Part shown: piece after piece, positions 1-64,000 of the stretch | How the letters are laid out: every line of letters begins with the position of its first letter | Numbering within the stretch: the first letter of the stretch is position 1 | From: Bradyrhizobium algeriense | GTDB taxonomy: Bacteria; Pseudomonadota; Alphaproteobacteria; Rhizobiales; Xanthobacteraceae | Direction of reading: 5' to 3' | Assembly (NCBI RefSeq): GCF_036924595.1 | Contig: NZ_JAZHRV010000001.1 | Location: forward strand, 6,138,001-6,202,000 | DNA length: 64,000 nucleotides | The notes under the pieces: generated by a model | What the model was told of the DNA's origin: nothing | What the model saw: only the letters and a program-made list of their open reading frames with translations | The model's database searches: none | Position numbers and translations under genes: made by a program

Positions 1-1
1 C

Positions 2-3000
2 GACAACGACCTGGTGGTGCAAACGCGATCGATGTATGGCGGGTCGCCGCGGGAGAAGGACTCGACGTTCGTCCTCGACCAGGGCGGCAAGGTCTCGCAC
101 TTCAACTATTTCAGCAACCCGCGGACTGCGAATGCGATCGTGAACGCGCTGGCGCTCAGCGCCGATCCGCCGGACGAATTTCGCGTCATCGGCCCGCTCT
201 CGTGGAGCGGGGAGTCGTCGACGGGGGTTCGGGCGGCACTGCAAGCGCGCGGTGCGGCCGCGGCCGCCGAGCTGCCTGCGCTCTTCATCTTGCCCGGCAT
301 ACTCGGCAGCAATTTGAAGATCGACAACGATCGTATCTGGCTCGGATGGCGCCTCGTCAACGGCTTGAAGCAGCTCGCTTACGATCCCAAGGGCACCAAT
401 ATCCTGCCGGACGGGCCGGTTGGCATCTACTACGACGACCTCGCGACGTTCTTCTTCGACGACCACGACGTGAAGCCGTTCGCCTTCGACTGGCGGCGCC
501 CGATGGCCGCCGAGGCCAAACGTCTCGCCGACGAAGTCGCCGCCGCCCTCGACGCGCGCAAAACATCGAAACAGCCGGTGCGGATCATCGCGCATTCGAT
601 GGGCGGCCTGGTTGCGCGGATGATGCAGATCGTCAGCCGCAGCACGTGGGACCGGATGATGGCGGCCGACGGCGCGCGCCTGTTGATGCTGGGGACGCCG
701 AACGGCGGCTCCTGGGCGCCGATGCAGGTCCTGTCGGGCGACGATACGTTCGGCAATCTCCTGACCAGCGTGGGCGCACCATTCGGCGGCAACGGGGCGC
801 GCAAGCTCATCGCCAATTTCCCCGGGATCCTGCAACTCCAGGCCGGCCTGCTGAACGGTCTCGGCACCGACGCAACCTGGAAAGATCTTGCAGCCGCCGA
901 TCTTGCGGCGGCGCGCAGGAACAACCCCTGGCACAATCTGCCGCTGCAATTTGCCCAGTTGGAGTGGGGAATTCCCACCCAGGACGTGCTCAACGAAGCG
1001 GTCGAACTGCGGCGCGCGCTCGATCGGCAGCGCGACACCGACCTCGCCTCGTTCGCACACAAGCTCCTGCTCGTCGTCGGCAAGGCGGAGTTCACGCCAG
1101 CGGGCTACCAGAAGTCGGACGACGGCGTGATGTATCTGGACGCGCCGGACCAGGGCGACGGCCGGGTGCTGCTCGACAGCGCCGTGCTGCCGGGGGTGGC
1201 CACCTGGGTCGTGGACGCTGATCATGGATCTCTGCCCCGGCACAAGGAAGCCTTCGGCGGATACCGCGACTTGCTCAGCATGGGCCGGACGGATCGCCTC
1301 TTCACGCTAACCGCGGCCCAGACCGCGCGGGGACAGGCGGAACCAACTGCCAAACCGCTGGTGCGAAGCCGTCCGTCACGACTGCCGGGCGGTGAAACAC
1401 CGCCACAGCGCGAAACCGACGTGCTGGCGCCCGCGGCCACGGCGCCCGCGCCGCAGGCGAAAACGCGGGCTGCGGGCCTGCACATCACCGTCATGAACGG
1501 CGATCTCACCTACGTCTCCGAGCCATTGCTGATCGGCCACTACCGCGCACTGCGCCTCACCGGCACGGAAGCGGTGATGGACCACGCGATCGGTGGCGCG
1601 ATGATCGCGTCACTCCAGCGGGGCCTCTATCCGGACGCGCCCGGCAGCCACCAGGTCTTCGTCAACGTCACGACCAATGCCGACAATCCCTGGCAATTGC
1701 CGCGGCCGGAGGCCGTCATCGTGGCCGGTCTCGGCGCCGAGGGCGAGCTGCGCGGATCGCATCTCGTGAATACCGTCCGGCAGGCGGTCATCGGATGGGC
1801 GCAGCGTCTGACGGAGCGGCGTCCCGTGCCGCCCGAATTCACGCTCGCGACGACACTGCTTGGCAGCGGCGGCAGCGGCATCACGGCGGGACAGGCGGCA
1901 CAACTCATCGCGCAGGGCGTGCGCGAGGCCAATGAACAGCTCGCCCGGGACGGCACCGCGCCGCCGCGCTGGCCGCGCGTGAGCCAGCTCAAGATCATCG
2001 AGCTGTTTCTCGACCGCGCCAGCGAAGCGTGGAACGCCCTCCGGGCGCTCGCGGCGGCGGACAGCGCCCGCTTCACCGTCGAACCGACCATCGCCGAAGG
2101 CATCGGCGCAATGCGCCGGCCCACGGATGCCGGATACCGCGGCGCCGACTACGATTTCATCAGCGCCATCATCCAGAAAACCGAGAACGAGCCGGAATCG
2201 ATCGTCTACACGGTGAATTCCAAGCGCGCACGCAGCGACGTGCGTCCCCAGTCCATGCAGGTGGGGCTCGTTCGAAACCTCGTGCTGACGGCCTCCAACA
2301 ACGCCAACACCGACGCGCAGATCGGACGCACGCTCTTCAGGCTGCTCGTCCCGGTCGATCTCGAGCCGTTCCTGGGCAGCAGCACGGAGACGGTGCTTGA
2401 GCTCGACACGAGCACCGCCGCCATCCCCTGGGAGGCGCTCGAGCCCTCCAAATCGGACGGAAAGTCGAGCGGACTGCCGTGGTCCATCCGCACCAAGCTG
2501 TTGCGCAAGTTGCGGACGCCGTCGCCGCCCACACGCGCGGTCACCGACGCTTCGGCCGACGACGACATTCTCGTGATCGGCGATCCCGCATGCGACCGAT
2601 TGGTCTATCCGCCGCTGATGGGCGCGCGGCGGGAGGCGACGAAGGTCGCGGACTGCCTGACTGAATTGGTCAACCCTCGCCACGTCCATCGGGTCATCAG
2701 CGGGCCCAAGCCCGGAGACGAAGAACCCGATCTGGGGACAGTGATCAACGCCTTGATCGACGGGGACTGGCGCATCATCCATATTGCCGGCCACGGCGAG
2801 CCGCCGACCGACGGCGTCACTCGCGGCGTCGTGCTGTCCGACGGCGCGTTCTTCGGGCCGCACGAGATCAAAGCGCTGCGCGTCATCCCCGAGCTGGTGT
2901 TCGTCAATTGCTGTCATCTGGCGGCAGACGCCCCGAAAAAGCTCTTCGAGCCGGTCAATTACAATCGCGCGGAATTCGCCTCGGGCGTGGCCCATGCGCT

Positions 3001-4411
3001 GATCGAGGGCGGCGTGCGCTGCGTGATCGCGGCCGGCTGGGCGGTGGACGACGAAGCGGCGAGCGTATTTGCCACGAGCTTCTACAAGGCCCTGCTCGGC
3101 GGGGACCGCTTCATCGACGCCGTCGCAACGGCACGGGAGAGCGCGCGCAGCAGCCGTAACAACACCTGGGCGGCCTATCAGTGCTACGGTGATCCGGACT
3201 GGCGCTTTCGGACACAGACCGGCGATGCCCAGAAGCCCACGTCGCGACCAGCGGGGCAAGAATTTTCCGGCATCGCGTCGGCTCCGGCCTTAATCGTCGC
3301 GCTCGAGCGGATCGCCGTCGAAACCGAATATCAGGGCAAGAAGCCCGAGGATCAGGCCGTCCGCCTGCACTACCTGGAACAGAAGTTCGCCCAGTACTGG
3401 GAGGGGCGCGGCAACGTTGCCGAAGCGTTCGGCACCGCATGGCTGAAAGCCAAGCGCTTCGACGAGGCGATCAAATGGTATCAGCGCGCGCGCGAGGCGC
3501 AGGACGGGACGGCATCCTTCGTCTCGATCGAACAATTGGCGAATGCCAGGATCCGCCTTGCGTGGGAGCGCGTCGAACGCGACGGCAAGACGATCGACCA
3601 GGCGCGCAAGGAGATCGAGGACGCGATGACGCTGCTCGACAGGCTGATTGCGCTCGCGCCGACCGTCGAGCGGGAAAGCCTCTATGGCTCCGGCTACAAG
3701 CGACTGGCCCTGCTCGAAGCGGCAGCGGCCGCCGCCGCGGCGAAGGCCGATGACCAGACCGCGACGGCAGCGGCAGAGGCCGCTGAAGCGGCCGCCATCG
3801 GACAGATGCTGACGCACTACGAGGCCGCGGAGACGATCGCCCGCAAATCGCCTTCCGCTTCCACCCTGGCGTTCTTCTACCCCGCGATGAACCGCATTGC
3901 CGCGCAGCTCGCGAGCAATGCAGGTACGCAAGCGATGGACAACGAAACCATCACCCTGGTGCGCAGCTCGATGGGCACTGTCGCGCCGGATTTCTGGTCC
4001 GTCGTCGGGCAAACTGAACTGGACATGTATGTGGCGATCGCGGCGAACTCGCTCGCGGAAAAAGCGGGTCCCCTGATCGAGAAGTTCCGTGAGCACCATA
4101 CACGGGTCGACAACACGCGGCTCTGGGGTTCCGTGTTCGACAATGCGACCTTCGTGCTGTCCAAATACCGCGCGCGTGCCAGTCAATCCGAAGCTGCGGC
4201 CGCGAAGCAGCTTCTCGATGCACTCGGCTCGCTGGCGGGTCGCGCTGCAGCGCCCGCATCCACGGGAAGCGGTGCGACGAAAGGCACTCCGAAAGCCGCG
4301 CCGGTGGGCAACACCAAGGCCGCCAAGAAGGCCAGGAAGATAAAGTTGAAGGCGAAGCCGGCCGGCGGAGCGCGGACGCAGCAAGGCAGCACGCCAAAGC
4401 GCAAACGGTGA
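2..4411 (+). CDS. Lipase-like alpha/beta hydrolase fused to CHAT caspase-like protease, 5' end outside window
   Basis: The frame is open to the window edge, so the N-terminus is missing; residue numbers here count from the GTG at 14. Residues ~85-420 look like an LCAT/lipase-type alpha/beta hydrolase, with nucleophile elbow AHSMGG (Ser195). Residues ~485-690 carry a Rossmann-like segment faintly resembling the N-terminal domain of M17 aminopeptidases. Residues ~840-1065 form a CHAT domain (caspase-HetF associated with TPRs), with the catalytic dyad in IAGHGE (His927) and VNCCHLA (Cys966 or Cys967). A TPR-like helical part follows ([20 protein letters not shown]), and a Lys/Ala-rich basic tail ends the protein. 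CHAT proteases act in bacterial effector and cell-death pathways. Here a lipase-like domain sits on the same chain and a metacaspase gene starts 58 bp downstream, which suggests a shared pathway. The family call is firm; substrate and role are unknown. Confidence 0.85.
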
Positions 4412-4469
4412 CCGCTCGGTCCAGCATCGTCGACCCGGCGGCTTCATAATGTCTGGAAGGAGGATCCAA

Positions 4470-5366
4470 ATGGCGAAGACGGCAGAGCACAAGGCGAAGG
4501 CGGTATCGATCCATATCGGGCTGAACTCCGTTGACCCGAAGCACTACGCGGGCTGGAGCGGGGACCTCCTCGCCTGCGAGTTCGACGCCAACGACATGGC
4601 GGCGATCGCGCACGACGCCGGCATGAAATCGACGCTGCTGCTCACCACCAAGGCGACGCGGGCGAATGTGCTCGCAGCCGTGAGAGCCGCATCCAAGAAG
4701 CTGCAGGCGGGCGATCTGCTGTTCGTGACCTATTCCGGGCATGGCGGCCAGATCGACGACGTGAGCGGCGAAGAAGAAGAGGACAAGAAGGACGAAACCT
4801 GGTGCCTCTATGATGGCGAGCTCATCGACGACGAGGTGTTTTTGGAGTTGAGCCGCATTGCCGCGGGCGTGCGGGTGTTGGTCCTCTCCGACAGTTGCCA
4901 CAGCGGCACCGTGATACGCGCGCGGGTTCCGGAAGGCAGTACGGCCGGGCGATCAAAGATGATGCCGCCTTCCGTCGCGATGCGGACCTATCGTGAGCAT
5001 CAGGCCTTCTACGACAAGCTTCAGCGCGACGTGGCCGAGGCCGCGGGAAAGGCGTCCGTGCCGACGCCGGACAGCGCATTGGCGCGCGTTGCCGTCAGCA
5101 AGCGGCTGACCGCCATCGCCAACGAGTGCAAGGCGGCCGTGATCCTGATATCGGGCTGCCAGGACAACCAGACGTCCCTGGACGGCGATCACAACGGCGC
5201 GTTCACCGAGCAACTGCTTCGGGTGTGGAATCACGGCGCATTCAAGGGCAATCACGCCAAGTTCCACGCAGCCATCAAGGCGCGGATGCCCCGCACCCAA
5301 GTGCCCAACCTCTTCACCCTCGGTCCGGTCGGGAAGCTCCTGACCGAGCGGCCGTTCACTCCGTGA
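4470..5366 (+). CDS. Metacaspase (caspase-family peptidase C14)
   Basis: This is a 298-aa cysteine peptidase of the prokaryotic metacaspase/orthocaspase type. The caspase catalytic dyad is clear: YSGHGG (His91) and DSCHSG (Cys143). An acidic stretch [13 protein letters not shown] lies after the His, where metacaspases often bind calcium, though calcium dependence is only inferred. Such enzymes cleave after Arg or Lys. There is no signal peptide, so it is probably cytoplasmic. The upstream ATG at 4449 is less likely, because GGAAGGAGG at 4455-4463 is an ideal ribosome binding site for the ATG at 4470 (6-nt spacing). It lies directly downstream of the lipase-CHAT gene, giving two caspase-fold proteases in one probable operon that ends at the terminator at 5398. 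Confidence 0.9.
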
Positions 5367-5397
5367 GACGCCTGCCGCGCAACGAGCTGCGCAAAGA

Positions 5398-5425
5398 AAA
5401 AGCCGCCTCAAACGGGCGGCTTTTT
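5398..5425. terminator. Bidirectional rho-independent terminator
   Basis: AAAAGCCGCC at 5398-5407 pairs with GGCGGCTTTTT at 5415-5425, with a T tract on both strands. It can end the metacaspase operon on the plus strand. Before the island inserted, it could also have ended the tRNA-fMet transcript on the minus strand, since the tRNA 3' remnant lies 32 bp away. Confidence 0.85.
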
Positions 5426-5455
5426 CATCGGACTGCTGAGCGTTCAGCAGGATAT

Positions 5456-5501
5456 TTGGTTGCGGGGATAGGATTTGAACCTATGACCTTCAGGTTATGA
5501 G
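5456..5501. repeat. Left attachment site, tRNA-fMet 3' fragment
   Basis: This 46-bp stretch is identical to 62659-62704. It contains the anticodon loop to the CCA end of tRNA-fMet, reading on the minus strand. The 5' half of the tRNA is absent here: the bases after 5501 do not continue the tRNA. It is the chromosomal remnant left by island insertion. Confidence 0.92.
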
Positions 5502-5616
5502 GGTAACTTCAACACGCGCTAACCCATTGTTCTAACGAAACTTGGCAACCATCATGTGCCGCTGGTGTGCCAAAGCCGCGCCGGCGACCCACTGATCAAG
5601 CAAACTGCGAGGTATG

Positions 5617-6783
5617 TTAGGCGAATAGACCCTTGGCAATTTGGTCCATTGCCCTCTTGTGATCATCGCTAGGAAACAGATGCCCGTACCTGTCCATGGT
5701 GACTTGCAGCGAAGCATGGCCCGCGAACGTCTGTACTGTCTTCGGCGCGAACCCGGCTTCTATCCAACTCGACACTGCAAAGTGTCGAAGCGCGTGCCAA
5801 TTAAAACGACGGGGAGGTGCAGGAAAACGGGTCGGGTCCCTCAGATAGGCAGCCTCAAGGCGGTCAAAAAGAGGACCGAAGCGGCGCTTAGTCAGGTTGT
5901 CATGACTTGTGTGATTGCCGTTGTCATTCGGAAAAACTAGATCATCCGGCGTCTTAAATTTCGATCTCAGTTTCCACGTTTTCAACATCGCCGTCAGTTG
6001 GCTGGAAATCGGAACAGTTCGCACTCCAGCTGCGCTTTTCGGTACACCTTCCTCGCCATAGGCATCAACGCGGCGGCCAATGTGGAGATGGCCACTTTCT
6101 AGATCAACATCGCGCCAACGGACGGCCCATTGCTCCCCAGCTCGAACCCCCGTGGACGCTGCAAAGGTTAGCTTGATCCTTAAATCCTCATCCGCACCGC
6201 TGAGCGTAGCCCCCATGTCAGACTTCGACGGCGGGACAACTTTCTTTGATCCTTCATCACGAGGACCAATGACCCTCGTTCCGTGGGCCGCGTTGGCTGA
6301 TATCCAGTCTTGAGAAACGGCATACGCGAGGGCACTGTGCAGCGTTGCCAGAATCTTTCTGGTAGTTGGAACCGTTACGCCGGCGCTGCGGAGGCGGTCT
6401 CGAAAATCTCCAACGGATCGAGCAGTGAGTTGCGATAGCTTGCGGTTACCTAGCCCGTGATCAGGATGCAGAATATGATTGCTGGCGTGCCCCTTGTAGA
6501 CCGCGAGCATTTTGCGCGTCATCCGCTCATCGCGCTCATATCGGCCAGCGCAGTGCTCTAGGAAGCTCTCGCAAACCTCTTTGACAGTGACCTTGTCGGC
6601 AGCCGCTCGATACGTACCCGCCTGCATCTGGCCTTCGACCTGAATGCGAAAGGCATCTGCCGCCTTCTTACTCAGGTAATGCTTCCGTTGCCGGACGCCT
6701 CGACTATCGGCGTAGTCGACAACCCACGCGGCCTTGGTCTCGCCGCTCGTCGCTTTCCATGTGCGCCTGCGAACCGATGCCAT
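5617..6783 (-). CDS. Tyrosine site-specific integrase
   Basis: This 388-aa phage-type tyrosine recombinase probably integrates and excises the island at tRNA-fMet. An N-terminal arm and SAM-like core-binding region (~65-165) is followed by the catalytic domain with Arg214 (TGVRAGEQ), a Lys near 249, the H-x-x-R box HALRHF (His330, Arg333), His356 (FAGH) and nucleophile Tyr366 (TMDRYGHLF). All catalytic residues are present and the length is normal, so it looks functional. A GGGAGTGG-type ribosome binding site precedes the ATG. The gene points toward the left attachment site and ends 115 bp from it, the usual position for an island integrase. A small HTH protein of the AlpA/excisionase type lies about 0.6 kb further in. 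Confidence 0.94.
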   Translation of the reverse strand: MASVRRRTWKATSGETKAAWVVDYADSRGVRQRKHYLSKKAADAFRIQVEGQMQAGTYRAAADKVTVKEVCESFLEHCAGRYERDERMTRKMLAVYKGHASNHILHPDHGLGNRKLSQLTARSVGDFRDRLRSAGVTVPTTRKILATLHSALAYAVSQDWISANAAHGTRVIGPRDEGSKKVVPPSKSDMGATLSGADEDLRIKLTFAASTGVRAGEQWAVRWRDVDLESGHLHIGRRVDAYGEEGVPKSAAGVRTVPISSQLTAMLKTWKLRSKFKTPDDLVFPNDNGNHTSHDNLTKRRFGPLFDRLEAAYLRDPTRFPAPPRRFNWHALRHFAVSSWIEAGFAPKTVQTFAGHASLQVTMDRYGHLFPSDDHKRAMDQIAKGLFA

Positions 6784-6858
6784 GATCAGCTACCACTCCC
6801 TACATTGGCCGGTCGGGCATGGTGCATGGACCATCGCGACTTCAGCCGCACACGTCGC

Positions 6859-7284
6859 TCATTGATCTTCATGGTCCGTAATTTTTATGAGCCGGGCGTA
6901 GGTACGTCCAACGACGTCGGGTGGGTCATCGCCATTTCCATCTGGACGCTGATTTTCGCTGCCTTCAAGCAAGTATCGCGAGAGAAGTTCGACCACACCG
7001 GCTTTGAACGCCGACAACGCATACGAGTGCTCGTACCACTCTGTGCCTAGGTCGCGCGCGAGCATGTCAGCGAGCTTCCCAACAGCTGCAAGAAATCGGT
7101 TCGTCTCACGTCCCTGCGAGAGATACGACAACTGCAGTCGCTGCCGTATCTCAGCGCTCAATCCCTGATCACTCGCCTGAGCGTCCGATTTCAATCGAGC
7201 GACCAGTTCCGGAGGCAACACTACGGCCGTGTGAAGCATCGGGTTCTCGGCACGAGGGCGTCCACTTTTTCTCTTTTCTTTCAA
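6859..7284 (-). CDS. Ribbon-helix-helix DNA-binding regulator
   Basis: The N-terminal part has an Arc/CopG-type ribbon-helix-helix signature: a short beta strand (LHTAVVLPPELVARL) followed by two helices ending in GLSAEIRQRLQLS. This fold binds operator DNA as a dimer. The rest is helical and unassigned (to about residue 141). I chose the TTG at 7284 because AGGAGAAGG lies six bases upstream; the GTG at 7320 has no ribosome binding site. It is divergent from the AlpA-like gene at 7407, and an inverted repeat sits between the two, so it probably represses the island's excision or replication genes and itself. That role is inferred from position. Confidence 0.72.
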   Translation of the reverse strand: MKEKRKSGRPRAENPMLHTAVVLPPELVARLKSDAQASDQGLSAEIRQRLQLSYLSQGRETNRFLAAVGKLADMLARDLGTEWYEHSYALSAFKAGVVELLSRYLLEGSENQRPDGNGDDPPDVVGRTYARLIKITDHEDQ

Positions 7285-7320
7285 AGGATTACCTTCTCCT
7301 GAATGATCGGTGCTGCCCAC

Positions 7321-7406
7321 GCTATTGACTGTTAAGCTATACTTATTATGTTGAAAGTCAATGAAAAACGTATATTACGTAGCATAATAAATCATAGGAT
7401 AGCACC
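7321..7406. promoter_or_regulatory. AT-rich divergent control region with inverted repeat
   Basis: This is a strongly AT-rich gap between the ribbon-helix-helix gene (minus) and the AlpA-like gene (plus). TTATTATG at 7343-7350 is repeated inverted as CATAATAA at 7383-7390, 40 bp centre to centre. That arrangement suits a dimeric repressor acting on divergent promoters. No promoter boxes are assigned with certainty. Confidence 0.5.
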
Positions 7407-7616
7407 ATGAAGCCCGCAGTTCATAAAAAAACACAATTGAAACAGGTAGTTAATGGCATCGAGCGCCAGACTTATACAATCGAAGAGGCGGCCAAAATCC
7501 TGGGCATCTGCCGTGCAGTCGCCTACCGGAAGGGAGTGCTCCCTACCGTTCAGATCGCAGGTCGTCGCCTCGTTCCGAAGGTGGCCCTGGACAGGATGTT
7601 GGCCGAGACAGCGTGA
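7407..7616 (+). CDS. AlpA/excisionase-like HTH protein
   Basis: This 69-aa protein has one winged-helix/MerR-like DNA-binding domain of the AlpA/excisionase type: TYTIEEAAKILGICRAVAYR, a short turn, then PTVQIAGRRLVPKVALDRML. Proteins of this kind act as recombination directionality factors or as activators of integrase and primase genes in integrative elements. Its stop codon overlaps the GTG of the primase gene (GTGA), so the two are translationally coupled. Whether it serves as excisionase or transcription factor cannot be told from sequence. Confidence 0.78.
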   Translation: MKPAVHKKTQLKQVVNGIERQTYTIEEAAKILGICRAVAYRKGVLPTVQIAGRRLVPKVALDRMLAETA

Positions 7617-10573
7617 GAGCGTTCGGGATGTTGAATGCTAATCCAAATCAACGGGCCCCTGCACGAGGCGCCGACGCAGACGTAAGCGGAGCCGCCGCCC
7701 TCCGGGTACATGCGTCTGCGTCCGTCGATACCGGGCTCAGTGATCTGGACGGAACGTTGGGGCCTGTCCAGCAGACCCAGCCGACGCTCGACACCGTGAC
7801 TGACACCGGCAAGCCCGAGGACCCAGACGCCGGTCTGGACGCTCGCATAGCTACCCTCTTGCTGAAGAAGCCGACAACTGATCGGAATGCCGTACAGGCC
7901 TTCATGGCCGCCGTTGTGCCATGGCCCGCATCCCCCAATGACGCGGGCTGGGTCAACTTGCACTGGTCCTTTCCGGACAAGAACAGCACGGCCGTGCCGA
8001 AGACCAACGTCCTGAAGGGCGGCAAGCCCTGTAAGAACATCGCGGACTTCATGACGGACGTGGCGTGGCGGCTGCAGCGCCCCGAGGGTTTCAAGGACAT
8101 GTTCTTCTGCACGTCGATGCAGCGAGACCATAAGACCAGCCCGAATGGTACGAGGCGCGCTGCCAAGTCTGGAGCCGCTGCGCTGGCCCTGACGTCGATC
8201 TGGGTGGACATTGATGTCAAGGCGGGTGACCCAAAGCACTATCACACCGAGGCCGAGGCGCTGAAGGCGATCCTGCTGTTTGCGAAGACAGTGAGGCTTC
8301 CAGACCCGAGCGCCATCGTGCGCTCTGGGGGTGGTCTTCACATCTATTGGATCAGCCGCGAGGCGCTCAGCCCACAGGAGTGGCTGCCATACGCGCAGGG
8401 GCTCAAGACCCTGCTGCGTGCCAACAACGTCCTCGCCGATACCGTCGTCACCACGGACGCAGCGCGCCTCCTGCGGGTACCCGGCACGCTCAATCACAAG
8501 CCGAAGTATCCGCAACCAATGCCAGTCGGACTAGTTGATGGTCTGCCTCTGGCGGTCTACGACTTCCCTAAGCATCTGATGTTTCTGCAGCAGTTCGCCG
8601 GACCGATGGTGGCGCCGACAGCCGCGCCAGCCCAGCACTCGATCTGGGCAGATGACCCAACAGTCCCGCCCTGTGCGCGTGACAGCTTCAAGAACGGCCC
8701 TGCGGCTGCGTTCGCTATGCTCAAGGATGAGCCCGATCTCAACGCAGGGATCGACAAGCACGAGGATCACAAGCTCGACCCCCGGCCAATCTTTACGAAA
8801 TGCGGCTTCTACCGGGATGCCCTACTGAACGGCGGGAAGGACTACGACAACTTTCTCTGGCATCTCTCGATCCTTGGCACCACGTTCATGCAGAATGGCA
8901 ATGCCATCGCACACGCGATTTCTAAAGACCACGCGACCTATTCCGAGGACGGTACACAGAAGGAGTACGATCGGGCGGTGGCTGAGCGGGCTGATCGAGG
9001 ATTTGGATGGCCGAGCTGCATCACCATTGCAGGCGCTGGCTGCGAAGCGTGCAAGACGTGCCCGCTCCTCGCAAAAGGAAAGTCGCCCCTTAACATTAAG
9101 GCGGATATTACCGCCACGGTAAATCCTGCGGACGAGGTCACATCGCAAGCCAAAGTGAACCCCGGGAGCAATTCCGGCTATCAACATCTCCCTAATCCGG
9201 CCATGCGCCTTATGGGTCTGCGTGATCAAGGCGCCGATATCGACACACTGTTTGCCGTAATGAACGAGGCATTCGCGGTTACAAAATACGGTGGGCAGAT
9301 TGTGATTGCCTTGCTGTTTGGTAATGACATCAGTTTCATGACCATCGATGACTTCCACAAGATGTTCGCCAATCTGGTGATCTTCAAACAGACAGCTACG
9401 ACAACGGAAACCATCAAAGTGAGCAGGCGATGGTTCGAGTGGACGGGGCGCCGGCAATATCTCGGACGCGGCGTAGTATTCGAGCCGGGCGGTCCGCTCG
9501 ATATTCCAAACGACATGCTCAACCTTTGGCGCGGCTTCGGCGTAACTCCTAAACCCGGTAACTGGGCCTTGTTGCGCTCGCACATGCTCAATGTAGTGTG
9601 CTCAGGAAACCAGCAGCATTTTGATTATCTGCTGAGGCTGTTGGCATATCGCGTGCAGCATCTTGGCACACAAACTGGGGTGGCGGTCGCATTGCTCGGC
9701 GCCCCAGGGGCAGGCAAAGGCGTCCTCGCCCGAACATTCGGCCATTTCTTTGGGAAGCACTTTGCTCATATCACCCACGGAGATCAGCTCACTGGTCGTT
9801 TCAATGCGGCCCTCGGTACGGCCTCTACGGTGTTCTTGGACGAAGCCCTGTGGGCTGGTGACAAGAAAGGCGAAGGCGTCCTGAAGGCTCTCATCACGGA
9901 GCCGCAGTTTCAGCTAGAGGCCAAGTTCCGTGATCCAATTATGGTCAAGAACTTGCTCTTCATCATGGTCGCGTCCAACAACGAGTGGGCTATCCCGGCT
10001 GGCATGGGCGATCGTCGCTGGTTCGTACTCGATGTTGCCGACACCTACGCCGGATTGGGCCATCAGACCTATTTCGCTCCGCTCTACGCCGAGATCGAAA
10101 ACGGCGGGGCTGCTGCGATGCTGCATGACCTGCTTAACATGGACCTCAAGGCGTTTGATGTTCGGGCTATCCCACATACGGCTGCTAAAGCAAAACAGCA
10201 GGCGCTCTCATTACACGGTGCGCTGGCGTGGCTTTACGACGTCCTGCAGGAGGGCTCCATCAGCAGCGAGCAGTGGCAGGACGGCGGTCTGACCATAGAC
10301 ACCGATCGCGCCTATATGTGCTACGTAGAGTTCAGCAAACGCCAGCGCGACTGGAAACCTGAGATTAAATCAGTATGGTCAAAAAATATTCGGGCTGCCC
10401 TTGGTTCGCACATTAATCCTACTCGACCGACTAAGGGTAACACGCGCGTCCGCTCATTCCAGTTCGCGCCCCTCGACGACTGCCGGCGGCAGTTTGCATC
10501 CCACCTGTGCGCCCCAGACTTGGAATGGGAGATGGAGGGCCAACCAGACTATCAATCAGAGGAAACCGGCTAG
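7613..10573 (+). CDS. Primase-helicase of integrative-element type (DUF5906-like)
   Basis: This protein of up to 986 aa probably starts island replication. The N-terminal half resembles an archaeo-eukaryotic primase/RepB-type domain: WVDIDVK with paired Asp199 and Asp201, then SGGGLHIYW and LRVPGTLNHK. A Cys-rich patch follows around residues 475-490 (AGCEACKTCPLL), suggesting a zinc site. The C-terminal half is a helicase-like ATPase with Walker A GAPGAGKG (Lys702), Walker B TVFLDEA, a sensor-like MVASNNEW and the arginine-rich GMGDRRWFVLD, as in P4/VapE/DUF5906 proteins. The GTG at 7613 overlaps the previous stop; the ATG at 7628 is an alternative start. The repeat field after its stop may be the origin it acts on. 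Confidence 0.88.
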   Translation: MRAFGMLNANPNQRAPARGADADVSGAAALRVHASASVDTGLSDLDGTLGPVQQTQPTLDTVTDTGKPEDPDAGLDARIATLLLKKPTTDRNAVQAFMAAVVPWPASPNDAGWVNLHWSFPDKNSTAVPKTNVLKGGKPCKNIADFMTDVAWRLQRPEGFKDMFFCTSMQRDHKTSPNGTRRAAKSGAAALALTSIWVDIDVKAGDPKHYHTEAEALKAILLFAKTVRLPDPSAIVRSGGGLHIYWISREALSPQEWLPYAQGLKTLLRANNVLADTVVTTDAARLLRVPGTLNHKPKYPQPMPVGLVDGLPLAVYDFPKHLMFLQQFAGPMVAPTAAPAQHSIWADDPTVPPCARDSFKNGPAAAFAMLKDEPDLNAGIDKHEDHKLDPRPIFTKCGFYRDALLNGGKDYDNFLWHLSILGTTFMQNGNAIAHAISKDHATYSEDGTQKEYDRAVAERADRGFGWPSCITIAGAGCEACKTCPLLAKGKSPLNIKADITATVNPADEVTSQAKVNPGSNSGYQHLPNPAMRLMGLRDQGADIDTLFAVMNEAFAVTKYGGQIVIALLFGNDISFMTIDDFHKMFANLVIFKQTATTTETIKVSRRWFEWTGRRQYLGRGVVFEPGGPLDIPNDMLNLWRGFGVTPKPGNWALLRSHMLNVVCSGNQQHFDYLLRLLAYRVQHLGTQTGVAVALLGAPGAGKGVLARTFGHFFGKHFAHITHGDQLTGRFNAALGTASTVFLDEALWAGDKKGEGVLKALITEPQFQLEAKFRDPIMVKNLLFIMVASNNEWAIPAGMGDRRWFVLDVADTYAGLGHQTYFAPLYAEIENGGAAAMLHDLLNMDLKAFDVRAIPHTAAKAKQQALSLHGALAWLYDVLQEGSISSEQWQDGGLTIDTDRAYMCYVEFSKRQRDWKPEIKSVWSKNIRAALGSHINPTRPTKGNTRVRSFQFAPLDDCRRQFASHLCAPDLEWEMEGQPDYQSEETG

Positions 10574-11206
10574 GACGACGCCCGCCTCGATCCCCGACAA
10601 TGAGTGCGAACTAGAGATAGAGAACGGGTCACCGGATTAAGGGCCAGGACCGAGCCACCGATGCAGGGCGAAGTGCAGCGTGGTGTCCGACCTACACCTA
10701 CGTACGTCCAACCTCGCAATCGTAAGGTTGGACGAAAGAAATGCGTCACTTCCTTGATGCAGTCCAACCAGACCAACCTGTCCACGGCGGCGAATCCAAC
10801 CCCAGTCTGCAGTTTGAGAGTGGGAGGGGCCTCGTTGAGAAATCGGCAGGGGAATAGAAGCCTTTCTCTTTCTTAATTTTGGTTGGACAGGTTGGACACC
10901 TTGGACCGGCACTGAAAAGCCCGAGGCTTCTCGCGTCCAACCAACGCGGCGTGCATCCGGACGTGCGGACCGGCTCATTCCCTCCCCGCCAAAGATAACA
11001 AAGGTAGCAAGGTTTCACCGCCCCCTCCACCACCGGCGCACGACGGCTCCCCGTCATCGCGGTGCTCACGTCCCACCTTGAAATCTTGAGGCGGCCCCAG
11101 CGGCGTTTGCCCCGGGTTTACCATTTCGCACCAGATTACTGGGTTCCGGAACATGTGGCGGATCGACCACGAAGTGGGTGGCCGATTTCCGCGGCAGGAG
11201 GTGCAA
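10574..11206. repeat. Non-coding region with iteron-like GTCCAACC repeats
   Basis: I see no credible gene in this 630-bp stretch. The octamer GTCCAACC or its complement GGTTGGAC occurs at 10706, 10726, 10762, 10881, 10890 and 10935. Near matches lie at 10773 (ACCAACC), 10794 and 10900. The first two form a perfect 9-bp inverted repeat (10705-10713 and 10726-10734, 12-nt loop). The density and the position right after a primase-helicase suggest replication-initiator binding sites or priming signals. Confidence 0.55.
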
Positions 11207-11557
11207 ATGTCACTACTCAAGAGACTAGAAGAAGCGTGCGCGGAGCTTGATGCGCAGTATCAGGACCCCTGGCGTAAAAAGGTGGAAGCCGAAGTGCGCG
11301 GTAAGGATGCCATTTCCACCGCTGCGCTGCTCGACGCTGTTCGCGTGCCGGCTTCGACGGGCAACGCACGCCGCCTTGCTGCCATCATGCGCGACCTTCA
11401 TTTCATTCCGATCAAGTCGCGGCGGCTCATGCCGGGCGGCCGGGCAGGAAACACCGTCACACGCGGCTGGGCACGCCCTGTTCGCACAATAAAGTCGTCC
11501 CCAACGACGAGCAACGCCGGTAGAGCCGGTCCTAACCTACAGGGGATGATCCAATGA
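11207..11557 (+). CDS. Small probable winged-helix protein of the replication module
   Basis: This 116-aa protein starts at the ATG at 11207, which has a clean GGCAGGAGG site nine bases upstream; earlier in-frame starts lack one. Residues 30-75 (ISTAALLDAVRVPASTGNARRLAAIMR, then LHFIPIKSRR) resemble the winged-helix segment found at or after the C-terminus of P4/VapE-type primases. The Arg/Ser-rich tail is not recognisable. Its stop overlaps the next start (ATGA), so it is coupled to the 161-aa gene. A DNA-binding role beside the primase is inferred. Confidence 0.6.
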   Translation: MSLLKRLEEACAELDAQYQDPWRKKVEAEVRGKDAISTAALLDAVRVPASTGNARRLAAIMRDLHFIPIKSRRLMPGGRAGNTVTRGWARPVRTIKSSPTTSNAGRAGPNLQGMIQ

Positions 11558-12039
11558 GATATGAGCTTCGACAGGAAGGCAACAATTTCATTCACGTGGA
11601 GACGGGTCAGTCTGCAGGCTATGTTACCCCTCTGGAAAACGGCCGGGGGTTTAGTGTGCATCGCGATCTGACGGAAATTAACGAGCGCGATCAGATCGGC
11701 GTTGTCAAATCCATCCAAGAGGCGTTGCCTAAACTTAGCTATTACTATTTGAAGCACCTTCCGAAGTGGGTGCGCAGAAGAGACGGCCAATTTGGTGGGG
11801 ACGCTGGGTACGTAATGTGTACGGTCTATTCCAAATGGTCTTTTTATGGGGTGTTTGAAGTAAAGCAGCAAGAAGACGGACAATGGGTTGCCACTCGCTG
11901 TACGGAAAAACTGCTTCGCGACGGCGAAGAAGTAACCTTCCCCACGGCGGAAGTAGCGCGCTACGTGGTCGATCGGCACAAGCGTGATGGTATTGCAAAT
12001 TATCCGGCGCTCGATGACGGCTACTCGTGGGGAAATTAA
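11554..12039 (+). CDS. Hypothetical protein coupled to the replication module
   Basis: This 161-aa soluble protein has no domain I recognise. It is rich in aromatic residues (LSYYYLKHLPKWVRR, YSKWSFYGVFEV) and charged, with no signal peptide or membrane segment. Its ATG overlaps the stop of the preceding gene by four bases. It may belong to the element's replication or regulatory module; function unknown. Confidence 0.6.
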   Translation: MRYELRQEGNNFIHVETGQSAGYVTPLENGRGFSVHRDLTEINERDQIGVVKSIQEALPKLSYYYLKHLPKWVRRRDGQFGGDAGYVMCTVYSKWSFYGVFEVKQQEDGQWVATRCTEKLLRDGEEVTFPTAEVARYVVDRHKRDGIANYPALDDGYSWGN

Positions 12040-12172
12040 CCCGGTGGGACCGACTGGATACCAAACCAACGGTAACAAGGTTTCATTCCTTAGCTTTGCG
12101 CAACTTGGTCGTGCAGCGCCAGTCTGCTAAATCAATACAATATGATTGGGACAGAATGGCGCGGAGAATGGC

Positions 12173-12889
12173 ATGAAACAATTTCACGGTTCGCTCGATG
12201 AGTTGAAGGCAGCGGTGGCCGCATGTCACCCGAATGGGGAATGGACCGCCGCTCCCACGAACGGTTTGCAGGCCTTCAGAGCAAAAACCGGAGAGGTATT
12301 GAATTGGTGGCCCACAAAAGGAACACTTCAGTTCCAAGGCAAAAACCAAGATGTGTTTCGAGATAAACTCGCTACGGCTTTGGGTGCACCTGCACCGGTC
12401 ATTGCTGTCGCGCCCACGGCAAATGCGAAGATTTTTGTAGTGCATGGCCATGACCGCGATGCTCGCGATCAACTTGAACTCGTGCTGATGCGCCTCGGCC
12501 TTCAGCCGTTCATTTTGCAGAACTCGGATGGCGGCAGCAAAACCATCATCGAGGCGCTAGAGCAGCACATCTACCAAGAGGCGGCGTTCGGCATCATTTT
12601 GCTCACTCCTGACGACTACGGGTACGTCAAGACGGGCACGGACGCAGATCGACAGCCGCGTGCCCGACAGAACGTGATACTTGAGATGGGGATGATCATG
12701 GCAGCGCTCGGACGAAGCCGCATGGTCATCCTGAAGAAGGGAGCTTTAGAGCTTCCCTCGGATGCTGGGGGCATTTTGTATATTGAGTTCAACGACCACG
12801 TTCGCGAAATCACTCCTAAATTGGCGCAGCGACTTCAGAGCGCTGGTTTCGATATCGATCCACACAAGATCGCTGCTGCTTCCGCGTGA
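12173..12889 (+). CDS. TIR-like nucleotide-binding protein (CAP12/PCTIR type)
   Basis: This 238-aa protein has two parts. Residues 1-70 form a small domain (SLDELKAAVAACHPNGEW; GEVLNWWPTKGTLQFQGK) that I have seen at the N-terminus of TIR-like predicted nucleotide-binding proteins. Residues ~85-215 are a TIR_2-type domain: KIFVVHGHDRDARDQLELVL, GGSKTIIEALE, IILLTPDDYG, RARQNVILEMGMIMAALGRS and LPSDAGGILYI. Glu171 in ILEMGM sits where TIR NAD hydrolases carry the catalytic Glu. Such proteins deplete NAD+ in abortive anti-phage defence when activated; activator and activity here are inferred. The ATG at 12173 is preferred over the TTG at 12146 because GCGGAG lies six bases upstream. No cyclase, Argonaute or STING partner is adjacent. 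Confidence 0.8.
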   Translation: MKQFHGSLDELKAAVAACHPNGEWTAAPTNGLQAFRAKTGEVLNWWPTKGTLQFQGKNQDVFRDKLATALGAPAPVIAVAPTANAKIFVVHGHDRDARDQLELVLMRLGLQPFILQNSDGGSKTIIEALEQHIYQEAAFGIILLTPDDYGYVKTGTDADRQPRARQNVILEMGMIMAALGRSRMVILKKGALELPSDAGGILYIEFNDHVREITPKLAQRLQSAGFDIDPHKIAAASA

Positions 12890-13034
12890 TCACACCATGA
12901 CAGCGAACGTTAGCGTAAGCAGATTGCAGCCTGGCCGGCGCACCGGTGACCGTCCCATTGCTGTAGTTCTGGCAAGTGCAAAGGTAGAACGTCCTCTCCG
13001 TGCGATACTTGGCCGTTTGCAGGCGTCTGAGCTA

Positions 13035-13110
13035 GGTCCGTTCGTCCCCCGATAACAGACGTTCGAGGACGGGGGGTGCTATGTCCGTTTCGTGCCAACA
13101 ACGGACTCAC
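13035..13110. repeat. Interspersed repeat remnant, copy 1
   Basis: Contains GGTCCGTTCGTCCCCCGATA, then ATGTCCGTTTCGTGCCAACA and ACGGACTCAC. The same words recur in the other copies (GTCCGTTTCGTGCCAATTCC, GGACTCATGCACCGCAGC). It is non-coding and degenerate. Confidence 0.6.
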
Positions 13111-13173
13111 AGGCAAACCTGCTCGATTTCCTCGTCGGCGGGGCTAGCGACGGTCAGCCCTCAAACGCGGCAA

Positions 13174-14958
13174 TTACTCCGGCAACCCCGCCTTGCGCAA
13201 GGCGTCCGCGTATTTGGCGAAATGTTCTGGTCGAAATTGCATGAGGCGATCCTTGAGATTGGAAACGCACATGTCTGGATCGAATTGAAGCGCGCGCGCA
13301 ATGGCCTGATGCGCGTCCTCGGAGCGCCCGGCCGAAGCGTAGCTTGCCGCTGCCACCCGTAAGGTGATGAGACTCGGCTGTTCCCGGACTGCCTTTTCCG
13401 CCCATAATGCCGCGTCGCTATAGCGACCAGCGAAAAAATGACCAATTGCGGTCACGGCCTGCATCGAGAACATGAGGGGGTCGAGCGGGCTTAGGCGCAT
13501 AGCATGGGCCATGTGCTCGATCACCGTGTCCGTTTCGCCGAGCGAGGTTCTCACCCAGCCGCTGGCGGTCCACGCAGCCGCCAGGTTCGGATTGAGGACG
13601 AGCGCCCGATCGACCAACGCGGCGCCTCCTTCAGCATCATTGGCGACGTAGGCAAGCGCACATCCGCCGTAAGATAGCGCGACCGCGTCGTCCCTGCCCA
13701 GCGCCGCCGCCCGCTCTGCGAGGCGTTTCGTCTCGGCAATGTCTTGCGCGGGTTCCATCATCCAGCCATTCAACTTGCGCCAGACGTAGCACCACGCCGC
13801 CATGCCATAGGCGGTGGCAAAATCGGGGTCCAGTTCAGAAGCCCGGTAGAACAGCCGCAGCGCCTCAGCATTGGCCTCCTTGGTCCAGAGGTGGACGCTC
13901 GCGATCCCACGCAGATAGTAGTCGTAGGCGTCGAGGCTCTCCGTCGGCTTGCGCTTGGCGCGCTCGATCTCGGCTTGCTCCAGCTTCGGTGCAATCGCAC
14001 CCACCACGCTCGCGGTGACCTTGTCCTGCAGATCGAAGATGTCATCAAGCCCACCATCAAACCGATCTGCCCAAAGATGTGCCCCAGTGGCGGTATCGAC
14101 GAGCTGTCCCGTGATGCGCACTCGGTTGGCTGCTTTCCGGACGCTGCCTTCCAGCACGTAGCGCACCCCAAGCTCGCGCCCGACCTGCTTCACATCGACG
14201 GCGCGCCCCTTGTATGTGAAACTCGAGTTGCGGGCGATGACGAACAGCGCCTTGAAATGAGATAGCGCCGTGATGATGTCATCGACCATTCCATCAGCGA
14301 AGTAGTCCTGTTCCGGATCACCGCTCATGTTGGTGAATGGCAGAACAGCGATGGAGGGTTTGTCGGGGAGAGCGAGCGGCAGGGCAGTCTCGATCGGTGG
14401 CTTTGTTAGCATTGCCGGCGAAAAGTTTGGGCCGATGCGCACGCGCCAGACGCGCATTGGCTCGGCGATATTCTTCAATACCTGCGGACCCATATCGTCA
14501 TAATCGATACCGATCTTGCCCCGAATTTGCCGATGAGCATCGTCTGAAATGCTGACGCCGCCAGGTTCTGCGATCCCTTCGAGACGCACCGCAATATTGA
14601 CCCCGTCACCAAAGATATCATCGTCTGCGATGATAATATCACCGACGTGAATGCCGATGCGAAATTCGATCCGCATGTCCTGCGGCACATCGGTATTTTG
14701 CTCCGCCATGCTGCGCTGGATTTCGTCGGCGCATCGGACGGCATCGACCACGCTGGCGAACTCAACGAGAGCGCCGTCCCCGGTATTCTTGACGATGCGT
14801 CCGTGATGCTCAGCGATTTTGGGATCGAAAAGCGTCTTTCTGAGAGCTTTCAGTTGCGCCAGCGTGCCTTCTTCGTCGATCCCTATTAAGCGGCAAGAGC
14901 CCGCGACATCCGCCGCCAGAATAGCCGCCAGTCGCCGCTCTACGTGCTCGCTGCTCAA
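13174..14958 (-). CDS. Class III adenylate/guanylate cyclase with TolB-like and TPR regions
   Basis: This 594-aa protein is of a kind common and multi-copy in Bradyrhizobium. Residues ~8-180 are a class III nucleotide cyclase domain (RRLAAILAADVAGSCRLIG with metal-binding Asp17; KNTGDGALVEF with the second Asp; GIHVGDIIIADDDIFGDGVN). Residues ~205-320 resemble the TolB-like N-terminal domain (PSIAVLPFTNMSGDPEQDYF; YVLEGSVRK; AHLWADRFD). The remainder is TPR repeats (TEANAEALRLFYRASELDPDF and following). It should make cAMP or cGMP. The family's usual AGYSRLM reads AGSCRLI here, so activity is not certain. A TTG start at 14958 fits family alignments from memory. There is no membrane segment, so it should be cytoplasmic. 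Confidence 0.9.
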   Translation of the reverse strand: MSSEHVERRLAAILAADVAGSCRLIGIDEEGTLAQLKALRKTLFDPKIAEHHGRIVKNTGDGALVEFASVVDAVRCADEIQRSMAEQNTDVPQDMRIEFRIGIHVGDIIIADDDIFGDGVNIAVRLEGIAEPGGVSISDDAHRQIRGKIGIDYDDMGPQVLKNIAEPMRVWRVRIGPNFSPAMLTKPPIETALPLALPDKPSIAVLPFTNMSGDPEQDYFADGMVDDIITALSHFKALFVIARNSSFTYKGRAVDVKQVGRELGVRYVLEGSVRKAANRVRITGQLVDTATGAHLWADRFDGGLDDIFDLQDKVTASVVGAIAPKLEQAEIERAKRKPTESLDAYDYYLRGIASVHLWTKEANAEALRLFYRASELDPDFATAYGMAAWCYVWRKLNGWMMEPAQDIAETKRLAERAAALGRDDAVALSYGGCALAYVANDAEGGAALVDRALVLNPNLAAAWTASGWVRTSLGETDTVIEHMAHAMRLSPLDPLMFSMQAVTAIGHFFAGRYSDAALWAEKAVREQPSLITLRVAAASYASAGRSEDAHQAIARALQFDPDMCVSNLKDRLMQFRPEHFAKYADALRKAGLPE

Positions 14959-15049
14959 GATCGACCCCCGGGCTCGGGGAAATTGAATGGTTATATAGCA
15001 GGATTGTGGGCCGATGTCCGGCTATGCTCATGTCCGAAACGGGTCATGT

Positions 15050-16432
15050 GTGGACGACGCCCGCGTTGCAAGAAGAATCTGACGTTCGGCTTGCGGTCGG
15101 GTGCAAGTCATGTGTCCGGCCTGTTTGCGCGGCACCATGACCGCTGGCCCTGATGTAGTCCGCGGATCGGGTCCCAATCATTCGCACGGGCTTTGACGCC
15201 CATGACCCAGAAGCGGGTTGTCCCAATCGACGGCTCGACCGTTTCGCATCACGCCATCATCACCCTCGCAATTCGGTTGTCTTGCTCCGTCGTCGCCTCA
15301 CGCTCCCATTGCCAAGCCTCTTTAGGCGGCTGCAGCAAGCTCCGGCGCTCGATAGTATCCTCCCTTGGCCATGATCGCCCAAGCGATGCGCGCCATCTTG
15401 TTGGCAACGGCAACGGCGACGAGCTTGGCCGGCTTCTTGGCCAGCAGCCTCATGACCCAGGGGTGCTTTTGCGGATGCTGCCGGGCGTGTCGAACAACAG
15501 CTGTTGCACCGATGACGAGCAACCGTCGGAGATAGCGATCTCCCTGCTTGGAGATGCCGCCGAGCCGCTCCTTGCCCCCCGTCGAATGCTGCCGCGGAAC
15601 AAGTCCGATCCATGCCGCAAAATCCCGACCGGATTTGAAGTCACTCGGGTCTGTGACAGTAGAAGCAATGGCCGTGGCCCCGATCACGCCAATCCCGGGC
15701 ACGGTCTCGAGGCGGCAGCTCATATCATTGGCACGATGATGGGCGTGAATGGCGCGATCCAGAGTCCCGATTTGCAATTCCAGAGCAGCGAGTTGATCGA
15801 CGATGGCCTGCAGCGCCTGTTTCATCGCAGATGGAAGAGCTTCGCGGTTACTTTCGTCCGTGATGATCGCGGCGAGCTGCGCGAGACCTTCGCGCCCCGT
15901 CTCCGCAATGAGGCCGAACTCGGCAAGGTGGGCTCGCAGCGCATTGATCAGCTGCGTGCGCTGACGGATTAAAAGATCCCGCGTTCGATGCAACATCAGC
16001 AAGGCTTGCTGATCGGCCGACTTGATCGGCACGAACCGCATTGATGGGCGTGTCACGGCCTCACAGATGGCGGCTGCGTCGGCAGCATCGTTTTTCGACC
16101 GTTTGACATAGCCCTTCACGTAGCTCGGCGGCATCAGACGCACGGTGTGACCGAGCTTGGAGACTTCACGTGCCCAATGATGAGCGGTTCCGCAGGCTTC
16201 CATGCCGACCAGGCAAGGGGGAATCTTGCTAAAGAAGTCAATGACCTGCTTGCGCCGCAACTGACGAGTGATGACGACCTTGCCCGCACTATCCACGCCG
16301 TGCACTTGGAACACGTTCTTGGCGAGATCAACGCCGATGGTGCTAACCTGCATGTGGACGACCCCCTCCAGTGATTCGTTGTTGAACGATCACCCTTTGG
16401 CACATTCGATGCCGGGAGCGGGCGTCGTCCAC
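15050..16432. mobile_element. IS110-family insertion sequence (approximate limits)
   Basis: The 15-bp sequence GTGGACGACGCCCGC at 15050-15064 is repeated inverted at 16418-16432 and brackets the transposase gene. Subterminal inverted repeats occur in the IS1111 branch of IS110. True ends may lie several bases outside, and IS110 elements make little or no target duplication, so limits are provisional. Confidence 0.65.
15322..16353 (-). CDS. IS110-family transposase (DEDD)
   Basis: This 343-aa transposase is intact. The N-terminal RuvC-like DEDD domain starts at STIGVDLAKNVFQVHGVD, with the acidic Glu in LVGMEACGTAHHW and the paired Asp in RSKNDAADAAAI. The C-terminal IS116/IS110/IS902 (transposase_20) domain follows: LETVPGIGVIGATAIAS, FAAWIGLVPRQHSTGGKERL and GDRYLRRLLVIGA, with the conserved Ser/Gly-rich active region. 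The length is normal for the family. It inserted between the cyclase and a cupin gene, in DNA rich in repeat remnants. Confidence 0.95.
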   Translation of the reverse strand: MQVSTIGVDLAKNVFQVHGVDSAGKVVITRQLRRKQVIDFFSKIPPCLVGMEACGTAHHWAREVSKLGHTVRLMPPSYVKGYVKRSKNDAADAAAICEAVTRPSMRFVPIKSADQQALLMLHRTRDLLIRQRTQLINALRAHLAEFGLIAETGREGLAQLAAIITDESNREALPSAMKQALQAIVDQLAALELQIGTLDRAIHAHHRANDMSCRLETVPGIGVIGATAIASTVTDPSDFKSGRDFAAWIGLVPRQHSTGGKERLGGISKQGDRYLRRLLVIGATAVVRHARQHPQKHPWVMRLLAKKPAKLVAVAVANKMARIAWAIMAKGGYYRAPELAAAA

Positions 16433-16436
16433 CACA

Positions 16437-16500
16437 TCATTCGCGTCGGTTTTGCCGCGCACCGATGACTTCTGGTCTACCCCTATAAACAGACATCGTT
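16437..16500. repeat. Interspersed repeat remnant, copy 2
   Basis: TCATTCGCGTCGGTTTTGCC, then CACCGATGACTTCTGGTCTA and CCCCTATAAACAGACATC, match the left half of the repeat as seen at 29060 and 32253. It abuts the right end of the IS110 element. Confidence 0.6.
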
Positions 16501-16599
16501 ATTGTACGCCGGGATGTCTCACATGCGCCATTACGTGCTGTCAGTCGGGCCAGAAAAAGCCCGGCCGTTAAGCCAGGCTCTCCCGTTGGCGTGTTTATT

Positions 16600-17064
16600 T
16601 CACTGCGTCTTCTTGCGCGGGTCGTCAGCCGGGTTGATGTAGTCGATGCCTGCTGGCCCGAGATACTGAATTTGGATGATCGCCTCCTCGTTCCCTGTCC
16701 AAGCGTAATGTGGGTGGTTCGCCGGGTGCGTATACAACGAACCCGCCTTCAACATCTCGCTTTTCTTTTCTAACTTTTCACCCTCGCCGGTCCCGAAGGT
16801 ACCGCTGATCACGGTGGCAACCTCGACAAAGGGATGAGTGTGTGGCGGAATTTGATAGTTAGGTGGAAACTTAACGCGTTGGACGACCATCTCAGCTTTT
16901 GCCGGATCGCCCAGAATGGTCGTGAATTGCGCACCCTTCGGTAGGGTCGGGCTGTCCTTCCAAGTCAGCGCATCGGGCTTCACCACGATCCCCATCATGG
17001 CACCTTGCGCCAATGCCGAACTCGCCAACGCGATCAAGCCGACCAAGATAAGAAGCTTTTTCAT
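16600..17064 (-). CDS. Secreted cupin-domain protein
   Basis: This 154-aa protein starts at the ATG at 17064, just after a GGGAGGACTTCC ribosome binding site; the longer reading to 17082 lacks one. Residues 1-20 (MKKLLILVGLIALASSALAQ) are a typical Sec signal peptide. A single cupin barrel follows, with metal-ligand candidates PPHTHPFVEV and a second motif NHPHYAWTG. Small periplasmic cupins of this type are common in rhizobia. Metal binding is likely, but the substrate is unknown. Confidence 0.82.
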   Translation of the reverse strand: MKKLLILVGLIALASSALAQGAMMGIVVKPDALTWKDSPTLPKGAQFTTILGDPAKAEMVVQRVKFPPNYQIPPHTHPFVEVATVISGTFGTGEGEKLEKKSEMLKAGSLYTHPANHPHYAWTGNEEAIIQIQYLGPAGIDYINPADDPRKKTQ

Positions 17065-17325
17065 GGAAGTCCTCCCTGGCATGGTTGACTAAAAGCCCTG
17101 CGCGCCGCGATCGACACGCGTTCCAACGACGCGCCAAAGGTTCGTAACATTAGGGCAGTCAATGAGCGGCGGCCATATAAAATTGAGCGTGCGAGTGACC
17201 TCGAGCGCCCAGCCGCCTATGTCGGGCCCGGTTCCCAAACCATTTGGGGGAGCGCCCTTGCGGGCCTTAGTGGATTGTAGGGCATCGCCTCGGCGCTCGA
17301 TTGACGGAAGGCGCAGAGGACCGCT

Positions 17326-17433
17326 TAGGGTCAATTGCGTCGTTTGACCTCTGCCTGCCATTTCCGGCCTACCTCGAACAACGGACATCAACAGACCGGT
17401 CTCGTTGGTCCGGTTCGTGCCAATTGCAGAACT
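17326..17433. repeat. Interspersed repeat remnant, copy 3, in the 17065-17431 gap
   Basis: GGGTCAATTGCGTCGTTTGA is followed by a diverged CATTTCCGGCCTACCTC, AACGGACATCAACAGACCGG, then TTGGTCCGGTTCGTGCCAAT. It is a fuller copy with both halves of the repeat. The rest of the gap upstream of the cupin gene shows no gene. Confidence 0.6.
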
Positions 17434-17650
17434 AGGGTTTATCGGCTTCAGCTTTGTCCGCTTTATCGGAACAATTTAGTCTAGGGTCTGGGTAGCTTGG
17501 ACACGGCGGCCACTCACGGAAGTTGGCCCTAACCTGCCGGGATTTCTCCGCCAATCCGTAACTGGCCCACAATGCCAAACAATAGACGCTGCCGCAGATC
17601 AGGCTGGTCGCGATCATGAGCGCAAAGACAACGCGTCGACCGTTTGTCAT
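17432..17650 (-). CDS. Small single-pass membrane or exported protein
   Basis: This 72-aa protein has one hydrophobic segment (VVFALMIATSLICGSVYCLALWASYGL) followed by a short polar tail with two cysteines. Its ATG touches the stop of the preceding gene (TAAATG), so the pair is co-translated. I do not recognise the family. The N-terminus should be inside and the tail in the periplasm. Confidence 0.55.
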   Translation of the reverse strand: MTNGRRVVFALMIATSLICGSVYCLALWASYGLAEKSRQVRANFREWPPCPSYPDPRLNCSDKADKAEADKP

Positions 17651-18127
17651 TTACTTATCACTCTTCAAAGCGATCCAAATGTCAGCTTGCATTTGGGAAA
17701 ATTCTTTCGACCACTTCATCGGGTCGGATCTTTGATAATGACTAGCGTCTAGCACATGCCCGTGCTGCGGATCATCACGAAGCGCTCCCAGAACGATCCC
17801 TCGCCCGACATCAGTATGGGTGCAGGCAGTCGGAATAAAGATTATCGTCAGTGGGCCAACATCGATGGGGCCTTTGATCACCCTATCAACGCGCGCTTTC
17901 ATTATGACCCACAGACGCCCCATGGCGTCGCTAACATTCCTTTTGGGGTCATAGATCGTCGCCTCAACAATCACAGGCGCATCAACGTCGGACGGAACAT
18001 GCTCGAATAGGATACTGGCTGCCTGGTTGAAGCAGGCAGATGCACTGGTGCAGGTGACGAAGCAAAAGGACAAACAGATGAGCCATACGCGAACGAGGCT
18101 CTTTGCTGTGACGGTTGCAGTGTTCAT
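17651..18127 (-). CDS. Exported hypothetical protein
   Basis: This 158-aa protein starts with a signal peptide (VWLICLSFCFVTCTSASA, then CFNQAAS), cut before or near the first mature Cys. The mature part contains a beta-rich domain (DAPVIVEATIYD; MKARVDRVIKGPIDVGPLTI) similar in style to periplasmic proteins that carry a Cys-stabilised OB-like or SH3-like fold, but no family is assigned. It is directly followed by the 72-aa gene. Confidence 0.65.
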   Translation of the reverse strand: MNTATVTAKSLVRVWLICLSFCFVTCTSASACFNQAASILFEHVPSDVDAPVIVEATIYDPKRNVSDAMGRLWVIMKARVDRVIKGPIDVGPLTIIFIPTACTHTDVGRGIVLGALRDDPQHGHVLDASHYQRSDPMKWSKEFSQMQADIWIALKSDK

Positions 18128-18160
18128 GGCTGATACTATAGATGTAAACAGTCATTGCGC

Positions 18161-18270
18161 AACTTCCGCTACGGGGTCATTCGCGTCACTTTGACCGTGC
18201 ACCGGTCACTTCCGGTCTTCCGCAACAAGCGACAATGCAGGAGCCGGTCGGCATGTCTCAAAGGTGCCAA
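18161..18270. repeat. Interspersed repeat remnant, copy 4
   Basis: AACTTCCGCTACGGGGTCAT, TCGCGTCACTTTGACCGTGC and CCGGTCACTTCCGGTCTTCC lead into GTCGGCATGTCTCAAAGGTG. The last word is shared with copy 7 at 29060. Confidence 0.65.
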
Positions 18271-18306
18271 CAGCAGGCCCTGCCCGATTGTTTATGGACC
18301 TGCCGC

Positions 18307-18918
18307 TTAGTTCGGCATCCCGGGGAAAGACCAGATGGGCGCGTCCCAAATCGTTGTCCATCCGTCCTTGATGCCGCCGTGCGGCGTGAATTCAACGCGA
18401 ACGACCACGAAGCTTCCGGTCCCGCGGTCTAGTCGATAGATGTGCCGGAGCCGCGCGGGCGAAGTGTCCGAGCCACTTTCAGCCTGAAAGACTTTGGCTT
18501 CCTTTTCCCATGTGATCACACCCGGCCTGGCTGTTGTACCAAAGCCGTCCGGGTGCACGATAATCGGGAATTCCACCGGCGTTGGCCTCAGCACGTTTGA
18601 AACGTCGAACACCTGATGTGAGCCAACGATTGCGGCGCAGAACACGATAGCAAGACGGCGGCCTTCCGGGCGTATGAAACGAGCTGGACGCTCTTTGATG
18701 TAATCTTTGTAGCGACAGCCTGATTGTTCGGCCGCAAGGGCAAGGGTGCCGGGCACCAAAGCGGGGTCCGAAACTTCAAACTCAGTTCGTCCATTGGCTA
18801 GCGTGCCCCACTCGCGACGTGTCTCCGTGCGATCCTGTGCAAGCACCGCTGCGGCCGAGTTGAATACCAACATCCAGGCGGCGACAAGTCGAGGAAGAAT
18901 GGAAAGGATCGGGCGCAT
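18307..18918 (-). CDS. Exported hypothetical protein
   Basis: This 203-aa protein has an N-terminal signal sequence (ILPRLVAAWMLVFNSAAAVLAQ, residues ~8-28). The mature part is unassigned: EFEVSDPALVPGTLALAAEQ, then RRLAIVFCAAIVGSHQVFDV, and a C-terminal region with RHIYRLDRGTGSFVVVRVEF. It is probably periplasmic. It stands alone between repeat remnants, just left of the IS1182-type element. Confidence 0.62.
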   Translation of the reverse strand: MRPILSILPRLVAAWMLVFNSAAAVLAQDRTETRREWGTLANGRTEFEVSDPALVPGTLALAAEQSGCRYKDYIKERPARFIRPEGRRLAIVFCAAIVGSHQVFDVSNVLRPTPVEFPIIVHPDGFGTTARPGVITWEKEAKVFQAESGSDTSPARLRHIYRLDRGTGSFVVVRVEFTPHGGIKDGWTTIWDAPIWSFPGMPN

Positions 18919-18985
18919 ACTTGTTCTCTTTCAGGAGCCACAGTCGCAACTTAACTAATCCGTCTTATGATTTCCGCTATGGGTC

Positions 18986-20679
18986 CAGGCTGTGTGAAAA
19001 CCCCGTCGATGCTATGATTCTCTTGCTGAATCGGCGGGGGAAGTGATGCGGGGTTTCGTTCAAGGGGCGGATCGCCAGCAGACGACGCTGTTGCCGGAAT
19101 GCCTCGATGATTGGGTCGACGAGGGCAATTCTATTCGCGCGGTCGATGTGTTCGTGGATGCGTTGGAACTGCGCGACCTCGGGTTCGATGGCGTTGATCC
19201 TGCAGCGACCGGCCGGCCGGCGTACCATCCTTCGCCGATGCTCAAGCTTTACATTTACGGCTATCTCAACCGGGTGCAATCGAGCCGGCGGCTGGAGCGC
19301 GAGGCTCGCCGCAATCTCGAGGTGATGTGGCTGACCGGACGGCTCGCGCCGGATCACAAAACCATCGCCGACTTCCGCAAGGACAATGGCGCAGCGATCA
19401 AGAAGGTTTGCGCGCAATTCGTCGAGTTGTGCCGCAAGATGGGCCTGCTGACGAAGGCCAGCGTTGCCATCGACGGCAGCAAGTTCAAGGCCGTGAACAG
19501 TCGCGACAACAACTTTACGCAAGGCAAGATCCAGCGCCGCCAGAAGCAGATCGAAGAGAGCGTGGCGCGCTACATGAGTCAACTGGACACCGCCGACCGC
19601 CAGACTGCCGCAGGAGAAGAGCCGTCGGAAACGGTGCTGCTGACCAAGACGCGGCTTAGGGAAAAGCTGGCGAAGCTCGAAGAAGAAGTGAAACGGCTGG
19701 CCGCGATTGAAAAGGCATTGCTCGCCTCGCCCGACAAGCAGATATCGATGACCGATCCCGATTGCCGCTCGATGGCAACGAGCGGGCGCGGCTCCGGCAT
19801 GGTCGCCTACAACGTACAAAGTGCGGTCGACACCACGAACCATCTGATTGTCGCGCACGAGGTCACCAACGTCGGCACCGATAGATCGCAACTGGCGGCG
19901 ATGGCGCAGGCGGCGAAAGCCGCACTGCGCAGCGATCATTTGGACGTCGTTGCGGATCGGGGCTACTTTAAAGGTGAGGAACTCCTGGTATGCGAACAGG
20001 CCGGGGTCGCGGTGACGCTACCCAAGCGCAAACCTCGGGAGCCAAGTCGGCAGGCCGCTTTGGGAAACCTGATTTTGTTTATTTGGCCAAGGACGACGTC
20101 TATCGCTGCCCGGCTGGCGAAAAGCTGGCGCACCACTTCACCGCTGATGAAGACGGCCAGAAAATGCGGATTTACTTGACGAAGGCGTGCCGCACATGCC
20201 CGTTCAAGGATCAGTGCACAAGGTCCAACGAGCGCCGCATCAAACGCTGGGAACACGAACACGTCGTCGAGGCCGCGCAGATGCGGCTCGATCAGAACCC
20301 GCAAGCCATGCGTGTGCGCCGCGAAACCGTCGAGCATCCGTTCGCCACGCTGAAGATGCGGATGGGGGCGACACACTTTCTAATGAAGCGGTTGCCCAAT
20401 GTCGCGACCGAAATGGCGCTGAACGTACTCGCCTACAACCTCACGCGCGTAATGAACATCGTCGGCATCAAGCCGCTCCTGGTGACAATCCGGGCGTGAA
20501 GAACTCGTGCTGTTATACGCATCGTGTGACCGTTCAGGTCGCTCGGCGTAGCCCGAGGTTGCGCCCGGGTTGACTCCAGACTCGATACAGCAAAAATACG
20601 CTCAGACCGTCGTGTCGACGCGGATCGTTCCCGGTTGCGTGCGGTTTTTGGGGGAGGAAAACCGTTTTTACACAGCCTG
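18986..20679. mobile_element. IS1182-type insertion sequence, 1694 bp
   Basis: The left end CAGGCTGTGTGAAAAC (18986-19001) is inverted at the right end (20664-20679) with one mismatch. The flanking tetranucleotide GGTC occurs on both sides (18982-18985 and 20680-20683), a plausible target duplication. The target is a copy of the interspersed repeat: CTATGGGTC on the left continues as GGTCAAACTGAGAAG on the right. The transposase inside is frameshifted. Confidence 0.82.
19046..20499 (+). pseudogene. IS1182-family transposase, frameshifted
   Basis: The N-terminal frame (19046 to ~20030) carries RGFVQGADRQQTTLLPE, the DUF772-type domain (RPAYHPSPMLKLYIYGYLNR) and the first DDE residues (ASVAIDGSKFKAVNSRDNN; LDVVADRGYFKGEEL). 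The reading then breaks near 20027-20037, and the C-terminal part continues one frame over (TSGAKSAGRFGK, DDVYRCPAGEKL, CRTCPFKDQC, RRETVEHPFATLKMRMG). A single missing base explains it. There is no A-rich slippery run, so I read it as decay rather than programmed frameshifting. GGGGGAAG precedes the ATG. Confidence 0.88.
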
Positions 20680-20804
20680 GGTCAAACTGAGAAGTCCGGG
20701 TGGGTCACCGGGAAGTCGGCTTTGCCTTCAAGAACGGACATCGTCAGACCGGTCCCGTTGGTCCGTTTCGTGCCAATTCCGGACTCATGCACCGCAGCAA
20801 ACGA
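20680..20804. repeat. Interspersed repeat remnant, copy 5 (split by the IS1182 element)
   Basis: This is the right part of the repeat whose left part ends at 18985: GGTCAAACTGAGAAGTCCGG, AACGGACATCGTCAGACCGG, GTCCGTTTCGTGCCAATTCC, GGACTCATGCACCGCAGC. It is the best preserved right half in the window. Confidence 0.7.
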
Positions 20805-20941
20805 CGTGCGTAGGATTGCCGTGATTTTACTCGATGTGCACTTTGACCCAGGTCAATTCTATTGGTGCTTGGGGGCGTATTAATATTTGGTCCTCGCATC
20901 GTAATTAGAGGCTGCGATGCAAGTTTTATCTACAGGAAGCG

Positions 20942-21115
20942 ATGCCCGAGCGCACTTACCTGCTCCTCACGGTCGGGATCATCGCATTGATCTTCATAGT
21001 ATCGATGACAATTCCTTTTGCCTCGATACTGATCGGCGCTGTTCTACTGCGTCACGCTCGATGGAAAGAGATAGTGCTGGTATCGAGCCTGGGCAGTGCG
21101 ACGGGCGGGAACCGC
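20942..21115 (+). pseudogene. Possible N-terminal fragment of a membrane protein
   Basis: After a CAGGAAGCG ribosome binding site, about 56 residues read as two membrane segments (YLLLTVGIIALIFIVSMTIP; FASILIGAVLLRHARW) followed by IVLVSSLGSATGG, reminiscent of VTT/DedA-type proteins. Beyond that the frame stays open to 21496 but is Arg/Ser-rich and overlaps a better-supported gene on the other strand. I read it as a truncated gene; weak call. Confidence 0.3.
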
Positions 21116-21368
21116 CGATTGGTCTTGGCGCTGAAGAGCGGATGGTCGATACGAAAGCGATGGAGGTCGTCGTGGAGGAAGGCGACCGGCTTGTCTAGCT
21201 CTCCATCTCCTCCGAAAGCGATCGAGTTCGCGCAACGCTGGGGCAGACGTATACGCAACTACATTGCGCTCGATTCCAAAGTGCTCGGGATATTGCCGCG
21301 CATACGCGAAGATCGTTCAACTCTACCAATCGAGAGCCAATCGTTCGTCAGCAGCGGCGACGGCGTTT

Positions 21369-21611
21369 TTATCCCCGCATTTTCGTTTCCAGGATTTGGC
21401 TCAATACCAGGAGTGATACTGGCCAAACACCGACCCAAATTCCCAACCGCTCTGCGTGGGCTTCTTGCAAAGCCGCTCTTAAAGCAGGATCGCTAATACT
21501 GGCAAGGACTGGCCTTAGGACTTCAAGCTGTGGCCCAAAGTACCATACCACCCATGCGAACGGGATAGAAATTAGTCCCAACCAAAACAAGACTTGAGGT
21601 AACATTTTCAT
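21369..21611 (-). CDS. Small two-pass membrane protein
   Basis: This 80-aa protein follows a strong AAGGAGGAAAAA ribosome binding site. It has two hydrophobic segments, VLFWLGLISIPFAWVVWYFG (6-25) and LGIWVGVWPVSLLVLSQIL (56-74), joined by a polar stretch (VLRPVLASISDPALRAALQE). I do not recognise the family. The good ribosome binding site and clean topology support a real gene. Confidence 0.6.
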   Translation of the reverse strand: MKMLPQVLFWLGLISIPFAWVVWYFGPQLEVLRPVLASISDPALRAALQEAHAERLGIWVGVWPVSLLVLSQILETKMRG

Positions 21612-21727
21612 TTTTTCCTCCTTGTGTCGCAGAGTCTAGTCATTCAGCGCGAGTGCCTTTGAATGGAGGCCCCTACTAGACCATCTTGCTAGGCTCCTCG
21701 CTGTGCCGTCGTGGTGCTGCGTCTTCT

Positions 21728-21863
21728 CAGTTTGACCGGAGCCGTTGCCGGAACGCCGCGAGCCGCTTTTTCAATTCCGGATCTCCCTCCGGGAGGGCGA
21801 TTGACGCCAATCCGGCGCGGCTGCAGCGCCGTCGAGCAGCGTGATGAACGCGCGTCGTTTCAT
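21728..21863 (-). pseudogene. Remnant of an ABC-transporter substrate-binding protein gene
   Basis: MKRRAFITLLDGAAAAP matches the start of the common rhizobial substrate-binding proteins with MRRREFITLLGGAAAW-type leaders. After a stop, GDPELKKRLAAFRQRL resembles the DDPEAQARVAAFRQGL motif of the same family. Only these shreds remain. They lie where the missing 3' end of the bacterioferritin gene should be. The rest of the 21612-21942 gap has nothing else. Confidence 0.45.
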
Positions 21864-21942
21864 TCGCACCTGGTCGGCCTCTTGTCCTCCAGGGAAAGGA
21901 TAGCACACCTCGGTGGTGCAGGAGACCCTGCGCTGCGGAATT

Positions 21943-22266
21943 TCAACCCGTTGCGGCTTCCTGGTCGAGCGTGCGGGCGGAAATCTCCGCCGCCAGGTCG
22001 CAGTCAAGCACCTCTTTGACGTTCTGACCGATGCGCAGGGGATCGAGCAGTTGCAGGTTCGGGAAACCTTCGAGGAAAATGATTCGCATGACCAGCTTGT
22101 CAGCGTGCTCCATTTCTTCGATCGATTCCTTACGCCACTGCTTGGCCAGATCCTTGTAACCCCAATTGTCGAGCAGCCGGTAGTGCAACCAATATTGGTT
22201 GACCGCGGTCAATTCATGCCGCAGCGCCTTATTTAGAAATTCGACGACCTTTGCATCACCCTTCAT
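21943..22266 (-). pseudogene. bfr: Bacterioferritin, C-terminally truncated
   Basis: The 107-aa reading matches the first two thirds of bacterioferritin (normally ~158 aa), an iron-storing haem protein. Ferroxidase ligands Glu18, Glu51, His54 and Glu94 and the haem ligand Met52 are all at the standard positions. The frame ends after [11 protein letters not shown], so helix D with the last two ferroxidase ligands (Glu127, His130) is absent. A stable cage with normal ferroxidase activity is therefore unlikely. The start at 22266 has ACAGGAGCG upstream. The ferredoxin partner gene lies just upstream on the same strand. Confidence 0.82.
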
Positions 22267-22349
22267 AACCACGCTCCTGTTTTGGCCATGGTTCAGACTC
22301 TAGAAAATTTAGTCTGAACGATGCCACTGGATGGCGGCACCATTGAAGC

Positions 22350-22580
22350 CTAGGGCTGCTTGTCCGCGGGCGCAGCGAGTACGGCGCCGCCATCCGCACG
22401 ACCGACTTTCGCTCCGTCAAAAACCTCGTCCATGATTTCTCGGATGTTGCGGGCGCAGCGACCGCAGCGGGCTCTGCAGCCAAGGCAGCTATAGACATAG
22501 CTGGTGGTTCGGCGCGTCGCAGTGTTGGCGACAGTTCGCACCTCGGTGTCGCTTAGGACGTTGCAGGAACAAACGATCAT
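22350..22580 (-). CDS. bfd: Bacterioferritin-associated ferredoxin (Bfd-like)
   Basis: This 76-aa BFD-like [2Fe-2S] protein donates electrons to bacterioferritin so that stored iron can be released. Cys4 and Cys6 (IVCSCNVLS) pair with Cys39 and Cys42 (CGRC), the CxC...CxxC ligand pattern of Bfd; two more Cys (32, 35) are present. I start it at the ATG at 22580, since longer forms add 21 residues without homology. It is followed 83 bp downstream by the truncated bfr, so its normal partner is broken here. Confidence 0.85.
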   Translation of the reverse strand: MIVCSCNVLSDTEVRTVANTATRRTTSYVYSCLGCRARCGRCARNIREIMDEVFDGAKVGRADGGAVLAAPADKQP

Positions 22581-22650
22581 CGGAAGCCCGCTAGCTCCGT
22601 TCCTTGTCTGCTTTATCGCAGTCACCTTCGGACTTCGGCGCAAATCCCAG

Positions 22651-22746
22651 CGATTTCCGCTCTACCCCGAAGAACGGACATCGGCGACAGCCGATGCGAT
22701 GTCCGTCTCGTGCCAGATTCGGAGACTCATGCACCGCAGCAAACAA
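22651..22746. repeat. Interspersed repeat remnant, copy 6
   Basis: AGCGATTTCCGCTCTACCCC, GAAGAACGGACATCGGCGAC, GATGTCCGTCTCGTGCCAGA and GACTCATGCACCGCAGCAAA. It lies upstream of bfd. The following ~190 bases up to 22938 hold no clear gene. Confidence 0.65.
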
Positions 22747-22938
22747 CTAAAATTATTCGATCACTTCGGCGAACAGAAAATGCGGGATTGTGATCTCGCC
22801 GAATTGGCCCGCGTGAAGAGAGTAGATTTCCCGAAAGCGATTTGCGCATGAGCGACAGAGATCACCCCAAAGCTCTGCGCCCTCTCGTTGACGACGAAGG
22901 TCAATTAAGCGTCCTTTCAGCAGATCGCAGTGGTGAAC

Positions 22939-23541
22939 TCATTCATGGTGTCCGTCCTTGCGGTGCTCGTTCATTGGTTGAAAATGGACGCACAGAAGAC
23001 CTACGTCCTCTGGCTGAATCGGAACACCGAGGAGCAGGCATTCAGCGGCCGAGGGGCCCGTGCTCGGCAGGTTGCCGCACATCTCTCTGCCGAAGTACGT
23101 GCAGTCCTGGCAGACACCGAAGCGCCGATGCGCCCCACTCGTAGCTAGAGTGGACAACACTTGGTGCAGGGCGCGGCGCATCGCAGTTCGCTCTGTCGCG
23201 TCGAGCGAATCCACGGCGCGCACCAGAACTTCGAACGGATCGCGTGCAAGGGCTTTTTTGCCCTTGCTCGTCAGTCGCAGACTTACGCTTCGCCCGTCCG
23301 TCTTGAATGGCTGTCGGACCAAGTACCCGCCCGCTTCAAGCGCCTTAATGGCTTGTGTTGCGGTGCCGCGGGTTGTCGCTTGAAATTCCGCGAATGCCGA
23401 CGGGGTCCGCGAGAACGGGTTGGCACGGGCGAAGAAGCGGAGCGCCATCCATTGGGCCGGACTGAGCTCGCCGTCATAGCCCTCAGCTTGTACGAGCCGT
23501 CCCGCCTGCAGCAGGAGCTCTGCCGTTTCGCGCGCTGACAT
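22939..23541 (-). CDS. MarR-family regulator with C-terminal cysteine cluster
   Basis: This 200-aa protein has a MarR winged-helix domain at residues ~10-130 (LSPAQWMALRFFARANPFS; RGTATQAIKALEAGGYLVRQ; DGRSVSLRLTSKGKKAL). An unusual C-terminal extension follows with cysteines in FGVCQDCTYFGREMCG, SAAECLLLG and GLLCVHFQP. That spacing suggests a metal or iron-sulfur site, or a redox switch, which plain MarR proteins lack. It is divergent from rpoH, and two TTTCGAAA palindromes lie in the shared control region, so it probably represses itself and rpoH. The signal sensed is unknown. Confidence 0.85.
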   Translation of the reverse strand: MSARETAELLLQAGRLVQAEGYDGELSPAQWMALRFFARANPFSRTPSAFAEFQATTRGTATQAIKALEAGGYLVRQPFKTDGRSVSLRLTSKGKKALARDPFEVLVRAVDSLDATERTAMRRALHQVLSTLATSGAHRRFGVCQDCTYFGREMCGNLPSTGPSAAECLLLGVPIQPEDVGLLCVHFQPMNEHRKDGHHE

Positions 23542-23565
23542 GTTTGCCTCTTCGAGATATAATAG

Positions 23566-23620
23566 CGTTTCGAAATTAACTTGACAACCGATTGGATGCA
23601 GATAATTTTGTTTCGAAACT
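23566..23620. promoter_or_regulatory. Divergent marR/rpoH promoter with two TTTCGAAA operators
   Basis: Palindromes GTTTCGAAAT (23567-23576) and GTTTCGAAAC (23610-23619) are 43 bp apart, about four helical turns. Between them lies TTGACA (23581-23586) with TAATTT 16 bases on, a plausible promoter for rpoH. Two identical operators flanking a promoter fit binding by the adjacent MarR protein. Confidence 0.6.
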
Positions 23621-23637
23621 AGTTTGAGGGCTTGATC

Positions 23638-24537
23638 ATGGCCCGCAACGCGGCCCTGCCGATCCTTACAGCCGAACCCGGCCTCACCCGTTATCTTGAG
23701 GAAATCCGGCGGTTCCCGATGTTGGAACGCCGGGAAGAATACATGCTAGCCAAGCGCTGGCGCGAGCACGGCGATCGCGACGCGGCGCACAAGCTGGTTA
23801 CCAGCCATCTGCGGCTCGTGACCAAGATCGCCAGGGACCATCGCGGCTACGGCCTGCCGATCTCCGAGGCGATCTCCGAGGGCAATGTCGGCCTGATGCA
23901 GGCGGTCGAGCGCTTCGAGCCGGAGAAGGGCTTCCGGTTCGCCACGTACGCCGTGTGGTGGATCAAGGCGGCGATCCAGGAATACATCCTGCGCTCGTGG
24001 TCGCTGGTGAAGATGGGCACCACGGCCAACCAGAAGAAGGTGTTCTTCAACCTCCGCAAGGCCCAGAGCAAAATCTCCATCCTCGACGATGGCGATATGC
24101 GGCTGGACCAGGTGAAGATCATCGCCCGGCGGATCGGCGTCACCGAAACGGACGTGATTTGCATGAACCGGCGGCTCGGCGGCGACGCCTCGCTCAACGC
24201 TGCGATCCGCGAGGACGGCGATTCCGGCGAGTGGCAAGACTGGCTGGTGGACGAATCCCCGGACCAGGAGACGACGCTCGCCGCGGGCGAGGAGTTCGAT
24301 AACCGCCGCAAGACGCTGTCCGATGCGCTCACCGTGCTCAACAAGCGCGAGCGGCGCATCTTCGAGACGCGCCGGCTCGCCGAGGAACAGATCACGCTTG
24401 TGGAGCTGGCCGAGGAATTCGGCGTCTCGCGCGAGCGCGTGCGCCAGATCGAGGTGAGCGCCTTCGAGAAGGTGCAGAACGCAGTGAAGCACCCCGTCGC
24501 GGCGATGGCGACCCCGGCGTCTCTACAGGTGCGTTAG
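23638..24537 (+). CDS. rpoH: RNA polymerase sigma-32 factor
   Basis: This 299-aa alternative sigma factor of the RpoH type directs RNA polymerase to heat-shock promoters. Region 1.2/2 begins LTRYLEEIRRFPMLERREE; region 2 contains HLRLVTKIARDHRGYGLP and the -10 recognition segment FATYAVWWIKAAIQEYI. The RpoH box region is recognisable around WSLVKMGTTANQKKVFFNLR. Region 4.2 ends in TLVELAEEFGVSRERVRQIE. Length is normal and all regions are intact. The ATG at 23638 is preferred over the TTG at 23632. Rhizobia commonly carry several rpoH paralogs, and this one is on an island under a divergent Cys-rich MarR regulator, so it probably serves a special stress rather than general heat shock. Confidence 0.93.
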   Translation: MARNAALPILTAEPGLTRYLEEIRRFPMLERREEYMLAKRWREHGDRDAAHKLVTSHLRLVTKIARDHRGYGLPISEAISEGNVGLMQAVERFEPEKGFRFATYAVWWIKAAIQEYILRSWSLVKMGTTANQKKVFFNLRKAQSKISILDDGDMRLDQVKIIARRIGVTETDVICMNRRLGGDASLNAAIREDGDSGEWQDWLVDESPDQETTLAAGEEFDNRRKTLSDALTVLNKRERRIFETRRLAEEQITLVELAEEFGVSRERVRQIEVSAFEKVQNAVKHPVAAMATPASLQVR

Positions 24538-24717
24538 CTTCCAACCCTCTCCCTTGGTGGGAGAAACTGACGATGGACGTGTCGCTATGGGTACGTTTTA
24601 CGGCAACCGAACGACGCGAGAGGGGCGCCGCTCACCGGGTGCTGATCGAGCCCTCGCTCGACGATCCATGCACGGCACTTCGCATCATCGATCGGGCGCC
24701 TAAGCCGCGCACTGCAG

Positions 24718-24954
24718 ATGGAAAGTTATCCGACGTTTCATAACGAAGTCGGGGTGCCGATCGTCCGCATTGGCTGCCGCGAGTTCAAGTGCATTGGGGA
24801 TAAACCGCCACAAGATCACCCACACATCTTCCTCAAGATGGGCGATGCCAGTGAGATCGTCTGCCCCTATTGCTCTACGCTATTCCGCTTCGATCCGAGC
24901 TTGGGCGCACACCAAGCTGATCCGGCAGATTGTGCTTACGGTGACAGGGACTGA
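24718..24954 (+). CDS. Zinc-finger CHCC domain protein
   Basis: This 78-aa protein is of the zf-CHCC (NDUFS6-like) type. The Cys-His-Cys-Cys pattern is visible as FKCIGDKPPQDHPHIFL (Cys and His) followed by EIVCPYCSTLFRF. Alphaproteobacterial members are small zinc-binding proteins, some linked to respiratory complex I assembly; the role here is not determined. The start lacks a clear ribosome binding site. Bases 24538-24717 upstream show no gene. Confidence 0.72.
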   Translation: MESYPTFHNEVGVPIVRIGCREFKCIGDKPPQDHPHIFLKMGDASEIVCPYCSTLFRFDPSLGAHQADPADCAYGDRD

Positions 24955-25194
24955 GTCAAAAAGCAGCAACGCTGCTTCCTTCGTCATGCCGGCCGCAGCC
25001 AACCAGCCTCAGGCGCCATCGTCCCGCAGTTTCGGGGCGGTTCACCATGACCACGAACGATCCGAATTCGGCAGGATGCAAGCCGGCAGGATGCAAGCGT
25101 CACGACGGCCGAAGCTAGAGCTGCGGCAGCAGCGGCAATTTCCACAGGTCTCTTCATGCACGATGCGACTATCTGATTTCGGGGTCGTTCCCGT

Positions 25195-25440
25195 TCAGAC
25201 TGCCGTTCGCAGCCGCCTCATCGTGAACTCGATCCCCCCGCCTGGCAGCTCGCGCCAGTGCTCGACCTCGCTCATGTAGGCCGGCTTCGGGTAGTGATCG
25301 AGGAACTCCCTGACCGTTTGGCGGGCGTCGTCACGGCGCTGGGTGAAGGTCTCTCGCACGAAACCATCGCGGGCGCGGTGCTGCGCGCGATGATCGCGCA
25401 TCCGGTCCGCCAGCTGACGCGGGGTCTTGAGCCCTGCCAT
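25195..25440 (-). CDS. Small conserved hypothetical protein
   Basis: This 81-aa protein is read from the ATG at 25440, which has ATGGAG upstream; longer in-frame forms have no ribosome binding site. It is Arg-rich and helical (LADRMRDHRAQHRARDGFV; RRDDARQTVREFLDHYPK), ending in EVEHWRELPGGGIEFTMRRL. I recall similar short proteins in Bradyrhizobium without a known role. It has no signal peptide. Confidence 0.55.
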   Translation of the reverse strand: MAGLKTPRQLADRMRDHRAQHRARDGFVRETFTQRRDDARQTVREFLDHYPKPAYMSEVEHWRELPGGGIEFTMRRLRTAV

Positions 25441-25883
25441 CGCTGCTACTCCATATAAAGCGATGCCTATTAGATTGGTGCGATTCCGGTCCGGGCAAGT
25501 CCGGAGCAACCCATTACTGCAAAGAAAAAGGCGCGCCACGGCACCCCGCAGCACTCCCGAAGCCGGAGAACCTTGATGGAGAGATGCCGCATAAATCCGC
25601 AGCCGAACTTTTGGCCGAGTGCCTTCTTCTGGCGATGGATCCGCACACGCGATGCATTTAGCGCGTTAATTCGCCTGTTCCCTAAAGGAACGGGGCCGAA
25701 TTGGACCTACGGCAGGCTTGATCCGATGCCGACGCGAGCGGGCTTGGCCATTGCCCAAACGCTTATCGCGGCGGTCTAGGGAAGATGGGCGCTGGCAGAT
25801 TGATGCGCTCATGCAGCCCTCGCTTGTAGGAGGCCGGATAAACCACCATATGTTAGTCTTACCCCCGTCTGAGGACCATTCTC
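25441..25883. other. Gap without a supported gene
   Basis: Two open frames (25573-25779 and 25718-26095, plus strand) lack ribosome binding sites and domains. Fragments such as GPNWTYGRLDPMPTRAGLA may be gene debris. No repeat copy is evident. Confidence 0.4.
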
Positions 25884-26135
25884 ATGGTTGTTGCTGGCGG
25901 CGATTACGTCCATTTCGTGGTGGAGTACGGCGGCAAAATCGAAAAGTGCCGGGTAACGGAGACTGCCCTTCTGAACAGAGAGCGTATGAGCAGAAGGGAC
26001 GCAGGCCATGCACAACTCATCGCTATCTTTGTAAGGCACCGAGCCGAGATCGAACATCTCGCTCGCGCGAAGTTGCAGCGGGAGGGGCACTCTGACCGCG
26101 GTGTTGTAGTGACCACTGAGGATCTGAACCCTTGA
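25884..26135 (+). CDS. DUF1488-like protein
   Basis: This 83-aa protein matches the DUF1488 pattern as I recall it: a strand pair at the start (YVHFVVEYGGKIEKCRVTETAL), a central helix with FVRHRAEIEHLARAKLQR, and the closing strand GVVVTTEDLNP. The family is frequent in alpha- and betaproteobacteria and has no known function. The start is the first ATG, with GAGGA 12 bases upstream. Confidence 0.65.
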   Translation: MVVAGGDYVHFVVEYGGKIEKCRVTETALLNRERMSRRDAGHAQLIAIFVRHRAEIEHLARAKLQREGHSDRGVVVTTEDLNP

Positions 26136-26371
26136 TGCAGGCTGGCTGTTCGACGCCAACTCTTGCGCAAGCGACGACGTGGCCACTAGCTGTTGAGCGC
26201 CGTTCGTTTAGGTTATCCGATGAACCGGCTTCGTCCATTGCGGTTATTCCTGCCCCAGTCGATCCATGAGGCGACGGTCAGCCCGTACGTCGCGCACTCG
26301 GCTTTGTTCTGACCCGTGGAGAAGTGTCGGCTACAAGTGGCGCGGGGAAATGAAACAGGAGAGTTCTGTCC

Positions 26372-26740
26372 ATGATCGAGGGGATCAGCGCGGTCACACT
26401 GGGCACCCACGAAATGCCACGAGCTGTCCGGTTCTACGGCGCGCTGGGGTTTGAGGTCCTGCATGGCGGCGAAGGGTCGTCCCTCACCAGCTTTCGAGCA
26501 GGGGCGAGCTTTCTTAACCTCATCGCCCAGCCAGCCGAGCGGCGCTGGTCCTGGTGGGGGCGGGTAATCTTCTACGTTGCCGATGTTGACGCACTTTACG
26601 ACCGTGCGCTCGCAGCGGGATACCAGCCAGCTACCGTGCCCCGCGATGCCGAATGGGGTGAGCGCTTCTTCCACCTAATTGACCCCGACGGCCACGAACT
26701 CAGTTTCGCTCGGCCTTTGCTCCCGGTTTCCGTCCAATAG
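26372..26740 (+). CDS. VOC-family (glyoxalase/bleomycin-resistance-like) protein
   Basis: This 122-aa protein has a single vicinal oxygen chelate domain made of two beta-alpha-beta-beta-beta units: ISAVTLGTHEMPRAVRFYGA at the start, IFYVADVDALYDRALAAGYQ in the middle, and FFHLIDPDGHELSFARPL at the end, including a conserved metal-ligand Glu. Such proteins act as small-molecule lyases, dioxygenases or binding proteins; the substrate here is unknown. ACAGGAGAG lies 8 bases before the ATG. Confidence 0.85.
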   Translation: MIEGISAVTLGTHEMPRAVRFYGALGFEVLHGGEGSSLTSFRAGASFLNLIAQPAERRWSWWGRVIFYVADVDALYDRALAAGYQPATVPRDAEWGERFFHLIDPDGHELSFARPLLPVSVQ

Positions 26741-26822
26741 CAGCTCGAAGCGGCCTCCCATTCCAAGAAGCGCTGGGAGAGCGTATGGTGCTGCGATTAT
26801 CCGCTGAACCTGGGAGGCAATC

Positions 26823-27518
26823 ATGCAATTCAGGACAACCGGACTACTGTTGCTCGGCGCGATGGCGCTTCCCGCCTCCGGGACCGCACAAATCACCCCC
26901 GCTCCACCGGCAATTACACGAACAGTGATCGCCGCAACCAAACTGCCGACCGTCACAGACGTGCCGCTCCATTTCAAAGCAGTGAGCGTCACTCTTCAGC
27001 CGGATGAGAAGAGCGGCGTTTTGGGAGCCAACGGCATCCTCTACCAGATGTCAGGATCGACCGAGGTCGCGCTCGATGGCGAGGCCAAAATGGTCAACGC
27101 CGGAGAGGGGCTGTTCATCGCCGGCGGAAAGACCGCGGCGCTAACGGCGGGCAGCGGAGGGCCATCGACTTTCCTCCACTTCTTCCTCGCGCCCGCCGTG
27201 GACTTGGGTCGGCCTGCCGAGACGGCACCTGCCGCCGTGAGAGAATTGTATCGCACAGCGAATCCGATCCCCGACCTGAAGCCAGGCGGTTATGATCTCA
27301 ATCTCACGCGAGTCACATTTCCGGCGCGGATGCCCTCCAACCCTCCACACCATCGGTCAGGCGCGGCTCTATATTTTATCATCTCCGGCACCGGGGCCAA
27401 CACGGTCGACGGTAAGACAGAAGCAAGGGGACCGGGTTCTTTGATCTATGAACCCTACGGCCTCGTGCACCAATGGGGAAACCCAGGCGACGAGCCGTTG
27501 ATATTCTTGGCCTTCTAG
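26823..27518 (+). CDS. Exported bicupin protein
   Basis: This 231-aa protein starts with a signal peptide (TTGLLLLGAMALPASGTAQ). Two cupin barrels follow: the first around residues 65-115 (GILYQMSGSTEVALDGEAKM), the second around 165-230 (PPHHRSGAALYFIISGTGAN, then YEPYGLVHQWGN). The second keeps the His-rich metal motif, while the first seems to have lost it. CTGGGAGGC precedes the ATG. It lies 82 bp after the VOC gene and may be co-transcribed with it. It is periplasmic by inference; substrate unknown. Confidence 0.8.
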   Translation: MQFRTTGLLLLGAMALPASGTAQITPAPPAITRTVIAATKLPTVTDVPLHFKAVSVTLQPDEKSGVLGANGILYQMSGSTEVALDGEAKMVNAGEGLFIAGGKTAALTAGSGGPSTFLHFFLAPAVDLGRPAETAPAAVRELYRTANPIPDLKPGGYDLNLTRVTFPARMPSNPPHHRSGAALYFIISGTGANTVDGKTEARGPGSLIYEPYGLVHQWGNPGDEPLIFLAF

Positions 27519-27572
27519 CTACCGACGGGCGGCCAACAGTGTCATGCCCGCATTCCACTCCTGGAGGGCGCG

Positions 27573-27905
27573 ATGGACGACGACAAGGATAAAAACGTAA
27601 TCGAGAAGTTGGTCGATAAGATCAACGACGCCGTCGAAAACATAACAACCACGGTATCGGACGCCGTGCAACATGCAATGGAGCCAGACCCCGTGAAGCC
27701 GGGCGAACAACCCGTTACCTATATGCCGATGGCCGGTGACGGTTTACTAGCCGACCCTATGATGCCGCCATTTGTGGTAATTCCTCGTCGAAAGAAATCA
27801 ACTTCGAAGAACGCGCCAAAAGAGTCTGGTAAGAACGCGGCTAAGAAAACCGTCAAGAAGTCAGCAACGACCGCTAAGAAGGTTGCAAAGAAAACGAAGC
27901 GATGA
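27573..27905 (+). CDS. Small protein with histone H1-like lysine-rich tail
   Basis: This 110-aa protein has two contrasting parts. Residues 1-40 are acidic and amphipathic (DKNVIEKLVDKINDAVENIT). A Pro/Met-rich linker leads to a C-terminal tail of Lys, Ala, Ser and Thr (NAAKKTVKKSATTAKKVAKK) like eukaryotic H1 or bacterial H1-like proteins. The tail could bind nucleic acid. CTGGAGGGCG lies just before the ATG. Just downstream, around 27980-28056, an orphan Lys-rich reading (KADLKKRAEKKAKRMLLKEP) looks like debris of a related gene. Confidence 0.65.
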   Translation: MDDDKDKNVIEKLVDKINDAVENITTTVSDAVQHAMEPDPVKPGEQPVTYMPMAGDGLLADPMMPPFVVIPRRKKSTSKNAPKESGKNAAKKTVKKSATTAKKVAKKTKR

Positions 27906-28161
27906 AGTCGAGGCGAAAGTGAACTCGACTCTCAAAGTTTGGACGCCGGGAACACGGACTTTGATCGATAAGATTTAAGGCCGATCTCAAGAAGCGTGCG
28001 GAGAAGAAGGCCAAACGAATGCTCCTGAAGGAGCCCAAATGGCAGGCGAAACGTTAAGGGTTAATCGATCACCTCGTCGGAAGCGCTGCGTTCTTTGAAC
28101 AGCGTTCTCAGCAAGCGTTATCCGACCGAAATACCGACGGCTTTGCGCGGGGGAAGATCCG

Positions 28162-28980
28162 ATGGAGTCGAGCAGTGCAGATTTTTCGACGATACTAAAC
28201 CGCATTCTTGATACGGCGGCGGACAACCTCAGGATCGCAAAGATTCTGGTTCAGATGGGCCTCGATCCCAACAGCATCACCTACGACGCACTATTCAATC
28301 GGCTGCTGGAAATTGTGCTAGCCAACATTACGCTTGCCAACATGTTCGCTCTGGTTGGCGCCATCTTTCTTGTCGCTACCTTGCTGATGCATACAATGGT
28401 GCCGCTGCGCGTCGCGAACATGGCCGGCTGTACATTCTTCGTCGCCTTTGGCGCGCTTTCAGGAAACGTCGCGACTTTTATCTTGTATCTGCTGTTGCTG
28501 CCTATCAATGCAATTCGCCTCCGTCAAATGCTCAATCTGATCAAGAGGGCACGTATCGCGACGGAGGGCGATACCTCATTGGAATGGCTCAAACCTTTCA
28601 TGACCGAGCGCAAATATCGCCGGGGCGATAAATTGTTCAAGAAGGATGATGCGGCCACCGAAATGTTCTTGACGGTCACAGGAAAGTTTTTGGTCAGGGA
28701 AATCGACGTCGAACTTCCGCCGGGACGACTGATGGGCGAGCTTGGTTTCCTTACTCCCAATAAACGGCGAACCGCGACCGTCGAATGCATTGAAGACGGG
28801 CAGGTGATGACTATAACTTATGATAGGCTGCTCGAGATCTACTTTCAAAATCCGCAATTCGGTTACTACTTTCTCGTGCTGACCAGCCAGCGCCTGCTGG
28901 AGAACATCTCGCGGCTAGAAGGAATTATCGCACAAGAAAAAGCCGCGCGGCAGACTCCAGCCACGGATGATATAGCTTAA
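28162..28980 (+). CDS. Membrane protein with cyclic-nucleotide-binding domain
   Basis: This 272-aa protein has three membrane segments at about residues 52-72 (IVLANITLANMFALVGAIFL), 75-90 and 95-118 (FFVAFGALSGNVATFILYLL). A CRP-like cyclic-nucleotide-binding domain follows (~145-245: KYRRGDKLFKKDDAATEMFL; GKFLVREIDVELPPGRLMGE; LGFLTPNKRRTATVECIEDG). The order resembles Popeye-domain proteins. The phosphate-binding cassette reads GELGFLTPNKRRTATV, lacking the canonical Arg-Ser pair spacing only slightly. It may sense cAMP or cGMP at the membrane; a nucleotide cyclase is encoded on the same island at 13174. Confidence 0.82.
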   Translation: MESSSADFSTILNRILDTAADNLRIAKILVQMGLDPNSITYDALFNRLLEIVLANITLANMFALVGAIFLVATLLMHTMVPLRVANMAGCTFFVAFGALSGNVATFILYLLLLPINAIRLRQMLNLIKRARIATEGDTSLEWLKPFMTERKYRRGDKLFKKDDAATEMFLTVTGKFLVREIDVELPPGRLMGELGFLTPNKRRTATVECIEDGQVMTITYDRLLEIYFQNPQFGYYFLVLTSQRLLENISRLEGIIAQEKAARQTPATDDIA

Positions 28981-29413
28981 CCGTTGGCTCTTGATGTCCG
29001 CACTTTGGGTAACAGGACGTCCCCACGCAGTGCGGGTCTCGCGACGCAACGATATCCGGTGGGTCATTCGCGGCGATTTGCCGGTGCACTGACCACTTCC
29101 GATCTACCCCGATAAGCAGACATTCGCAGGGTGCGTCGGCATGTCTCAAAGGTGCCAGAAGGCGACATGCACCCTTCCGCGGCCCGCGACTGTGCAGTAC
29201 CATCGTGACCGGCGGGACGTGCCGCAGCCCAGCTTGTTCGCGGCAAACTCGCCTGGCTGTCACGATGTCCTTCATGGAAAGCCTCTTTAGCGAGACCGTT
29301 GACCTTGGAGAAGAAGACCGGCGACCTGAACGACTAAATCGTTATGGTTCCGTTGCGGTCACGATCCGCGAACCGACGAACCGACGGGATGTGAGACGGT
29401 GGCTAATGCATTG
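28981..29413. repeat. Gap with interspersed repeat remnant, copy 7 (29060-29158)
   Basis: GGGTCATTCGCGGCGATTTG, ACCACTTCCGATCTACCCCG, ATAAGCAGACATTCGCAGGG and GTCGGCATGTCTCAAAGGTG. It shares its last word with copy 4. No gene is visible in the rest of the gap. Confidence 0.65.
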
Positions 29414-30097
29414 ATGACGACATTCGTTCTAATTCCCGGAGCTGGCGGTGCTGCATGGTATTGGCATCGCGTCCTGCCATTGCTCAAGCAAGCCGGTCAC
29501 GAGGCGCTTGCCGTCGACCTCCCCGGTGACGACGCTCACGCAGGCCTACACGCCTACGCCGACCTCGTCGTCGCCTCGATCGGGAAGCGAAACGACGTGA
29601 CACTCGTTGCCCAATCGATGGGCGCATTTACGGCAGCGCTCGTGTGCACTCGCGCTCGGACGCCGATTCGCATGCTCGCCTTCGTGAACGCGATGATCCC
29701 TCTTCCCGGCGAAACGGCCGGTGAGTGGTGGGATCACACTGGATGGCTCGAAGCGCGGAAGGCTGCGGCCAAGCGTAGTGGCTACAGCGTCGAGTTCGAT
29801 CTCGCCACGTATTTCCTCCATGATGTGCCAAAGGATGTCGCCAAAGAAGGAGCCGCGCACGAGCGCCAGGAATCCGAGATCGCCTTCAGCGAGCCCGCGA
29901 ACTTCCAAGCGTGGCCCGACGTTCCGATTCACGTGGTAGTTGGTAAAGACGATCGGTTCTTTCCGCGTGACTTTCAGGCGCGCGTGGCACACCAGCGGCT
30001 CGGCAAGACCATTGACGAAATCCCAGGTGGCCACCTGGTTGCGCTCTCCCATCCACGCGAACTCGCCGAACTCCTGCTTGCCTACGTCGCGCAATAG
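29414..30097 (+). CDS. Alpha/beta hydrolase, EstC/salicylate-esterase type
   Basis: This 227-aa protein is an alpha/beta hydrolase. The oxyanion region is TFVLIPGAGGAAWYWHRV, the nucleophile elbow VAQSMGAF (Ser68), the acid lies in VVVGKDDRFFP, and the catalytic His in IPGGHLVALSHPRELAELL. The pattern fits plant-like methyl esterases and bacterial EstC or pyrethroid-hydrolase homologs. The GTG at 29399 would add five residues; neither start has a strong ribosome binding site. Substrate unknown; cytoplasmic by lack of a signal. Confidence 0.85.
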   Translation: MTTFVLIPGAGGAAWYWHRVLPLLKQAGHEALAVDLPGDDAHAGLHAYADLVVASIGKRNDVTLVAQSMGAFTAALVCTRARTPIRMLAFVNAMIPLPGETAGEWWDHTGWLEARKAAAKRSGYSVEFDLATYFLHDVPKDVAKEGAAHERQESEIAFSEPANFQAWPDVPIHVVVGKDDRFFPRDFQARVAHQRLGKTIDEIPGGHLVALSHPRELAELLLAYVAQ

Positions 30098-30387
30098 GGT
30101 ATGCGAGCCATTGGAGCGATTTTGCAGCCCGCTGCCCGGCCGCGAGGCCACTCTGAGCTGATTCAGGTCAGTCCGGTCGGTTTGATCACGAGCCGACAAC
30201 TTCCCATCCAGTTTTATAAGCAGACTTGGTCAGCGTCGGTCGGCGTGGCATGTTGCGGAAATTTACTAGCCAAGCTTGCCCCCTAACATTTGATTTGGTG
30301 GACGACGGTCTCTTCTCGATAAGATGGAGATCGAGGCGACGATTTCTTTCGACTGGCTTGCAAGGCCTGTCGTCAGGGGAAATCGCG

Positions 30388-30576
30388 ATGACCGTCAAGG
30401 AGCTCATAGTTCGACTGCAGGCGCTTCCCAACCAGGATGCGCTTGCAATTATTGCAAGCGGCAATGCAAACGAGTGGCTGGTAGCCACTGGCATCGTTGA
30501 GCGCGGTATTTCACCGTCACCTGCAAACCCGGATTTTGTCGTACCAGGCAAAGATCCTGGCGTGGAGATCATCTAG
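30388..30576 (+). CDS. Small conserved hypothetical protein
   Basis: This 62-aa protein starts at the ATG at 30388, which has CAGGGGAAA upstream. It has an N-terminal helix (MTVKELIVRLQALPNQDALA), a strand-like segment (NEWLVATGIVERG) and a Pro/Gly-rich end. This style, TVKELIxxLQxxPxxxxV, recalls short phage and rhizobial proteins of unknown role. The 30098-30387 gap before it contains only a diverged repeat piece (CCAGTTTTATAAGCAGAC). Confidence 0.5.
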   Translation: MTVKELIVRLQALPNQDALAIIASGNANEWLVATGIVERGISPSPANPDFVVPGKDPGVEII

Positions 30577-30909
30577 CGGCTTCTCCTGCCAAACGAAAAT
30601 TAATTCGCGACGGTGCCAACCACACCTAAGTCCTGTAACACCGTCTGGTTTTGGTCCAATTCCGGACTGTTCCAAATAGGCGGGTAATGTGGTACTGAAT
30701 CTCTCTCGGCACGCCAAAGCGATGTGAGCTTTGGGAGAGGCCCGCGATAACTCCGCGATCTGGCCATACAGGCGAGGTGACGTTTCCATCGCGCGCGTTG
30801 CCCGACAGCAAGTGAGTGCGGGTAGCGGTCCATTGACGCGGCGACGCGAGAGTTAACTTACCGCGCAAGACGGTCCATGGCGGACGGGGCGTTTGCTTAG
30901 GGGGTCATC
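30577..30909. other. Gap with a short repeat fragment
   Basis: TTTTGGTCCAATTCCGGACT at 30653-30672 is the right-half word of the interspersed repeat. Nothing else in this 330-bp gap is recognised; it precedes the acetamidase gene. Confidence 0.45.
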
Positions 30910-32235
30910 ATGTCGGTGAACCACGGCGACGGAAATGAGAACGCCCACCCTCACCATCACGCCTGCACCAATCTCTTTGGCTGCGGCGACGAGAAGGGCA
31001 CGGGCATCATCCGCGAGGACATCAAGGATGCCGCGTTCGACAATCGCGCGTCCGATACCCTCCTCCACATGGACGAGGTCGATCAGGAGACGCTCGACGG
31101 CTATCTGTCGGCGCGCGGTCATTGGCGGCGCAAGTTCCTGCAAGCAAGCAGCTTCATGGGTGCGCTCGCCGCGATCGAGCCGTGGTTTGCGAGGCTGGCG
31201 CGGGCGCAGGAGGCCGGCGCGGCGCCAAAGCGCCAATCCGATCGTGGAGGCCGCGTGCACGTGGTCCCGTCGACTAAGGAGACGGTGCAGCTCGGCGTGT
31301 ACGACGCCAACCTAGCGCCCATTCTCGCGATCGATTCAGGCGACGTCATCAGCTTTCCCGATACCTGGTCGCACTTCCTCAATGAAATGCAGCCTGGCGT
31401 GCCGATCGACAGGCTGGCGAAGCTGCGGGTCGACAATCCCGGCAGAGGGCCGCATTCGATCATCGGACCGATCGCCGTAAACAAGGCCGAGCCGGGCGAT
31501 GTGTTGGAGATCCGCTACCAGCGGATCCGTCCCTACGAATGGGGCGCCGTCTTCAACAACCCGGGCTCGCTGGGGACCGGCCTGCTGCCGCAGGACTATG
31601 CTCAGGGGCAGATCAAGTATGTCGATCTCGACCTGCGCGCCATGAAGGGCAAGTTCATGCCCAACATCACCATTCCGTTGAAGCCCTTCCAAGGCACCTT
31701 GGGCGTTGCGCCACCCGATGGCTATTTCCCGCCCTTGAGTCCCGGCGTCACCAGCTCGGTGCCGCCGGGCCCGCACGCGGGCAATCTCGATCTCAGCGAG
31801 CTGTCCGAGGGCTCGACGCTCTACATCCCGGTGTGGAAGCCGGGCGCCCTCATCTATACGGGTGATAGCCACGCGGTGCAGGGGGACGGCGAGATTTCGC
31901 TCACAGCGCTGGAGACGCGGATGAAAGAGCTGCGCATCCAGATCATCCTCCACAAGCAGAAGAACCTGGCCTGGCCCGTGGCGGAGACGGACACACATTG
32001 GATCGTCATCGGGCTCGACAAGGACCTGAACACGGCGATGGCACTTGCTGCGCGCAATGCGATCAAGTTCCTGGCGACCCGGGCGAAGATCAGCGAGCTC
32101 GACGCCTACGCGCTGTGCAGCGTGGCGGTGAGCTTCCGCGTGACCCAGGTGGTAGACATCGTGCGCGGCGTCCACGCACTGATACCGAAGACCATCTTCG
32201 CTCCCCAGCTCAGGCGCGAGATGACGATGGTGTGA
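30910..32235 (+). CDS. Acetamidase/formamidase-family protein with Tat-like signal
   Basis: This 441-aa member of the FmdA/AmdA family hydrolyses short amides to ammonia and the acid. Residues ~70-100 hold a twin-arginine motif followed by a hydrophobic stretch (RRKFLQASSFMGALAAIEPW), which suggests Tat export despite the long His-rich leader (HPHHHACTN). The catalytic core begins near residue 115 (VHVVPSTKETVQLGVYDANL) and includes the family blocks GPIAVNKAEPGDVLEIRY and TGDSHAVQGDGEI, the latter carrying likely active-site residues. AGGGGG lies 9 bases upstream of the ATG. It probably serves nitrogen acquisition. The His-rich N-terminus is unusual. Confidence 0.87.
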   Translation: MSVNHGDGNENAHPHHHACTNLFGCGDEKGTGIIREDIKDAAFDNRASDTLLHMDEVDQETLDGYLSARGHWRRKFLQASSFMGALAAIEPWFARLARAQEAGAAPKRQSDRGGRVHVVPSTKETVQLGVYDANLAPILAIDSGDVISFPDTWSHFLNEMQPGVPIDRLAKLRVDNPGRGPHSIIGPIAVNKAEPGDVLEIRYQRIRPYEWGAVFNNPGSLGTGLLPQDYAQGQIKYVDLDLRAMKGKFMPNITIPLKPFQGTLGVAPPDGYFPPLSPGVTSSVPPGPHAGNLDLSELSEGSTLYIPVWKPGALIYTGDSHAVQGDGEISLTALETRMKELRIQIILHKQKNLAWPVAETDTHWIVIGLDKDLNTAMALAARNAIKFLATRAKISELDAYALCSVAVSFRVTQVVDIVRGVHALIPKTIFAPQLRREMTMV

Positions 32236-32723
32236 GCGGCTCGAGTGCGGCGCCGACTTCCGCTGTGGGTCAATCGCGTCGGTTTGACCCTCCGCCGGTG
32301 ACTTCCGTTCTTCCCCCAGCTTCGGACATGTCGCTGCACCGCAGTAACTGACGCGATGGGCCACAAGCAGAAAATGCGCCCACGCGCATGCGTAAGCTTT
32401 ACTGCCACAAGCAGGGCTGCCTCGCGCTTGCGCTCCGCTTACCAAATGATGCAGTATTGATGCGCAACTAGGGCGAGTGATGGCGCCAGTTATCCTTTGC
32501 ACTCGCAGTGATATTGCCACATTGCCTCGTGCTGTCCGCCTCCGCGCAAAGCACTGAGAAGTTCATGAATAGCGTGCTGAGTTGTGCTGGTGGTCTAACG
32601 GTCAGTATCGATACAAAACTCTTAGGTTCAGTTCGTTCCCTATACGAAGGAGATCGAACGGAGGGACCGCACATTTAAAGTCTGAGACGTCGTTTCTTTC
32701 GAAGATGCCCGAGGCAGACAGGC
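32236..32723. repeat. Gap with interspersed repeat remnant, copy 8 (32253-32348)
   Basis: CGACTTCCGCTGTGGGTCAA, TCGCGTCGGTTTGACCCTCC, GGTGACTTCCGTTCTTCC and TCGGACATGTCGCTGCACCG. The rest of the gap to 32723 shows no gene. Confidence 0.65.
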
Positions 32724-32992
32724 TTGCTTGGGATAGCCATCGGGATCCTGCTTGGCAACCAAGCGCTGGCAGCGCCGACTTCGACGTTCATGAATGCTGT
32801 CGCAGCGTGCGGCGTGGGATCGAAGTGTCTATTGATGCTAAACTACAAGGCTCTATGCAGAGCTGGTACGAACAGAAATCAACGGAGGGGCGCGCAACTC
32901 ATACAATTTTGGTCGAAATAGCAAAGCCGTTGCCGCAGGGAAAAGTCTATGAGCTTTATCTCGATTGCTTGAAGACCTTGGTGAAGGACTGA
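32724..32992 (+). pseudogene. Exported small protein, frameshifted
   Basis: One frame encodes a signal-like segment (MLGIAIGILLGNQALAAPTS) and TFMNAVAACGVGS. The sensible continuation then lies in another frame: IEVSIDAKLQGSMQSWYEQK, ATHTILVEIAKPLPQGKVYE. The switch falls at about 32815-32830. Together they would make a secreted protein of about 90 residues. A single indel, real or a sequencing error, explains the break. The start is uncertain. Confidence 0.45.
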
Positions 32993-33137
32993 AACAATCT
33001 TCTGATGGAGATAAACCTAACTCTTCCGCTATATGCATCGGCTTGAGCCTTATCCGTCGCTCTTGAACTGCATGGAGCGTAAGTCTCGCCGCCTTGGGGC
33101 GACCTGACGTGACGTCTCCGTTAAGGAGGACCATGTG

Positions 33138-35810
33138 ATGCCAACCCCAAGAGCAATGTTGGATCTCTCGAGTTACGCCGGGGTTCTGCCCTATGCGAGT
33201 GAGCTGACCGGCACATTTCAGCCAATGATTGGTTGGAAAGGTGGCAGGTCCAGCGGAAGGTTCGAAGCAGGAGCGGCCCGCGACAGGCGCAAATTGCTCG
33301 ATCGGTTCGCCGAGCAGTTTCAGGCCAAGGTAGAGATGGCCGCTGCAGCCGCGGGGACACCGGGCGACCTGCTCGACATCCAGATCGGCGTTATCCCGTC
33401 CCGCTTGCGGATGCAGGGCACGAGCATGCTGCTTTCTGTAATCGCCAGCAGATTGCCGCCCGAGCCTCCCTCCGGAAACGGAGCAACATGGAAAGACTTC
33501 ATCAACCAAGATGCATTGAGCAGCATAATCGAGGAGATAGAGAACAACCTCGAAGCGGTGCTGAAGAGAAGCGCCCGCAATGCAGAGGCTGTCGAACGCG
33601 TCAGGAGTATCGCCGAAAGCGAATCCCGGCTTGCGGCCGCATTGCTCATGCTCGTTGCAAAAGACGAAACGGGTATTCTCAACTCCCTCTTCTATTTTGC
33701 GGACGTCGAGAAGATCATCGGCCAAAGCCTCGACGATCTTCGTGCCGGTAGCGACCGGATTGTGCCAGGCGTCGACCCGACTGACCGCGATCAGCTTTCG
33801 GGCGGTGTCATTTCCCCGCTCGGGATCATTCACCTTTACCGTCAATATTTCTTCGAGCTCGACACTTTCCTGGGTACACCGGTGCATCACGTATGGCTGG
33901 CTCCGGGGGCAACAGTCGAACTGAATGAAATCCATACACGTAAGGAAGTCACCGAACGATTGCTGTCGCGGCTGATCGAGACGATTCGAACCAGCGAACA
34001 AACCGTCACGGTGCGCGACGAATTGTCGGACGAGATGCGAGAGGATTCGTCCAACGACTTGAGCCTCGGCGCCTCTGTCACCGCATCCTATCCGAAGGTC
34101 TCGGCCACCGCTACTTTCGACATGTCGCGCACACAGGAACGTTCGCGCGAAGAGCTCCACAAGCAGTCGCGCGAACAATCTTCCAAAATCGCGGCCTCTA
34201 TCCGCTCCAACTACCAGTCGACCTTCCGCTCGACAACGGAGTTAACCGATACATCGAGCGTCAAGCACGTCTTCGCTAACCCCGGCAACGACCTTAAGAA
34301 CTACGAGTTACGCCGCAAGATGCGTCAGGTGGCGATCCAGGTGCAGGATATCGGCTCGTTCCTTTCCTGGCAGAGCTATGTTGACGATCCGGGGCGCGAG
34401 CTCGGCGTCGCGCAACTAGTTCATGTCGCCAAGCCCGCGTCGTTCGATTCGATCCCAGATCCCGAACTGCCGGCGCGGCATGAACCGTTCGCCGAAACCG
34501 ACAAGGCGCTAACGATTCCCTTTCTTCCGGTCCGCGGCGGGGCCGACAATCGCGGGGAGGTCTATCGCAACGGGGTTGAGGAGAATGACGAAGAGACCTG
34601 GGGAAGCCTTGAGCGTATCCAGGCCGACTTTCCGCAAACCGTGTATTGCGCTAAGCCGAACCATGAACTGTCCGCGGTCGAATTGCGACCAACCGATGCC
34701 GTGCAATTGTCCGTTCGGAATTTGCAGAGCGAGGCTGGCTCGGCCAGCAAAGCGACCTTCACTGTCCACCTCGATCTTGTCAGCTTCGACGGTAAGCCCC
34801 AGCTCAACGTGCCCATGGTGTTGCACTGGGTCCCAAACGCCAATGCCAACACAGAGATCGATGCAAGCATAAAGGAGATCGAAACGAACCGGACGAACGC
34901 GATGCGCGCGGAAGTCGAAAAGGCCTTCGTCGAAGCTGTCAGGGAACGAGTCACAGCCGTAAGCAAGATAGTGCGCCGCCCTTCGACCGACCTACGCGAG
35001 GAAGAGCGGATCGTTGTCTATCGCCGGCTCGTGCAGGACATGTTGATGAACAAGCTGCGCATGCCCGACGATCGCACCCGTCACATCGCGGCAGAAGTCA
35101 TTAATTCGATCTTCGACGTCGAAAAGATGCTCTATTATGTTGCACCAGAATGGTGGCGGCCGCGGTTACACCATTCGCAGCAGGAATTCGCATCGGGAGC
35201 AGCGGGCGCCGGCGGAGCCACGCTCCCGCTGGTTGGCTGGGGCGGCACGCGCGAGGTGGGCCGCGACAATTACATGATCACAGACGACTCCGAACCGGCC
35301 CGGCTCGGCAGCTCGCTCGGCTGGCTGCTCCAGCTCGATGGCGATAACATGCGCAACGCATTCCTCAACGCGCCCTGGGTGAAGGCGGTGATCCCGATCC
35401 GCCCGGGCCAGGAAGCTACCGCGCTGAAATGGCTGGCCAGCGTTGAGGTCGAGGGAGCCAACGGGCTCGATGCGGTCTATTCGGGCGACGACTCCGAAGT
35501 GACGCTGGACGGCACGCCTTACAACCAGCTCACAATCTTTGAAGTGCTCCAAGATCTCGCTGAACGGATCAAACAGAAGCACCAGGCCTCGGAGAAGATC
35601 ACCGAATATGACCTCGGCGACAACAACACCGTTCACGCCCGCCCCGTCGATCGGGTGTTCGAGTATGGCTTTAACCCGCTCCAAGGAGGCTTTTCGATGC
35701 CGGACGACGACAAGTTTCCGATCGTCGACCAATGGGTCGAGATCTTGCCGACGGATCAGATCGTACCGGTGGAGGTGACGTACGATCCGATTACCGGACG
35801 GCAGGTCTAA
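33138..35810 (+). CDS. Large protein of unknown function, first of an orphan pair
   Basis: This 890-aa protein is not assigned to any family I can name. AAGGAGGA seven bases before the ATG at 33138 decides the start; the ATG at 33133 runs straight into TGA. No signal peptide or membrane segment is evident. Residues ~60-200 are helical (SSIIEEIENNLEAVLKRSAR). A highly charged coiled-coil-like stretch (~290-370) contains TVTVRDELSDEMREDSSNDL and RTQERSREELHKQSREQSSK, with a Ser/Thr-rich beta segment ASVTASYPKVSATATFDMSR between. NYELRRKMRQVAIQVQDIGS and SWQSYVDDPGRELGVAQLVH look strongly conserved in style; I faintly recall similar text in unannotated myxobacterial and cyanobacterial proteins. 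A second large orphan gene follows 100 bp downstream. Confidence 0.8.
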   Translation: MPTPRAMLDLSSYAGVLPYASELTGTFQPMIGWKGGRSSGRFEAGAARDRRKLLDRFAEQFQAKVEMAAAAAGTPGDLLDIQIGVIPSRLRMQGTSMLLSVIASRLPPEPPSGNGATWKDFINQDALSSIIEEIENNLEAVLKRSARNAEAVERVRSIAESESRLAAALLMLVAKDETGILNSLFYFADVEKIIGQSLDDLRAGSDRIVPGVDPTDRDQLSGGVISPLGIIHLYRQYFFELDTFLGTPVHHVWLAPGATVELNEIHTRKEVTERLLSRLIETIRTSEQTVTVRDELSDEMREDSSNDLSLGASVTASYPKVSATATFDMSRTQERSREELHKQSREQSSKIAASIRSNYQSTFRSTTELTDTSSVKHVFANPGNDLKNYELRRKMRQVAIQVQDIGSFLSWQSYVDDPGRELGVAQLVHVAKPASFDSIPDPELPARHEPFAETDKALTIPFLPVRGGADNRGEVYRNGVEENDEETWGSLERIQADFPQTVYCAKPNHELSAVELRPTDAVQLSVRNLQSEAGSASKATFTVHLDLVSFDGKPQLNVPMVLHWVPNANANTEIDASIKEIETNRTNAMRAEVEKAFVEAVRERVTAVSKIVRRPSTDLREEERIVVYRRLVQDMLMNKLRMPDDRTRHIAAEVINSIFDVEKMLYYVAPEWWRPRLHHSQQEFASGAAGAGGATLPLVGWGGTREVGRDNYMITDDSEPARLGSSLGWLLQLDGDNMRNAFLNAPWVKAVIPIRPGQEATALKWLASVEVEGANGLDAVYSGDDSEVTLDGTPYNQLTIFEVLQDLAERIKQKHQASEKITEYDLGDNNTVHARPVDRVFEYGFNPLQGGFSMPDDDKFPIVDQWVEILPTDQIVPVEVTYDPITGRQV

Positions 35811-35910
35811 TGGGCCCAGTTAGGGGGAGTGAAGATGCCGAGGCAACTGGTCAGGCCGGACGATACCGTGGTCTTCGACTGATCGCGCCCGAGGCCCAAG
35901 GAGAAGGCTG

Positions 35911-38271
35911 ATGGGCGACGACTTCGACTCAACAGGCCGGAGCGCCGATAGCGCGCTGACATTCGATGACGATCCGGCTGACTTTGATCCGGCGTCGTGG
36001 GGCAGCGCCGACAGTGACCGCCTGGCGGTGGCTTGGTCCCGCTCGGATATGCTTCGCAAGCTGCTGACCGAGCGCAACCCGCCGGATCATAACGACCAGT
36101 ATGCCCTGAAGGCGTGGTTGGTAATGCAGCTGCCGACACTCTACCTGTACTGGCGGATGAACGAGTCTCAAACCGCACTGAAACCGCCCAGCAAGACGGT
36201 CAGTCTCTACATCCTGCTTTTCCCCGGCGAGGCGCGAGACAACACCGGTACCAAGGACCTGAACGACAACGTTATCGGCCAATGGTGGAATGCCCAGTAC
36301 CAGCAGATGCGTTATGAGGCGATCGGAAACATTTTCACCGCCCAGCACGGCTTCTTCGTCGCGGCCCAGACCTATAAGACCGCCTTCATCCTTACTCATG
36401 AGAAGTCTCGCAAACATTTCATCAAGCAATTGGCTCTGCTCGACGAAACGCTCCGGCGGGTGCTACTCGATATCTTGAAGCAGGCGGCAGCCGACGACTC
36501 CATCACTGACAATCAGAAAGCCGAGATCAAAAGGCTTACCAAAAAGCTAAGAAAGGGCTATCGGTTCGATATATTCTTCGGGCTTCGGACGCTGCCCCCC
36601 CAGGGTGGTTCGACGCTCGCCAACGTCTATCTTCTGGTAACGGAGGCGATGAAGGGCGCGGCGCTGGCGCGTTTTGCCGCCAAGGGCAAGACGATCCCGA
36701 GCCCGCCGGTCCGGAAGGTGGCGGCCCAGGCCGGTGTCAGTCTCGATCGCAGGGGAGATGACCGACGCGGCAAGGCGTATGATTGGAAGGTCTATATCCG
36801 AGCGTCGGACCTCGCCGAGAAGATCAAGCAAATGGTGCTTAAGGGCACGCTGCCCGGCGTCACAGTGGAGATGAACTCCATCTACGTGGACACAGTCTGG
36901 ACCTTCGCCTACATGGAGTACAAGAACCTCCATTGGGGCAACCCCGATGTCATCCGCGACGTGCGTAAGAAGAAGTTGGATCGGGCGCCGTTCCGCGAAG
37001 GGAACGTGACCTCTTCCTTTCGTCTGCAAAGGGACATTATGGAGCTTTGGCTCGTTGTCCTGAACATGCTCGACTTCGTGAAGTCGTTCGAGTCGGCGGA
37101 ATTCGACAACAAGCTGAAAGCTTATCACGACAAGGCGCTGAAGGGCTTCCGGGAACTGGATAAGAAGCCGGGCACCAACGTCGATTGGGATAACCTTCAA
37201 TACGTGCTGACGCACGATGTGCGCCAGACGGATCCGATCGCCGTGATCGGGACTGCCTGCGAATACCAGTTCTATGCCAAGGTCTCGGACTACGAGCAGC
37301 GCATCTTCTTCACTATGGACATCCGCGATATGGGCGTGGATCTGATGTTGATCTATGAGAATTCCAACCGCGAGGTCGGCTATCACCGATACAGCGACCA
37401 GGATTTGATGCGAGAGACCCTCCGTTCCACGGACCCGATCGATGTGCGCCGCAGGCTGACTTACGACATCGTTGTGGCCACCTTCAAGAAACATTACGAC
37501 CAACTGGCCAAGAATCCTGCGAGCGGATTCAAGGCGGCGCAGGCAGTCTTTGGCGGCGCGACAGACGGAAAACTGGGCACGTTCGACGAAAGCGTCCAAT
37601 TTATGCTGGGGGGCGACGAGATCTATGTCGCCACTCATCCGCTGTTCGCGGGCGTCGCGCCAGCCATAATTGGAGATCTGGACAAGGCTACTTTCGAGGC
37701 CAACAGGCCGATCGACCTCAGGACCTCCGTGGCGTTCTCCAGGGCGCCGAAGACCACCTTCGCCCAGCAACGGGAGGCGACGCAGAAATCCCATCAGGCG
37801 GCGCTGAAGCACAACGAGCTGGCGCCGGGAACGCTCAAATCGCTAGAGCGAACCAACCGACGCATCGAGCGCCTGATCAACATGATAGAGGCCAACCCGC
37901 AAAAGAAAGTCCGTGGGGCCGGTTACCGGCAGGAGCTTGCCAAGCTGCCACTCAGGATTCTGTTCGCACGCTGGAAACCGAACTGGACGAAGATCCTGAG
38001 CAAGAAAGACAATGCTAGGGTCTATGCCGCCCTGCAGGCCGGCGACGCTGCTACTATTGACGAATACGTGGAGTTGGTTGATTTCACCGGTAAGGTCGTC
38101 GACCGCAAGAAGCTCGAGCAGGACGCCAAGACCCTAGAAGACAAGGTGCGCAAGGACGTTGGGGGGGATAACGTACAGGTCCACGCCCCGCCAATCGTCG
38201 CGATCCCCAAGTGGATCCAGGCGCTGATCGACAAGCTGGAACCTAAGGATCCCGACAAAAAAACGCAGTGA
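35911..38271 (+). CDS. Large protein of unknown function, second of an orphan pair
   Basis: This 786-aa soluble protein is unassigned. AAGGAGAAGG lies directly upstream of the ATG. It opens with an acidic leader (GDDFDSTGRSADSALTFDDD), followed by a Trp/Tyr-rich part (LPTLYLYWRMNESQ; IGQWWNAQYQQMRYEAIGNI). A long alpha-helical middle (KHFIKQLALLDETLRRVLLD) leads to a mixed region with EYQFYAKVSDYEQRIFFTMD. A basic helical end (SLERTNRRIERLINMIEANP; KILSKKDNARVYAALQAGDA) closes the protein. There are no nuclease, protease, ATPase or helicase motifs that I can see. It is co-oriented with and close to the 890-aa gene, so the two probably act together. Confidence 0.8.
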   Translation: MGDDFDSTGRSADSALTFDDDPADFDPASWGSADSDRLAVAWSRSDMLRKLLTERNPPDHNDQYALKAWLVMQLPTLYLYWRMNESQTALKPPSKTVSLYILLFPGEARDNTGTKDLNDNVIGQWWNAQYQQMRYEAIGNIFTAQHGFFVAAQTYKTAFILTHEKSRKHFIKQLALLDETLRRVLLDILKQAAADDSITDNQKAEIKRLTKKLRKGYRFDIFFGLRTLPPQGGSTLANVYLLVTEAMKGAALARFAAKGKTIPSPPVRKVAAQAGVSLDRRGDDRRGKAYDWKVYIRASDLAEKIKQMVLKGTLPGVTVEMNSIYVDTVWTFAYMEYKNLHWGNPDVIRDVRKKKLDRAPFREGNVTSSFRLQRDIMELWLVVLNMLDFVKSFESAEFDNKLKAYHDKALKGFRELDKKPGTNVDWDNLQYVLTHDVRQTDPIAVIGTACEYQFYAKVSDYEQRIFFTMDIRDMGVDLMLIYENSNREVGYHRYSDQDLMRETLRSTDPIDVRRRLTYDIVVATFKKHYDQLAKNPASGFKAAQAVFGGATDGKLGTFDESVQFMLGGDEIYVATHPLFAGVAPAIIGDLDKATFEANRPIDLRTSVAFSRAPKTTFAQQREATQKSHQAALKHNELAPGTLKSLERTNRRIERLINMIEANPQKKVRGAGYRQELAKLPLRILFARWKPNWTKILSKKDNARVYAALQAGDAATIDEYVELVDFTGKVVDRKKLEQDAKTLEDKVRKDVGGDNVQVHAPPIVAIPKWIQALIDKLEPKDPDKKTQ

Positions 38272-38973
38272 TACGTAGTGATCCCCTGCGCCGATTAGCG
38301 CAGATGCTTCGCGTCACCCGCTATCATCCGCTTTGGGTCAAAGGCTGCCCTCGCGCCTCAAAAATTCGACTTCCGCTCTTCCTCCAACAGCCGACATAGC
38401 GCGATCCGGCTTTGGAAGATTTTTCCTCCCAGAAACGGCTAACCCTAGGGCGCGCACACTGCAGCGCCGCCGCGCTGGGAGAGGCTGCCCTCTCCGTGTT
38501 GGTCTCCGCCCCCGGCCCCCCAAAAGCCCGCCATGGGCCGCAGGCCGCGCGCTGGGTGCGGAAAATGCTATGGCCACTGCCCTGACAGCGGTCACGGCCT
38601 CGATCCGCTGTAACGCCTCCTGCGCGCCCATGCGGTGCCAATTAATTAAGGTGTGCTCAGCAGGGGCGGACTTCTTAAGAAACTTAACAGCAGCGCGCCC
38701 GTTCGCTGTATGCGCCATCGCTCTACTTCGTCGCTGCACGTCGGCGACGTCCGGACTCAAGTCGGGCATCAACCTTAGTCCGTTTTGTGCCGAAGCGGAC
38801 AAGCCCACGATCCACCGCAGCTCGCTTCGCACGCCGCAGCCTGCCTTCAAGAAATACGACATAGCAGTTGACCGTTTCCGAATACACTTTTTGGTGGCGC
38901 GGACCTCATGACGCGCCTAAATGGTTCGAGATGCGCCAAAGGGCGCGACACGACATCGCCGCGTGGAGGCAAC
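38272..38973. repeat. 700-bp gap with two repeat remnants, copy 9
   Basis: The left part at 38328-38400 (CCGCTTTGGGTCAAAGGCTG; CGACTTCCGCTCTTCCTCCA) and the right part at 38748-38830 (TTAGTCCGTTTTGTGCCGAA; CCACCGCAGCTCGCTTCGC) enclose about 350 bp of unrelated DNA with long but unconvincing open frames on both strands. No gene is called. Confidence 0.5.
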
Positions 38974-40614
38974 ATGGCGAACGCCCTTGTCGTGCATGCG
39001 AAACGCCTGCCTCAGTCGCAAAAAGCCCTACGGGCGGCGCAGTATGTCCGCATGTCGACGGATTACCAGCAATACTCCATTGAGAATCAGGCAGTGGTCA
39101 TCGCGACCTACGCCGAACTTCACAAGCTAACCATCGTCCGTACCAATCGTGATGAGGGCGAAAGCGGCCTCAAGATCGAAAACCGGGTTGGCCTTACCGA
39201 ACTGGTCGAAGACGTGCAATCGGGGCGCGCTGACTTCGCTCATCTGCTTGTCTTCGACGTCAGCCGGTGGGGACGCTTTCAGGATGTTGACGAGAGCGCG
39301 CATTACGAGTTCATCTGCCGCAAGGCGGGCGTCAAGGTCGCTTATTGCGCGGAGCAATTCGACAATGACGGAAGCCTTCTCGCCAGCATCATGAAGAACA
39401 TTAAGAGAGTGATGGCGGCTGAGTTCAGTCGGGAACTCTCCGCCAAAGTTTTTGCAGGGTCAATCCGACTGACGCGTCGCGGCTTCAAAATGGGCGGCCC
39501 TACCGCTTACGCGCTGCAACGACGTCTCGTCGACGATCAATGCAGGCCGAAGGGTATTTTGACGGTCGGCCAGCGCAAATCTTTGCTCACCGACCACGTC
39601 AAGCTCATCCTTGGGGCACCCGATCAAGTCGAAATCGTGAAATGGATTTTCCACGAGTATCTCCGTCACAAATCGCAGGCGACCATTGCCCGAGAGCTCA
39701 ACCGGCGAGGGATCATGAATAGCCAGGGGAAACCGTGGCTTGGAAAAGCGGTCGGCGAGCTTCTCCGGAACGAAGCCTATATTGGCGTTCTGACCTACAA
39801 TCGCAAAAGCAGGAAGCTTGGCGCCAAGGTCACGCGCAACCCAAGGGAGCTTTGGATCAGAAATGAAGATGCCATCGAGCCCATCATCCATCGCGACGCA
39901 TTCCGGCGCGTGCAAAAGATCATGGGCGAGGGGCGCGTCAGTATTCCCGAAGAAGAAATGTTGCTTCGCCTTCGCAAGGTCCTGATGAAGAAAGGCAGGC
40001 TCAGTAAAACGATCATCAATTCAAGTTCTGGTCTGCCATCCATGTCTTCGTATTTTGTGCACTTCGGCGCGTTGCGGAACATCTATCGGCTCATCGGGTA
40101 CAACGGCAATCAAGGCTGGTTTGACAAATACGCCGCGCATCAACGATGGGTCGCCCTGCAGCTTGGCAATGCTGCGCGCCTTCGAGACGCTTTCGAGAAA
40201 CTTGGTCGCCATGCCACCCTCAACGCTGCGACCGAATGTCTTCGAATCGATAATGCCGTGAATGTCGTCTTTCGTGTCGCAAGATGCCGCAACTACGAAA
40301 GTCGGCCCCTGCGCTGGACGCTGCAGTATCGCGTGAGATGGCCGAAGGGATGGGTTGTCGCGGTCCGGCTGGACGAGAAGAACGAAGCGATCTTCGACTA
40401 CGTCTTGATGCCCTCGACGTGGCTCACCTTCAACCGTCGCATGTTCTGGTTCTCCAAGGAGGTCTATAAGGACCACACGATAAACCGCTTTGACAGGTTC
40501 GAGGCACTGTCACGGTTCCTAATCGAGCGCGTCGGCAAGGAAAAGCCTTCGCGAGACGTCGAGGCGCTGCCGCGCGCTCCGGTGGCTAGCCCGAGAAAGT
40601 CGAAAGGCGCTTAA
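38974..40614 (+). CDS. Large serine recombinase
   Basis: This 546-aa site-specific recombinase has an N-terminal resolvase domain with catalytic Ser28 in AQYVRMSTDYQQYSIENQ, then DEGESGLKIENRVGL, LLVFDVSRWGRFQDVDES and the helix-E region AEFSRELSAKVFAGS. A recombinase (PF07508-like) domain follows (VEIVKWIFHEYLRHKSQATI; LNRRGIMNSQGKPWLGKAVG; LRNEAYIGVLTYNRKS). The C-terminal ~200 residues lack the usual Cys-rich zinc ribbon and are unassigned. GGAGG five bases upstream fixes the ATG at 38974. Proteins like this move phages, conjugative elements and nested islands. Its own attachment sites were not identified, so it may mark a second element inside the tRNA island. Confidence 0.88.
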   Translation: MANALVVHAKRLPQSQKALRAAQYVRMSTDYQQYSIENQAVVIATYAELHKLTIVRTNRDEGESGLKIENRVGLTELVEDVQSGRADFAHLLVFDVSRWGRFQDVDESAHYEFICRKAGVKVAYCAEQFDNDGSLLASIMKNIKRVMAAEFSRELSAKVFAGSIRLTRRGFKMGGPTAYALQRRLVDDQCRPKGILTVGQRKSLLTDHVKLILGAPDQVEIVKWIFHEYLRHKSQATIARELNRRGIMNSQGKPWLGKAVGELLRNEAYIGVLTYNRKSRKLGAKVTRNPRELWIRNEDAIEPIIHRDAFRRVQKIMGEGRVSIPEEEMLLRLRKVLMKKGRLSKTIINSSSGLPSMSSYFVHFGALRNIYRLIGYNGNQGWFDKYAAHQRWVALQLGNAARLRDAFEKLGRHATLNAATECLRIDNAVNVVFRVARCRNYESRPLRWTLQYRVRWPKGWVVAVRLDEKNEAIFDYVLMPSTWLTFNRRMFWFSKEVYKDHTINRFDRFEALSRFLIERVGKEKPSRDVEALPRAPVASPRKSKGA

Positions 40615-40705
40615 CGCGTTTGTTAGGGTGGGACAGTATTCAGTAGATCACAACGCTCAAAGCCGCAGGTTGATCGAAAGCGGGACCACATGGACATCAA
40701 GTCGA

Positions 40706-40790
40706 ATGTCTGCGAAGGGTCAAAAGGCGATATCTGCTCACTACCGGCGTCGGTCAGCATTACACTCAGCAACGGACATACGACGGTTGT
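40706..40790. repeat. Interspersed repeat remnant, copy 10
   Basis: GAATGTCTGCGAAGGGTCAA, AAGGCGATATCTGCTCACTA and CAGCAACGGACATACGACGG. One frame reads MSAKGQKAISA, a junk peptide typical of this repeat in Bradyrhizobium genomes. Confidence 0.55.
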
Positions 40791-41675
40791 TCAGGCGCGC
40801 CCCGCTCCCTTGATCAGGCCCTTGAACGAACTCGCTCGTAGCAAGCCTTCCGATGTGATGTCCCGGTATTCAACATCGGCATAGAATGTTGGCTCTACCC
40901 ATGTTGCTTTCGGCTTCCTGATGGGTCTCGTCAGCTTTGACTTCGGGCTGGCCACGGTGTCGAGTTGCTTTCTGATCTGGCTTGAGATGGTGCGAGACCA
41001 GCCCGTCCCAACTTGCCCATGTAAACGAGTTCGCTGCCGTCCTTCTTGCTGAGATACAGCGCCGCGACGCCGCTAAGGTCTTTGACGAACCCGACGACAG
41101 GAAACTTCTCGCGCTCATGCTTCGCCACGCTCCGACTTGTAGGGAGCATCGGCACGCTTGGATACAATGCCTTCCCAGTTCAGCTTGGCCGCATGCTCGA
41201 ACATTTCCTGTCTGTCCCCGGTAAGATGTTCGGAGTAAAGCACGGGCAGCTCGACATCGTTCTCGCCGAGGAGGTCCAGCAGCAGTTGCTTGCGATCAAT
41301 TTGCGGCAGCTTGCGCAGGTCGCCATTCCGCCAAAGCAGGTCGAAGGCGTAGTAGACGAGCCGGCCCTGCCTGCCCGCAGCCAGCTCGGCCTGCAGTTCC
41401 GAGAAGTTGGTGCGTCCTTCATGGACGACCACCACCTCGCCATCGACGATGGCTTCGCCCGAAATGGCCAGCGCGCCGGCGATCTCCGTGAAGCGCTTGG
41501 TCCAGTCCAGTCCGTTGCGGATAAAGACTTTCTTCCTTCCCCGATTAAGATGGACCTGCACGCGGTAGCCGTCGTACTTGATTTCATGAAGCCACTGGCC
41601 ACCCTGGGGCGCTTTGGTCTTCAGGGTGGCGAGCTGGGGTTTTATGAACCCCGGCATCTCGATACGCTTTGGCAC
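40787..41675 (-). pseudogene. ligD: LigD-type ATP-dependent DNA ligase, degenerate
   Basis: Residues from 41675 read as the adenylation domain of a LigD-type ligase: FIKPQLATLKTKAPQGGQWL, active-site Lys in HEIKYDGYRVQVH, IVDGEVVVVHEGRTNF, YYAFDLLWRNGDLRKLPQID and LNWEGIVSKRADAPYKS. The reading then stops. The OB-fold part continues in other frames (EKFPVVGFVKDLSGVAALYL; SKLTRPIRKPKATWVEPTFY; EYRDITSEGLLRASSFKGLI) down to about 40787. At least two frameshifts separate these parts. Intact, such a ligase works with Ku in end joining, but no ku gene is nearby. It is decayed cargo. Confidence 0.85.
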
Positions 41676-42015
41676 TCTGGAAACTCACAAACGCCCGCCG
41701 CACCTTGGGGGGCAACGGCGGTATTTTACCTAGTCCCTGAAATTCCCGAACAATCAGTGGACGTGATCGCACTTACCACCACCACTGCTAGCACTTACCA
41801 CTACCACTGCTATAAGGTGGGAGTCGGCTCAGCGGCGCAAATTGGAACGCAGCTCCCCGCGCGCTCGGATGCTACGGCTCATATTTATTGAGCCCGCCCC
41901 GTGGGCGTAGGCGCTTCCGCCGCACGTCGCCATGAAACGACATGCCGCAAGCATTACCGTCGAGTGGTAAGCTGGTCGAGGCGAGCTGCTGGTTCTTACC
42001 CCGGAGAGGTGAAGC
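41676..42015. other. Gap with a 22-bp tandem duplication
   Basis: At 41769-41790 and 41791-41812 the 22-mer beginning GCACTTACCACYACCACTGC occurs twice in tandem with one mismatch. No gene is supported in this gap. Confidence 0.5.
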
Positions 42016-42588
42016 ATGCGGAAGCACTTCTGGCTTTTGTTGTTGCTGGTGCTGATCGCGGCTGGCGGCGTGGGTGGAGCATTGGCGATAACCATGCGAC
42101 CCTCACCTATAGCGTTTCGAAACGAGGCGGAATGGGTGAGCGCTCTGCTTCAAGCCGGGCTTGTCGGCGTGTTGGGCATCGTGACCGCTGTGGTAATTGA
42201 GCATTTCAAGGACAGCATTCAGCAACAGCGGGACTATAGTAAGCTGCGGCAAGATATCCTGACCGAACTAAGCAGAACATACATGGACGTGAAGTTGGTA
42301 AGGCGGAAGGTCAAGGCCTCTAAGACGTTCACAAAGACCGACATTGACGACCTCAATCAGCTCCAGATCGACGTGGAGTTCCACATGCGCAACAGAGCCG
42401 GTTTTTTCCGGGGAAGCAGCGAGTTGGAGAAGCACCTCAAATCGATGGAGCATTATCTAAACAAAGTGGCGAACGAGCCTAGCTCACCAGAGCACAGCGG
42501 GTTTTCCTCCAGAGAAGGGTTCCGTTTTTTTGCCAATGCTTACGAAAAAGCCGCCACGCTGATCCGGGAAGAGATCGTGGGCCGATGA
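42016..42588 (+). CDS. Two-pass membrane protein, unknown
   Basis: This 190-aa protein follows a CCGGAGAGGTGAAGC ribosome binding site. It has two membrane segments: LLLLLVLIAAGGVGGALAIT (7-26) and ALLQAGLVGVLGIVTAVVIE (43-62). A charged helical cytoplasmic domain follows (DSIQQQRDYSKLRQDILTEL; KLVRRKVKASKTFTKTDIDD). No known domain is seen. Two membrane helices plus a soluble helical domain also occur in defence effectors, but nothing here specifically supports that. Confidence 0.68.
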   Translation: MRKHFWLLLLLVLIAAGGVGGALAITMRPSPIAFRNEAEWVSALLQAGLVGVLGIVTAVVIEHFKDSIQQQRDYSKLRQDILTELSRTYMDVKLVRRKVKASKTFTKTDIDDLNQLQIDVEFHMRNRAGFFRGSSELEKHLKSMEHYLNKVANEPSSPEHSGFSSREGFRFFANAYEKAATLIREEIVGR

Positions 42589-42717
42589 TATAGCGACCGT
42601 TCGCGGCTCCGGCAGCCGGGAATTATCCCAACCACAATTCGCCGGGGTTTCGGCAATCGCCGACTACCAGCCCTAGTGCAATTTGCGTTGCGCTTCGCGA
42701 CCCGCTTTGATGGGGCG

Positions 42718-43194
42718 ATGGGCACCAGGTCGCGGGAATCCATCTACGGCGCGTCAGTGCGGGCCGCCGCAGAACAGGCAGCGGAGGCGCGCAAGACCGC
42801 CGACCGTTTGGCCTGCGAGGCATGGAATAAGCGGATGCTAGGCCTTCAGGGACCGGCGCAGCCTTCTCCTGCGTTGGGCGACGCACTCAATGCCGGCTAC
42901 CTCTATCTCGAAGTCAAATGCTTGGGTTGCAGCGCGACAGCCGCGCTGGAGAGGCTTGCAAGGGATGTGTTTGGCGGCTCGCGGTTCGATGCCTTCAGGA
43001 CCTGCAGCAAGTTCGGCGGCAGCTATCAGAGCACTTGGATAGAATGCTTCAATCACGTCGTCACCGCGGACCGGGATAAACTCGTCACGGCAAACTATAT
43101 GCACTGGTTGGTGCGCGACAATTCGCCGACTTCTTGGCCGACGGGCAACTTCAATACGTTCACCGCGGCGCTGAAGAAGTACTGGGAGAACTGA
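42718..43194 (+). CDS. Probable chimeric hypothetical protein
   Basis: The first ~70 residues (SRESIYGASVRAAAEQAAEA; NKRMLGLQGPAQPSPALGDA; YLYLEVKCLGCS) match, from memory, the start of a short protein family common in Bradyrhizobium. After KCLGCS the sequence departs from that family (ATAALERLARDVFGGSRFDA, then FNHVVTADRDKLVTANYMHW), as if two genes had been joined. Its last 61 bases overlap the next open frame. Start codon and reality are uncertain. Confidence 0.4.
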   Translation: MGTRSRESIYGASVRAAAEQAAEARKTADRLACEAWNKRMLGLQGPAQPSPALGDALNAGYLYLEVKCLGCSATAALERLARDVFGGSRFDAFRTCSKFGGSYQSTWIECFNHVVTADRDKLVTANYMHWLVRDNSPTSWPTGNFNTFTAALKKYWEN

Positions 43195-43799
43195 AGTCCG
43201 TGGATGATCGCGAGGCGGCAGAAGACTATCGACGGCAGCGACAAAACGCAAATGCACGCAAGCATGGTGACGAACCAGTACACCATCAAGACGCCTATGA
43301 TCGACAAGTGCTATTGGAGGCAGCGAGGCGAGCGGGTGCAAACGAGCAGGAAATTGATGCTGTCGCCGACCACTATCTCAGAATACTATCTGCAATGCCG
43401 CAAGGCTCAGCTTTCGATTATCCAGGCGCGATTCAAATCCTCGGAAATCTGATCCATCGAGTTGAGGCAGCCTGCGACAATCTCAAAATACCAATTAGAG
43501 GTGGCGTCGTATTTGGCAACACGGCTGGGGCAGGCCCGATAGCAAGCCAAATGGCCGTCATGCAGACGGATATGAGCATCATCGAGGTAACGCTGCCATT
43601 TCTTGTGTTCTGTAACCTTGTGAGCAAAGCACTCGCTCATACCGTCCCTGAGCCGCTCGGAGATTTGGCTGAATACAAACTGACCTTCGATCTAGAACTG
43701 ATCAGGCAACGCCTTACCCAAGAAAATCGGAAAAACAGCTATCTATCGCGACCGACCTCAGGGCACGCGACATGCAGCAGCAACCTTTCACCGACCTAA
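43134..43799 (+). CDS. Hypothetical protein, possibly N-terminally truncated
   Basis: This 221-aa reading begins at a TTG; the frame is closed by a stop at about 43077 and contains no ATG near its start. It has charged helices (EEVLGELKSVDDREAAEDYR; LEAARRAGANEQEIDAVADH) and a more hydrophobic part (VVFGNTAGAGPIASQMAVMQ; VTLPFLVFCNLVSKALAHTV). No domain is recognised. It converges on drmB, occupying the place where drmC often lies, but it has no phospholipase D HKD motif. Confidence 0.42.
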   Translation: MADGQLQYVHRGAEEVLGELKSVDDREAAEDYRRQRQNANARKHGDEPVHHQDAYDRQVLLEAARRAGANEQEIDAVADHYLRILSAMPQGSAFDYPGAIQILGNLIHRVEAACDNLKIPIRGGVVFGNTAGAGPIASQMAVMQTDMSIIEVTLPFLVFCNLVSKALAHTVPEPLGDLAEYKLTFDLELIRQRLTQENRKNSYLSRPTSGHATCSSNLSPT

Positions 43800-43879
43800 T
43801 CTAGAAAACGCGAGAAAAGTCGCCGCGATCAAACGCCTCTAGTTGACGAACAATCAACACAAAAGATGTCGCGCGAGGT

Positions 43880-45742
43880 TTACGTGTCTCTAATTAATTG
43901 AGAACGAGTCCCGGAAATCGTTTCGACCAGCAGTGCCCGATCAAGAAATGTGTTTCTAGCTTCGCAGCTTGTTTCGGAAACTAGGACGCAAGCATGGCAA
44001 GCTGCGCCCAATAGCGACCGCTCGTCTCCCGAAACGGATGGATCGTGATCAGCGCAAATCGGATCGTTCGAACACAGTCTAAAGCGGTCGCAAGCACTGA
44101 GAAGAAGTTGTGGGATCTGCTTCGCGATTTCTGTGAGCCCGCCGAGGGTTCCTTGAGCGCCTGCGCTGGCCGTGTAGATTAGGATCCCGAATCTGTCGCT
44201 CCGATCGGTATCATTACCAGCGATTGCATACACGCGTTCCTTCAACGAACTCAGGGGATAGCCGCACTCCAACGCGATTTCTTCCATGAGTGCGTGAGAT
44301 AGCGAATGAAGTAGAACGTAGGGCATTCCCGGAAATAGGTTTTTAACGTTATTCCTGGCTGCATGGTTAGCAGCACCGGCAACCAACATTTTGCTGCGAG
44401 CGATTACTGTATCTCGCTGTAGCCAAGCGCGAATGACGTTCGGCTTCAGCGTCAAAAACACTCCCTCGCCCAGTTGCTCCATTGCTGGAAGCCAGTCAGC
44501 ATTTTCTGAAAGCGGGGCTCCATCGACGGCCAACCGTACGTCTTCAAGCATTTGTTCGGCAAAGGTTGGTGCTGGCTCGAGCCGGGTAAAGCCATAAAGA
44601 CAGGTAACAGCCCGCAAGCGATGGACGGCGACAATCGACTGGAGAATCGGCTCATTGCTCCATGACAAACACCGATCCATTGCCTCAACGTTCAAAGTTT
44701 CGGCGAACAGGGGTTCGCCTGGAGCGTCGGCGCCTATCAGTTGATCGCCGCTGTTCAAAAGGTCGTATTCTGCGATCTTGGGATCCTGAATGGCTTCGCG
44801 CATCACCGCGTCGCGCAATTGCACAACGCGCGCATAAATCTCGTCGTTGCTGTAGCTGCCAATCGACGCGCCGATTTCCGGAACGTTCTTAAGGACGCCT
44901 ATGAAGGCTGGATCGGTTGCAGATTGGAGGCTCGCCCAGTGCTTTCGAATTGCTTGGCTAAGCGCATCCTCCAGAATTGGCAGTGAAATAAGCGTCACAG
45001 CTTGGGGAAAATAGGTATTTGTTGCCGAACGCGAAAGAAAATGAAGCTGCTCTGTGCAGCCGGCTTCTGCCGAATCGAGCCAAGGCCGATGCCCCTTACA
45101 GGTTCCGAGAAAGCCTGGTTTGAACGCGTCGGCAAGCGACACGCTGGGTCGCTCGCAGAGGCACCCGATCCGTATGTTTGCCGGGTCTGCACTTGTGCCC
45201 TGTTCTTCAATCCACATTGCCTCGTCGCACTTCGTCCCACGGTGGACGAGCCACTTCCAATCGATATCCTGTATGTGACCATCTTTGCATGCGCCGACGA
45301 AACGGATAGGTGTCACATCGATCTTTTTCCCGTCGTCCCTCTGAAATTTCTTACGATTTCCGGCTGCATCGAGCTCAGTCCAACGAACAAGCCGGCGGCG
45401 CCGCGGATTGGTAGTGCCAGATTCTACTATTCCCTCACAGGTGAACCACGTGGGAAAAACCCGAACAGCGATGCCTGCCGGATCCGGCTCGTTGCGATTC
45501 TCGCGAGCGATGGGCGGCGTGCGCAACTGCACTGGCTTTCCTGGCTCCCATCTTCCCGTTTGAGAAAGGACGGTCTGAAGGAGAGCCGTGAGTCGCGGTT
45601 CGCTTATTGATTTGAATGCAGCCTTGCTACCATCCCAATGGTCTAGGCCCGCAATCACCACGGACCGCGTTGGCAAATCCATCATTGCGCCTGGACCAAA
45701 GGAGTTGAAGAGTTGACTGAGACTTTGTTTGGGCGGGCTCAT
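43880..45742 (-). CDS. drmB: DISARM protein DrmB (DUF1998)
   Basis: This 620-aa protein matches DrmB, a core part of the DISARM anti-phage system that works with the DrmA helicase to block incoming DNA. The start SQLFNSFGPGAMMDLPTRSV and the early VIAGLDHW are typical. The DUF1998 region lies in the C-terminal third (PGMPYVLLHSLSHALMEEIA; YPLSSLKERVYAI; GILIYTASAGAQGTLGGLTE). A Cys-rich end (CSNDPICADHDP; GAACHACVLVSETSCEARN) probably binds zinc. The length is normal. Its ATG overlaps the drmA stop (ATGA), so the two are made together. It is the last gene of the operon; no drmC follows. Confidence 0.92.
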   Translation of the reverse strand: MSPPKQSLSQLFNSFGPGAMMDLPTRSVVIAGLDHWDGSKAAFKSISEPRLTALLQTVLSQTGRWEPGKPVQLRTPPIARENRNEPDPAGIAVRVFPTWFTCEGIVESGTTNPRRRRLVRWTELDAAGNRKKFQRDDGKKIDVTPIRFVGACKDGHIQDIDWKWLVHRGTKCDEAMWIEEQGTSADPANIRIGCLCERPSVSLADAFKPGFLGTCKGHRPWLDSAEAGCTEQLHFLSRSATNTYFPQAVTLISLPILEDALSQAIRKHWASLQSATDPAFIGVLKNVPEIGASIGSYSNDEIYARVVQLRDAVMREAIQDPKIAEYDLLNSGDQLIGADAPGEPLFAETLNVEAMDRCLSWSNEPILQSIVAVHRLRAVTCLYGFTRLEPAPTFAEQMLEDVRLAVDGAPLSENADWLPAMEQLGEGVFLTLKPNVIRAWLQRDTVIARSKMLVAGAANHAARNNVKNLFPGMPYVLLHSLSHALMEEIALECGYPLSSLKERVYAIAGNDTDRSDRFGILIYTASAGAQGTLGGLTEIAKQIPQLLLSACDRFRLCSNDPICADHDPSVSGDERSLLGAACHACVLVSETSCEARNTFLDRALLVETISGTRSQLIRDT

Positions 45743-48700
45743 TGATCAGTGTCCCTTTCGTTGAGAGACCTGCCCAAGGGGTCGCAGGTTTTGAGGAACA
45801 CAGAGTATTCGACGTCGCGCATTGAGCGAGCTGCAGCAAATTGCTGATGCTCCGGATCAAGAAGTTCTGATGCCAAATCCAAAGGGTATTGGAGGAGCCG
45901 GCGCTCGGCTCCTGGGCCATCATACGTGAAGCCGCCACCTGTGGCAGTTTGGTTCTCGGCAACATCCGCCCACATTTCGAACAACTGCGTTGCGCGAGAG
46001 GCGACCCTTTCGATTGATTCGTTGTCCAGTCCGGCGGACTGTGCGCGTCTGCGAAGAGTGGCAACAACCAGCGCGCGGACGGCTGGGTGGTCATCGAGGC
46101 GTCTAACCGCGTCAGATGGCGAAAGGGCGGGATCGAAATGACGCGCTGCCGCAACCACTACCGCTGCAAGCGCCCGGTCCAGCGCGCGGGGTGAGAAAGG
46201 CGTTACACTCGTTGCTTCAACCGCTCGATAAAAAGAGCCGTGAAAAGCGCGGAATTGCTCATAGTGGGTGCGGTCCCGCGCTTTGTGAAGATTCAGAAGC
46301 GTGATCACTAGGCCGGGCCTGTTGCTGGCGCGTCCCACGCGACTCGTTGCTTGAATGTACTCAGCGGCCGTTTTGGGTTGTCCTTGGACAAGCATGAGGC
46401 CAAGACGGCTGATATCTAGGCCCACTGAGATCATGTTTGTCGCGAGTGCAACGTCGATACTTTCATCGTCAACTTGCGCAGTGGCGTCATGCAAAGGTCT
46501 GCCTAGACGCTCCTTCGCAAATGCGACGTCGTCAGTTGAAACGCGGGAGGTCAATTCTAACGGAAGGCGCATGGCGCGATTAGCAAAGGGTTTGCCGGAT
46601 GGGGCAATTCGGTAACGTTTATCGCCGTAGCTGGCTACGTGCTCTCGAATTTCGTCCTCGACGATCCGCCGCGCCCCGCCAAGTTCTCGGAGCGCGTTAA
46701 AATACGCGAGGATAGTCAAATAGGGGTCTGCTGGATCCTCGCTATTGGGCGTCGCTTCGCTGAGTGCCTGAGCACCAGAGAGCATGGTTTGCATCGTCCG
46801 CAGAAAAAGCAGCTTGGGACCGCGGCCCTGGCTGGCGATGCCAACATACAGGCGAGCCGGCTGTTCGGTTGAAGGTACCGTCTTTGCGAAAAAACTGTCC
46901 TTTCGGCTAATTCCCGGCGGAGGGAACACAGCAGTGCGGTCACGATCGAATAAGGAGCAGATTTGCTTTTGCGCCCGCCGCACTGTCGCCGTCGATGCCA
47001 CGATCTTTGGATGGACACTTTTACCGCTGACCTGTCTCGACGAAAGAAGGTCAATCGCGGCTTCATACAGCCCAGCCACGGTGCCAAGTGGGCCGGAGAT
47101 TAGATGAAGCTCGTCTTGGATAATCAAATCGGGCGGATCCAACCGGTGCCCGTTACCCAGTGGGCGCCCTTGGCCCGGCTCCGCCGCGCCGTAGAAGCCA
47201 CGATCCGGCTCAAAACGATCGACGTGGCCGAAAAATGCTCCGCTTTGACCCACCCATGGAAGGGCAGCGAATTTATCAATCGTAGCTATTAGGAACGCCG
47301 GCAGGCGACGATAGATTGGCTCGTCGACCACGATGATTGGTAGCGGACGATCACGAGTGAACTCACATTCAGCGTTTTCACATTTGAGAAGCAGGTTTTG
47401 CGGGGTCTGTTTGTTGGGTGTGAAATAAAAGCTCTCCGGCTTAAACGCCTCTCCGCACCATGGACAAGCCTTCAAGGGCACCGGAGATTTTTCGCTTTTT
47501 GGTCTTCGCTGATAACGGCCGAGCCAAGTCGTTGCAGCGTCTTTGTCGCTAGAATTGCGAGGTTTCAAATTGTTGGGCGAAGCCGCGCCTCCAACCCAAA
47601 GTCCAATTTCAATTGGCCAGTCACCAAGCGTCTTTCTGCCTTCGGCAGTTCGGGTTCGCAGTAGCTCTAGTGCACATATCAATCCGGCGGCACGCGATAG
47701 CTGGTCGAGCGTCAGGAGCCTTAGCGTGTAGCGCATGATCACGCTAACCCCCGCCCCGAGCATGCCCGGGCCGCGGATTCGGCGAAGCGAAATGGCATAT
47801 GCGGCGAGTCCGAGGTACGCCTCTGTCTTGCCACCGCCTGTCGGGAAAAATAGGAGGTCTACAATATCTCGCTCTAGGCTTGCCTTGTCTGTCATACCGG
47901 CAAGGTTGAGCAATATGAAGGCGAGTTGGAATGGTCGCCATTTCGGCGGATCTATCGCCTCTGGAGATATTTTTCGCAGTGCCGCTTCGCGCTGGCGGTT
48001 GGCCATGGCCATGGCGGTATTCATGATTGCGAATGCTTCTCGCGCGAGGGGATCGTTCTTTAGAACATTGATCCCACCTTCGATGCGTTGCCGCGCGGCA
48101 TCCATGTTATCGATCAGTGTGCCTGCCATATCTTTTCGCCTTGGGGCGAGCCCGTCCATGAGCGCCTGCTGGCTGCCTTGCCAGTCCGCGTAGAGTTTTG
48201 GCAGCGAATCGAGTGCAGCACCAAGTGCAGCAGGTCCGCTCGACGCAGCTTTCGCGAGTGCCTCGATTCCAAACTCTACATCGATATTTTCGTTTGCAAC
48301 GACACGTTCAACTTCCTCGGTTGGCAAAAAATCGGTCCAAACGCGGGTGACCGGAAGGGGTGTCTTGGCATCGTCGAAACGTTCGTCCCAACCGCCAGAC
48401 GTATTGCGTCCCACCGCATACTCGCGGACGTCGCTGTAATGTAAATCGCTGAGACGATGATCGAAATCGTCGGATTGATATGTTGAAAAATCATATCGCG
48501 GAGCGAACCCGCTCGCGCATTTCAGCTCCAGTCGAGCTTGAAATGCATATGCGATGTCCGTGTAAGGCGCTCGGGTGCGCTTTCGCCGATTGACCAGAAA
48601 TATAGTTACCACCCGAACGCGCTCGACGACCCCCTCGGGCGTTTTCTGATCGAGGACGCGTTGGTGAATTGAGAGTTCAAGTCCGCCGCCGGGACGTTGA

Positions 48701-49263
48701 GGTGCGGCGCTACCGGGAACTGGAATTCCTGATCGATTGCGCGTTATGTCGACTGGAAGTATGGCCTCGCCCGGAATTCGTATCCACTGCAGCTTCTCCG
48801 GCCGCTCGGGTTTAGGTTCACCTTTCTTCGTTTCGTCAGGGATCAGTAGCGAGTCCGGCAGCGGCGGCTCGGTTTTATAGTCGCCCCAAGTAGCACGCAG
48901 TGTCACCTCCCGAACGGTTTCCGGAAGCATCACTGTGATCGCGATTGACGATGGCAGAAAGCGATCCCGTGGGGGTTGGTCTGTCGGCTCCTTCTCTTCG
49001 GCATCGCCGTCTAGCGAAGAATCCAATGTCTCAGAAGCAAGAAGATCGTCTCCGGTCGCTTCGGCGACCTCTTCGGCATCGTCAGCCGCGGGCGGGACAC
49101 CATCGTATGCGGGCACGATAAAACCACCGAGATACCAACGGGACGGCTTCTCATCGTTGAGCACTTCGTGCGCGAGATCCGGATCAAGGTCCGGATGCGG
49201 ACCGATCAGATCACGCCGCAGGAGGTCCACCAGACCCCTTCGGATATCCACAGATTCGGTCAT
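45739..49263 (-). CDS. drmA: DISARM helicase DrmA
   Basis: This 1174-aa superfamily 2 helicase is of the DrmA type. The N-terminal part (DIRRGLVDLLRRDLIGPHPD; EKPSRWYLGGFIVPAYDGVP) is characteristic of DrmA. Helicase motifs: Walker A FFPTGGGKTEAYLGLAAY (~470), Walker B/DExH-like IIQDELHLISGPLG (~717), motif III VASTATVRRA, and motifs V-VI MISVGLDISRLGLM and EYIQATSRVGRA (~975). A putative zinc patch ACPWCGEAFKPES lies between the motifs. The start at 49263 overlaps the PIN-gene stop by ATGA; longer readings to 49488 are not needed. With DrmB it forms the DISARM core that engages phage DNA. Confidence 0.93.
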   Translation of the reverse strand: MTESVDIRRGLVDLLRRDLIGPHPDLDPDLAHEVLNDEKPSRWYLGGFIVPAYDGVPPAADDAEEVAEATGDDLLASETLDSSLDGDAEEKEPTDQPPRDRFLPSSIAITVMLPETVREVTLRATWGDYKTEPPLPDSLLIPDETKKGEPKPERPEKLQWIRIPGEAILPVDITRNRSGIPVPGSAAPQRPGGGLELSIHQRVLDQKTPEGVVERVRVVTIFLVNRRKRTRAPYTDIAYAFQARLELKCASGFAPRYDFSTYQSDDFDHRLSDLHYSDVREYAVGRNTSGGWDERFDDAKTPLPVTRVWTDFLPTEEVERVVANENIDVEFGIEALAKAASSGPAALGAALDSLPKLYADWQGSQQALMDGLAPRRKDMAGTLIDNMDAARQRIEGGINVLKNDPLAREAFAIMNTAMAMANRQREAALRKISPEAIDPPKWRPFQLAFILLNLAGMTDKASLERDIVDLLFFPTGGGKTEAYLGLAAYAISLRRIRGPGMLGAGVSVIMRYTLRLLTLDQLSRAAGLICALELLRTRTAEGRKTLGDWPIEIGLWVGGAASPNNLKPRNSSDKDAATTWLGRYQRRPKSEKSPVPLKACPWCGEAFKPESFYFTPNKQTPQNLLLKCENAECEFTRDRPLPIIVVDEPIYRRLPAFLIATIDKFAALPWVGQSGAFFGHVDRFEPDRGFYGAAEPGQGRPLGNGHRLDPPDLIIQDELHLISGPLGTVAGLYEAAIDLLSSRQVSGKSVHPKIVASTATVRRAQKQICSLFDRDRTAVFPPPGISRKDSFFAKTVPSTEQPARLYVGIASQGRGPKLLFLRTMQTMLSGAQALSEATPNSEDPADPYLTILAYFNALRELGGARRIVEDEIREHVASYGDKRYRIAPSGKPFANRAMRLPLELTSRVSTDDVAFAKERLGRPLHDATAQVDDESIDVALATNMISVGLDISRLGLMLVQGQPKTAAEYIQATSRVGRASNRPGLVITLLNLHKARDRTHYEQFRAFHGSFYRAVEATSVTPFSPRALDRALAAVVVAAARHFDPALSPSDAVRRLDDHPAVRALVVATLRRRAQSAGLDNESIERVASRATQLFEMWADVAENQTATGGGFTYDGPGAERRLLQYPLDLASELLDPEHQQFAAARSMRDVEYSVFLKTCDPLGRSLNERDTDQ

Positions 49264-49775
49264 GGCCCTTTTTTCTCCAGCAAAACCAGTTGCGTAAGAG
49301 TTTGCTCCAGCCACTTTTGCGTATGAGCCTGTCGCAGCTCGGTTTTGGGACGGTGACCGACGTCGGAGAGCAATCGCTCGAGCGAAACGAGCCGCTCGCG
49401 AAATCCCAGCCGAATGCCAACCCTTAGACTGGCTTTGTCTGGCCCACAGAGTACCCAATCGTCCGGACGCGTAATTGCATGCGACCAAAGCATCAGTTCA
49501 CCCGCGTCCAAAAAACGCAATTGCTCGGTTTCCAGCAAAGCGGCGGCGCGCTGTGCGTCGGTCACCGAATGAACTGCTTTCAAGGTATCCCGTAGCATTT
49601 TTCTATCAATTTGCTGTTCGCGAGTACGGCGCTGAAGGCCGGTCTGTGTCTCGATCTCACACATTTCGACCGTCTCGACAGCATATCCACTGGTCAACGC
49701 CTTCCACGACGAAACTCGCCAGCACTCAATGATGACGTTCGTGTCCACCAAAATGGGTCCACGGTGCCGCGACAT
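49260..49775 (-). CDS. PIN-domain nuclease-like protein inside the DISARM operon
   Basis: This 171-aa protein starts with the PIN signature PILVDTNVIIECW (Asp11). Further acidic residues at PIN-like positions are seen in EMCEIETQTG, DAGELMLWSH and WVLCGPDKASL, followed by a helical C-terminus. PIN proteins are metal-dependent ribonucleases, often toxins. Its start is 7 bp after the XRE/ImmA gene stop, with GAGGCG upstream, and its stop overlaps the drmA start. It is therefore built into the operon between a regulator/protease and the helicase. PIN proteins are not part of described DISARM cores as I know them. Whether it acts as toxin, effector or RNA processor is open. Confidence 0.75.
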   Translation of the reverse strand: MSRHRGPILVDTNVIIECWRVSSWKALTSGYAVETVEMCEIETQTGLQRRTREQQIDRKMLRDTLKAVHSVTDAQRAAALLETEQLRFLDAGELMLWSHAITRPDDWVLCGPDKASLRVGIRLGFRERLVSLERLLSDVGHRPKTELRQAHTQKWLEQTLTQLVLLEKKGP

Positions 49776-49782
49776 CGACGCC

Positions 49783-50892
49783 TCACAGATCGTAGGGCGC
49801 GTCGACGCCGTGAGCTCTGAAAAGATCGGCAAGCTCGTCGATCGCGAGGCCGAGTAAATATGAAACCCGTCGGACTGCGACGCGGCCTTCGTCAACCGCG
49901 CGGGCAATTACTGAGATGAAGGTCTTCGAGAACAGCGGCGGCAAAGGCTCCTTTTCGGGCTTCGTCCTGCCATTGTTGCGCAGTTTGTCCTCCCGAATTG
50001 CTGCGGCAGTGGATCTGTCGAGACGCTTCAAGTCGACGAGCCGCCATCGCAGTGCCGAGGAACTCACGCGAAGCTCATCTGCTGCCGCGTTAAGCCTCTT
50101 AATGAGATCGTCACCCTTGAGCCCTGACCAGTCCCCGTATCGATCGAGAACCGACGCCGGCATGAGGAGCGCGGAAGCAAAATTATCGGCAAGCTGTTCA
50201 ACCCGGGTTCGTCGCTTTGGTGCGACGTCTTCGACATGCTCTGGCGGCATCGCATCCCAGGTGAGGATGTGGAAGAGCTCGTGAGCGAGATCGAAATGAC
50301 GGCGTCCAGGTATCTCGCGGCGGTTAATCAGGACGACGTCTAGCTCCGGCAATCTGCAAGCAGCGCCTGAAATCCCATTGATCGCATCGACCATCAATAC
50401 AAGAATTCCGAGCTCGCGCTCCATTGTGTCAGCGAGCGTGATTGCAGGAATCTCACCGAGCTTGAATTCTAAAGCGAAGCGTTCGCCGGCCGCTGCCGCA
50501 TTGTCGAAGCTCGATTGACTAGTTAGTGCAAGCGTACGGCGCAGAAGAGGTGTTTCGCGCCCAATTTGCGGGGCTAAGGTACGGAAGGCAGCAATGAATC
50601 GGCCTGCATCGACTTCGTAGTCCGCGAGCGCGCGTCCAACGAGTCCGCTTTGGCGCCAGGAGAATCGGCCTTCACCGACGAGCAGGAACGGATCCGTGAA
50701 ATAGTCGAGTTGAACGCCAAACAGTTCCACTGCCCGAACCAATTCCTCCGCTGTTACGCGACGGTCGCCAGTCTCGATTGCGGAGAGGGTCTGGCGATCC
50801 TTGAATCCAAAACGCTGCGCAAGGTCCTCCTGCGAGAACCCTTGCTTCTCTCGCAGTGCTCGAATTCGGATTCCAATCGTGGCGGTGCTCAT
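49783..50892 (-). CDS. XRE-family regulator with ImmA/IrrE metallopeptidase domain
   Basis: This 369-aa protein joins an N-terminal Cro/C1-type HTH (IGIRIRALREKQGFSQEDLA; DRQTLSAIETGDRRVTAEEL) to a COG2856-type zinc peptidase with HELFH (His204, Glu205, His208) in RRHFDLAHELFHILTW, and a later ADNFASALLMP helix that supplies the third ligand region. Such proteins act as repressors that are cleaved or that cleave partners upon DNA damage or phage entry. GAGGGAGATTGTT before the ATG at 50892 fixes the start; the frame extends further upstream without a start signal. It is followed by the coupled PIN, drmA and drmB genes, and probably controls them. Confidence 0.88.
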   Translation of the reverse strand: MSTATIGIRIRALREKQGFSQEDLAQRFGFKDRQTLSAIETGDRRVTAEELVRAVELFGVQLDYFTDPFLLVGEGRFSWRQSGLVGRALADYEVDAGRFIAAFRTLAPQIGRETPLLRRTLALTSQSSFDNAAAAGERFALEFKLGEIPAITLADTMERELGILVLMVDAINGISGAACRLPELDVVLINRREIPGRRHFDLAHELFHILTWDAMPPEHVEDVAPKRRTRVEQLADNFASALLMPASVLDRYGDWSGLKGDDLIKRLNAAADELRVSSSALRWRLVDLKRLDRSTAAAIREDKLRNNGRTKPEKEPLPPLFSKTFISVIARAVDEGRVAVRRVSYLLGLAIDELADLFRAHGVDAPYDL

Positions 50893-51385
50893 AACAATCT
50901 CCCTCGCCACACGATAATCTTGCAAAACTAATTTTGCAAGAAATGATTGCAATTCGAGATATGAAATATGGGACGTTCTATAAATCCGGGGGTCGAATTT
51001 AACTAAAGACAGCAATTTCAATGAGATAGAGCCTCGGAAGCGCCTTCGGAAGCCAGTAGCCGGGCAACTGTTTGCTTCAGTCGATTGGCGCGTTCTTGTA
51101 CTTTGGAGCAACCGACATTCGGCGAGCATGTGCTGTGGTCTACTCGGTCCATTTGGCAGTTGTGCCGGGTCCATTGACCGTCTGAGGGGTGATTTCAGCC
51201 CCGCCAATATTCGGTCGCCGCCAATAGCATCCTTTCTTACAAGTTCATCGAGGACAAAAGCCGGCATGGGCCCGAACGGGACAAGTCACGCGTTGGGAAA
51301 TAACTGCAACTCAGGGATGAGCTTTTCTTCGATCATCTCCCGCCTGAACGGGCGCTTATCGACATTCGTCTCCTTCGCAATCCAA
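50893..51385. other. 490-bp gap inside the DISARM cluster
   Basis: This is the only long gap in the operon, between the drmMI stop and the XRE/ImmA gene. On the minus strand an open frame without a ribosome binding site runs through most of it, and a short reading, MIEEKLIPELQLFPNA, begins just after drmMI. A separate promoter for the XRE-PIN-drmA-drmB half is likely here. TTGCAAAACTAATTTTGCAA at 50921-50940 is a near-perfect palindrome 29 bp upstream of the XRE start, a good operator candidate for that protein. Confidence 0.6.
50921..50940. promoter_or_regulatory. Palindromic operator candidate upstream of the XRE/ImmA gene
   Basis: TTGCAAAACTAATTTTGCAA: the arms TTGCAAAA and TTTTGCAA are perfect inverted repeats of 8 bp with a 4-base centre. 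It lies 29 bp before the ATG of the Cro/C1-type protein, the usual place for autorepression. Binding is inferred. Confidence 0.65.
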
Positions 51386-54300
51386 CTATTCCGCCTCGTA
51401 CTCTTCGCCGTCTTCGCTGTCGTTAGCAATGAGGGCGCCATTGGCGCTTACCAAGCCGAGACGAACCTCCTCGGTGTGCCGCTCGACATTGAGCGCGAGA
51501 AGACGCGCCAGAACTTCATCCCGAAAACCTGAGGACCAAAACAGTCGACCTTGATAGGCGTGGTCGTCTTCAGTCTGTTCATTTAGAAAGACAGGTTGTG
51601 CTTGCTCTGCGAGATCGTGCCAGCCGTAAGCGCGAAGCGTCGTGCGATCCATCTTCGCATGCAGTTCGCGTAGGTGTTGGACGTCTGAACTGCCTTCGGT
51701 TGCATCATGGAAACGATTATATATCCGCGTCGTGCCCTCATTGCGAGCGATCATTAGCGTCGCGCGGTGTGAATGGTAGGCCATGCCGGCGGACTCCAGA
51801 TCCGACAGATCCTTGAGCTCAGAGGGAAACGGAAATGTTTCAAAACAGTCGGATGGAGCGTAACGTAAATCGTCCTTCATAGAAGACGAAAAAAATCGCG
51901 CCCATACTTCGTGTATGCGGGACTGAAGCAGAGCAAAAGATGAGAAGTTAGAAAAAGAGAATGCAATGACTGTAGACGCGAATATTCCTTGGTTCGTGCG
52001 AAGGGCCATTTGAAGATGCGGCGAAGTTTGTGGAGCCACGAGGACTAAAGGAAGCCCTTCAATCGCGATATACAGCCCTTTTTGCGGTTCACCGTGCTTC
52101 CACCAATTTTGCCGCCGGTGTTCTCGGTTGTCTGTGTCTCTAACGGGTTTAACCAGTCGGTTCACGGCAGAAAAAAGCGCGCCTCCTCGACGCTCGGCAT
52201 CCTCGAGGTTTAAATCCCCAAAATCAATGACGTAGCGGCGGTGCATCTGATGAACATCGTTCGCAACGTCTTCACCGGAAGTATACGGCTTAACAAACTC
52301 GGACAATGTTGCATCGTTGGTGAGAATCTCGTTCATGTCGCGCAGCGATAGTGTTTCGCCCTTCTTCGCACGCGCGTCATCAAACAAAAAACCCGCGCCT
52401 ACTGGGTTGGTTCCTTGGAAAGCCGTTCTAGAATTTTTCTTTAGGAGCGCGGGGTTGGTATCGAAATCTCCTTCGACTAAAAAGGCCGATACTCGCCTCA
52501 CATTCTTACCATTCAAGGTGGCCTCACCCTTGTTGCTTTTTGTGATGTGAATAACGGAAACGACCACTGCCGCCTCGCCGGGCCACTGTAAGCGTTTCAC
52601 CGCCCGACTAATTCGTCCGCCTGCAGCGAGGATCGCAGTCAAGCCGGTCGTACGAGTGTCGCCTTGTCCTACTGTGTTCGTTGCAATGAGCCCGCACGCC
52701 CCCCTTTGACGGATGAGACCGAAAGTGCGGCGAAAGAAATGAGCAACAAGATCGGAGTTTCCATGCGTGCCGGCATGCAGCACCTTCAACCAATCGAGGA
52801 AGCCATCACGGTTAGATGTGGTTGTCGTGTTTTTGCCCGCAAAGGGGGGGTTCCCCACAATGGCATCGAACCCCGGATTGTCTCTCGTAAAAACTTCTGG
52901 AAACTCCAGTTCCCAGTGGAATGGCCGGATGGGGTGTGCGCCCTGCGTGAGCGTCGCGGCAACGGTAGCCAACCTTTCGGTGCGATCAGTTTCCGAGCTA
53001 AGGCCCGTAAGTAACTTAGCAACCTCGACCCTCTTTTCCTCACGCTTCCGCGGCTTGTCTGCCGAAAAGAATGCGGCGACGACCGCGTCACCATATAGGC
53101 GAGGTCCCTCTAGCTTTTTTTCGACGATACGATGACGCGCCTCTTGGATTGCGCGCGTGACGTCGTCCGAGGCAAATTGGATATCGCGGCGTCCAATCGC
53201 GACCTCGTTGACTCGCTCTCGTAAGAGGCCTCGCAGTAGCGGCGCGCTATCTTTCGATAAGTCCCAATGAGCTGCCTCGATTTGTTCCCGCGTTAGGCCA
53301 ATGAGGCTATTGCCCGATTTGACCGCGTGATCGAGAAACGTAAATTCGTGTTCGCGGGCCAGCGTGGCAAGCCACAGCGATAGTCGGGCGAGGTCAACCG
53401 CGAGTGGATTTTTGTCCACTCCATAGAGTGAGCGTTGGGCAACTAGGCGGCAGGCATGCAGCGCCTCATCCTCGTCGGGGGGGATAGCTGGCTTAAGATC
53501 CTTATTCTTGCCCCATGCCTTCTCTAGTCGTTCTCCAATTTGCCGACAGGCCTCAACCAAGAAGGCCCCCGACCCGCAAGCCGGATCGCAGACCTTGATA
53601 TCCAACACCTGATCAGGCGTCGCGTCCTCGCCTATGCGCTCGAAGGCTGGTTCCAGTGCGTAACGGACTATCGGCTCAGTGAGGGTGCGCGGCGTATAGT
53701 GGCTCCCTGATTGGCGGCGCTCATCTGTTGGCTGCAGGATTGGACTGCCCGCTTGAACCACGTGGCCTCCCGGCGACCCCCGTGGATCGGAGATAGCGGC
53801 AAGTGCCTCTGTAAGTGTTCCAGCGTCTTTAGCATTTTTGATGGCTTCGAGTTTTCGGCCTGTGGGTGATACGCCCCATTCCTTGAGAAGCTTTTGGCGA
53901 TCTGGGGCCTTTTTCTGCCCAAGGAATAGAATGTCGACGAATACCGGAAGGTTTTTTTCGCCTTTAACGGCAATCATGGGCCCGGAGGCGCGCTGAATGG
54001 TAAAGCCCATGATCGTTTCATAGACCGAGCCAATCTGCTCAACATCGAGAGATCGGTAGGAGAGGCGCTCCCGCACGCGCTCACCGGTGAACGAACGCGC
54101 CTCAACCGTCATCAGCCCTTCAAGGATCCGAAGGACGGCGCCATCGCGGATTGGAAGCACTTTTGCGGCCGCCCGCGGCTCACCTTCGTTCCGGCTTTCG
54201 AGAAACGGAAAGACATTTGTATCGAACAATTTGCCGCCACGGGCGGTAATCCATCCGGATGGATGACCGCCGTGGACCAGCCGGAATAGCGCCAGCAGTC

Positions 54301-55321
54301 GTCCCCAACCGCCCACACGCTCGTCCATTGTATCCGGATTGAGTGCTCGATCCTCAATGAGCCGGGCGTAAAGGCCGCGGACGGAGTAGCTGGATTCATA
54401 GATATCGACGGCTTCGCCCACCCTCTGCGTTGGCATCAATTCGCGGTCTTCGGCGTAGAGCAGGAACACCAGCCGCATTAATGTCGTGAGGAGCCCTTCA
54501 TAGAGATGATGAGGGCGCGTCGCAGCGAGTTGCTCGATGCGTTCAGGATCGGCTGCGTGAAACGCGCGCAATAGTTCATGCAGGGCGCCGAGAACCTGTT
54601 CGGCCAACTGCGCAGATACTTTATTTTGGGCCTCGCGCGACCGAGCAAGCAGTTTCGGAAGTCGCCGGCCTTCTGGCTCGGTGAAAAGCCGGGCATGGCC
54701 AAGAATAAGTTTTAGGCCACCAAGCATCGCGCGACCCGCGACGGTCCCGAGGCTCCTAAGCGGAAAGTAAAGCCATCCGGATGTCTCTCCGCGCGGTGCG
54801 TAGATAAGCCACAAATGAGATCGATCTACAAGCACTCCGATCGTGACGCCGCTTTCGCGGAGGAGGCGTTCGAATTGATGATGCGGCGTTGCATCCCAAC
54901 GATCGAGGACGCCTCGCTTGTCGGCATCAAGGGTGGTGTGCAGTTTTACAAGAATCTGGAACGCGCCTGGATCAGCACCGCCTAGATCCCTGACCGCCCA
55001 GTCGGGCGAAAGCAGAACTTCGTGCTCTGATATATAACTCGCAATATTTTCGGGCAGGCTAGGGCCGCCCGGCGCGCCAGCGACGTACCGCGCCTCCCAG
55101 CCCAGGATTCGCTCGAAGAATAGCCATGGGTCCGGAAGCGCAGGATCTTCGGTGTCGGTCGTTAGCAGTTCCGCAACTGAAAGCGTGTCCACGGCCGTTT
55201 GGCGCGCCGGCGTCAGGTCCTCTTCACGTATGACGTTGGGACCGATAACTAGCCCGACTGGCCCAATATGGTAGAGCCATTCAAGCTGCGGATCGATCGC
55301 CCCCTCAAACATTATTGTCAT
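51386..55321 (-). CDS. drmMI: DISARM adenine-specific DNA methyltransferase DrmMI
   Basis: This 1311-aa N6-adenine methyltransferase is of the class 1 DISARM type. It should mark host DNA so that the DrmAB machinery ignores it. The methyltransferase core lies in the middle: SAM motif I in KVCDPACGSGAFLVEACRQI (~577), then LYGVDKNPLAVDLARLSLWL, and catalytic NPPF in FDAIVGNPPFAGKNTTTTSN (~822). The long N-terminal region (~1-540) is as in Eco57I/type IIG-like enzymes and includes VEQIGSVYETIMGFTI and RRQSGSHYTPRTLTEPIVRY. The C-terminus is probably the target-recognition part. The ATG at 55321 overlaps the drmD stop (ATGA). All motifs are intact. Confidence 0.9.
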   Translation of the reverse strand: MTIMFEGAIDPQLEWLYHIGPVGLVIGPNVIREEDLTPARQTAVDTLSVAELLTTDTEDPALPDPWLFFERILGWEARYVAGAPGGPSLPENIASYISEHEVLLSPDWAVRDLGGADPGAFQILVKLHTTLDADKRGVLDRWDATPHHQFERLLRESGVTIGVLVDRSHLWLIYAPRGETSGWLYFPLRSLGTVAGRAMLGGLKLILGHARLFTEPEGRRLPKLLARSREAQNKVSAQLAEQVLGALHELLRAFHAADPERIEQLAATRPHHLYEGLLTTLMRLVFLLYAEDRELMPTQRVGEAVDIYESSYSVRGLYARLIEDRALNPDTMDERVGGWGRLLALFRLVHGGHPSGWITARGGKLFDTNVFPFLESRNEGEPRAAAKVLPIRDGAVLRILEGLMTVEARSFTGERVRERLSYRSLDVEQIGSVYETIMGFTIQRASGPMIAVKGEKNLPVFVDILFLGQKKAPDRQKLLKEWGVSPTGRKLEAIKNAKDAGTLTEALAAISDPRGSPGGHVVQAGSPILQPTDERRQSGSHYTPRTLTEPIVRYALEPAFERIGEDATPDQVLDIKVCDPACGSGAFLVEACRQIGERLEKAWGKNKDLKPAIPPDEDEALHACRLVAQRSLYGVDKNPLAVDLARLSLWLATLAREHEFTFLDHAVKSGNSLIGLTREQIEAAHWDLSKDSAPLLRGLLRERVNEVAIGRRDIQFASDDVTRAIQEARHRIVEKKLEGPRLYGDAVVAAFFSADKPRKREEKRVEVAKLLTGLSSETDRTERLATVAATLTQGAHPIRPFHWELEFPEVFTRDNPGFDAIVGNPPFAGKNTTTTSNRDGFLDWLKVLHAGTHGNSDLVAHFFRRTFGLIRQRGACGLIATNTVGQGDTRTTGLTAILAAGGRISRAVKRLQWPGEAAVVVSVIHITKSNKGEATLNGKNVRRVSAFLVEGDFDTNPALLKKNSRTAFQGTNPVGAGFLFDDARAKKGETLSLRDMNEILTNDATLSEFVKPYTSGEDVANDVHQMHRRYVIDFGDLNLEDAERRGGALFSAVNRLVKPVRDTDNREHRRQNWWKHGEPQKGLYIAIEGLPLVLVAPQTSPHLQMALRTNQGIFASTVIAFSFSNFSSFALLQSRIHEVWARFFSSSMKDDLRYAPSDCFETFPFPSELKDLSDLESAGMAYHSHRATLMIARNEGTTRIYNRFHDATEGSSDVQHLRELHAKMDRTTLRAYGWHDLAEQAQPVFLNEQTEDDHAYQGRLFWSSGFRDEVLARLLALNVERHTEEVRLGLVSANGALIANDSEDGEEYEAE

Positions 55322-58300
55322 GATTGTTTCGGCCAAAGGTAAACGATGCCGATGGGCTCAAGCCGCTCTGCGCGGATCTTGTACGATTCGATGACGCGAC
55401 TGGGCTCTTCGACGATTTCACGTTCGAGGCTTTCGAGGCGCCTCTGCCAATGCCGTCGGTCGGCTTCGCGCTGACGGCGTTCAGCCGGGTCGGATAGATC
55501 CAATTCAAATTGAGCCGTGTCCTTCACTGCTGCGCCCCTTCGAATTCTCTCGCGCTGGGCTGAGAGGAGGTCTTTCAGGGCTCTAGATTCGCGGACTCCG
55601 ATTTCAGTCAGGTCTTTCCTCGCAACGTCCGCGGCGGTCTTCGCACGCTGCTCGAGGGCAGGGCGAAGATCGGTCAGATCTTTTTGAACCCCAGCGAGAA
55701 GGCGGTCGACGATGTCTTTAGGGGGTACGGTTGCTGCTTTAAGTGCTTCCTCAAGCTCACCGAGCGTGGTTTGGTCGCCACTTCGGCCGAAGGCTCGCAA
55801 TCCTTGACCCGCCCGCGCGGGCTCGCTCCACAACGCCGTGATGGGCAGTATCTCTTCGTGAAGACGAGCTGCCGCGGAGCCGAACATCGCCAAGCGCCCG
55901 ACGAGCACGACGCGAGGTTGCGAACCGGGTCCATAGATCACACTAGCCCGGTTCAAGCCGGCGCGGAAACCGTGTGACACGAATCGAGATAAGAGCCGCC
56001 GCACCAATCGATGTTCGAGATGAACCTGCACGACATCATCTGCGTCCCTCCCATCTGGAAGAACCTGTGCCTCGAACGCTATGGCTCTTACGGGATGCTT
56101 CGCGCGCCATTCTGCGACGTCTCGCGGCTTCGGCGGCCGCCCCTCGCGGAGTTCGTCAAAAACACTATTCCAAGACGAGTCTTTGGCAAAAATTGGAAGC
56201 GCTGGATCGATCCTGAAAGCATCCCCGACCTCTAAGTTTGTAGCAGGTACGAGCGAAACTCCGTCGCGTGCGAGTGCTGTTTCAAAAACAGCTCGCAGAT
56301 CTTCAGATTTGATGCCGACTCGCTTTCTAGCCTGCTCAAGATCGCGATCCAAATCTTCAAGTTCTTTGGAAAGACGTGCCAGTCGCTTATCTTCTTCGTC
56401 GGCCATCTCGAAGCGCGCTCGCTTTGCAGCGGCACTTCCATCCTCCGCCTCGATCTCGCTCGCAAGCAAGGCCGCGGAACGTCGCGAAATGCCACCGCTG
56501 GTGAGCTTCCCATGGATTCGCTCCGCCAGCACTTGTCCGGAAGACCCTAGCTGGCTGCGAATAGTTTCGGTCTTGCGAACCAGTGCCGATAGAACTTGAT
56601 CCTCGGCTCTCTGCGCATACACGAAGTAACGACAGGTCACCGTGTCCGCTGGCTGAAGCTTACGATCGATCCGGCCATTGCGCTGTTCGAGTCGAGAAGG
56701 ATTCCAGGGCAGATCAAAGTGAATAAGATCGTGGCATCGTGTTTGGAGATTGATACCCTCGCGGGCCGCATCGGTACAAAGGAGCAAGCGGAGTGGCGTC
56801 TTTGCAGGATCCGCGTTGAATGCGAGCTTTACCTCCTCGCGGCGCCGTTGTCCCGTAATGCCGGTAAAGGTTGCAATCCGTTTGGGACCGAGATCGGTGT
56901 CGGCGAAAGCTTCATTGAGACGCTTTTCAAGCCAAAGTCGCGTGTCCTCCCACTCCGTGAAGATAATGAGGCGCCGCTCGTTCCACCGGCCTGGCGAAGC
57001 CATCATGTTCTTTTCGATCCAATCAACAAGCCAAAGCACACGCTCGTCGGGTTTGCGTTCGTTGCGTCGCGCAATCGCGAGCATGGCCTCTACGCGGGTT
57101 ATTGCTTCGTCGAAGCCGCGCGTCGTAAATCTGACGCCGGCGGTAGCGGCCTCAGCGACGTCCTCCTCCTGCTTTTGTATCAGATCGAGGAGGCTATTCT
57201 CGTCGGCACTTTCATCGGTTTCGAGTTCGACTGGCGTGTCCGCCATAAGAGATGCTGCAGTTTGTGGCGCTGACTGATCGGCGCGATCACGCTGCCGTTT
57301 AAGCGTCTCAAGGTGCTTCCGGAGGCTTCTGGAAAAAGCCGGGATAGACGACAGCAATCTCTGCTGTAGACCAGACAAAACAAAGCGTGCGTTGGCGAGA
57401 GGTGTACCCTGTAACCCTGTTTCGCACCATTCTCGATAATCATCGAGAAGGCTCGAAAGCACCAGCTCAGGAGCGTCCTCGGGAAGACCTGACAAAATGA
57501 TCGGTTCGATCTTTCGATTTGGAAATTTCGACACATTCAGTTTAATCAAGTCGCTCTTTAGACGCCGCACCATAACGGGTTCCAGCTCTGCGGGCTCCAC
57601 GGGAAATCCACGCGTGAAACGCTGCGGATCCAGTATTTCCAGGAGGGACGAAAAGCTGTTTGAGTGCCCGTTATGTGGCGTAGCCGATAGAAATAGTCGA
57701 TGCTCAAATCGCTCGGCCAGACTTCGAATAGCCCGCGTAAACTGGCTATCTGTCGCATATGCAACGCCGCTCGCGGGGGCTGCATGATGAGCTTCGTCGA
57801 GGATAAGCATTGCTCGCGGACGAAAAGTACCAAAGAGCTGACTTAATCCATCAGAGTATGTTTCGTCTGCAATCAGGTTATGAGATATGATGAAGCGAGA
57901 TCCAACCGCCCACGGATTTGCCGAAAATCCGTAATTTCGTCGGACCGTCGCCAAATAGTCTCGGTCGATAATGGTAAATCCCAAACCGAATTTTTGAGCG
58001 AGTTCGTCCTGCCATTGCGAGGTCATCGCCGCAGGGCTGGAAACTACGACGTAGTCTACACGCCTGCGAAGCAGCATTTCCCGCAGCACCAGACCTGCCT
58101 CAACCGTTTTACCCAGACCAACGTCATCGGCAATTAACAGATTTACACGGGGAAGCTTGAGCGCCTTGGAGAGCGGCAAAAGCTGATACGGGTCAAGTCT
58201 GATGCCAGCGCGGAATGGTGCCTGAAACAAACCTCGATCCGCCGCGGTAGCTGATCTCCATGTTACCGCTCTAAGATGAGCGGAGAACACTTCTGGATCG

Positions 58301-58539
58301 TCAGTTCCGCTTTGTCCGATCTGGCTCCAAACTTCGTCTTCCACGCGTCGGACATCGATTTCTGCGTCGACAACAGCTTGAAATCGCTCTCCCTGCGCGT
58401 CATCGTCTATGCACGCCATACTGAAGGATTTCGGAGCAGCGGCATCGCCGCTTTCTCGGACGCCTTCTACGACCCACTCCCGACCTCGAAGCCGGATCAA
58501 CTCTCCTACTTCAGGCTCAAGGCGCGATTCCCTAGGCAT
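55318..58539 (-). CDS. drmD: DISARM SNF2-like helicase DrmD
   Basis: This 1073-aa SWI2/SNF2 superfamily 2 ATPase matches class 1 DISARM DrmD. Motifs in order: Q-like GIRLDPYQLLPLSKALKLP, Walker A LIADDVGLGKTVEAGLVLRE (~145), DEAH box in RAMLILDEAHHAAPASGVAY (~248), SAT in LFLSATPHNGHSNSFSSLLE, and the C-terminal helicase half with RLIIFTEWEDTRLWLEKRLN, GINLQTRCHDLIHFDLPWNP and LEQRNGRIDRKLQ. Long charged helices near the end (LDRDLEQARKRVG) may form a coiled coil. I place the start at the ATG at 58539, preceded by GGGAAAAGGGAAC; a GTG at 58560 is possible. It heads the operon and is coupled to drmMI. Confidence 0.9.
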   Translation of the reverse strand: MPRESRLEPEVGELIRLRGREWVVEGVRESGDAAAPKSFSMACIDDDAQGERFQAVVDAEIDVRRVEDEVWSQIGQSGTDDPEVFSAHLRAVTWRSATAADRGLFQAPFRAGIRLDPYQLLPLSKALKLPRVNLLIADDVGLGKTVEAGLVLREMLLRRRVDYVVVSSPAAMTSQWQDELAQKFGLGFTIIDRDYLATVRRNYGFSANPWAVGSRFIISHNLIADETYSDGLSQLFGTFRPRAMLILDEAHHAAPASGVAYATDSQFTRAIRSLAERFEHRLFLSATPHNGHSNSFSSLLEILDPQRFTRGFPVEPAELEPVMVRRLKSDLIKLNVSKFPNRKIEPIILSGLPEDAPELVLSSLLDDYREWCETGLQGTPLANARFVLSGLQQRLLSSIPAFSRSLRKHLETLKRQRDRADQSAPQTAASLMADTPVELETDESADENSLLDLIQKQEEDVAEAATAGVRFTTRGFDEAITRVEAMLAIARRNERKPDERVLWLVDWIEKNMMASPGRWNERRLIIFTEWEDTRLWLEKRLNEAFADTDLGPKRIATFTGITGQRRREEVKLAFNADPAKTPLRLLLCTDAAREGINLQTRCHDLIHFDLPWNPSRLEQRNGRIDRKLQPADTVTCRYFVYAQRAEDQVLSALVRKTETIRSQLGSSGQVLAERIHGKLTSGGISRRSAALLASEIEAEDGSAAAKRARFEMADEEDKRLARLSKELEDLDRDLEQARKRVGIKSEDLRAVFETALARDGVSLVPATNLEVGDAFRIDPALPIFAKDSSWNSVFDELREGRPPKPRDVAEWRAKHPVRAIAFEAQVLPDGRDADDVVQVHLEHRLVRRLLSRFVSHGFRAGLNRASVIYGPGSQPRVVLVGRLAMFGSAAARLHEEILPITALWSEPARAGQGLRAFGRSGDQTTLGELEEALKAATVPPKDIVDRLLAGVQKDLTDLRPALEQRAKTAADVARKDLTEIGVRESRALKDLLSAQRERIRRGAAVKDTAQFELDLSDPAERRQREADRRHWQRRLESLEREIVEEPSRVIESYKIRAERLEPIGIVYLWPKQS

Positions 58540-58560
58540 GTTCCCTTTTCCCACCGCCAC

Positions 58561-58825
58561 AGCTTAGGTGCACGTGGCGTTCGAGCGTCTTACCTTGTCA
58601 CAACTGCCGCCAGATTGGACTCATCTTCATCGAAAGTCGAAAGTCGAAAGTCGAAGGTGATGAAACGCACCGCGCTGCACGCATCGCAATAACATCGAAG
58701 ACGAGCCGATTGCAATGTGGAAACGCGCCCGAAAAGGTTGTGCACATCTTGCGCGAAGGGCATCATGAACGAGTAGGTTAGAAGTTTCGGCTGATTTCCG
58801 GGTAAGCAGGAAGGCAAGAAGCGCA
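58561..58825. promoter_or_regulatory. Divergent control region with heptamer tandem repeat
   Basis: This 265-bp region lies between drmD (minus) and the GmrSD-like gene (plus), so it must hold both promoters. CGAAAGT is repeated four times in tandem at 58631-58658 (the last copy has one mismatch). Such short tandem arrays can slip and vary in length. No clear promoter boxes are assigned. Confidence 0.5.
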
Positions 58826-61012
58826 ATGGAAACGCAAGTCCGCACCCCTCAAATGGTCTTTATGCAGCCCCAGAGATTTGTCGTTCCCCTGTTTCAGCGT
58901 CCGTATGTTTGGAACGAAGAAAATCAATGGGAGCCGCTCTGGAACGACGTGGTGCGGGTTGCGGACAGAGTGCTGAAGCAGCCTACCGAAAAGCATCACC
59001 CTCATTTTCTCGGCGCCGTAGTTCTGCAACAAATGCAGAAGCAAACAGGTCAAATGCAGGAGCGGACTGTAATTGATGGTCAGCAGCGGTTGACCACGCT
59101 GCAATTGCTGCTTGACGCGCTCCATGCGGAATTGATGGCGGTTCAGGCATTGCAACCGGCAATGAGGCTTGAACCGCTAGTAAGAAACGCTGAGCCGTTT
59201 TGCTCAAAGCATGAAGATCGCTTTAAAGTCTGGCCGACGAACCGTGACCGGCCAGCATTCAACGCCGTTATGGGAGCTACGCTTCCTATGGACTACGATG
59301 CGGTCGGCCACCGTGGAGAAAAGATGGTGGAAGCGCACCGGTTCTTCAGTGATCAGGCGCGCGAATGGCTAAACGCAGTCGGTTCGGAAGTGACACAAAC
59401 GCGCGCGGCGGCCATTGAGACCGTAGTCCGGGAACTTCTGCAGATTGTGGTGATCGACCTTACGGTCGACGAAAACGCACAGGAGATTTTTGAGACTTTG
59501 AACGCCCGCGGCGCGCAGCTTACCGCAGCGGACCTAATCAAGAACTTCATTTTCCAGCGGCTGCTCGAAGCTGGCGCCAACGTTGAGGAAGCCTATCAAA
59601 AGAACTGGAAAGATTTTGAGACAGCATTTTGGGAGACAGAAACTAGCGTAGGACGCCTTCGCTACTCCCGTTCCGCCACATTCCTCAACCACTGGCTGAT
59701 TGCTCGCACCGGCGAAGAGGTTTTGGCTCGAGAGGTGTTCGACCGATTTAAACGGTTTGCAGACCATGAGGCTGAACTGCCCATGCACAAGTTGCTTGAG
59801 CAAGTTCACACCGCCGCTGGCGTTTACCGCAGCTTTATCACCGCCGCGTCTACCAACACTGGGCCGATCGATGGTGTGGGCTTGTTCGGCTATCGAACTG
59901 GCGTTCTCGAAAGCGAGGTCATCAAGCCCCTGGTGCTCGACTTGCTTGACCCGGAACAGTCGGCAATTCCTCCCCCGCAATTCGCAAAGGCCCTCTCTGT
60001 AATAGAAAGCTGGATGGTTCGCCGAATGCTGGTTCGTGCAACGACCAAAAACTATAATCAGGTCGTAGCTGAGCTAATAGCGCTCCTACATAAGTCAAAT
60101 CGTGACATCGCGGGTGATGTTATCGAGGCTTTCCTGGCCGGACAGACGACGGGAAGCAGGTACTGGCCTGATGACGTTGAGCTTGAGCAGGAGCTTGTAT
60201 CACTACAGGCATACAGGCGCCTGGGCCGTGGGCGCCTCCGAATGGTGCTTGAGGCCATCGAAGACCATCTGAGAGGTTGGAGCAATGGGCAAAACGGTCT
60301 GGGCGACGAGCGCGTCGGCAGGGGCAAGCTCGCCATCGAACATGTGATGCCAAGAAAGTGGCACACACATTGGGCCATTCAAGATGGGAGTGACGAGGCA
60401 GAGCGAGAAAGCATCATCCACACCCTCGGCAATTTGACGCTGCTTACCGGTAAAATTAATTCCAAAGTTTCTAACGGCCCTTGGTCCGGCAATGGCGGCA
60501 AACGTGCTTTACTTGAAAAACATGACGTGTTGATTTTGAACCGGGACCTTTTGAAGAAAGGTGCCGATCAGTGGACAGACCAAGCTATTCGCACCCGAAC
60601 GAAGGAACTCGTGCGGGTCATCAGTCAGATTTGGCCAGTACCAGCAAATCATCGTTCGGGGTTCGCTCGAGACAAATCGACTGTCCGCAGGAAGGTTGAC
60701 CTGTCAGATCTTATCGCGGGCGGCAAGCTCGAGCCCGGACTACCACTCTACCCTCGTCGAAAGCAGCACAGCCATCGCGTGGCTACGCTTCTTCCTGACG
60801 GGACAATAGATGTTGATGGCATCGCATTCTCGAGCCCCACCGAGGCGGCGACCGCAATCGCTGGAAAGCGAACGAACGGATGGTGGTTTTTTGTAACGGA
60901 TCAAGCCACTAAACGCTCACTTCGCAACATCCGACGCGACTATATCGACGCCATGTCTGTAGACGCAGATGACGACGACCAGGACGATGATGAGGATGAA
61001 GAAGAAACGTGA
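58826..61012 (+). CDS. GmrSD-like type IV restriction enzyme (DUF262-DUF1524) with RAMA-like domain
   Basis: This 728-aa protein is of the GmrSD/SspE/BrxU class, which cuts modified DNA or acts with DNA-modification defence systems. The DUF262 part has FVVPLFQRPYVWNEENQWEP, the DGQQR motif (Asp84-Arg88) in VIDGQQRLTTLQLLLDALHA, and ETLNARGAQLTAADLIKNFI. The DUF1524 HNH-like part has AIEHVMPRKWHTHWA (His506) and HTLGNLTLLTGKINSKVSNG. Residues ~622-692 resemble a RAMA domain (VDLSDLIAGGKLEPGLPLYP; DVDGIAFSSPTEAATAIAGK; NGWWFFVTDQ). An acidic tail (DDDDQDDDEDEEE) ends it. It is divergent from drmD, so the two defences share a control region. The target modification is unknown. Confidence 0.85.
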   Translation: METQVRTPQMVFMQPQRFVVPLFQRPYVWNEENQWEPLWNDVVRVADRVLKQPTEKHHPHFLGAVVLQQMQKQTGQMQERTVIDGQQRLTTLQLLLDALHAELMAVQALQPAMRLEPLVRNAEPFCSKHEDRFKVWPTNRDRPAFNAVMGATLPMDYDAVGHRGEKMVEAHRFFSDQAREWLNAVGSEVTQTRAAAIETVVRELLQIVVIDLTVDENAQEIFETLNARGAQLTAADLIKNFIFQRLLEAGANVEEAYQKNWKDFETAFWETETSVGRLRYSRSATFLNHWLIARTGEEVLAREVFDRFKRFADHEAELPMHKLLEQVHTAAGVYRSFITAASTNTGPIDGVGLFGYRTGVLESEVIKPLVLDLLDPEQSAIPPPQFAKALSVIESWMVRRMLVRATTKNYNQVVAELIALLHKSNRDIAGDVIEAFLAGQTTGSRYWPDDVELEQELVSLQAYRRLGRGRLRMVLEAIEDHLRGWSNGQNGLGDERVGRGKLAIEHVMPRKWHTHWAIQDGSDEAERESIIHTLGNLTLLTGKINSKVSNGPWSGNGGKRALLEKHDVLILNRDLLKKGADQWTDQAIRTRTKELVRVISQIWPVPANHRSGFARDKSTVRRKVDLSDLIAGGKLEPGLPLYPRRKQHSHRVATLLPDGTIDVDGIAFSSPTEAATAIAGKRTNGWWFFVTDQATKRSLRNIRRDYIDAMSVDADDDDQDDDEDEEET

Positions 61013-61343
61013 TCAGCGTTATCTGGCCAGGTGTTTCGCGATGTAGTCTCGCGCGCGCGACTGGGACCTTGCTCCACGGGGGTGAAGCGGCGTCCTCAGC
61101 CTGACCAAACCTAAGCGCGCCACAAGAACCGCCAGGCGGGTGCTTAACAAAAGCTTAACTCTACTTTTTTGGTCCTGGGTATTTTCCGGTGAGGTCTCGC
61201 GAAGCGAGACAGGGGCGCCCTGTCCATGCTCCCCGGGGGGTAGATTTTGCGCCTTCGCCTGATGCCCGACTGAGAGCTCTGCCCAACGCGGCTATGGCAC
61301 GCGGCCGATCGTGGTCGCGTCAGCCATAACAGCGAGGCGGGCT
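61013..61343. other. Gap with a hairpin resembling a mobilisation origin
   Basis: GTCTCGC (61194-61200), GAA, GCGAGAC (61204-61210) form a perfect 7-bp hairpin followed by AGGGGCGCCCTGTCC. RSF1010-type oriT has GTTTCTC-GAA-GAGAAAC followed by a nic region ending GCGCCCT. The order and loop match in style. It lies just upstream of ardC. No other gene is seen in this gap. Confidence 0.45.
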
Positions 61344-62225
61344 ATGAAACGTGACCTCCATGCGGAGGTATCTGCGCGCATTATTGCGCAGCTAGAAGCC
61401 GGTGCCGCCCCTTGGGTTAAGCCCTGGTCGGCCATCCCCGGTGCCAATACCCCGTGCAATGCTGTCAGCAACCGGCCTTACTCCGGCTGCAACATCGTTC
61501 TGTTGTGGATGGCACAGGCAGCCGGCTATCGCACGCCGCGCTTTCTTACGTTTAAGCAGGCTTTGGAGTTGGGCGGCAACGTCCGCAAGGGCGAGCGCGG
61601 CACGAAGGTCTATTTCGTGAAGCAGCTACAAGTTCGAGACGAGTGCGCGGACGACGGCACTGGAACGCGCCTAGTCCCGATGATGCGTGAGTACACGGTT
61701 TTCAATGTGGATCAATGCGAAAGCCTTCCCGATAGCATCAACACGGGAAAGCCGATGCGCGTCCGCAATCCCGACACGCGAGACGAGATTGCTGACGCAT
61801 TCTTGGGCTCAACTGGCGCGGATATCCGCGAAGGACATGGAGAGGCGTTGTATGTGTTAAGCCGCGATTTTATCTCGATGCCTGCATTCGCCGGGTTCAA
61901 AGGCGCGGATCATTTCTACAATGTGGCGTTCCATGAGCTTACGCACTGGAGTGGACACAAGTCGCGTCTCGATCGGGATCTGAAAAATCGGTTCGGCTCG
62001 CGCGACTACGCGGCGGAGGAATTGATAGCGGAGTTGGGCGCCGCGTTCCTGTGCGCAGAATTTGGCTTTGACGGGGACGTCCGGAGCGCTGGCTATATTG
62101 CCTCATGGATTGACCTTCTGGAGGCCGACAAACGGGCGTTCTTTACAGCCTGCAGCCGGGCATCCAAAGCGGCGGACTACCTTCGCGGCTTGGCCCTTGC
62201 CGAGCCCGCTGAAAGGGCGGCGTGA
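61344..62225 (+). CDS. ardC: ArdC-like antirestriction protein with zincin domain
   Basis: This 293-aa protein has the two-part ArdC layout. The N-terminal ssDNA-binding domain (DUF1738-like) covers residues ~1-125: LHAEVSARIIAQLEAGAAPW, NRPYSGCNIVLLWMAQAAGY, FKQALELGGNVRKGERGTKV and YTVFNVDQCE. The C-terminal metallopeptidase-like domain has HELTH (197-201) in VAFHELTHWSGHKSRL and YAAEELIAELGAAFLCAEFG. ArdC proteins shield incoming single-stranded DNA from restriction during transfer. The ATG at 61344 has GAGGCGGG upstream. Carrying it at the end of a mobile island beside restriction-like systems fits protection of the element during entry. The next small gene overlaps it. Confidence 0.9.
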   Translation: MKRDLHAEVSARIIAQLEAGAAPWVKPWSAIPGANTPCNAVSNRPYSGCNIVLLWMAQAAGYRTPRFLTFKQALELGGNVRKGERGTKVYFVKQLQVRDECADDGTGTRLVPMMREYTVFNVDQCESLPDSINTGKPMRVRNPDTRDEIADAFLGSTGADIREGHGEALYVLSRDFISMPAFAGFKGADHFYNVAFHELTHWSGHKSRLDRDLKNRFGSRDYAAEELIAELGAAFLCAEFGFDGDVRSAGYIASWIDLLEADKRAFFTACSRASKAADYLRGLALAEPAERAA

Positions 62226-62464
62226 TGGCCCCGACGTCCTACCCCCAACGCCCCTGCCGCGAGCCGCTCTTCGACATCGACCCACGAACCGGTTTCAACA
62301 TCGAAGTCTTCTTTGCCGACCGGGCGCTGGAGACGTTTGGGAGGTGCGGCGCGGGCTGGTTTTGGTGGTCTCGCCGGCGCGGCTATCCGCCATCAGGCCC
62401 GGCCGCTGGGCCCTTCCCTACTAGCTACGCAGCATATCGGCACGCGATGACAATTGACGCTTAA
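62225..62464 (+). CDS. Small hypothetical protein coupled to ardC
   Basis: This 79-aa protein starts at the ATG that overlaps the ardC stop (TGATG). It is rich in Pro and aromatic residues (EPLFDIDPRTGFNIEVFFAD; GAGWFWWSRRRGYPPSGPAA). I recall similar short partners after ardC/traC-type genes in rhizobial elements, but function is unknown. It is the last gene of the island; 62465-62620 is empty. Confidence 0.62.
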   Translation: MAPTSYPQRPCREPLFDIDPRTGFNIEVFFADRALETFGRCGAGWFWWSRRRGYPPSGPAAGPFPTSYAAYRHAMTIDA

Positions 62465-62620
62465 TGCACGAACGTTTGGCGAACGGCGCACCCCATTTCA
62501 TGTGCCAAGAATGTGACATGGAACAGCGGACACACCATGCCACTTGGTTGGAAAGCCTAGCATTCACTAGCATTTTTTGAATTGTGCCGTTTAGAGGCGG
62601 CATGGGCGAATTAGCTCATG

Positions 62621-62655
62621 AAAAAGCCCGCTAACGCGTTGGCGTTGCGGGCTTT
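62621..62655 (-). terminator. Island-borne terminator for tRNA-fMet
   Basis: AAAGCCCGC (62623-62631) pairs with GCGGGCTTT (62647-62655); the stem is extended inside by AACGC and GCGTT around a GTTG loop. The A run at 62621-62625 gives a U tract on the minus strand, directly after the tRNA. It replaces the chromosomal terminator now left at 5398-5425. Confidence 0.85.
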
Positions 62656-62658
62656 GTC

Positions 62659-62736
<78 letters not shown>

Positions 62737-63055
62737 TTAAACCGTTGCGTTGCCTTCGAAAAGCCGGTGCCGAAACGATCCCGGCGAACGTCAGATGACG
62801 CCGATCGATCCCGTTCGGAGACTTCCTGAGAAGGCGACCCGGGCCGAAGCCGTCGGGCGCGAGCGGTATGTATCAACGTCGCCCTGCTTTGGAAAGGGGA
62901 AAGGCTCCGCTTTTGAGGATTTTATGACAGCAAAAACGGGGGTTTGACGAGGCAAAACCGCCTCCTGGAACCGCTCTTGCCATAAACGCCGCAAAAGCCG
63001 AGTTTTAGCCCCCAAAGTGTGGCCGGACAGGTCGCCAGAACAAAAAATCCGGGGG
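62737..63055. other. Gap upstream of tRNA-fMet and the oxidoreductase
   Basis: Chromosomal DNA between two divergent genes. It should hold the tRNA promoter on the minus strand. No other gene or repeat is recognised. Confidence 0.4.
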
Positions 63056-64000
63056 ATGCGCGTGACGGATACATTCGACTTCGTGGTGGCCGGCGGCGGC
63101 TCGGGCGGCTGCACGGTGGCCGGGCGGCTGTCGGAGGACCCGAACATTTCGGTGGCGGTGCTGGACGCCGGCGGCAAGAACGACAATTGGGTGGTGACGA
63201 CACCGTTCGCACTCGTGCTGATGGTCGCAGGCAACGTCAACAACTGGGCCTTCAACACCGTGCCGCAGAAGGGCCTCAACGGCCGCATCGGCTATCAGCC
63301 GCGCGGCAAGGGGCTCGGCGGCTCTTCCGCGATCAACGCGATGGTCTATATCCGCGGCCACTGCGCCGACTACGATCAATGGGCTTCCCTCGGCAATGCC
63401 GGCTGGTCGTTCGCCGACGTGCTGCCTTACTTCAAGCGCGCGGAAAACAATGCCGATTTCGACGGCGAGTATCACGGCAAGGGCGGGCCGCTCGCCGTCA
63501 ACAAGTCGCGCAGCGGCAATCCGGTGCAGCAGATCTTCCTGCAGGCCGCGCAGGAAGCGCAGTTTCGGCTGCGCGAGGATTTCAACGCCGACGAGCACGA
63601 GGGCCTCGGCATCTATCAACTGACGCAGAAGAACGGCGAACGTTGCAGCGCCGCGCGCGCCTATATCCACCCGCATATGGGAAACCGCGCCAATCTGCGC
63701 GTCGAGACCCATGCCCATGCCACCCGCATCCTGTTCGAAGGCGCGCGCGGTCGGCGTCGAATATCGCCAGGGCAAGGAGTTGAAGCAGATCCGCGCCCGG
63801 CGCGAGGTGATCGTGTCCTCCGGCGCATTCCAGACCCCGCAGCTGCTGATGCTCTCGGGCATCGGCGACGGCGCGGCGCTTGGCAAGCACGGCATCGCCA
63901 CCGTGCATCATCTGCCCGGCGTCGGACAGAACCTGCAGGATCACCCGGACTTCGTGTTCGGCTACATGTCCGACAATCCCAACTTCAACGGCATCTCGCT
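63056..64000 (+). CDS. GMC-family oxidoreductase (choline dehydrogenase-like), frameshifted, 3' end outside window
   Basis: This is a flavin-dependent alcohol/choline dehydrogenase-type enzyme. The FAD-binding Rossmann motif is FVVAGGGSGGCTVAGRLSED near the start; the GMC signature GKGLGGSSAINAMVYIRG and ASLGNAGWSFADVLPYFKRA follow. After ATRILFEG (63731-63742) the sensible reading moves one frame over: RAVGVEYRQGKELK, VSSGAFQTPQLLMLSGIGDG, LPGVGQNLQDHPDFVFGYMS. The junction GGCGCGCGCGGTC would be in frame with one more GC dinucleotide, so slippage or a sequencing error is likely. The ATG at 63056 and the GTG at 63062 are both possible. It continues past 64000. Confidence 0.85.
   Translation, partial: MRVTDTFDFVVAGGGSGGCTVAGRLSEDPNISVAVLDAGGKNDNWVVTTPFALVLMVAGNVNNWAFNTVPQKGLNGRIGYQPRGKGLGGSSAINAMVYIRGHCADYDQWASLGNAGWSFADVLPYFKRAENNADFDGEYHGKGGPLAVNKSRSGNPVQQIFLQAAQEAQFRLREDFNADEHEGLGIYQLTQKNGERCSAARAYIHPHMGNRANLRVETHAHATRILFEGARGRRRISPGQGVEADPRPARGDRVLRRIPDPAAADALGHRRRRGAWQARHRHRASSARRRTEPAGSPGLRVRLHVRQSQLQRHLA

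Follow-up and report, generated by a model that had tools for sequence, protein, structure and literature searches.

A class-1-type DISARM locus without drmC carries an Xre-COG2856/PIN module between drmMI and drmA

Gene content of the locus

The window analysed here is the whole 64,000-nucleotide stretch of Bradyrhizobium algeriense DNA, and its minus strand holds, in this order, drmD, drmMI, a gene for an XRE-ImmA/IrrE protein, a PIN gene, drmA, and drmB (Table 1). The first-pass annotation had described six genes in one direction with three ATGA overlaps and a 7-bp XRE-PIN gap, and all of this was confirmed: the drmD/drmMI, PIN/drmA, and drmA/drmB junctions overlap by ATGA, as read from the sequence, and the gap spans 49776-49782. 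Its ATG start for drmD is still possible, next to the GTG that we adopted, whereas its start for the XRE-ImmA gene at an upstream ATG (51267) was given up; the ATG at 50892 is most likely the start of this gene, as it yields a protein of 369 residues, the length of its relatives. With this start, 493 bp separate drmMI from the XRE-ImmA gene. The drmMI reading frame itself opens at TTG 55336, and its ATG at 55321 is the one that overlaps the drmD stop.

Table 1. Features of the DISARM locus (positions in the window)
Feature	Position	Strand	Basis and remarks
drmD, SNF2-like helicase	55318..58560	-	NCBIfam DISARM_DrmD; GTG start 58560, ATG 58539 also possible
drmMI, MmeI-like adenine methyltransferase	51386..55321	-	PADLOC DrmMI; Pfam MmeI and Eco57I domains
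Presumed control region, 493 bp, drmMI to XRE gene	50893..51385	-	Sequence
Palindromic presumed operator, TCTTGC-N12-GCAAGA	50918..50941	.	Sequence
XRE-ImmA/IrrE (COG2856) fused repressor/metallopeptidase, 369 aa	49783..50892	-	Pfam HTH_3 and Peptidase_M78
PIN-fold nuclease (predicted), 171 aa	49260..49775	-	AlphaFold; Foldseek and VIA; conserved acids
drmA helicase, 1174 aa	45739..49263	-	NCBIfam DISARM_DrmAS; ATG overlaps PIN stop (ATGA)
drmB, MZB/DUF1998-type protein	43880..45742	-	NCBIfam DrmB_fam; ATG overlaps drmA stop (ATGA)

The four core proteins were each identified by a profile match, namely DrmD by NF038317 (NCBIfam DISARM_DrmD; 992.7 bits, cut-off 610), DrmMI by the PADLOC DrmMI model (1163.6 bits), DrmA by NF038325 (NCBIfam DISARM_DrmAS; 1084.5 bits, cut-off 950), and DrmB by NF038324 (NCBIfam DrmB_fam; 505.1 bits, cut-off 240). 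By its sequence, the locus is thus a class-1-type DISARM without drmC. It has the same four core proteins in the same order as class 1 DISARM (drmD, drmMI, drmA, drmB, drmC), but it differs in (i) the lack of drmC, (ii) the XRE-ImmA and PIN genes between drmMI and drmA, and (iii) a palindrome and a promoter-like site of its own for the second half of the operon. The earlier observation that no drmC lies nearby was borne out, as DrmC_I scored no higher than 22.6 bits (cut-off 133) anywhere in the genome, at a site far from the window. DrmC is typical of class 1, but PMC9142583 reports it to be dispensable and often missing and calls the nuclease that serves DISARM without DrmC a "mystery"; DrmC was not used here as a defining feature of class 1 membership.

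The XRE-ImmA/PIN pair and its distribution

The XRE-ImmA protein combines the Pfam domains HTH_3 and Peptidase_M78, with HELFH at residues 204-208, and both the HExxH motif and Glu232 are kept in all 68 relatives counted. Its PADLOC matches are RmrA (E 1.4e-19, in a library without a curated cut-off for RmrA) and capP (E 7e-16). The PIN protein had no match in Pfam, NCBIfam, PADLOC, or PDB sequence searches, and the PIN profile A1 likewise matched nothing by sequence search. One of 20 diverse members matched Pfam PIN (E 0.0021), the only PDB hit of a profile built from these 20 was a designed protein (E 0.19), and an hhalign comparison with one TIGR00305 PIN was not significant. The AlphaFold model (pLDDT 91.0, pTM 0.87), however, matches VapC/PIN structures in Foldseek and VIA. 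Moreover, Asp11, Glu42, Asp90, Glu93, and Asp113 are invariant in the 20-member alignment, down to 35% identity; when the rows whose PIN has 150 residues or more are considered (64 of 68), Glu42, Asp90, and Glu93 occur in 64/64, and Asp11 and Asp113 in 63/64 each. Going by predicted fold and active site, the 171-residue protein is a PIN, as had been proposed from the sequence.

Relatives of the PIN protein were collected in 80 loci. The gene is directly followed by drmA in 41 of these (including the window and five near-identical Mesorhizobium copies), 39 of which have XRE directly upstream of PIN; another 33 lack drmA but contain the XRE-PIN pair or a remnant of it, XRE being upstream in 30; and in the remaining six the contig ends too early for classification. 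Spacing is conserved among the 41 drmA-linked loci, window included, with an XRE-PIN gap of 6-7 bp in 37 and a PIN-drmA overlap of exactly -4 in 28. The earlier argument against a chance insertion at this one locus thus holds, while the search for the pair in places without a tie to drmA, which had been named as a way to refute the idea, gave both outcomes (33 loci without drmA, 41 with it). The 33 loci indicate an autonomous module that DISARM shares. Taken together, the sequences describe a free-standing Xre-COG2856/PIN toxin-antitoxin-type module that has been incorporated into a DISARM clade lacking drmC and is for the most part inherited together with it.

The first-pass annotation had further suggested that the pair replaces or supplements DrmC. 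On this reading, the PIN protein could be the effector nuclease of DISARM and attack phage nucleic acid jointly with DrmAB. The overlap of its gene with drmA fits this, as does the DrmC_I model, which stayed below its cut-off in all 34 XRE-PIN DISARM genomes or records. However, the model also stayed below cut-off in the five closest DISARM loci without XRE-PIN (L112, L113, L116, L122, and L129), and replacement as a strict rule was therefore rejected. Among all 49 searched, DrmC_I is present only in four classical, distant ones; a Methylocystis locus with XRE-PIN (L111) also encodes a protein annotated as phospholipase D family. With the pair lacking drmA in 33/80 loci, mostly with the active site kept, and with a predicted fold resembling VapC toxins, we regard the effector role as improbable. 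The five module-less loci also indicate that some DISARM loci of the clade can do without the module. In the PIN-less L112, L128, and L129, drmMI and drmA are joined directly by a 4-bp overlap, which suggests that the module takes the place of this coupling. In another lineage (L143), an unrelated XRE-M78 fusion sits before drmA.

Co-inheritance was evaluated on trees. The label "in DISARM" requires three changes on the XRE+PIN tree (shuffled mean 24.0), and the XRE-PIN label requires five on the DrmA tree (14.1 when shuffled); XRE distances correlate with those of DrmA (r = 0.88) and DrmMI (r = 0.78). An exception is L034, whose DISARM core is 65-68% identical to that of the window, whereas its XRE and PIN proteins are only 56-57% identical, which indicates that the module is sometimes swapped. 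Decay is one-sided: premature in-frame stops occur in PIN in L024, L040, L049, L070, and the L063-L067 group, but in none of the XRE matches across the 80 loci, and L043, the only DISARM-linked PIN whose available upstream sequence has no XRE, has lost the Asp11 region. This pattern fits a toxin and its antitoxin. In L046, the XRE next to PIN is missing its N-terminal portion (possibly a contig chimera).

The surroundings look like mobile DNA. The window's locus lies on an island that is flanked by 46-bp tRNA-Met repeats and encodes a tyrosine integrase, and related copies sit on plasmids. The PIN search found no relatives in viral contigs or in phages, and the XRE search found one viral contig, carrying the XRE-PIN pair alone. 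Stand-alone pairs have no general conserved partner. Two large proteins are common to L026, L036, L038, and L080 (by crude ORF calling), with their genes just before XRE in the first three; the L036 copies, a TrwC-type relaxase and a TrwB-type coupling protein, point to a mobile-element context. The autonomy of the pair, its presence on such DNA, and the swap in L034 would suit a selfish addiction module that merely hitchhikes before drmA, with no functional tie. We consider this very improbable, given the ATGA overlap with drmA in 28/41 loci, the few gains or losses on the trees, and the fact that the nearest promoter-like site found upstream of drmA belongs to the module.

A palindrome over a promoter-like site

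A finding new to this analysis is the palindrome TCTTGC-N12-GCAAGA, which overlies a putative sigma70-like promoter before the XRE gene. Its left half covers a -35-like TTGCAA (50934-50939), and its right half abuts a -10-like TATCGT (50911-50916). This -10-like element is weak, and a sigma70-type scan of the minus strand did not list the window promoter; the consensus upstream of XRE in the relatives is TTGCAA, 17 nt, TATaTn. The 8.1-Mb genome has only one zero-mismatch copy of the palindrome. At least 11 of its 12 bases are found upstream of XRE in 40/41 DISARM-linked, 21/27 stand-alone, and 4/5 contig-end loci, compared with 1 of 3650 shuffled controls reaching 11 of 12; in L041 the best copy lies at -82 rather than at about -50, and L073 keeps 10/12. 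The 493-bp region is a variable accessory slot in the relatives, and a 25-residue tail in this gap, considered as a possible remnant gene, had no match in any locus collected by then.

The conserved palindrome supports the regulator role that had been assigned to XRE-ImmA. It occurs in 0/31 of the drmD upstream regions searched, so that the module seems to split the operon into a free drmD-drmMI half and a PIN-drmA-drmB half under an XRE-controlled promoter. The earlier idea that phage sensing releases the DISARM core therefore has to be narrowed: any such release would concern PIN-drmA-drmB, the only genes of the core and its PIN that follow the palindrome and XRE.

The same placement would suit control of timing instead of toxin release, with XRE acting chiefly in homeostatic autorepression, as C proteins do in restriction-modification systems, DrmAB delayed in a new host until DrmMI has methylated the chromosome, and PIN as an addiction toxin that keeps the element; the apparent mobility of the island agrees with this. 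Yet the peptidase site, kept in 68/68 relatives, would be needless for pure DNA-binding autorepression, and we hold this account to be unlikely.

Known relatives and a proposed working

COG2856-Xre fusions with PIN have been predicted as toxin-antitoxin systems (Makarova 2009, PMC2701414; accessible part). In that class, a fused HTH and Zn-peptidase gene directly precedes PIN; the window and the stand-alone pairs share this arrangement, with an HTH fused to an HExxH Zn-peptidase, an adjacent PIN-fold partner with an acidic site, and an autonomous two-gene unit. The window differs in that its PIN, which is joined to drmA, is recognised by neither Pfam nor NCBIfam. The pair CapH+CapP likewise places an XRE repressor and an ImmA-type peptidase before immune genes, and the accessible part of PMC13373217 names it together with CapW/BrxR among regulators that control neighbouring immune operons, DISARM included. 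Its repressor and peptidase are separate genes, whereas the window encodes one fused protein, located inside the operon and paired with a PIN nuclease. In RosmerTA (PMC10440598), an ImmA-type antitoxin, RmrA, accompanies a variable toxin, RmrT, and the ImmA node is reported to have PIN-like partners; the window XRE-ImmA matches PADLOC RmrA models, but its PIN matches no PADLOC model, RmrT toxins are diverse, and the window pair is embedded in DISARM. The vapKSC system, in the same accessible part of PMC13373217, joins a CapK/CapS-like pair to a VapC-like PIN, and is thus also an immune regulator module with a PIN toxin, although its regulators are kinase/STAS rather than HTH-peptidase proteins and it is described as a separate three-gene operon. 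The accessible portions of the literature searched, mostly outside subscription journals, contain no description of XRE-ImmA/PIN inside DISARM, and those of the DISARM literature examined do not treat its regulation.

We think it fairly likely that, in this drmC-less class-1-type DISARM, the autoregulated promoter of the Xre-COG2856/PIN module would drive PIN-drmA-drmB. The drmD and drmMI genes would be expressed from their own promoter, so that host DNA is methylated throughout, while XRE-ImmA would bind the palindrome over its own promoter and limit the production of XRE-ImmA itself, the PIN RNase, and the restriction helicase DrmAB. It would probably neutralise the PIN protein as well. Infection or DNA damage (single-stranded DNA, by analogy with CapP and PprI) might activate the ImmA peptidase, which would inactivate the XRE repressor/antitoxin. 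Since a single protein combines the repressor with the presumed protease, this step presupposes that the protein cleaves itself or that it cleaves a second repressor. DrmAB would then rise, and the freed PIN, a presumably toxic nuclease cleaving RNA, would add a second, growth-arresting layer.

The palindrome, fused repressor-peptidase, and VapC-like nuclease of this locus form a concrete, conserved circuit that seems to leave the methylation half of DISARM unregulated and to place the restriction half under control. The locus would also clearly exemplify the co-option of a toxin-antitoxin module's own promoter by a larger immune system. A more speculative, rather doubtful extension is that XRE-ImmA guards DISARM, monitoring it or its trigger (single-stranded DNA at DrmAB) and holding an RNase that is released on infection or DISARM failure, with one promoter linking restriction-like defence to an abortive backup. 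If so, sensors of this kind could generally be plugged in at the drmMI-drmA junction (compare L143).

A link in trans between the stand-alone pair and DrmA may also exist. A full DrmA above cut-off is encoded elsewhere in 6/27 stand-alone-pair genomes or records, a larger share than in the other surveys made here; in these six, the PIN family is absent from the stretches examined, and the palindrome is absent before drmA. Their operator-like hits, which match 11 of the 12 bases, lie inside drmA, as do most secondary hits in the other loci; judged by eye to be helicase-motif coding sequence, they were discarded.

The DISARM operon and its surroundings

The first-pass annotation had described a DISARM operon with a fused XRE-ImmA (COG2856) gene and a PIN-fold nuclease gene and without drmC, and had proposed that this XRE-PIN pair replaces or supplements DrmC. 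Its genes, order, and junctions were confirmed: drmD, drmMI, XRE-ImmA, a 171-aa PIN-like gene, drmA, and drmB follow one another on the minus strand; ATGA overlaps at drmD/drmMI, PIN/drmA, and drmA/drmB and a 7-bp gap between the XRE and PIN genes are read from the sequence; and DrmD, DrmA, and DrmB exceed their NCBIfam cut-offs. For the XRE gene, the most likely start is the one that gives a protein as long as its relatives; this puts 493 bp between the gene and drmMI. Its product, with HTH_3 and Peptidase_M78 domains, is resembled by the RmrA and capP models, and HExxH and E232 are kept in 68/68 XRE-ImmA relatives counted.

Because repeats of the tRNA-Met 3' end flank the region and a tyrosine integrase is present, the DISARM operon is probably carried by an integrated island or mobile element of 57 kb in this 8.1-Mb, one-contig genome; the integrase presumably uses this tRNA-Met.

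Coordinates and model scores of features in the window and in compared loci (L-numbers)
Feature	Sequence	Position (strand)	Remark
46-bp direct repeat, tRNA-Met 3' end	window	5456-5501 and 62659-62704
Tyrosine integrase	window	5617-6783
CAP12/Pycsar TIR-domain effector match	window	12146-12889 (+)
XRE-ImmA	window	start 50892 (-)	start most likely
DrmD	window		992.7 bits, cut-off 610 (NCBIfam)
DrmMI	window		1163.6 bits (PADLOC)
DrmA	window		1084.5 bits, cut-off 950 (NCBIfam)
DrmB	window		505.1 bits, cut-off 240 (NCBIfam)
GmrSD-type restriction endonuclease	window	58826-61012 (+)	C-terminal RAMA domain; divergent from drmD
Second TA-like pair (RHH + TIGR00305 PIN)	L110	240-920	directly 5' of drmD
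Subtilase-family peptidase + AAA ATPase genes	L142	9181-12570	between drmMI and drmA
Unrelated XRE-M78 fusion	L143	9811-10905	~265 bp before drmA
Stand-alone XRE-ImmA + PIN pair	L141	3992-5679	viral contig (IMG/VR)
TrwB-type coupling protein + TrwC-type relaxase genes	L036	3707-8762	directly 5' of stand-alone XRE-PIN; also in L026, L038

Distribution and decay of the XRE-PIN pair

Among the best 80 of 81 loci confirmed in a PIN-alignment scan of genome contigs, drmA lies directly 3' of PIN in 41, is absent from 33 with at least 1 kb downstream, and cannot be judged in 6 that end too soon. XRE stands directly upstream of PIN in 39/41, 30/33, and 6/6 of these, respectively; the exceptions either start near a contig end (L035, L069, L076), are a 36-residue fragment (L080), or have a PIN without its N-terminal catalytic part (L043). 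One of the 33, L075, is a DISARM remnant whose cut PIN reads into a drmB piece. The 41 include five near-identical Mesorhizobium copies from five assemblies (L063-L067), of which, over positions 8801-13100, three are identical to L063 and one has a single-base difference. The same gene order occurs on three plasmids, one with drmD annotated in pieces and another with drmMI interrupted by an IS. Searches for DrmA gave matches in 9/385 genomes of the class (threshold 1e-50), 11/397 of the order (1e-150), and 6/398 of the phylum (1e-200). These are 23 different genomes, with XRE-PIN before drmA in 7; the 23 include several that are not class 1 DISARM (neither drmD nor drmMI seen) and some seen with a flank of only ~1.5 kb.

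A premature in-frame stop cuts PIN in L024, L040, L049, L070, and the L063-L067 group, where XRE is intact and stops interrupt the reading frames of both PIN and drmA; XRE matches across the best 80 of 81 loci contain zero in-frame stops. L081 keeps XRE next to a PIN fragment, and a shortened XRE with an intact PIN occurs once (L046, a possible chimera). In L039, L050, and L051, the stop near residue 168 marks the natural end of PIN. Scored by in-frame stops, such one-sided decay fits the pattern expected of a toxin and its antitoxin.

The drmMI-drmA interval and a putative operator

Loci without PIN have either a 4-bp overlap of drmMI with drmA (L112, L128, L129, and, by its own annotation, L113, where an alternative start choice gives 65 bp) or a gap between them of 170 bp (L122) or 970 bp (L116). 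In module-bearing loci, drmA is joined to PIN and placed behind the palindrome that precedes XRE. The slot between drmMI and XRE has variable contents: (i) a ~218-aa orphan protein in 10 loci, including two duplicates (carriers L005, L008, L015, L022, L025, L030, L031, and L032), a possible new DISARM accessory whose L025 member has zero Pfam or PADLOC matches; (ii) a second orphan family in five loci (L007, L021, L041, L053, L124); (iii) a DUF2188 gene in eight loci; and (iv) a PLD-annotated protein in L111, a Methylocystis locus. A protein similar by eye to the second family follows drmMI in L116, which is without XRE-PIN. L111 also has a Phd-type antitoxin gene directly 5' of drmD.

In the window, the palindrome TCTTGC-N12-GCAAGA, the presumed operator, begins 49 bp upstream of the XRE start. 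Scored by its best match, out of 12 positions, within 150 bp upstream of XRE, it reaches 12/12 in 35, 11/12 in 5, and 10/12 in 1 of the 41 DISARM-linked loci (the best match of L041 lies at -82), and at least 11/12 in 21/27 stand-alone pairs (without drmA downstream) and 4/5 contig-end loci; 1/3650 mononucleotide shuffles reached 11. None of 31 drmD upstream regions (25 with and 6 without XRE-PIN) scored at least 11. Among five matches within the window, none stands before drmD and only the XRE-upstream site has fewer than two mismatches. Genome-wide, the extended pattern matched 25 times, once perfectly and 24 times with two mismatches; a reversed control pattern gave the same total. Aligned DISARM-linked sites have in common a third half-site, on the upstream side, and a sigma70-like consensus (TTGCAA, 17 nt, TATaTn) with T in 40/41 and A in 39/41 in the second hexamer, which is not common to stand-alone sites at 70%; the copy in the window was not among the promoters that a generic scan listed. 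The arrangement supports a predicted autoregulated promoter that would feed PIN-drmA-drmB. The XRE regulator can be compared with restriction-modification C proteins.

Inheritance, DrmC, and stand-alone pairs

On a quick DrmA tree with long branches (proteins of at least 900 aa; 55 rows, with two duplicates and four of the Mesorhizobium copies excluded), XRE-PIN presence requires 5 changes vs 14.1 on average after shuffling. A single group of 44 rows (support 91, not starred) contains all 39 carriers together with five non-carriers, L112, L113, L116, L122, and L129. A second tree, built from XRE and PIN, used loci that have a PIN next to an XRE no shorter than 330 aa. Without duplicates it had 73 rows: 41 were DISARM-linked, 27 stand-alone (1.5 kb or more downstream), and 5 near contig ends. 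Here the DISARM label requires 3 changes vs a shuffled mean of 24.0; 25 of the stand-alone or contig-end pairs form a clade that lies among the DISARM-linked ones, and other stand-alone pairs split off deeper, with long branches. Across 30 complete loci, distances correlate at r = 0.99 for DrmA-DrmB, 0.91 for DrmA-DrmMI, 0.88 for XRE-DrmA, and 0.78 for both PIN-DrmA and XRE-DrmMI. Locus L034 shares 65-68% identity with the window in DrmA, DrmB, and DrmMI vs 56-57% in XRE and PIN, which speaks against full co-inheritance of the module with DISARM.

The check proposed in the first-pass annotation, counting XRE-PIN before drmA in relatives and searching for drmC, was run; the latter covered 34 genomes or records with XRE-PIN DISARM (drawn from 49 such loci, leaving out duplicates, copies, and most short contigs) and 15 others, 49 in all. 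The DrmC_I model NF038319 exceeded its cut-off in 0/34 of the former and in 4/15 of the others (G487, G399, G295, G756); weaker matches in other genomes all fell below it, and many of the assemblies are incomplete. The five nearest PIN-less sisters gave 0/5. Absence of drmC characterizes this DrmA clade and cannot be attributed to PIN. The earlier interpretation is partly supported: the pair forms a conserved regulatory or toxin-antitoxin-type module of a DISARM clade without drmC (drmA directly 3' of PIN in 41 of the best 80 of 81 loci), and its being a substitute for DrmC is not proven.

A toxin-antitoxin class of COG2856-Xre fusions with PIN has been predicted, and cleavage of the repressor suggested (PMC2701414); ImmA-type antitoxins accompany diverse toxins in phage defence (PMC10440598), ssDNA activates the peptidases PprI and CapP (PMC10904395, PMC13373217), and DrmAB binds ssDNA and DrmC is dispensable (PMC9142583); the available portion of PMC12458937 contains none of PIN, ImmA, COG2856, or XRE as whole words. 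By analogy, ssDNA may be the trigger, XRE may act as antitoxin, and RNA may be the PIN target.

DrmA exceeded its cut-off elsewhere in 6/27 genomes or records with a stand-alone pair, which exceeds the share found by any of the three DrmA surveys; at these six DrmA loci, this PIN family is absent within the stretches examined and no palindrome precedes drmA. One of the six, L143 (Pseudomonadales), has an unrelated XRE-M78 fusion, apparently an independent recruitment, which suggests that the spot before drmA is used repeatedly by XRE-M78-type regulators. The stand-alone pairs of L036, L026, and L038 lie in a mobile-element context.
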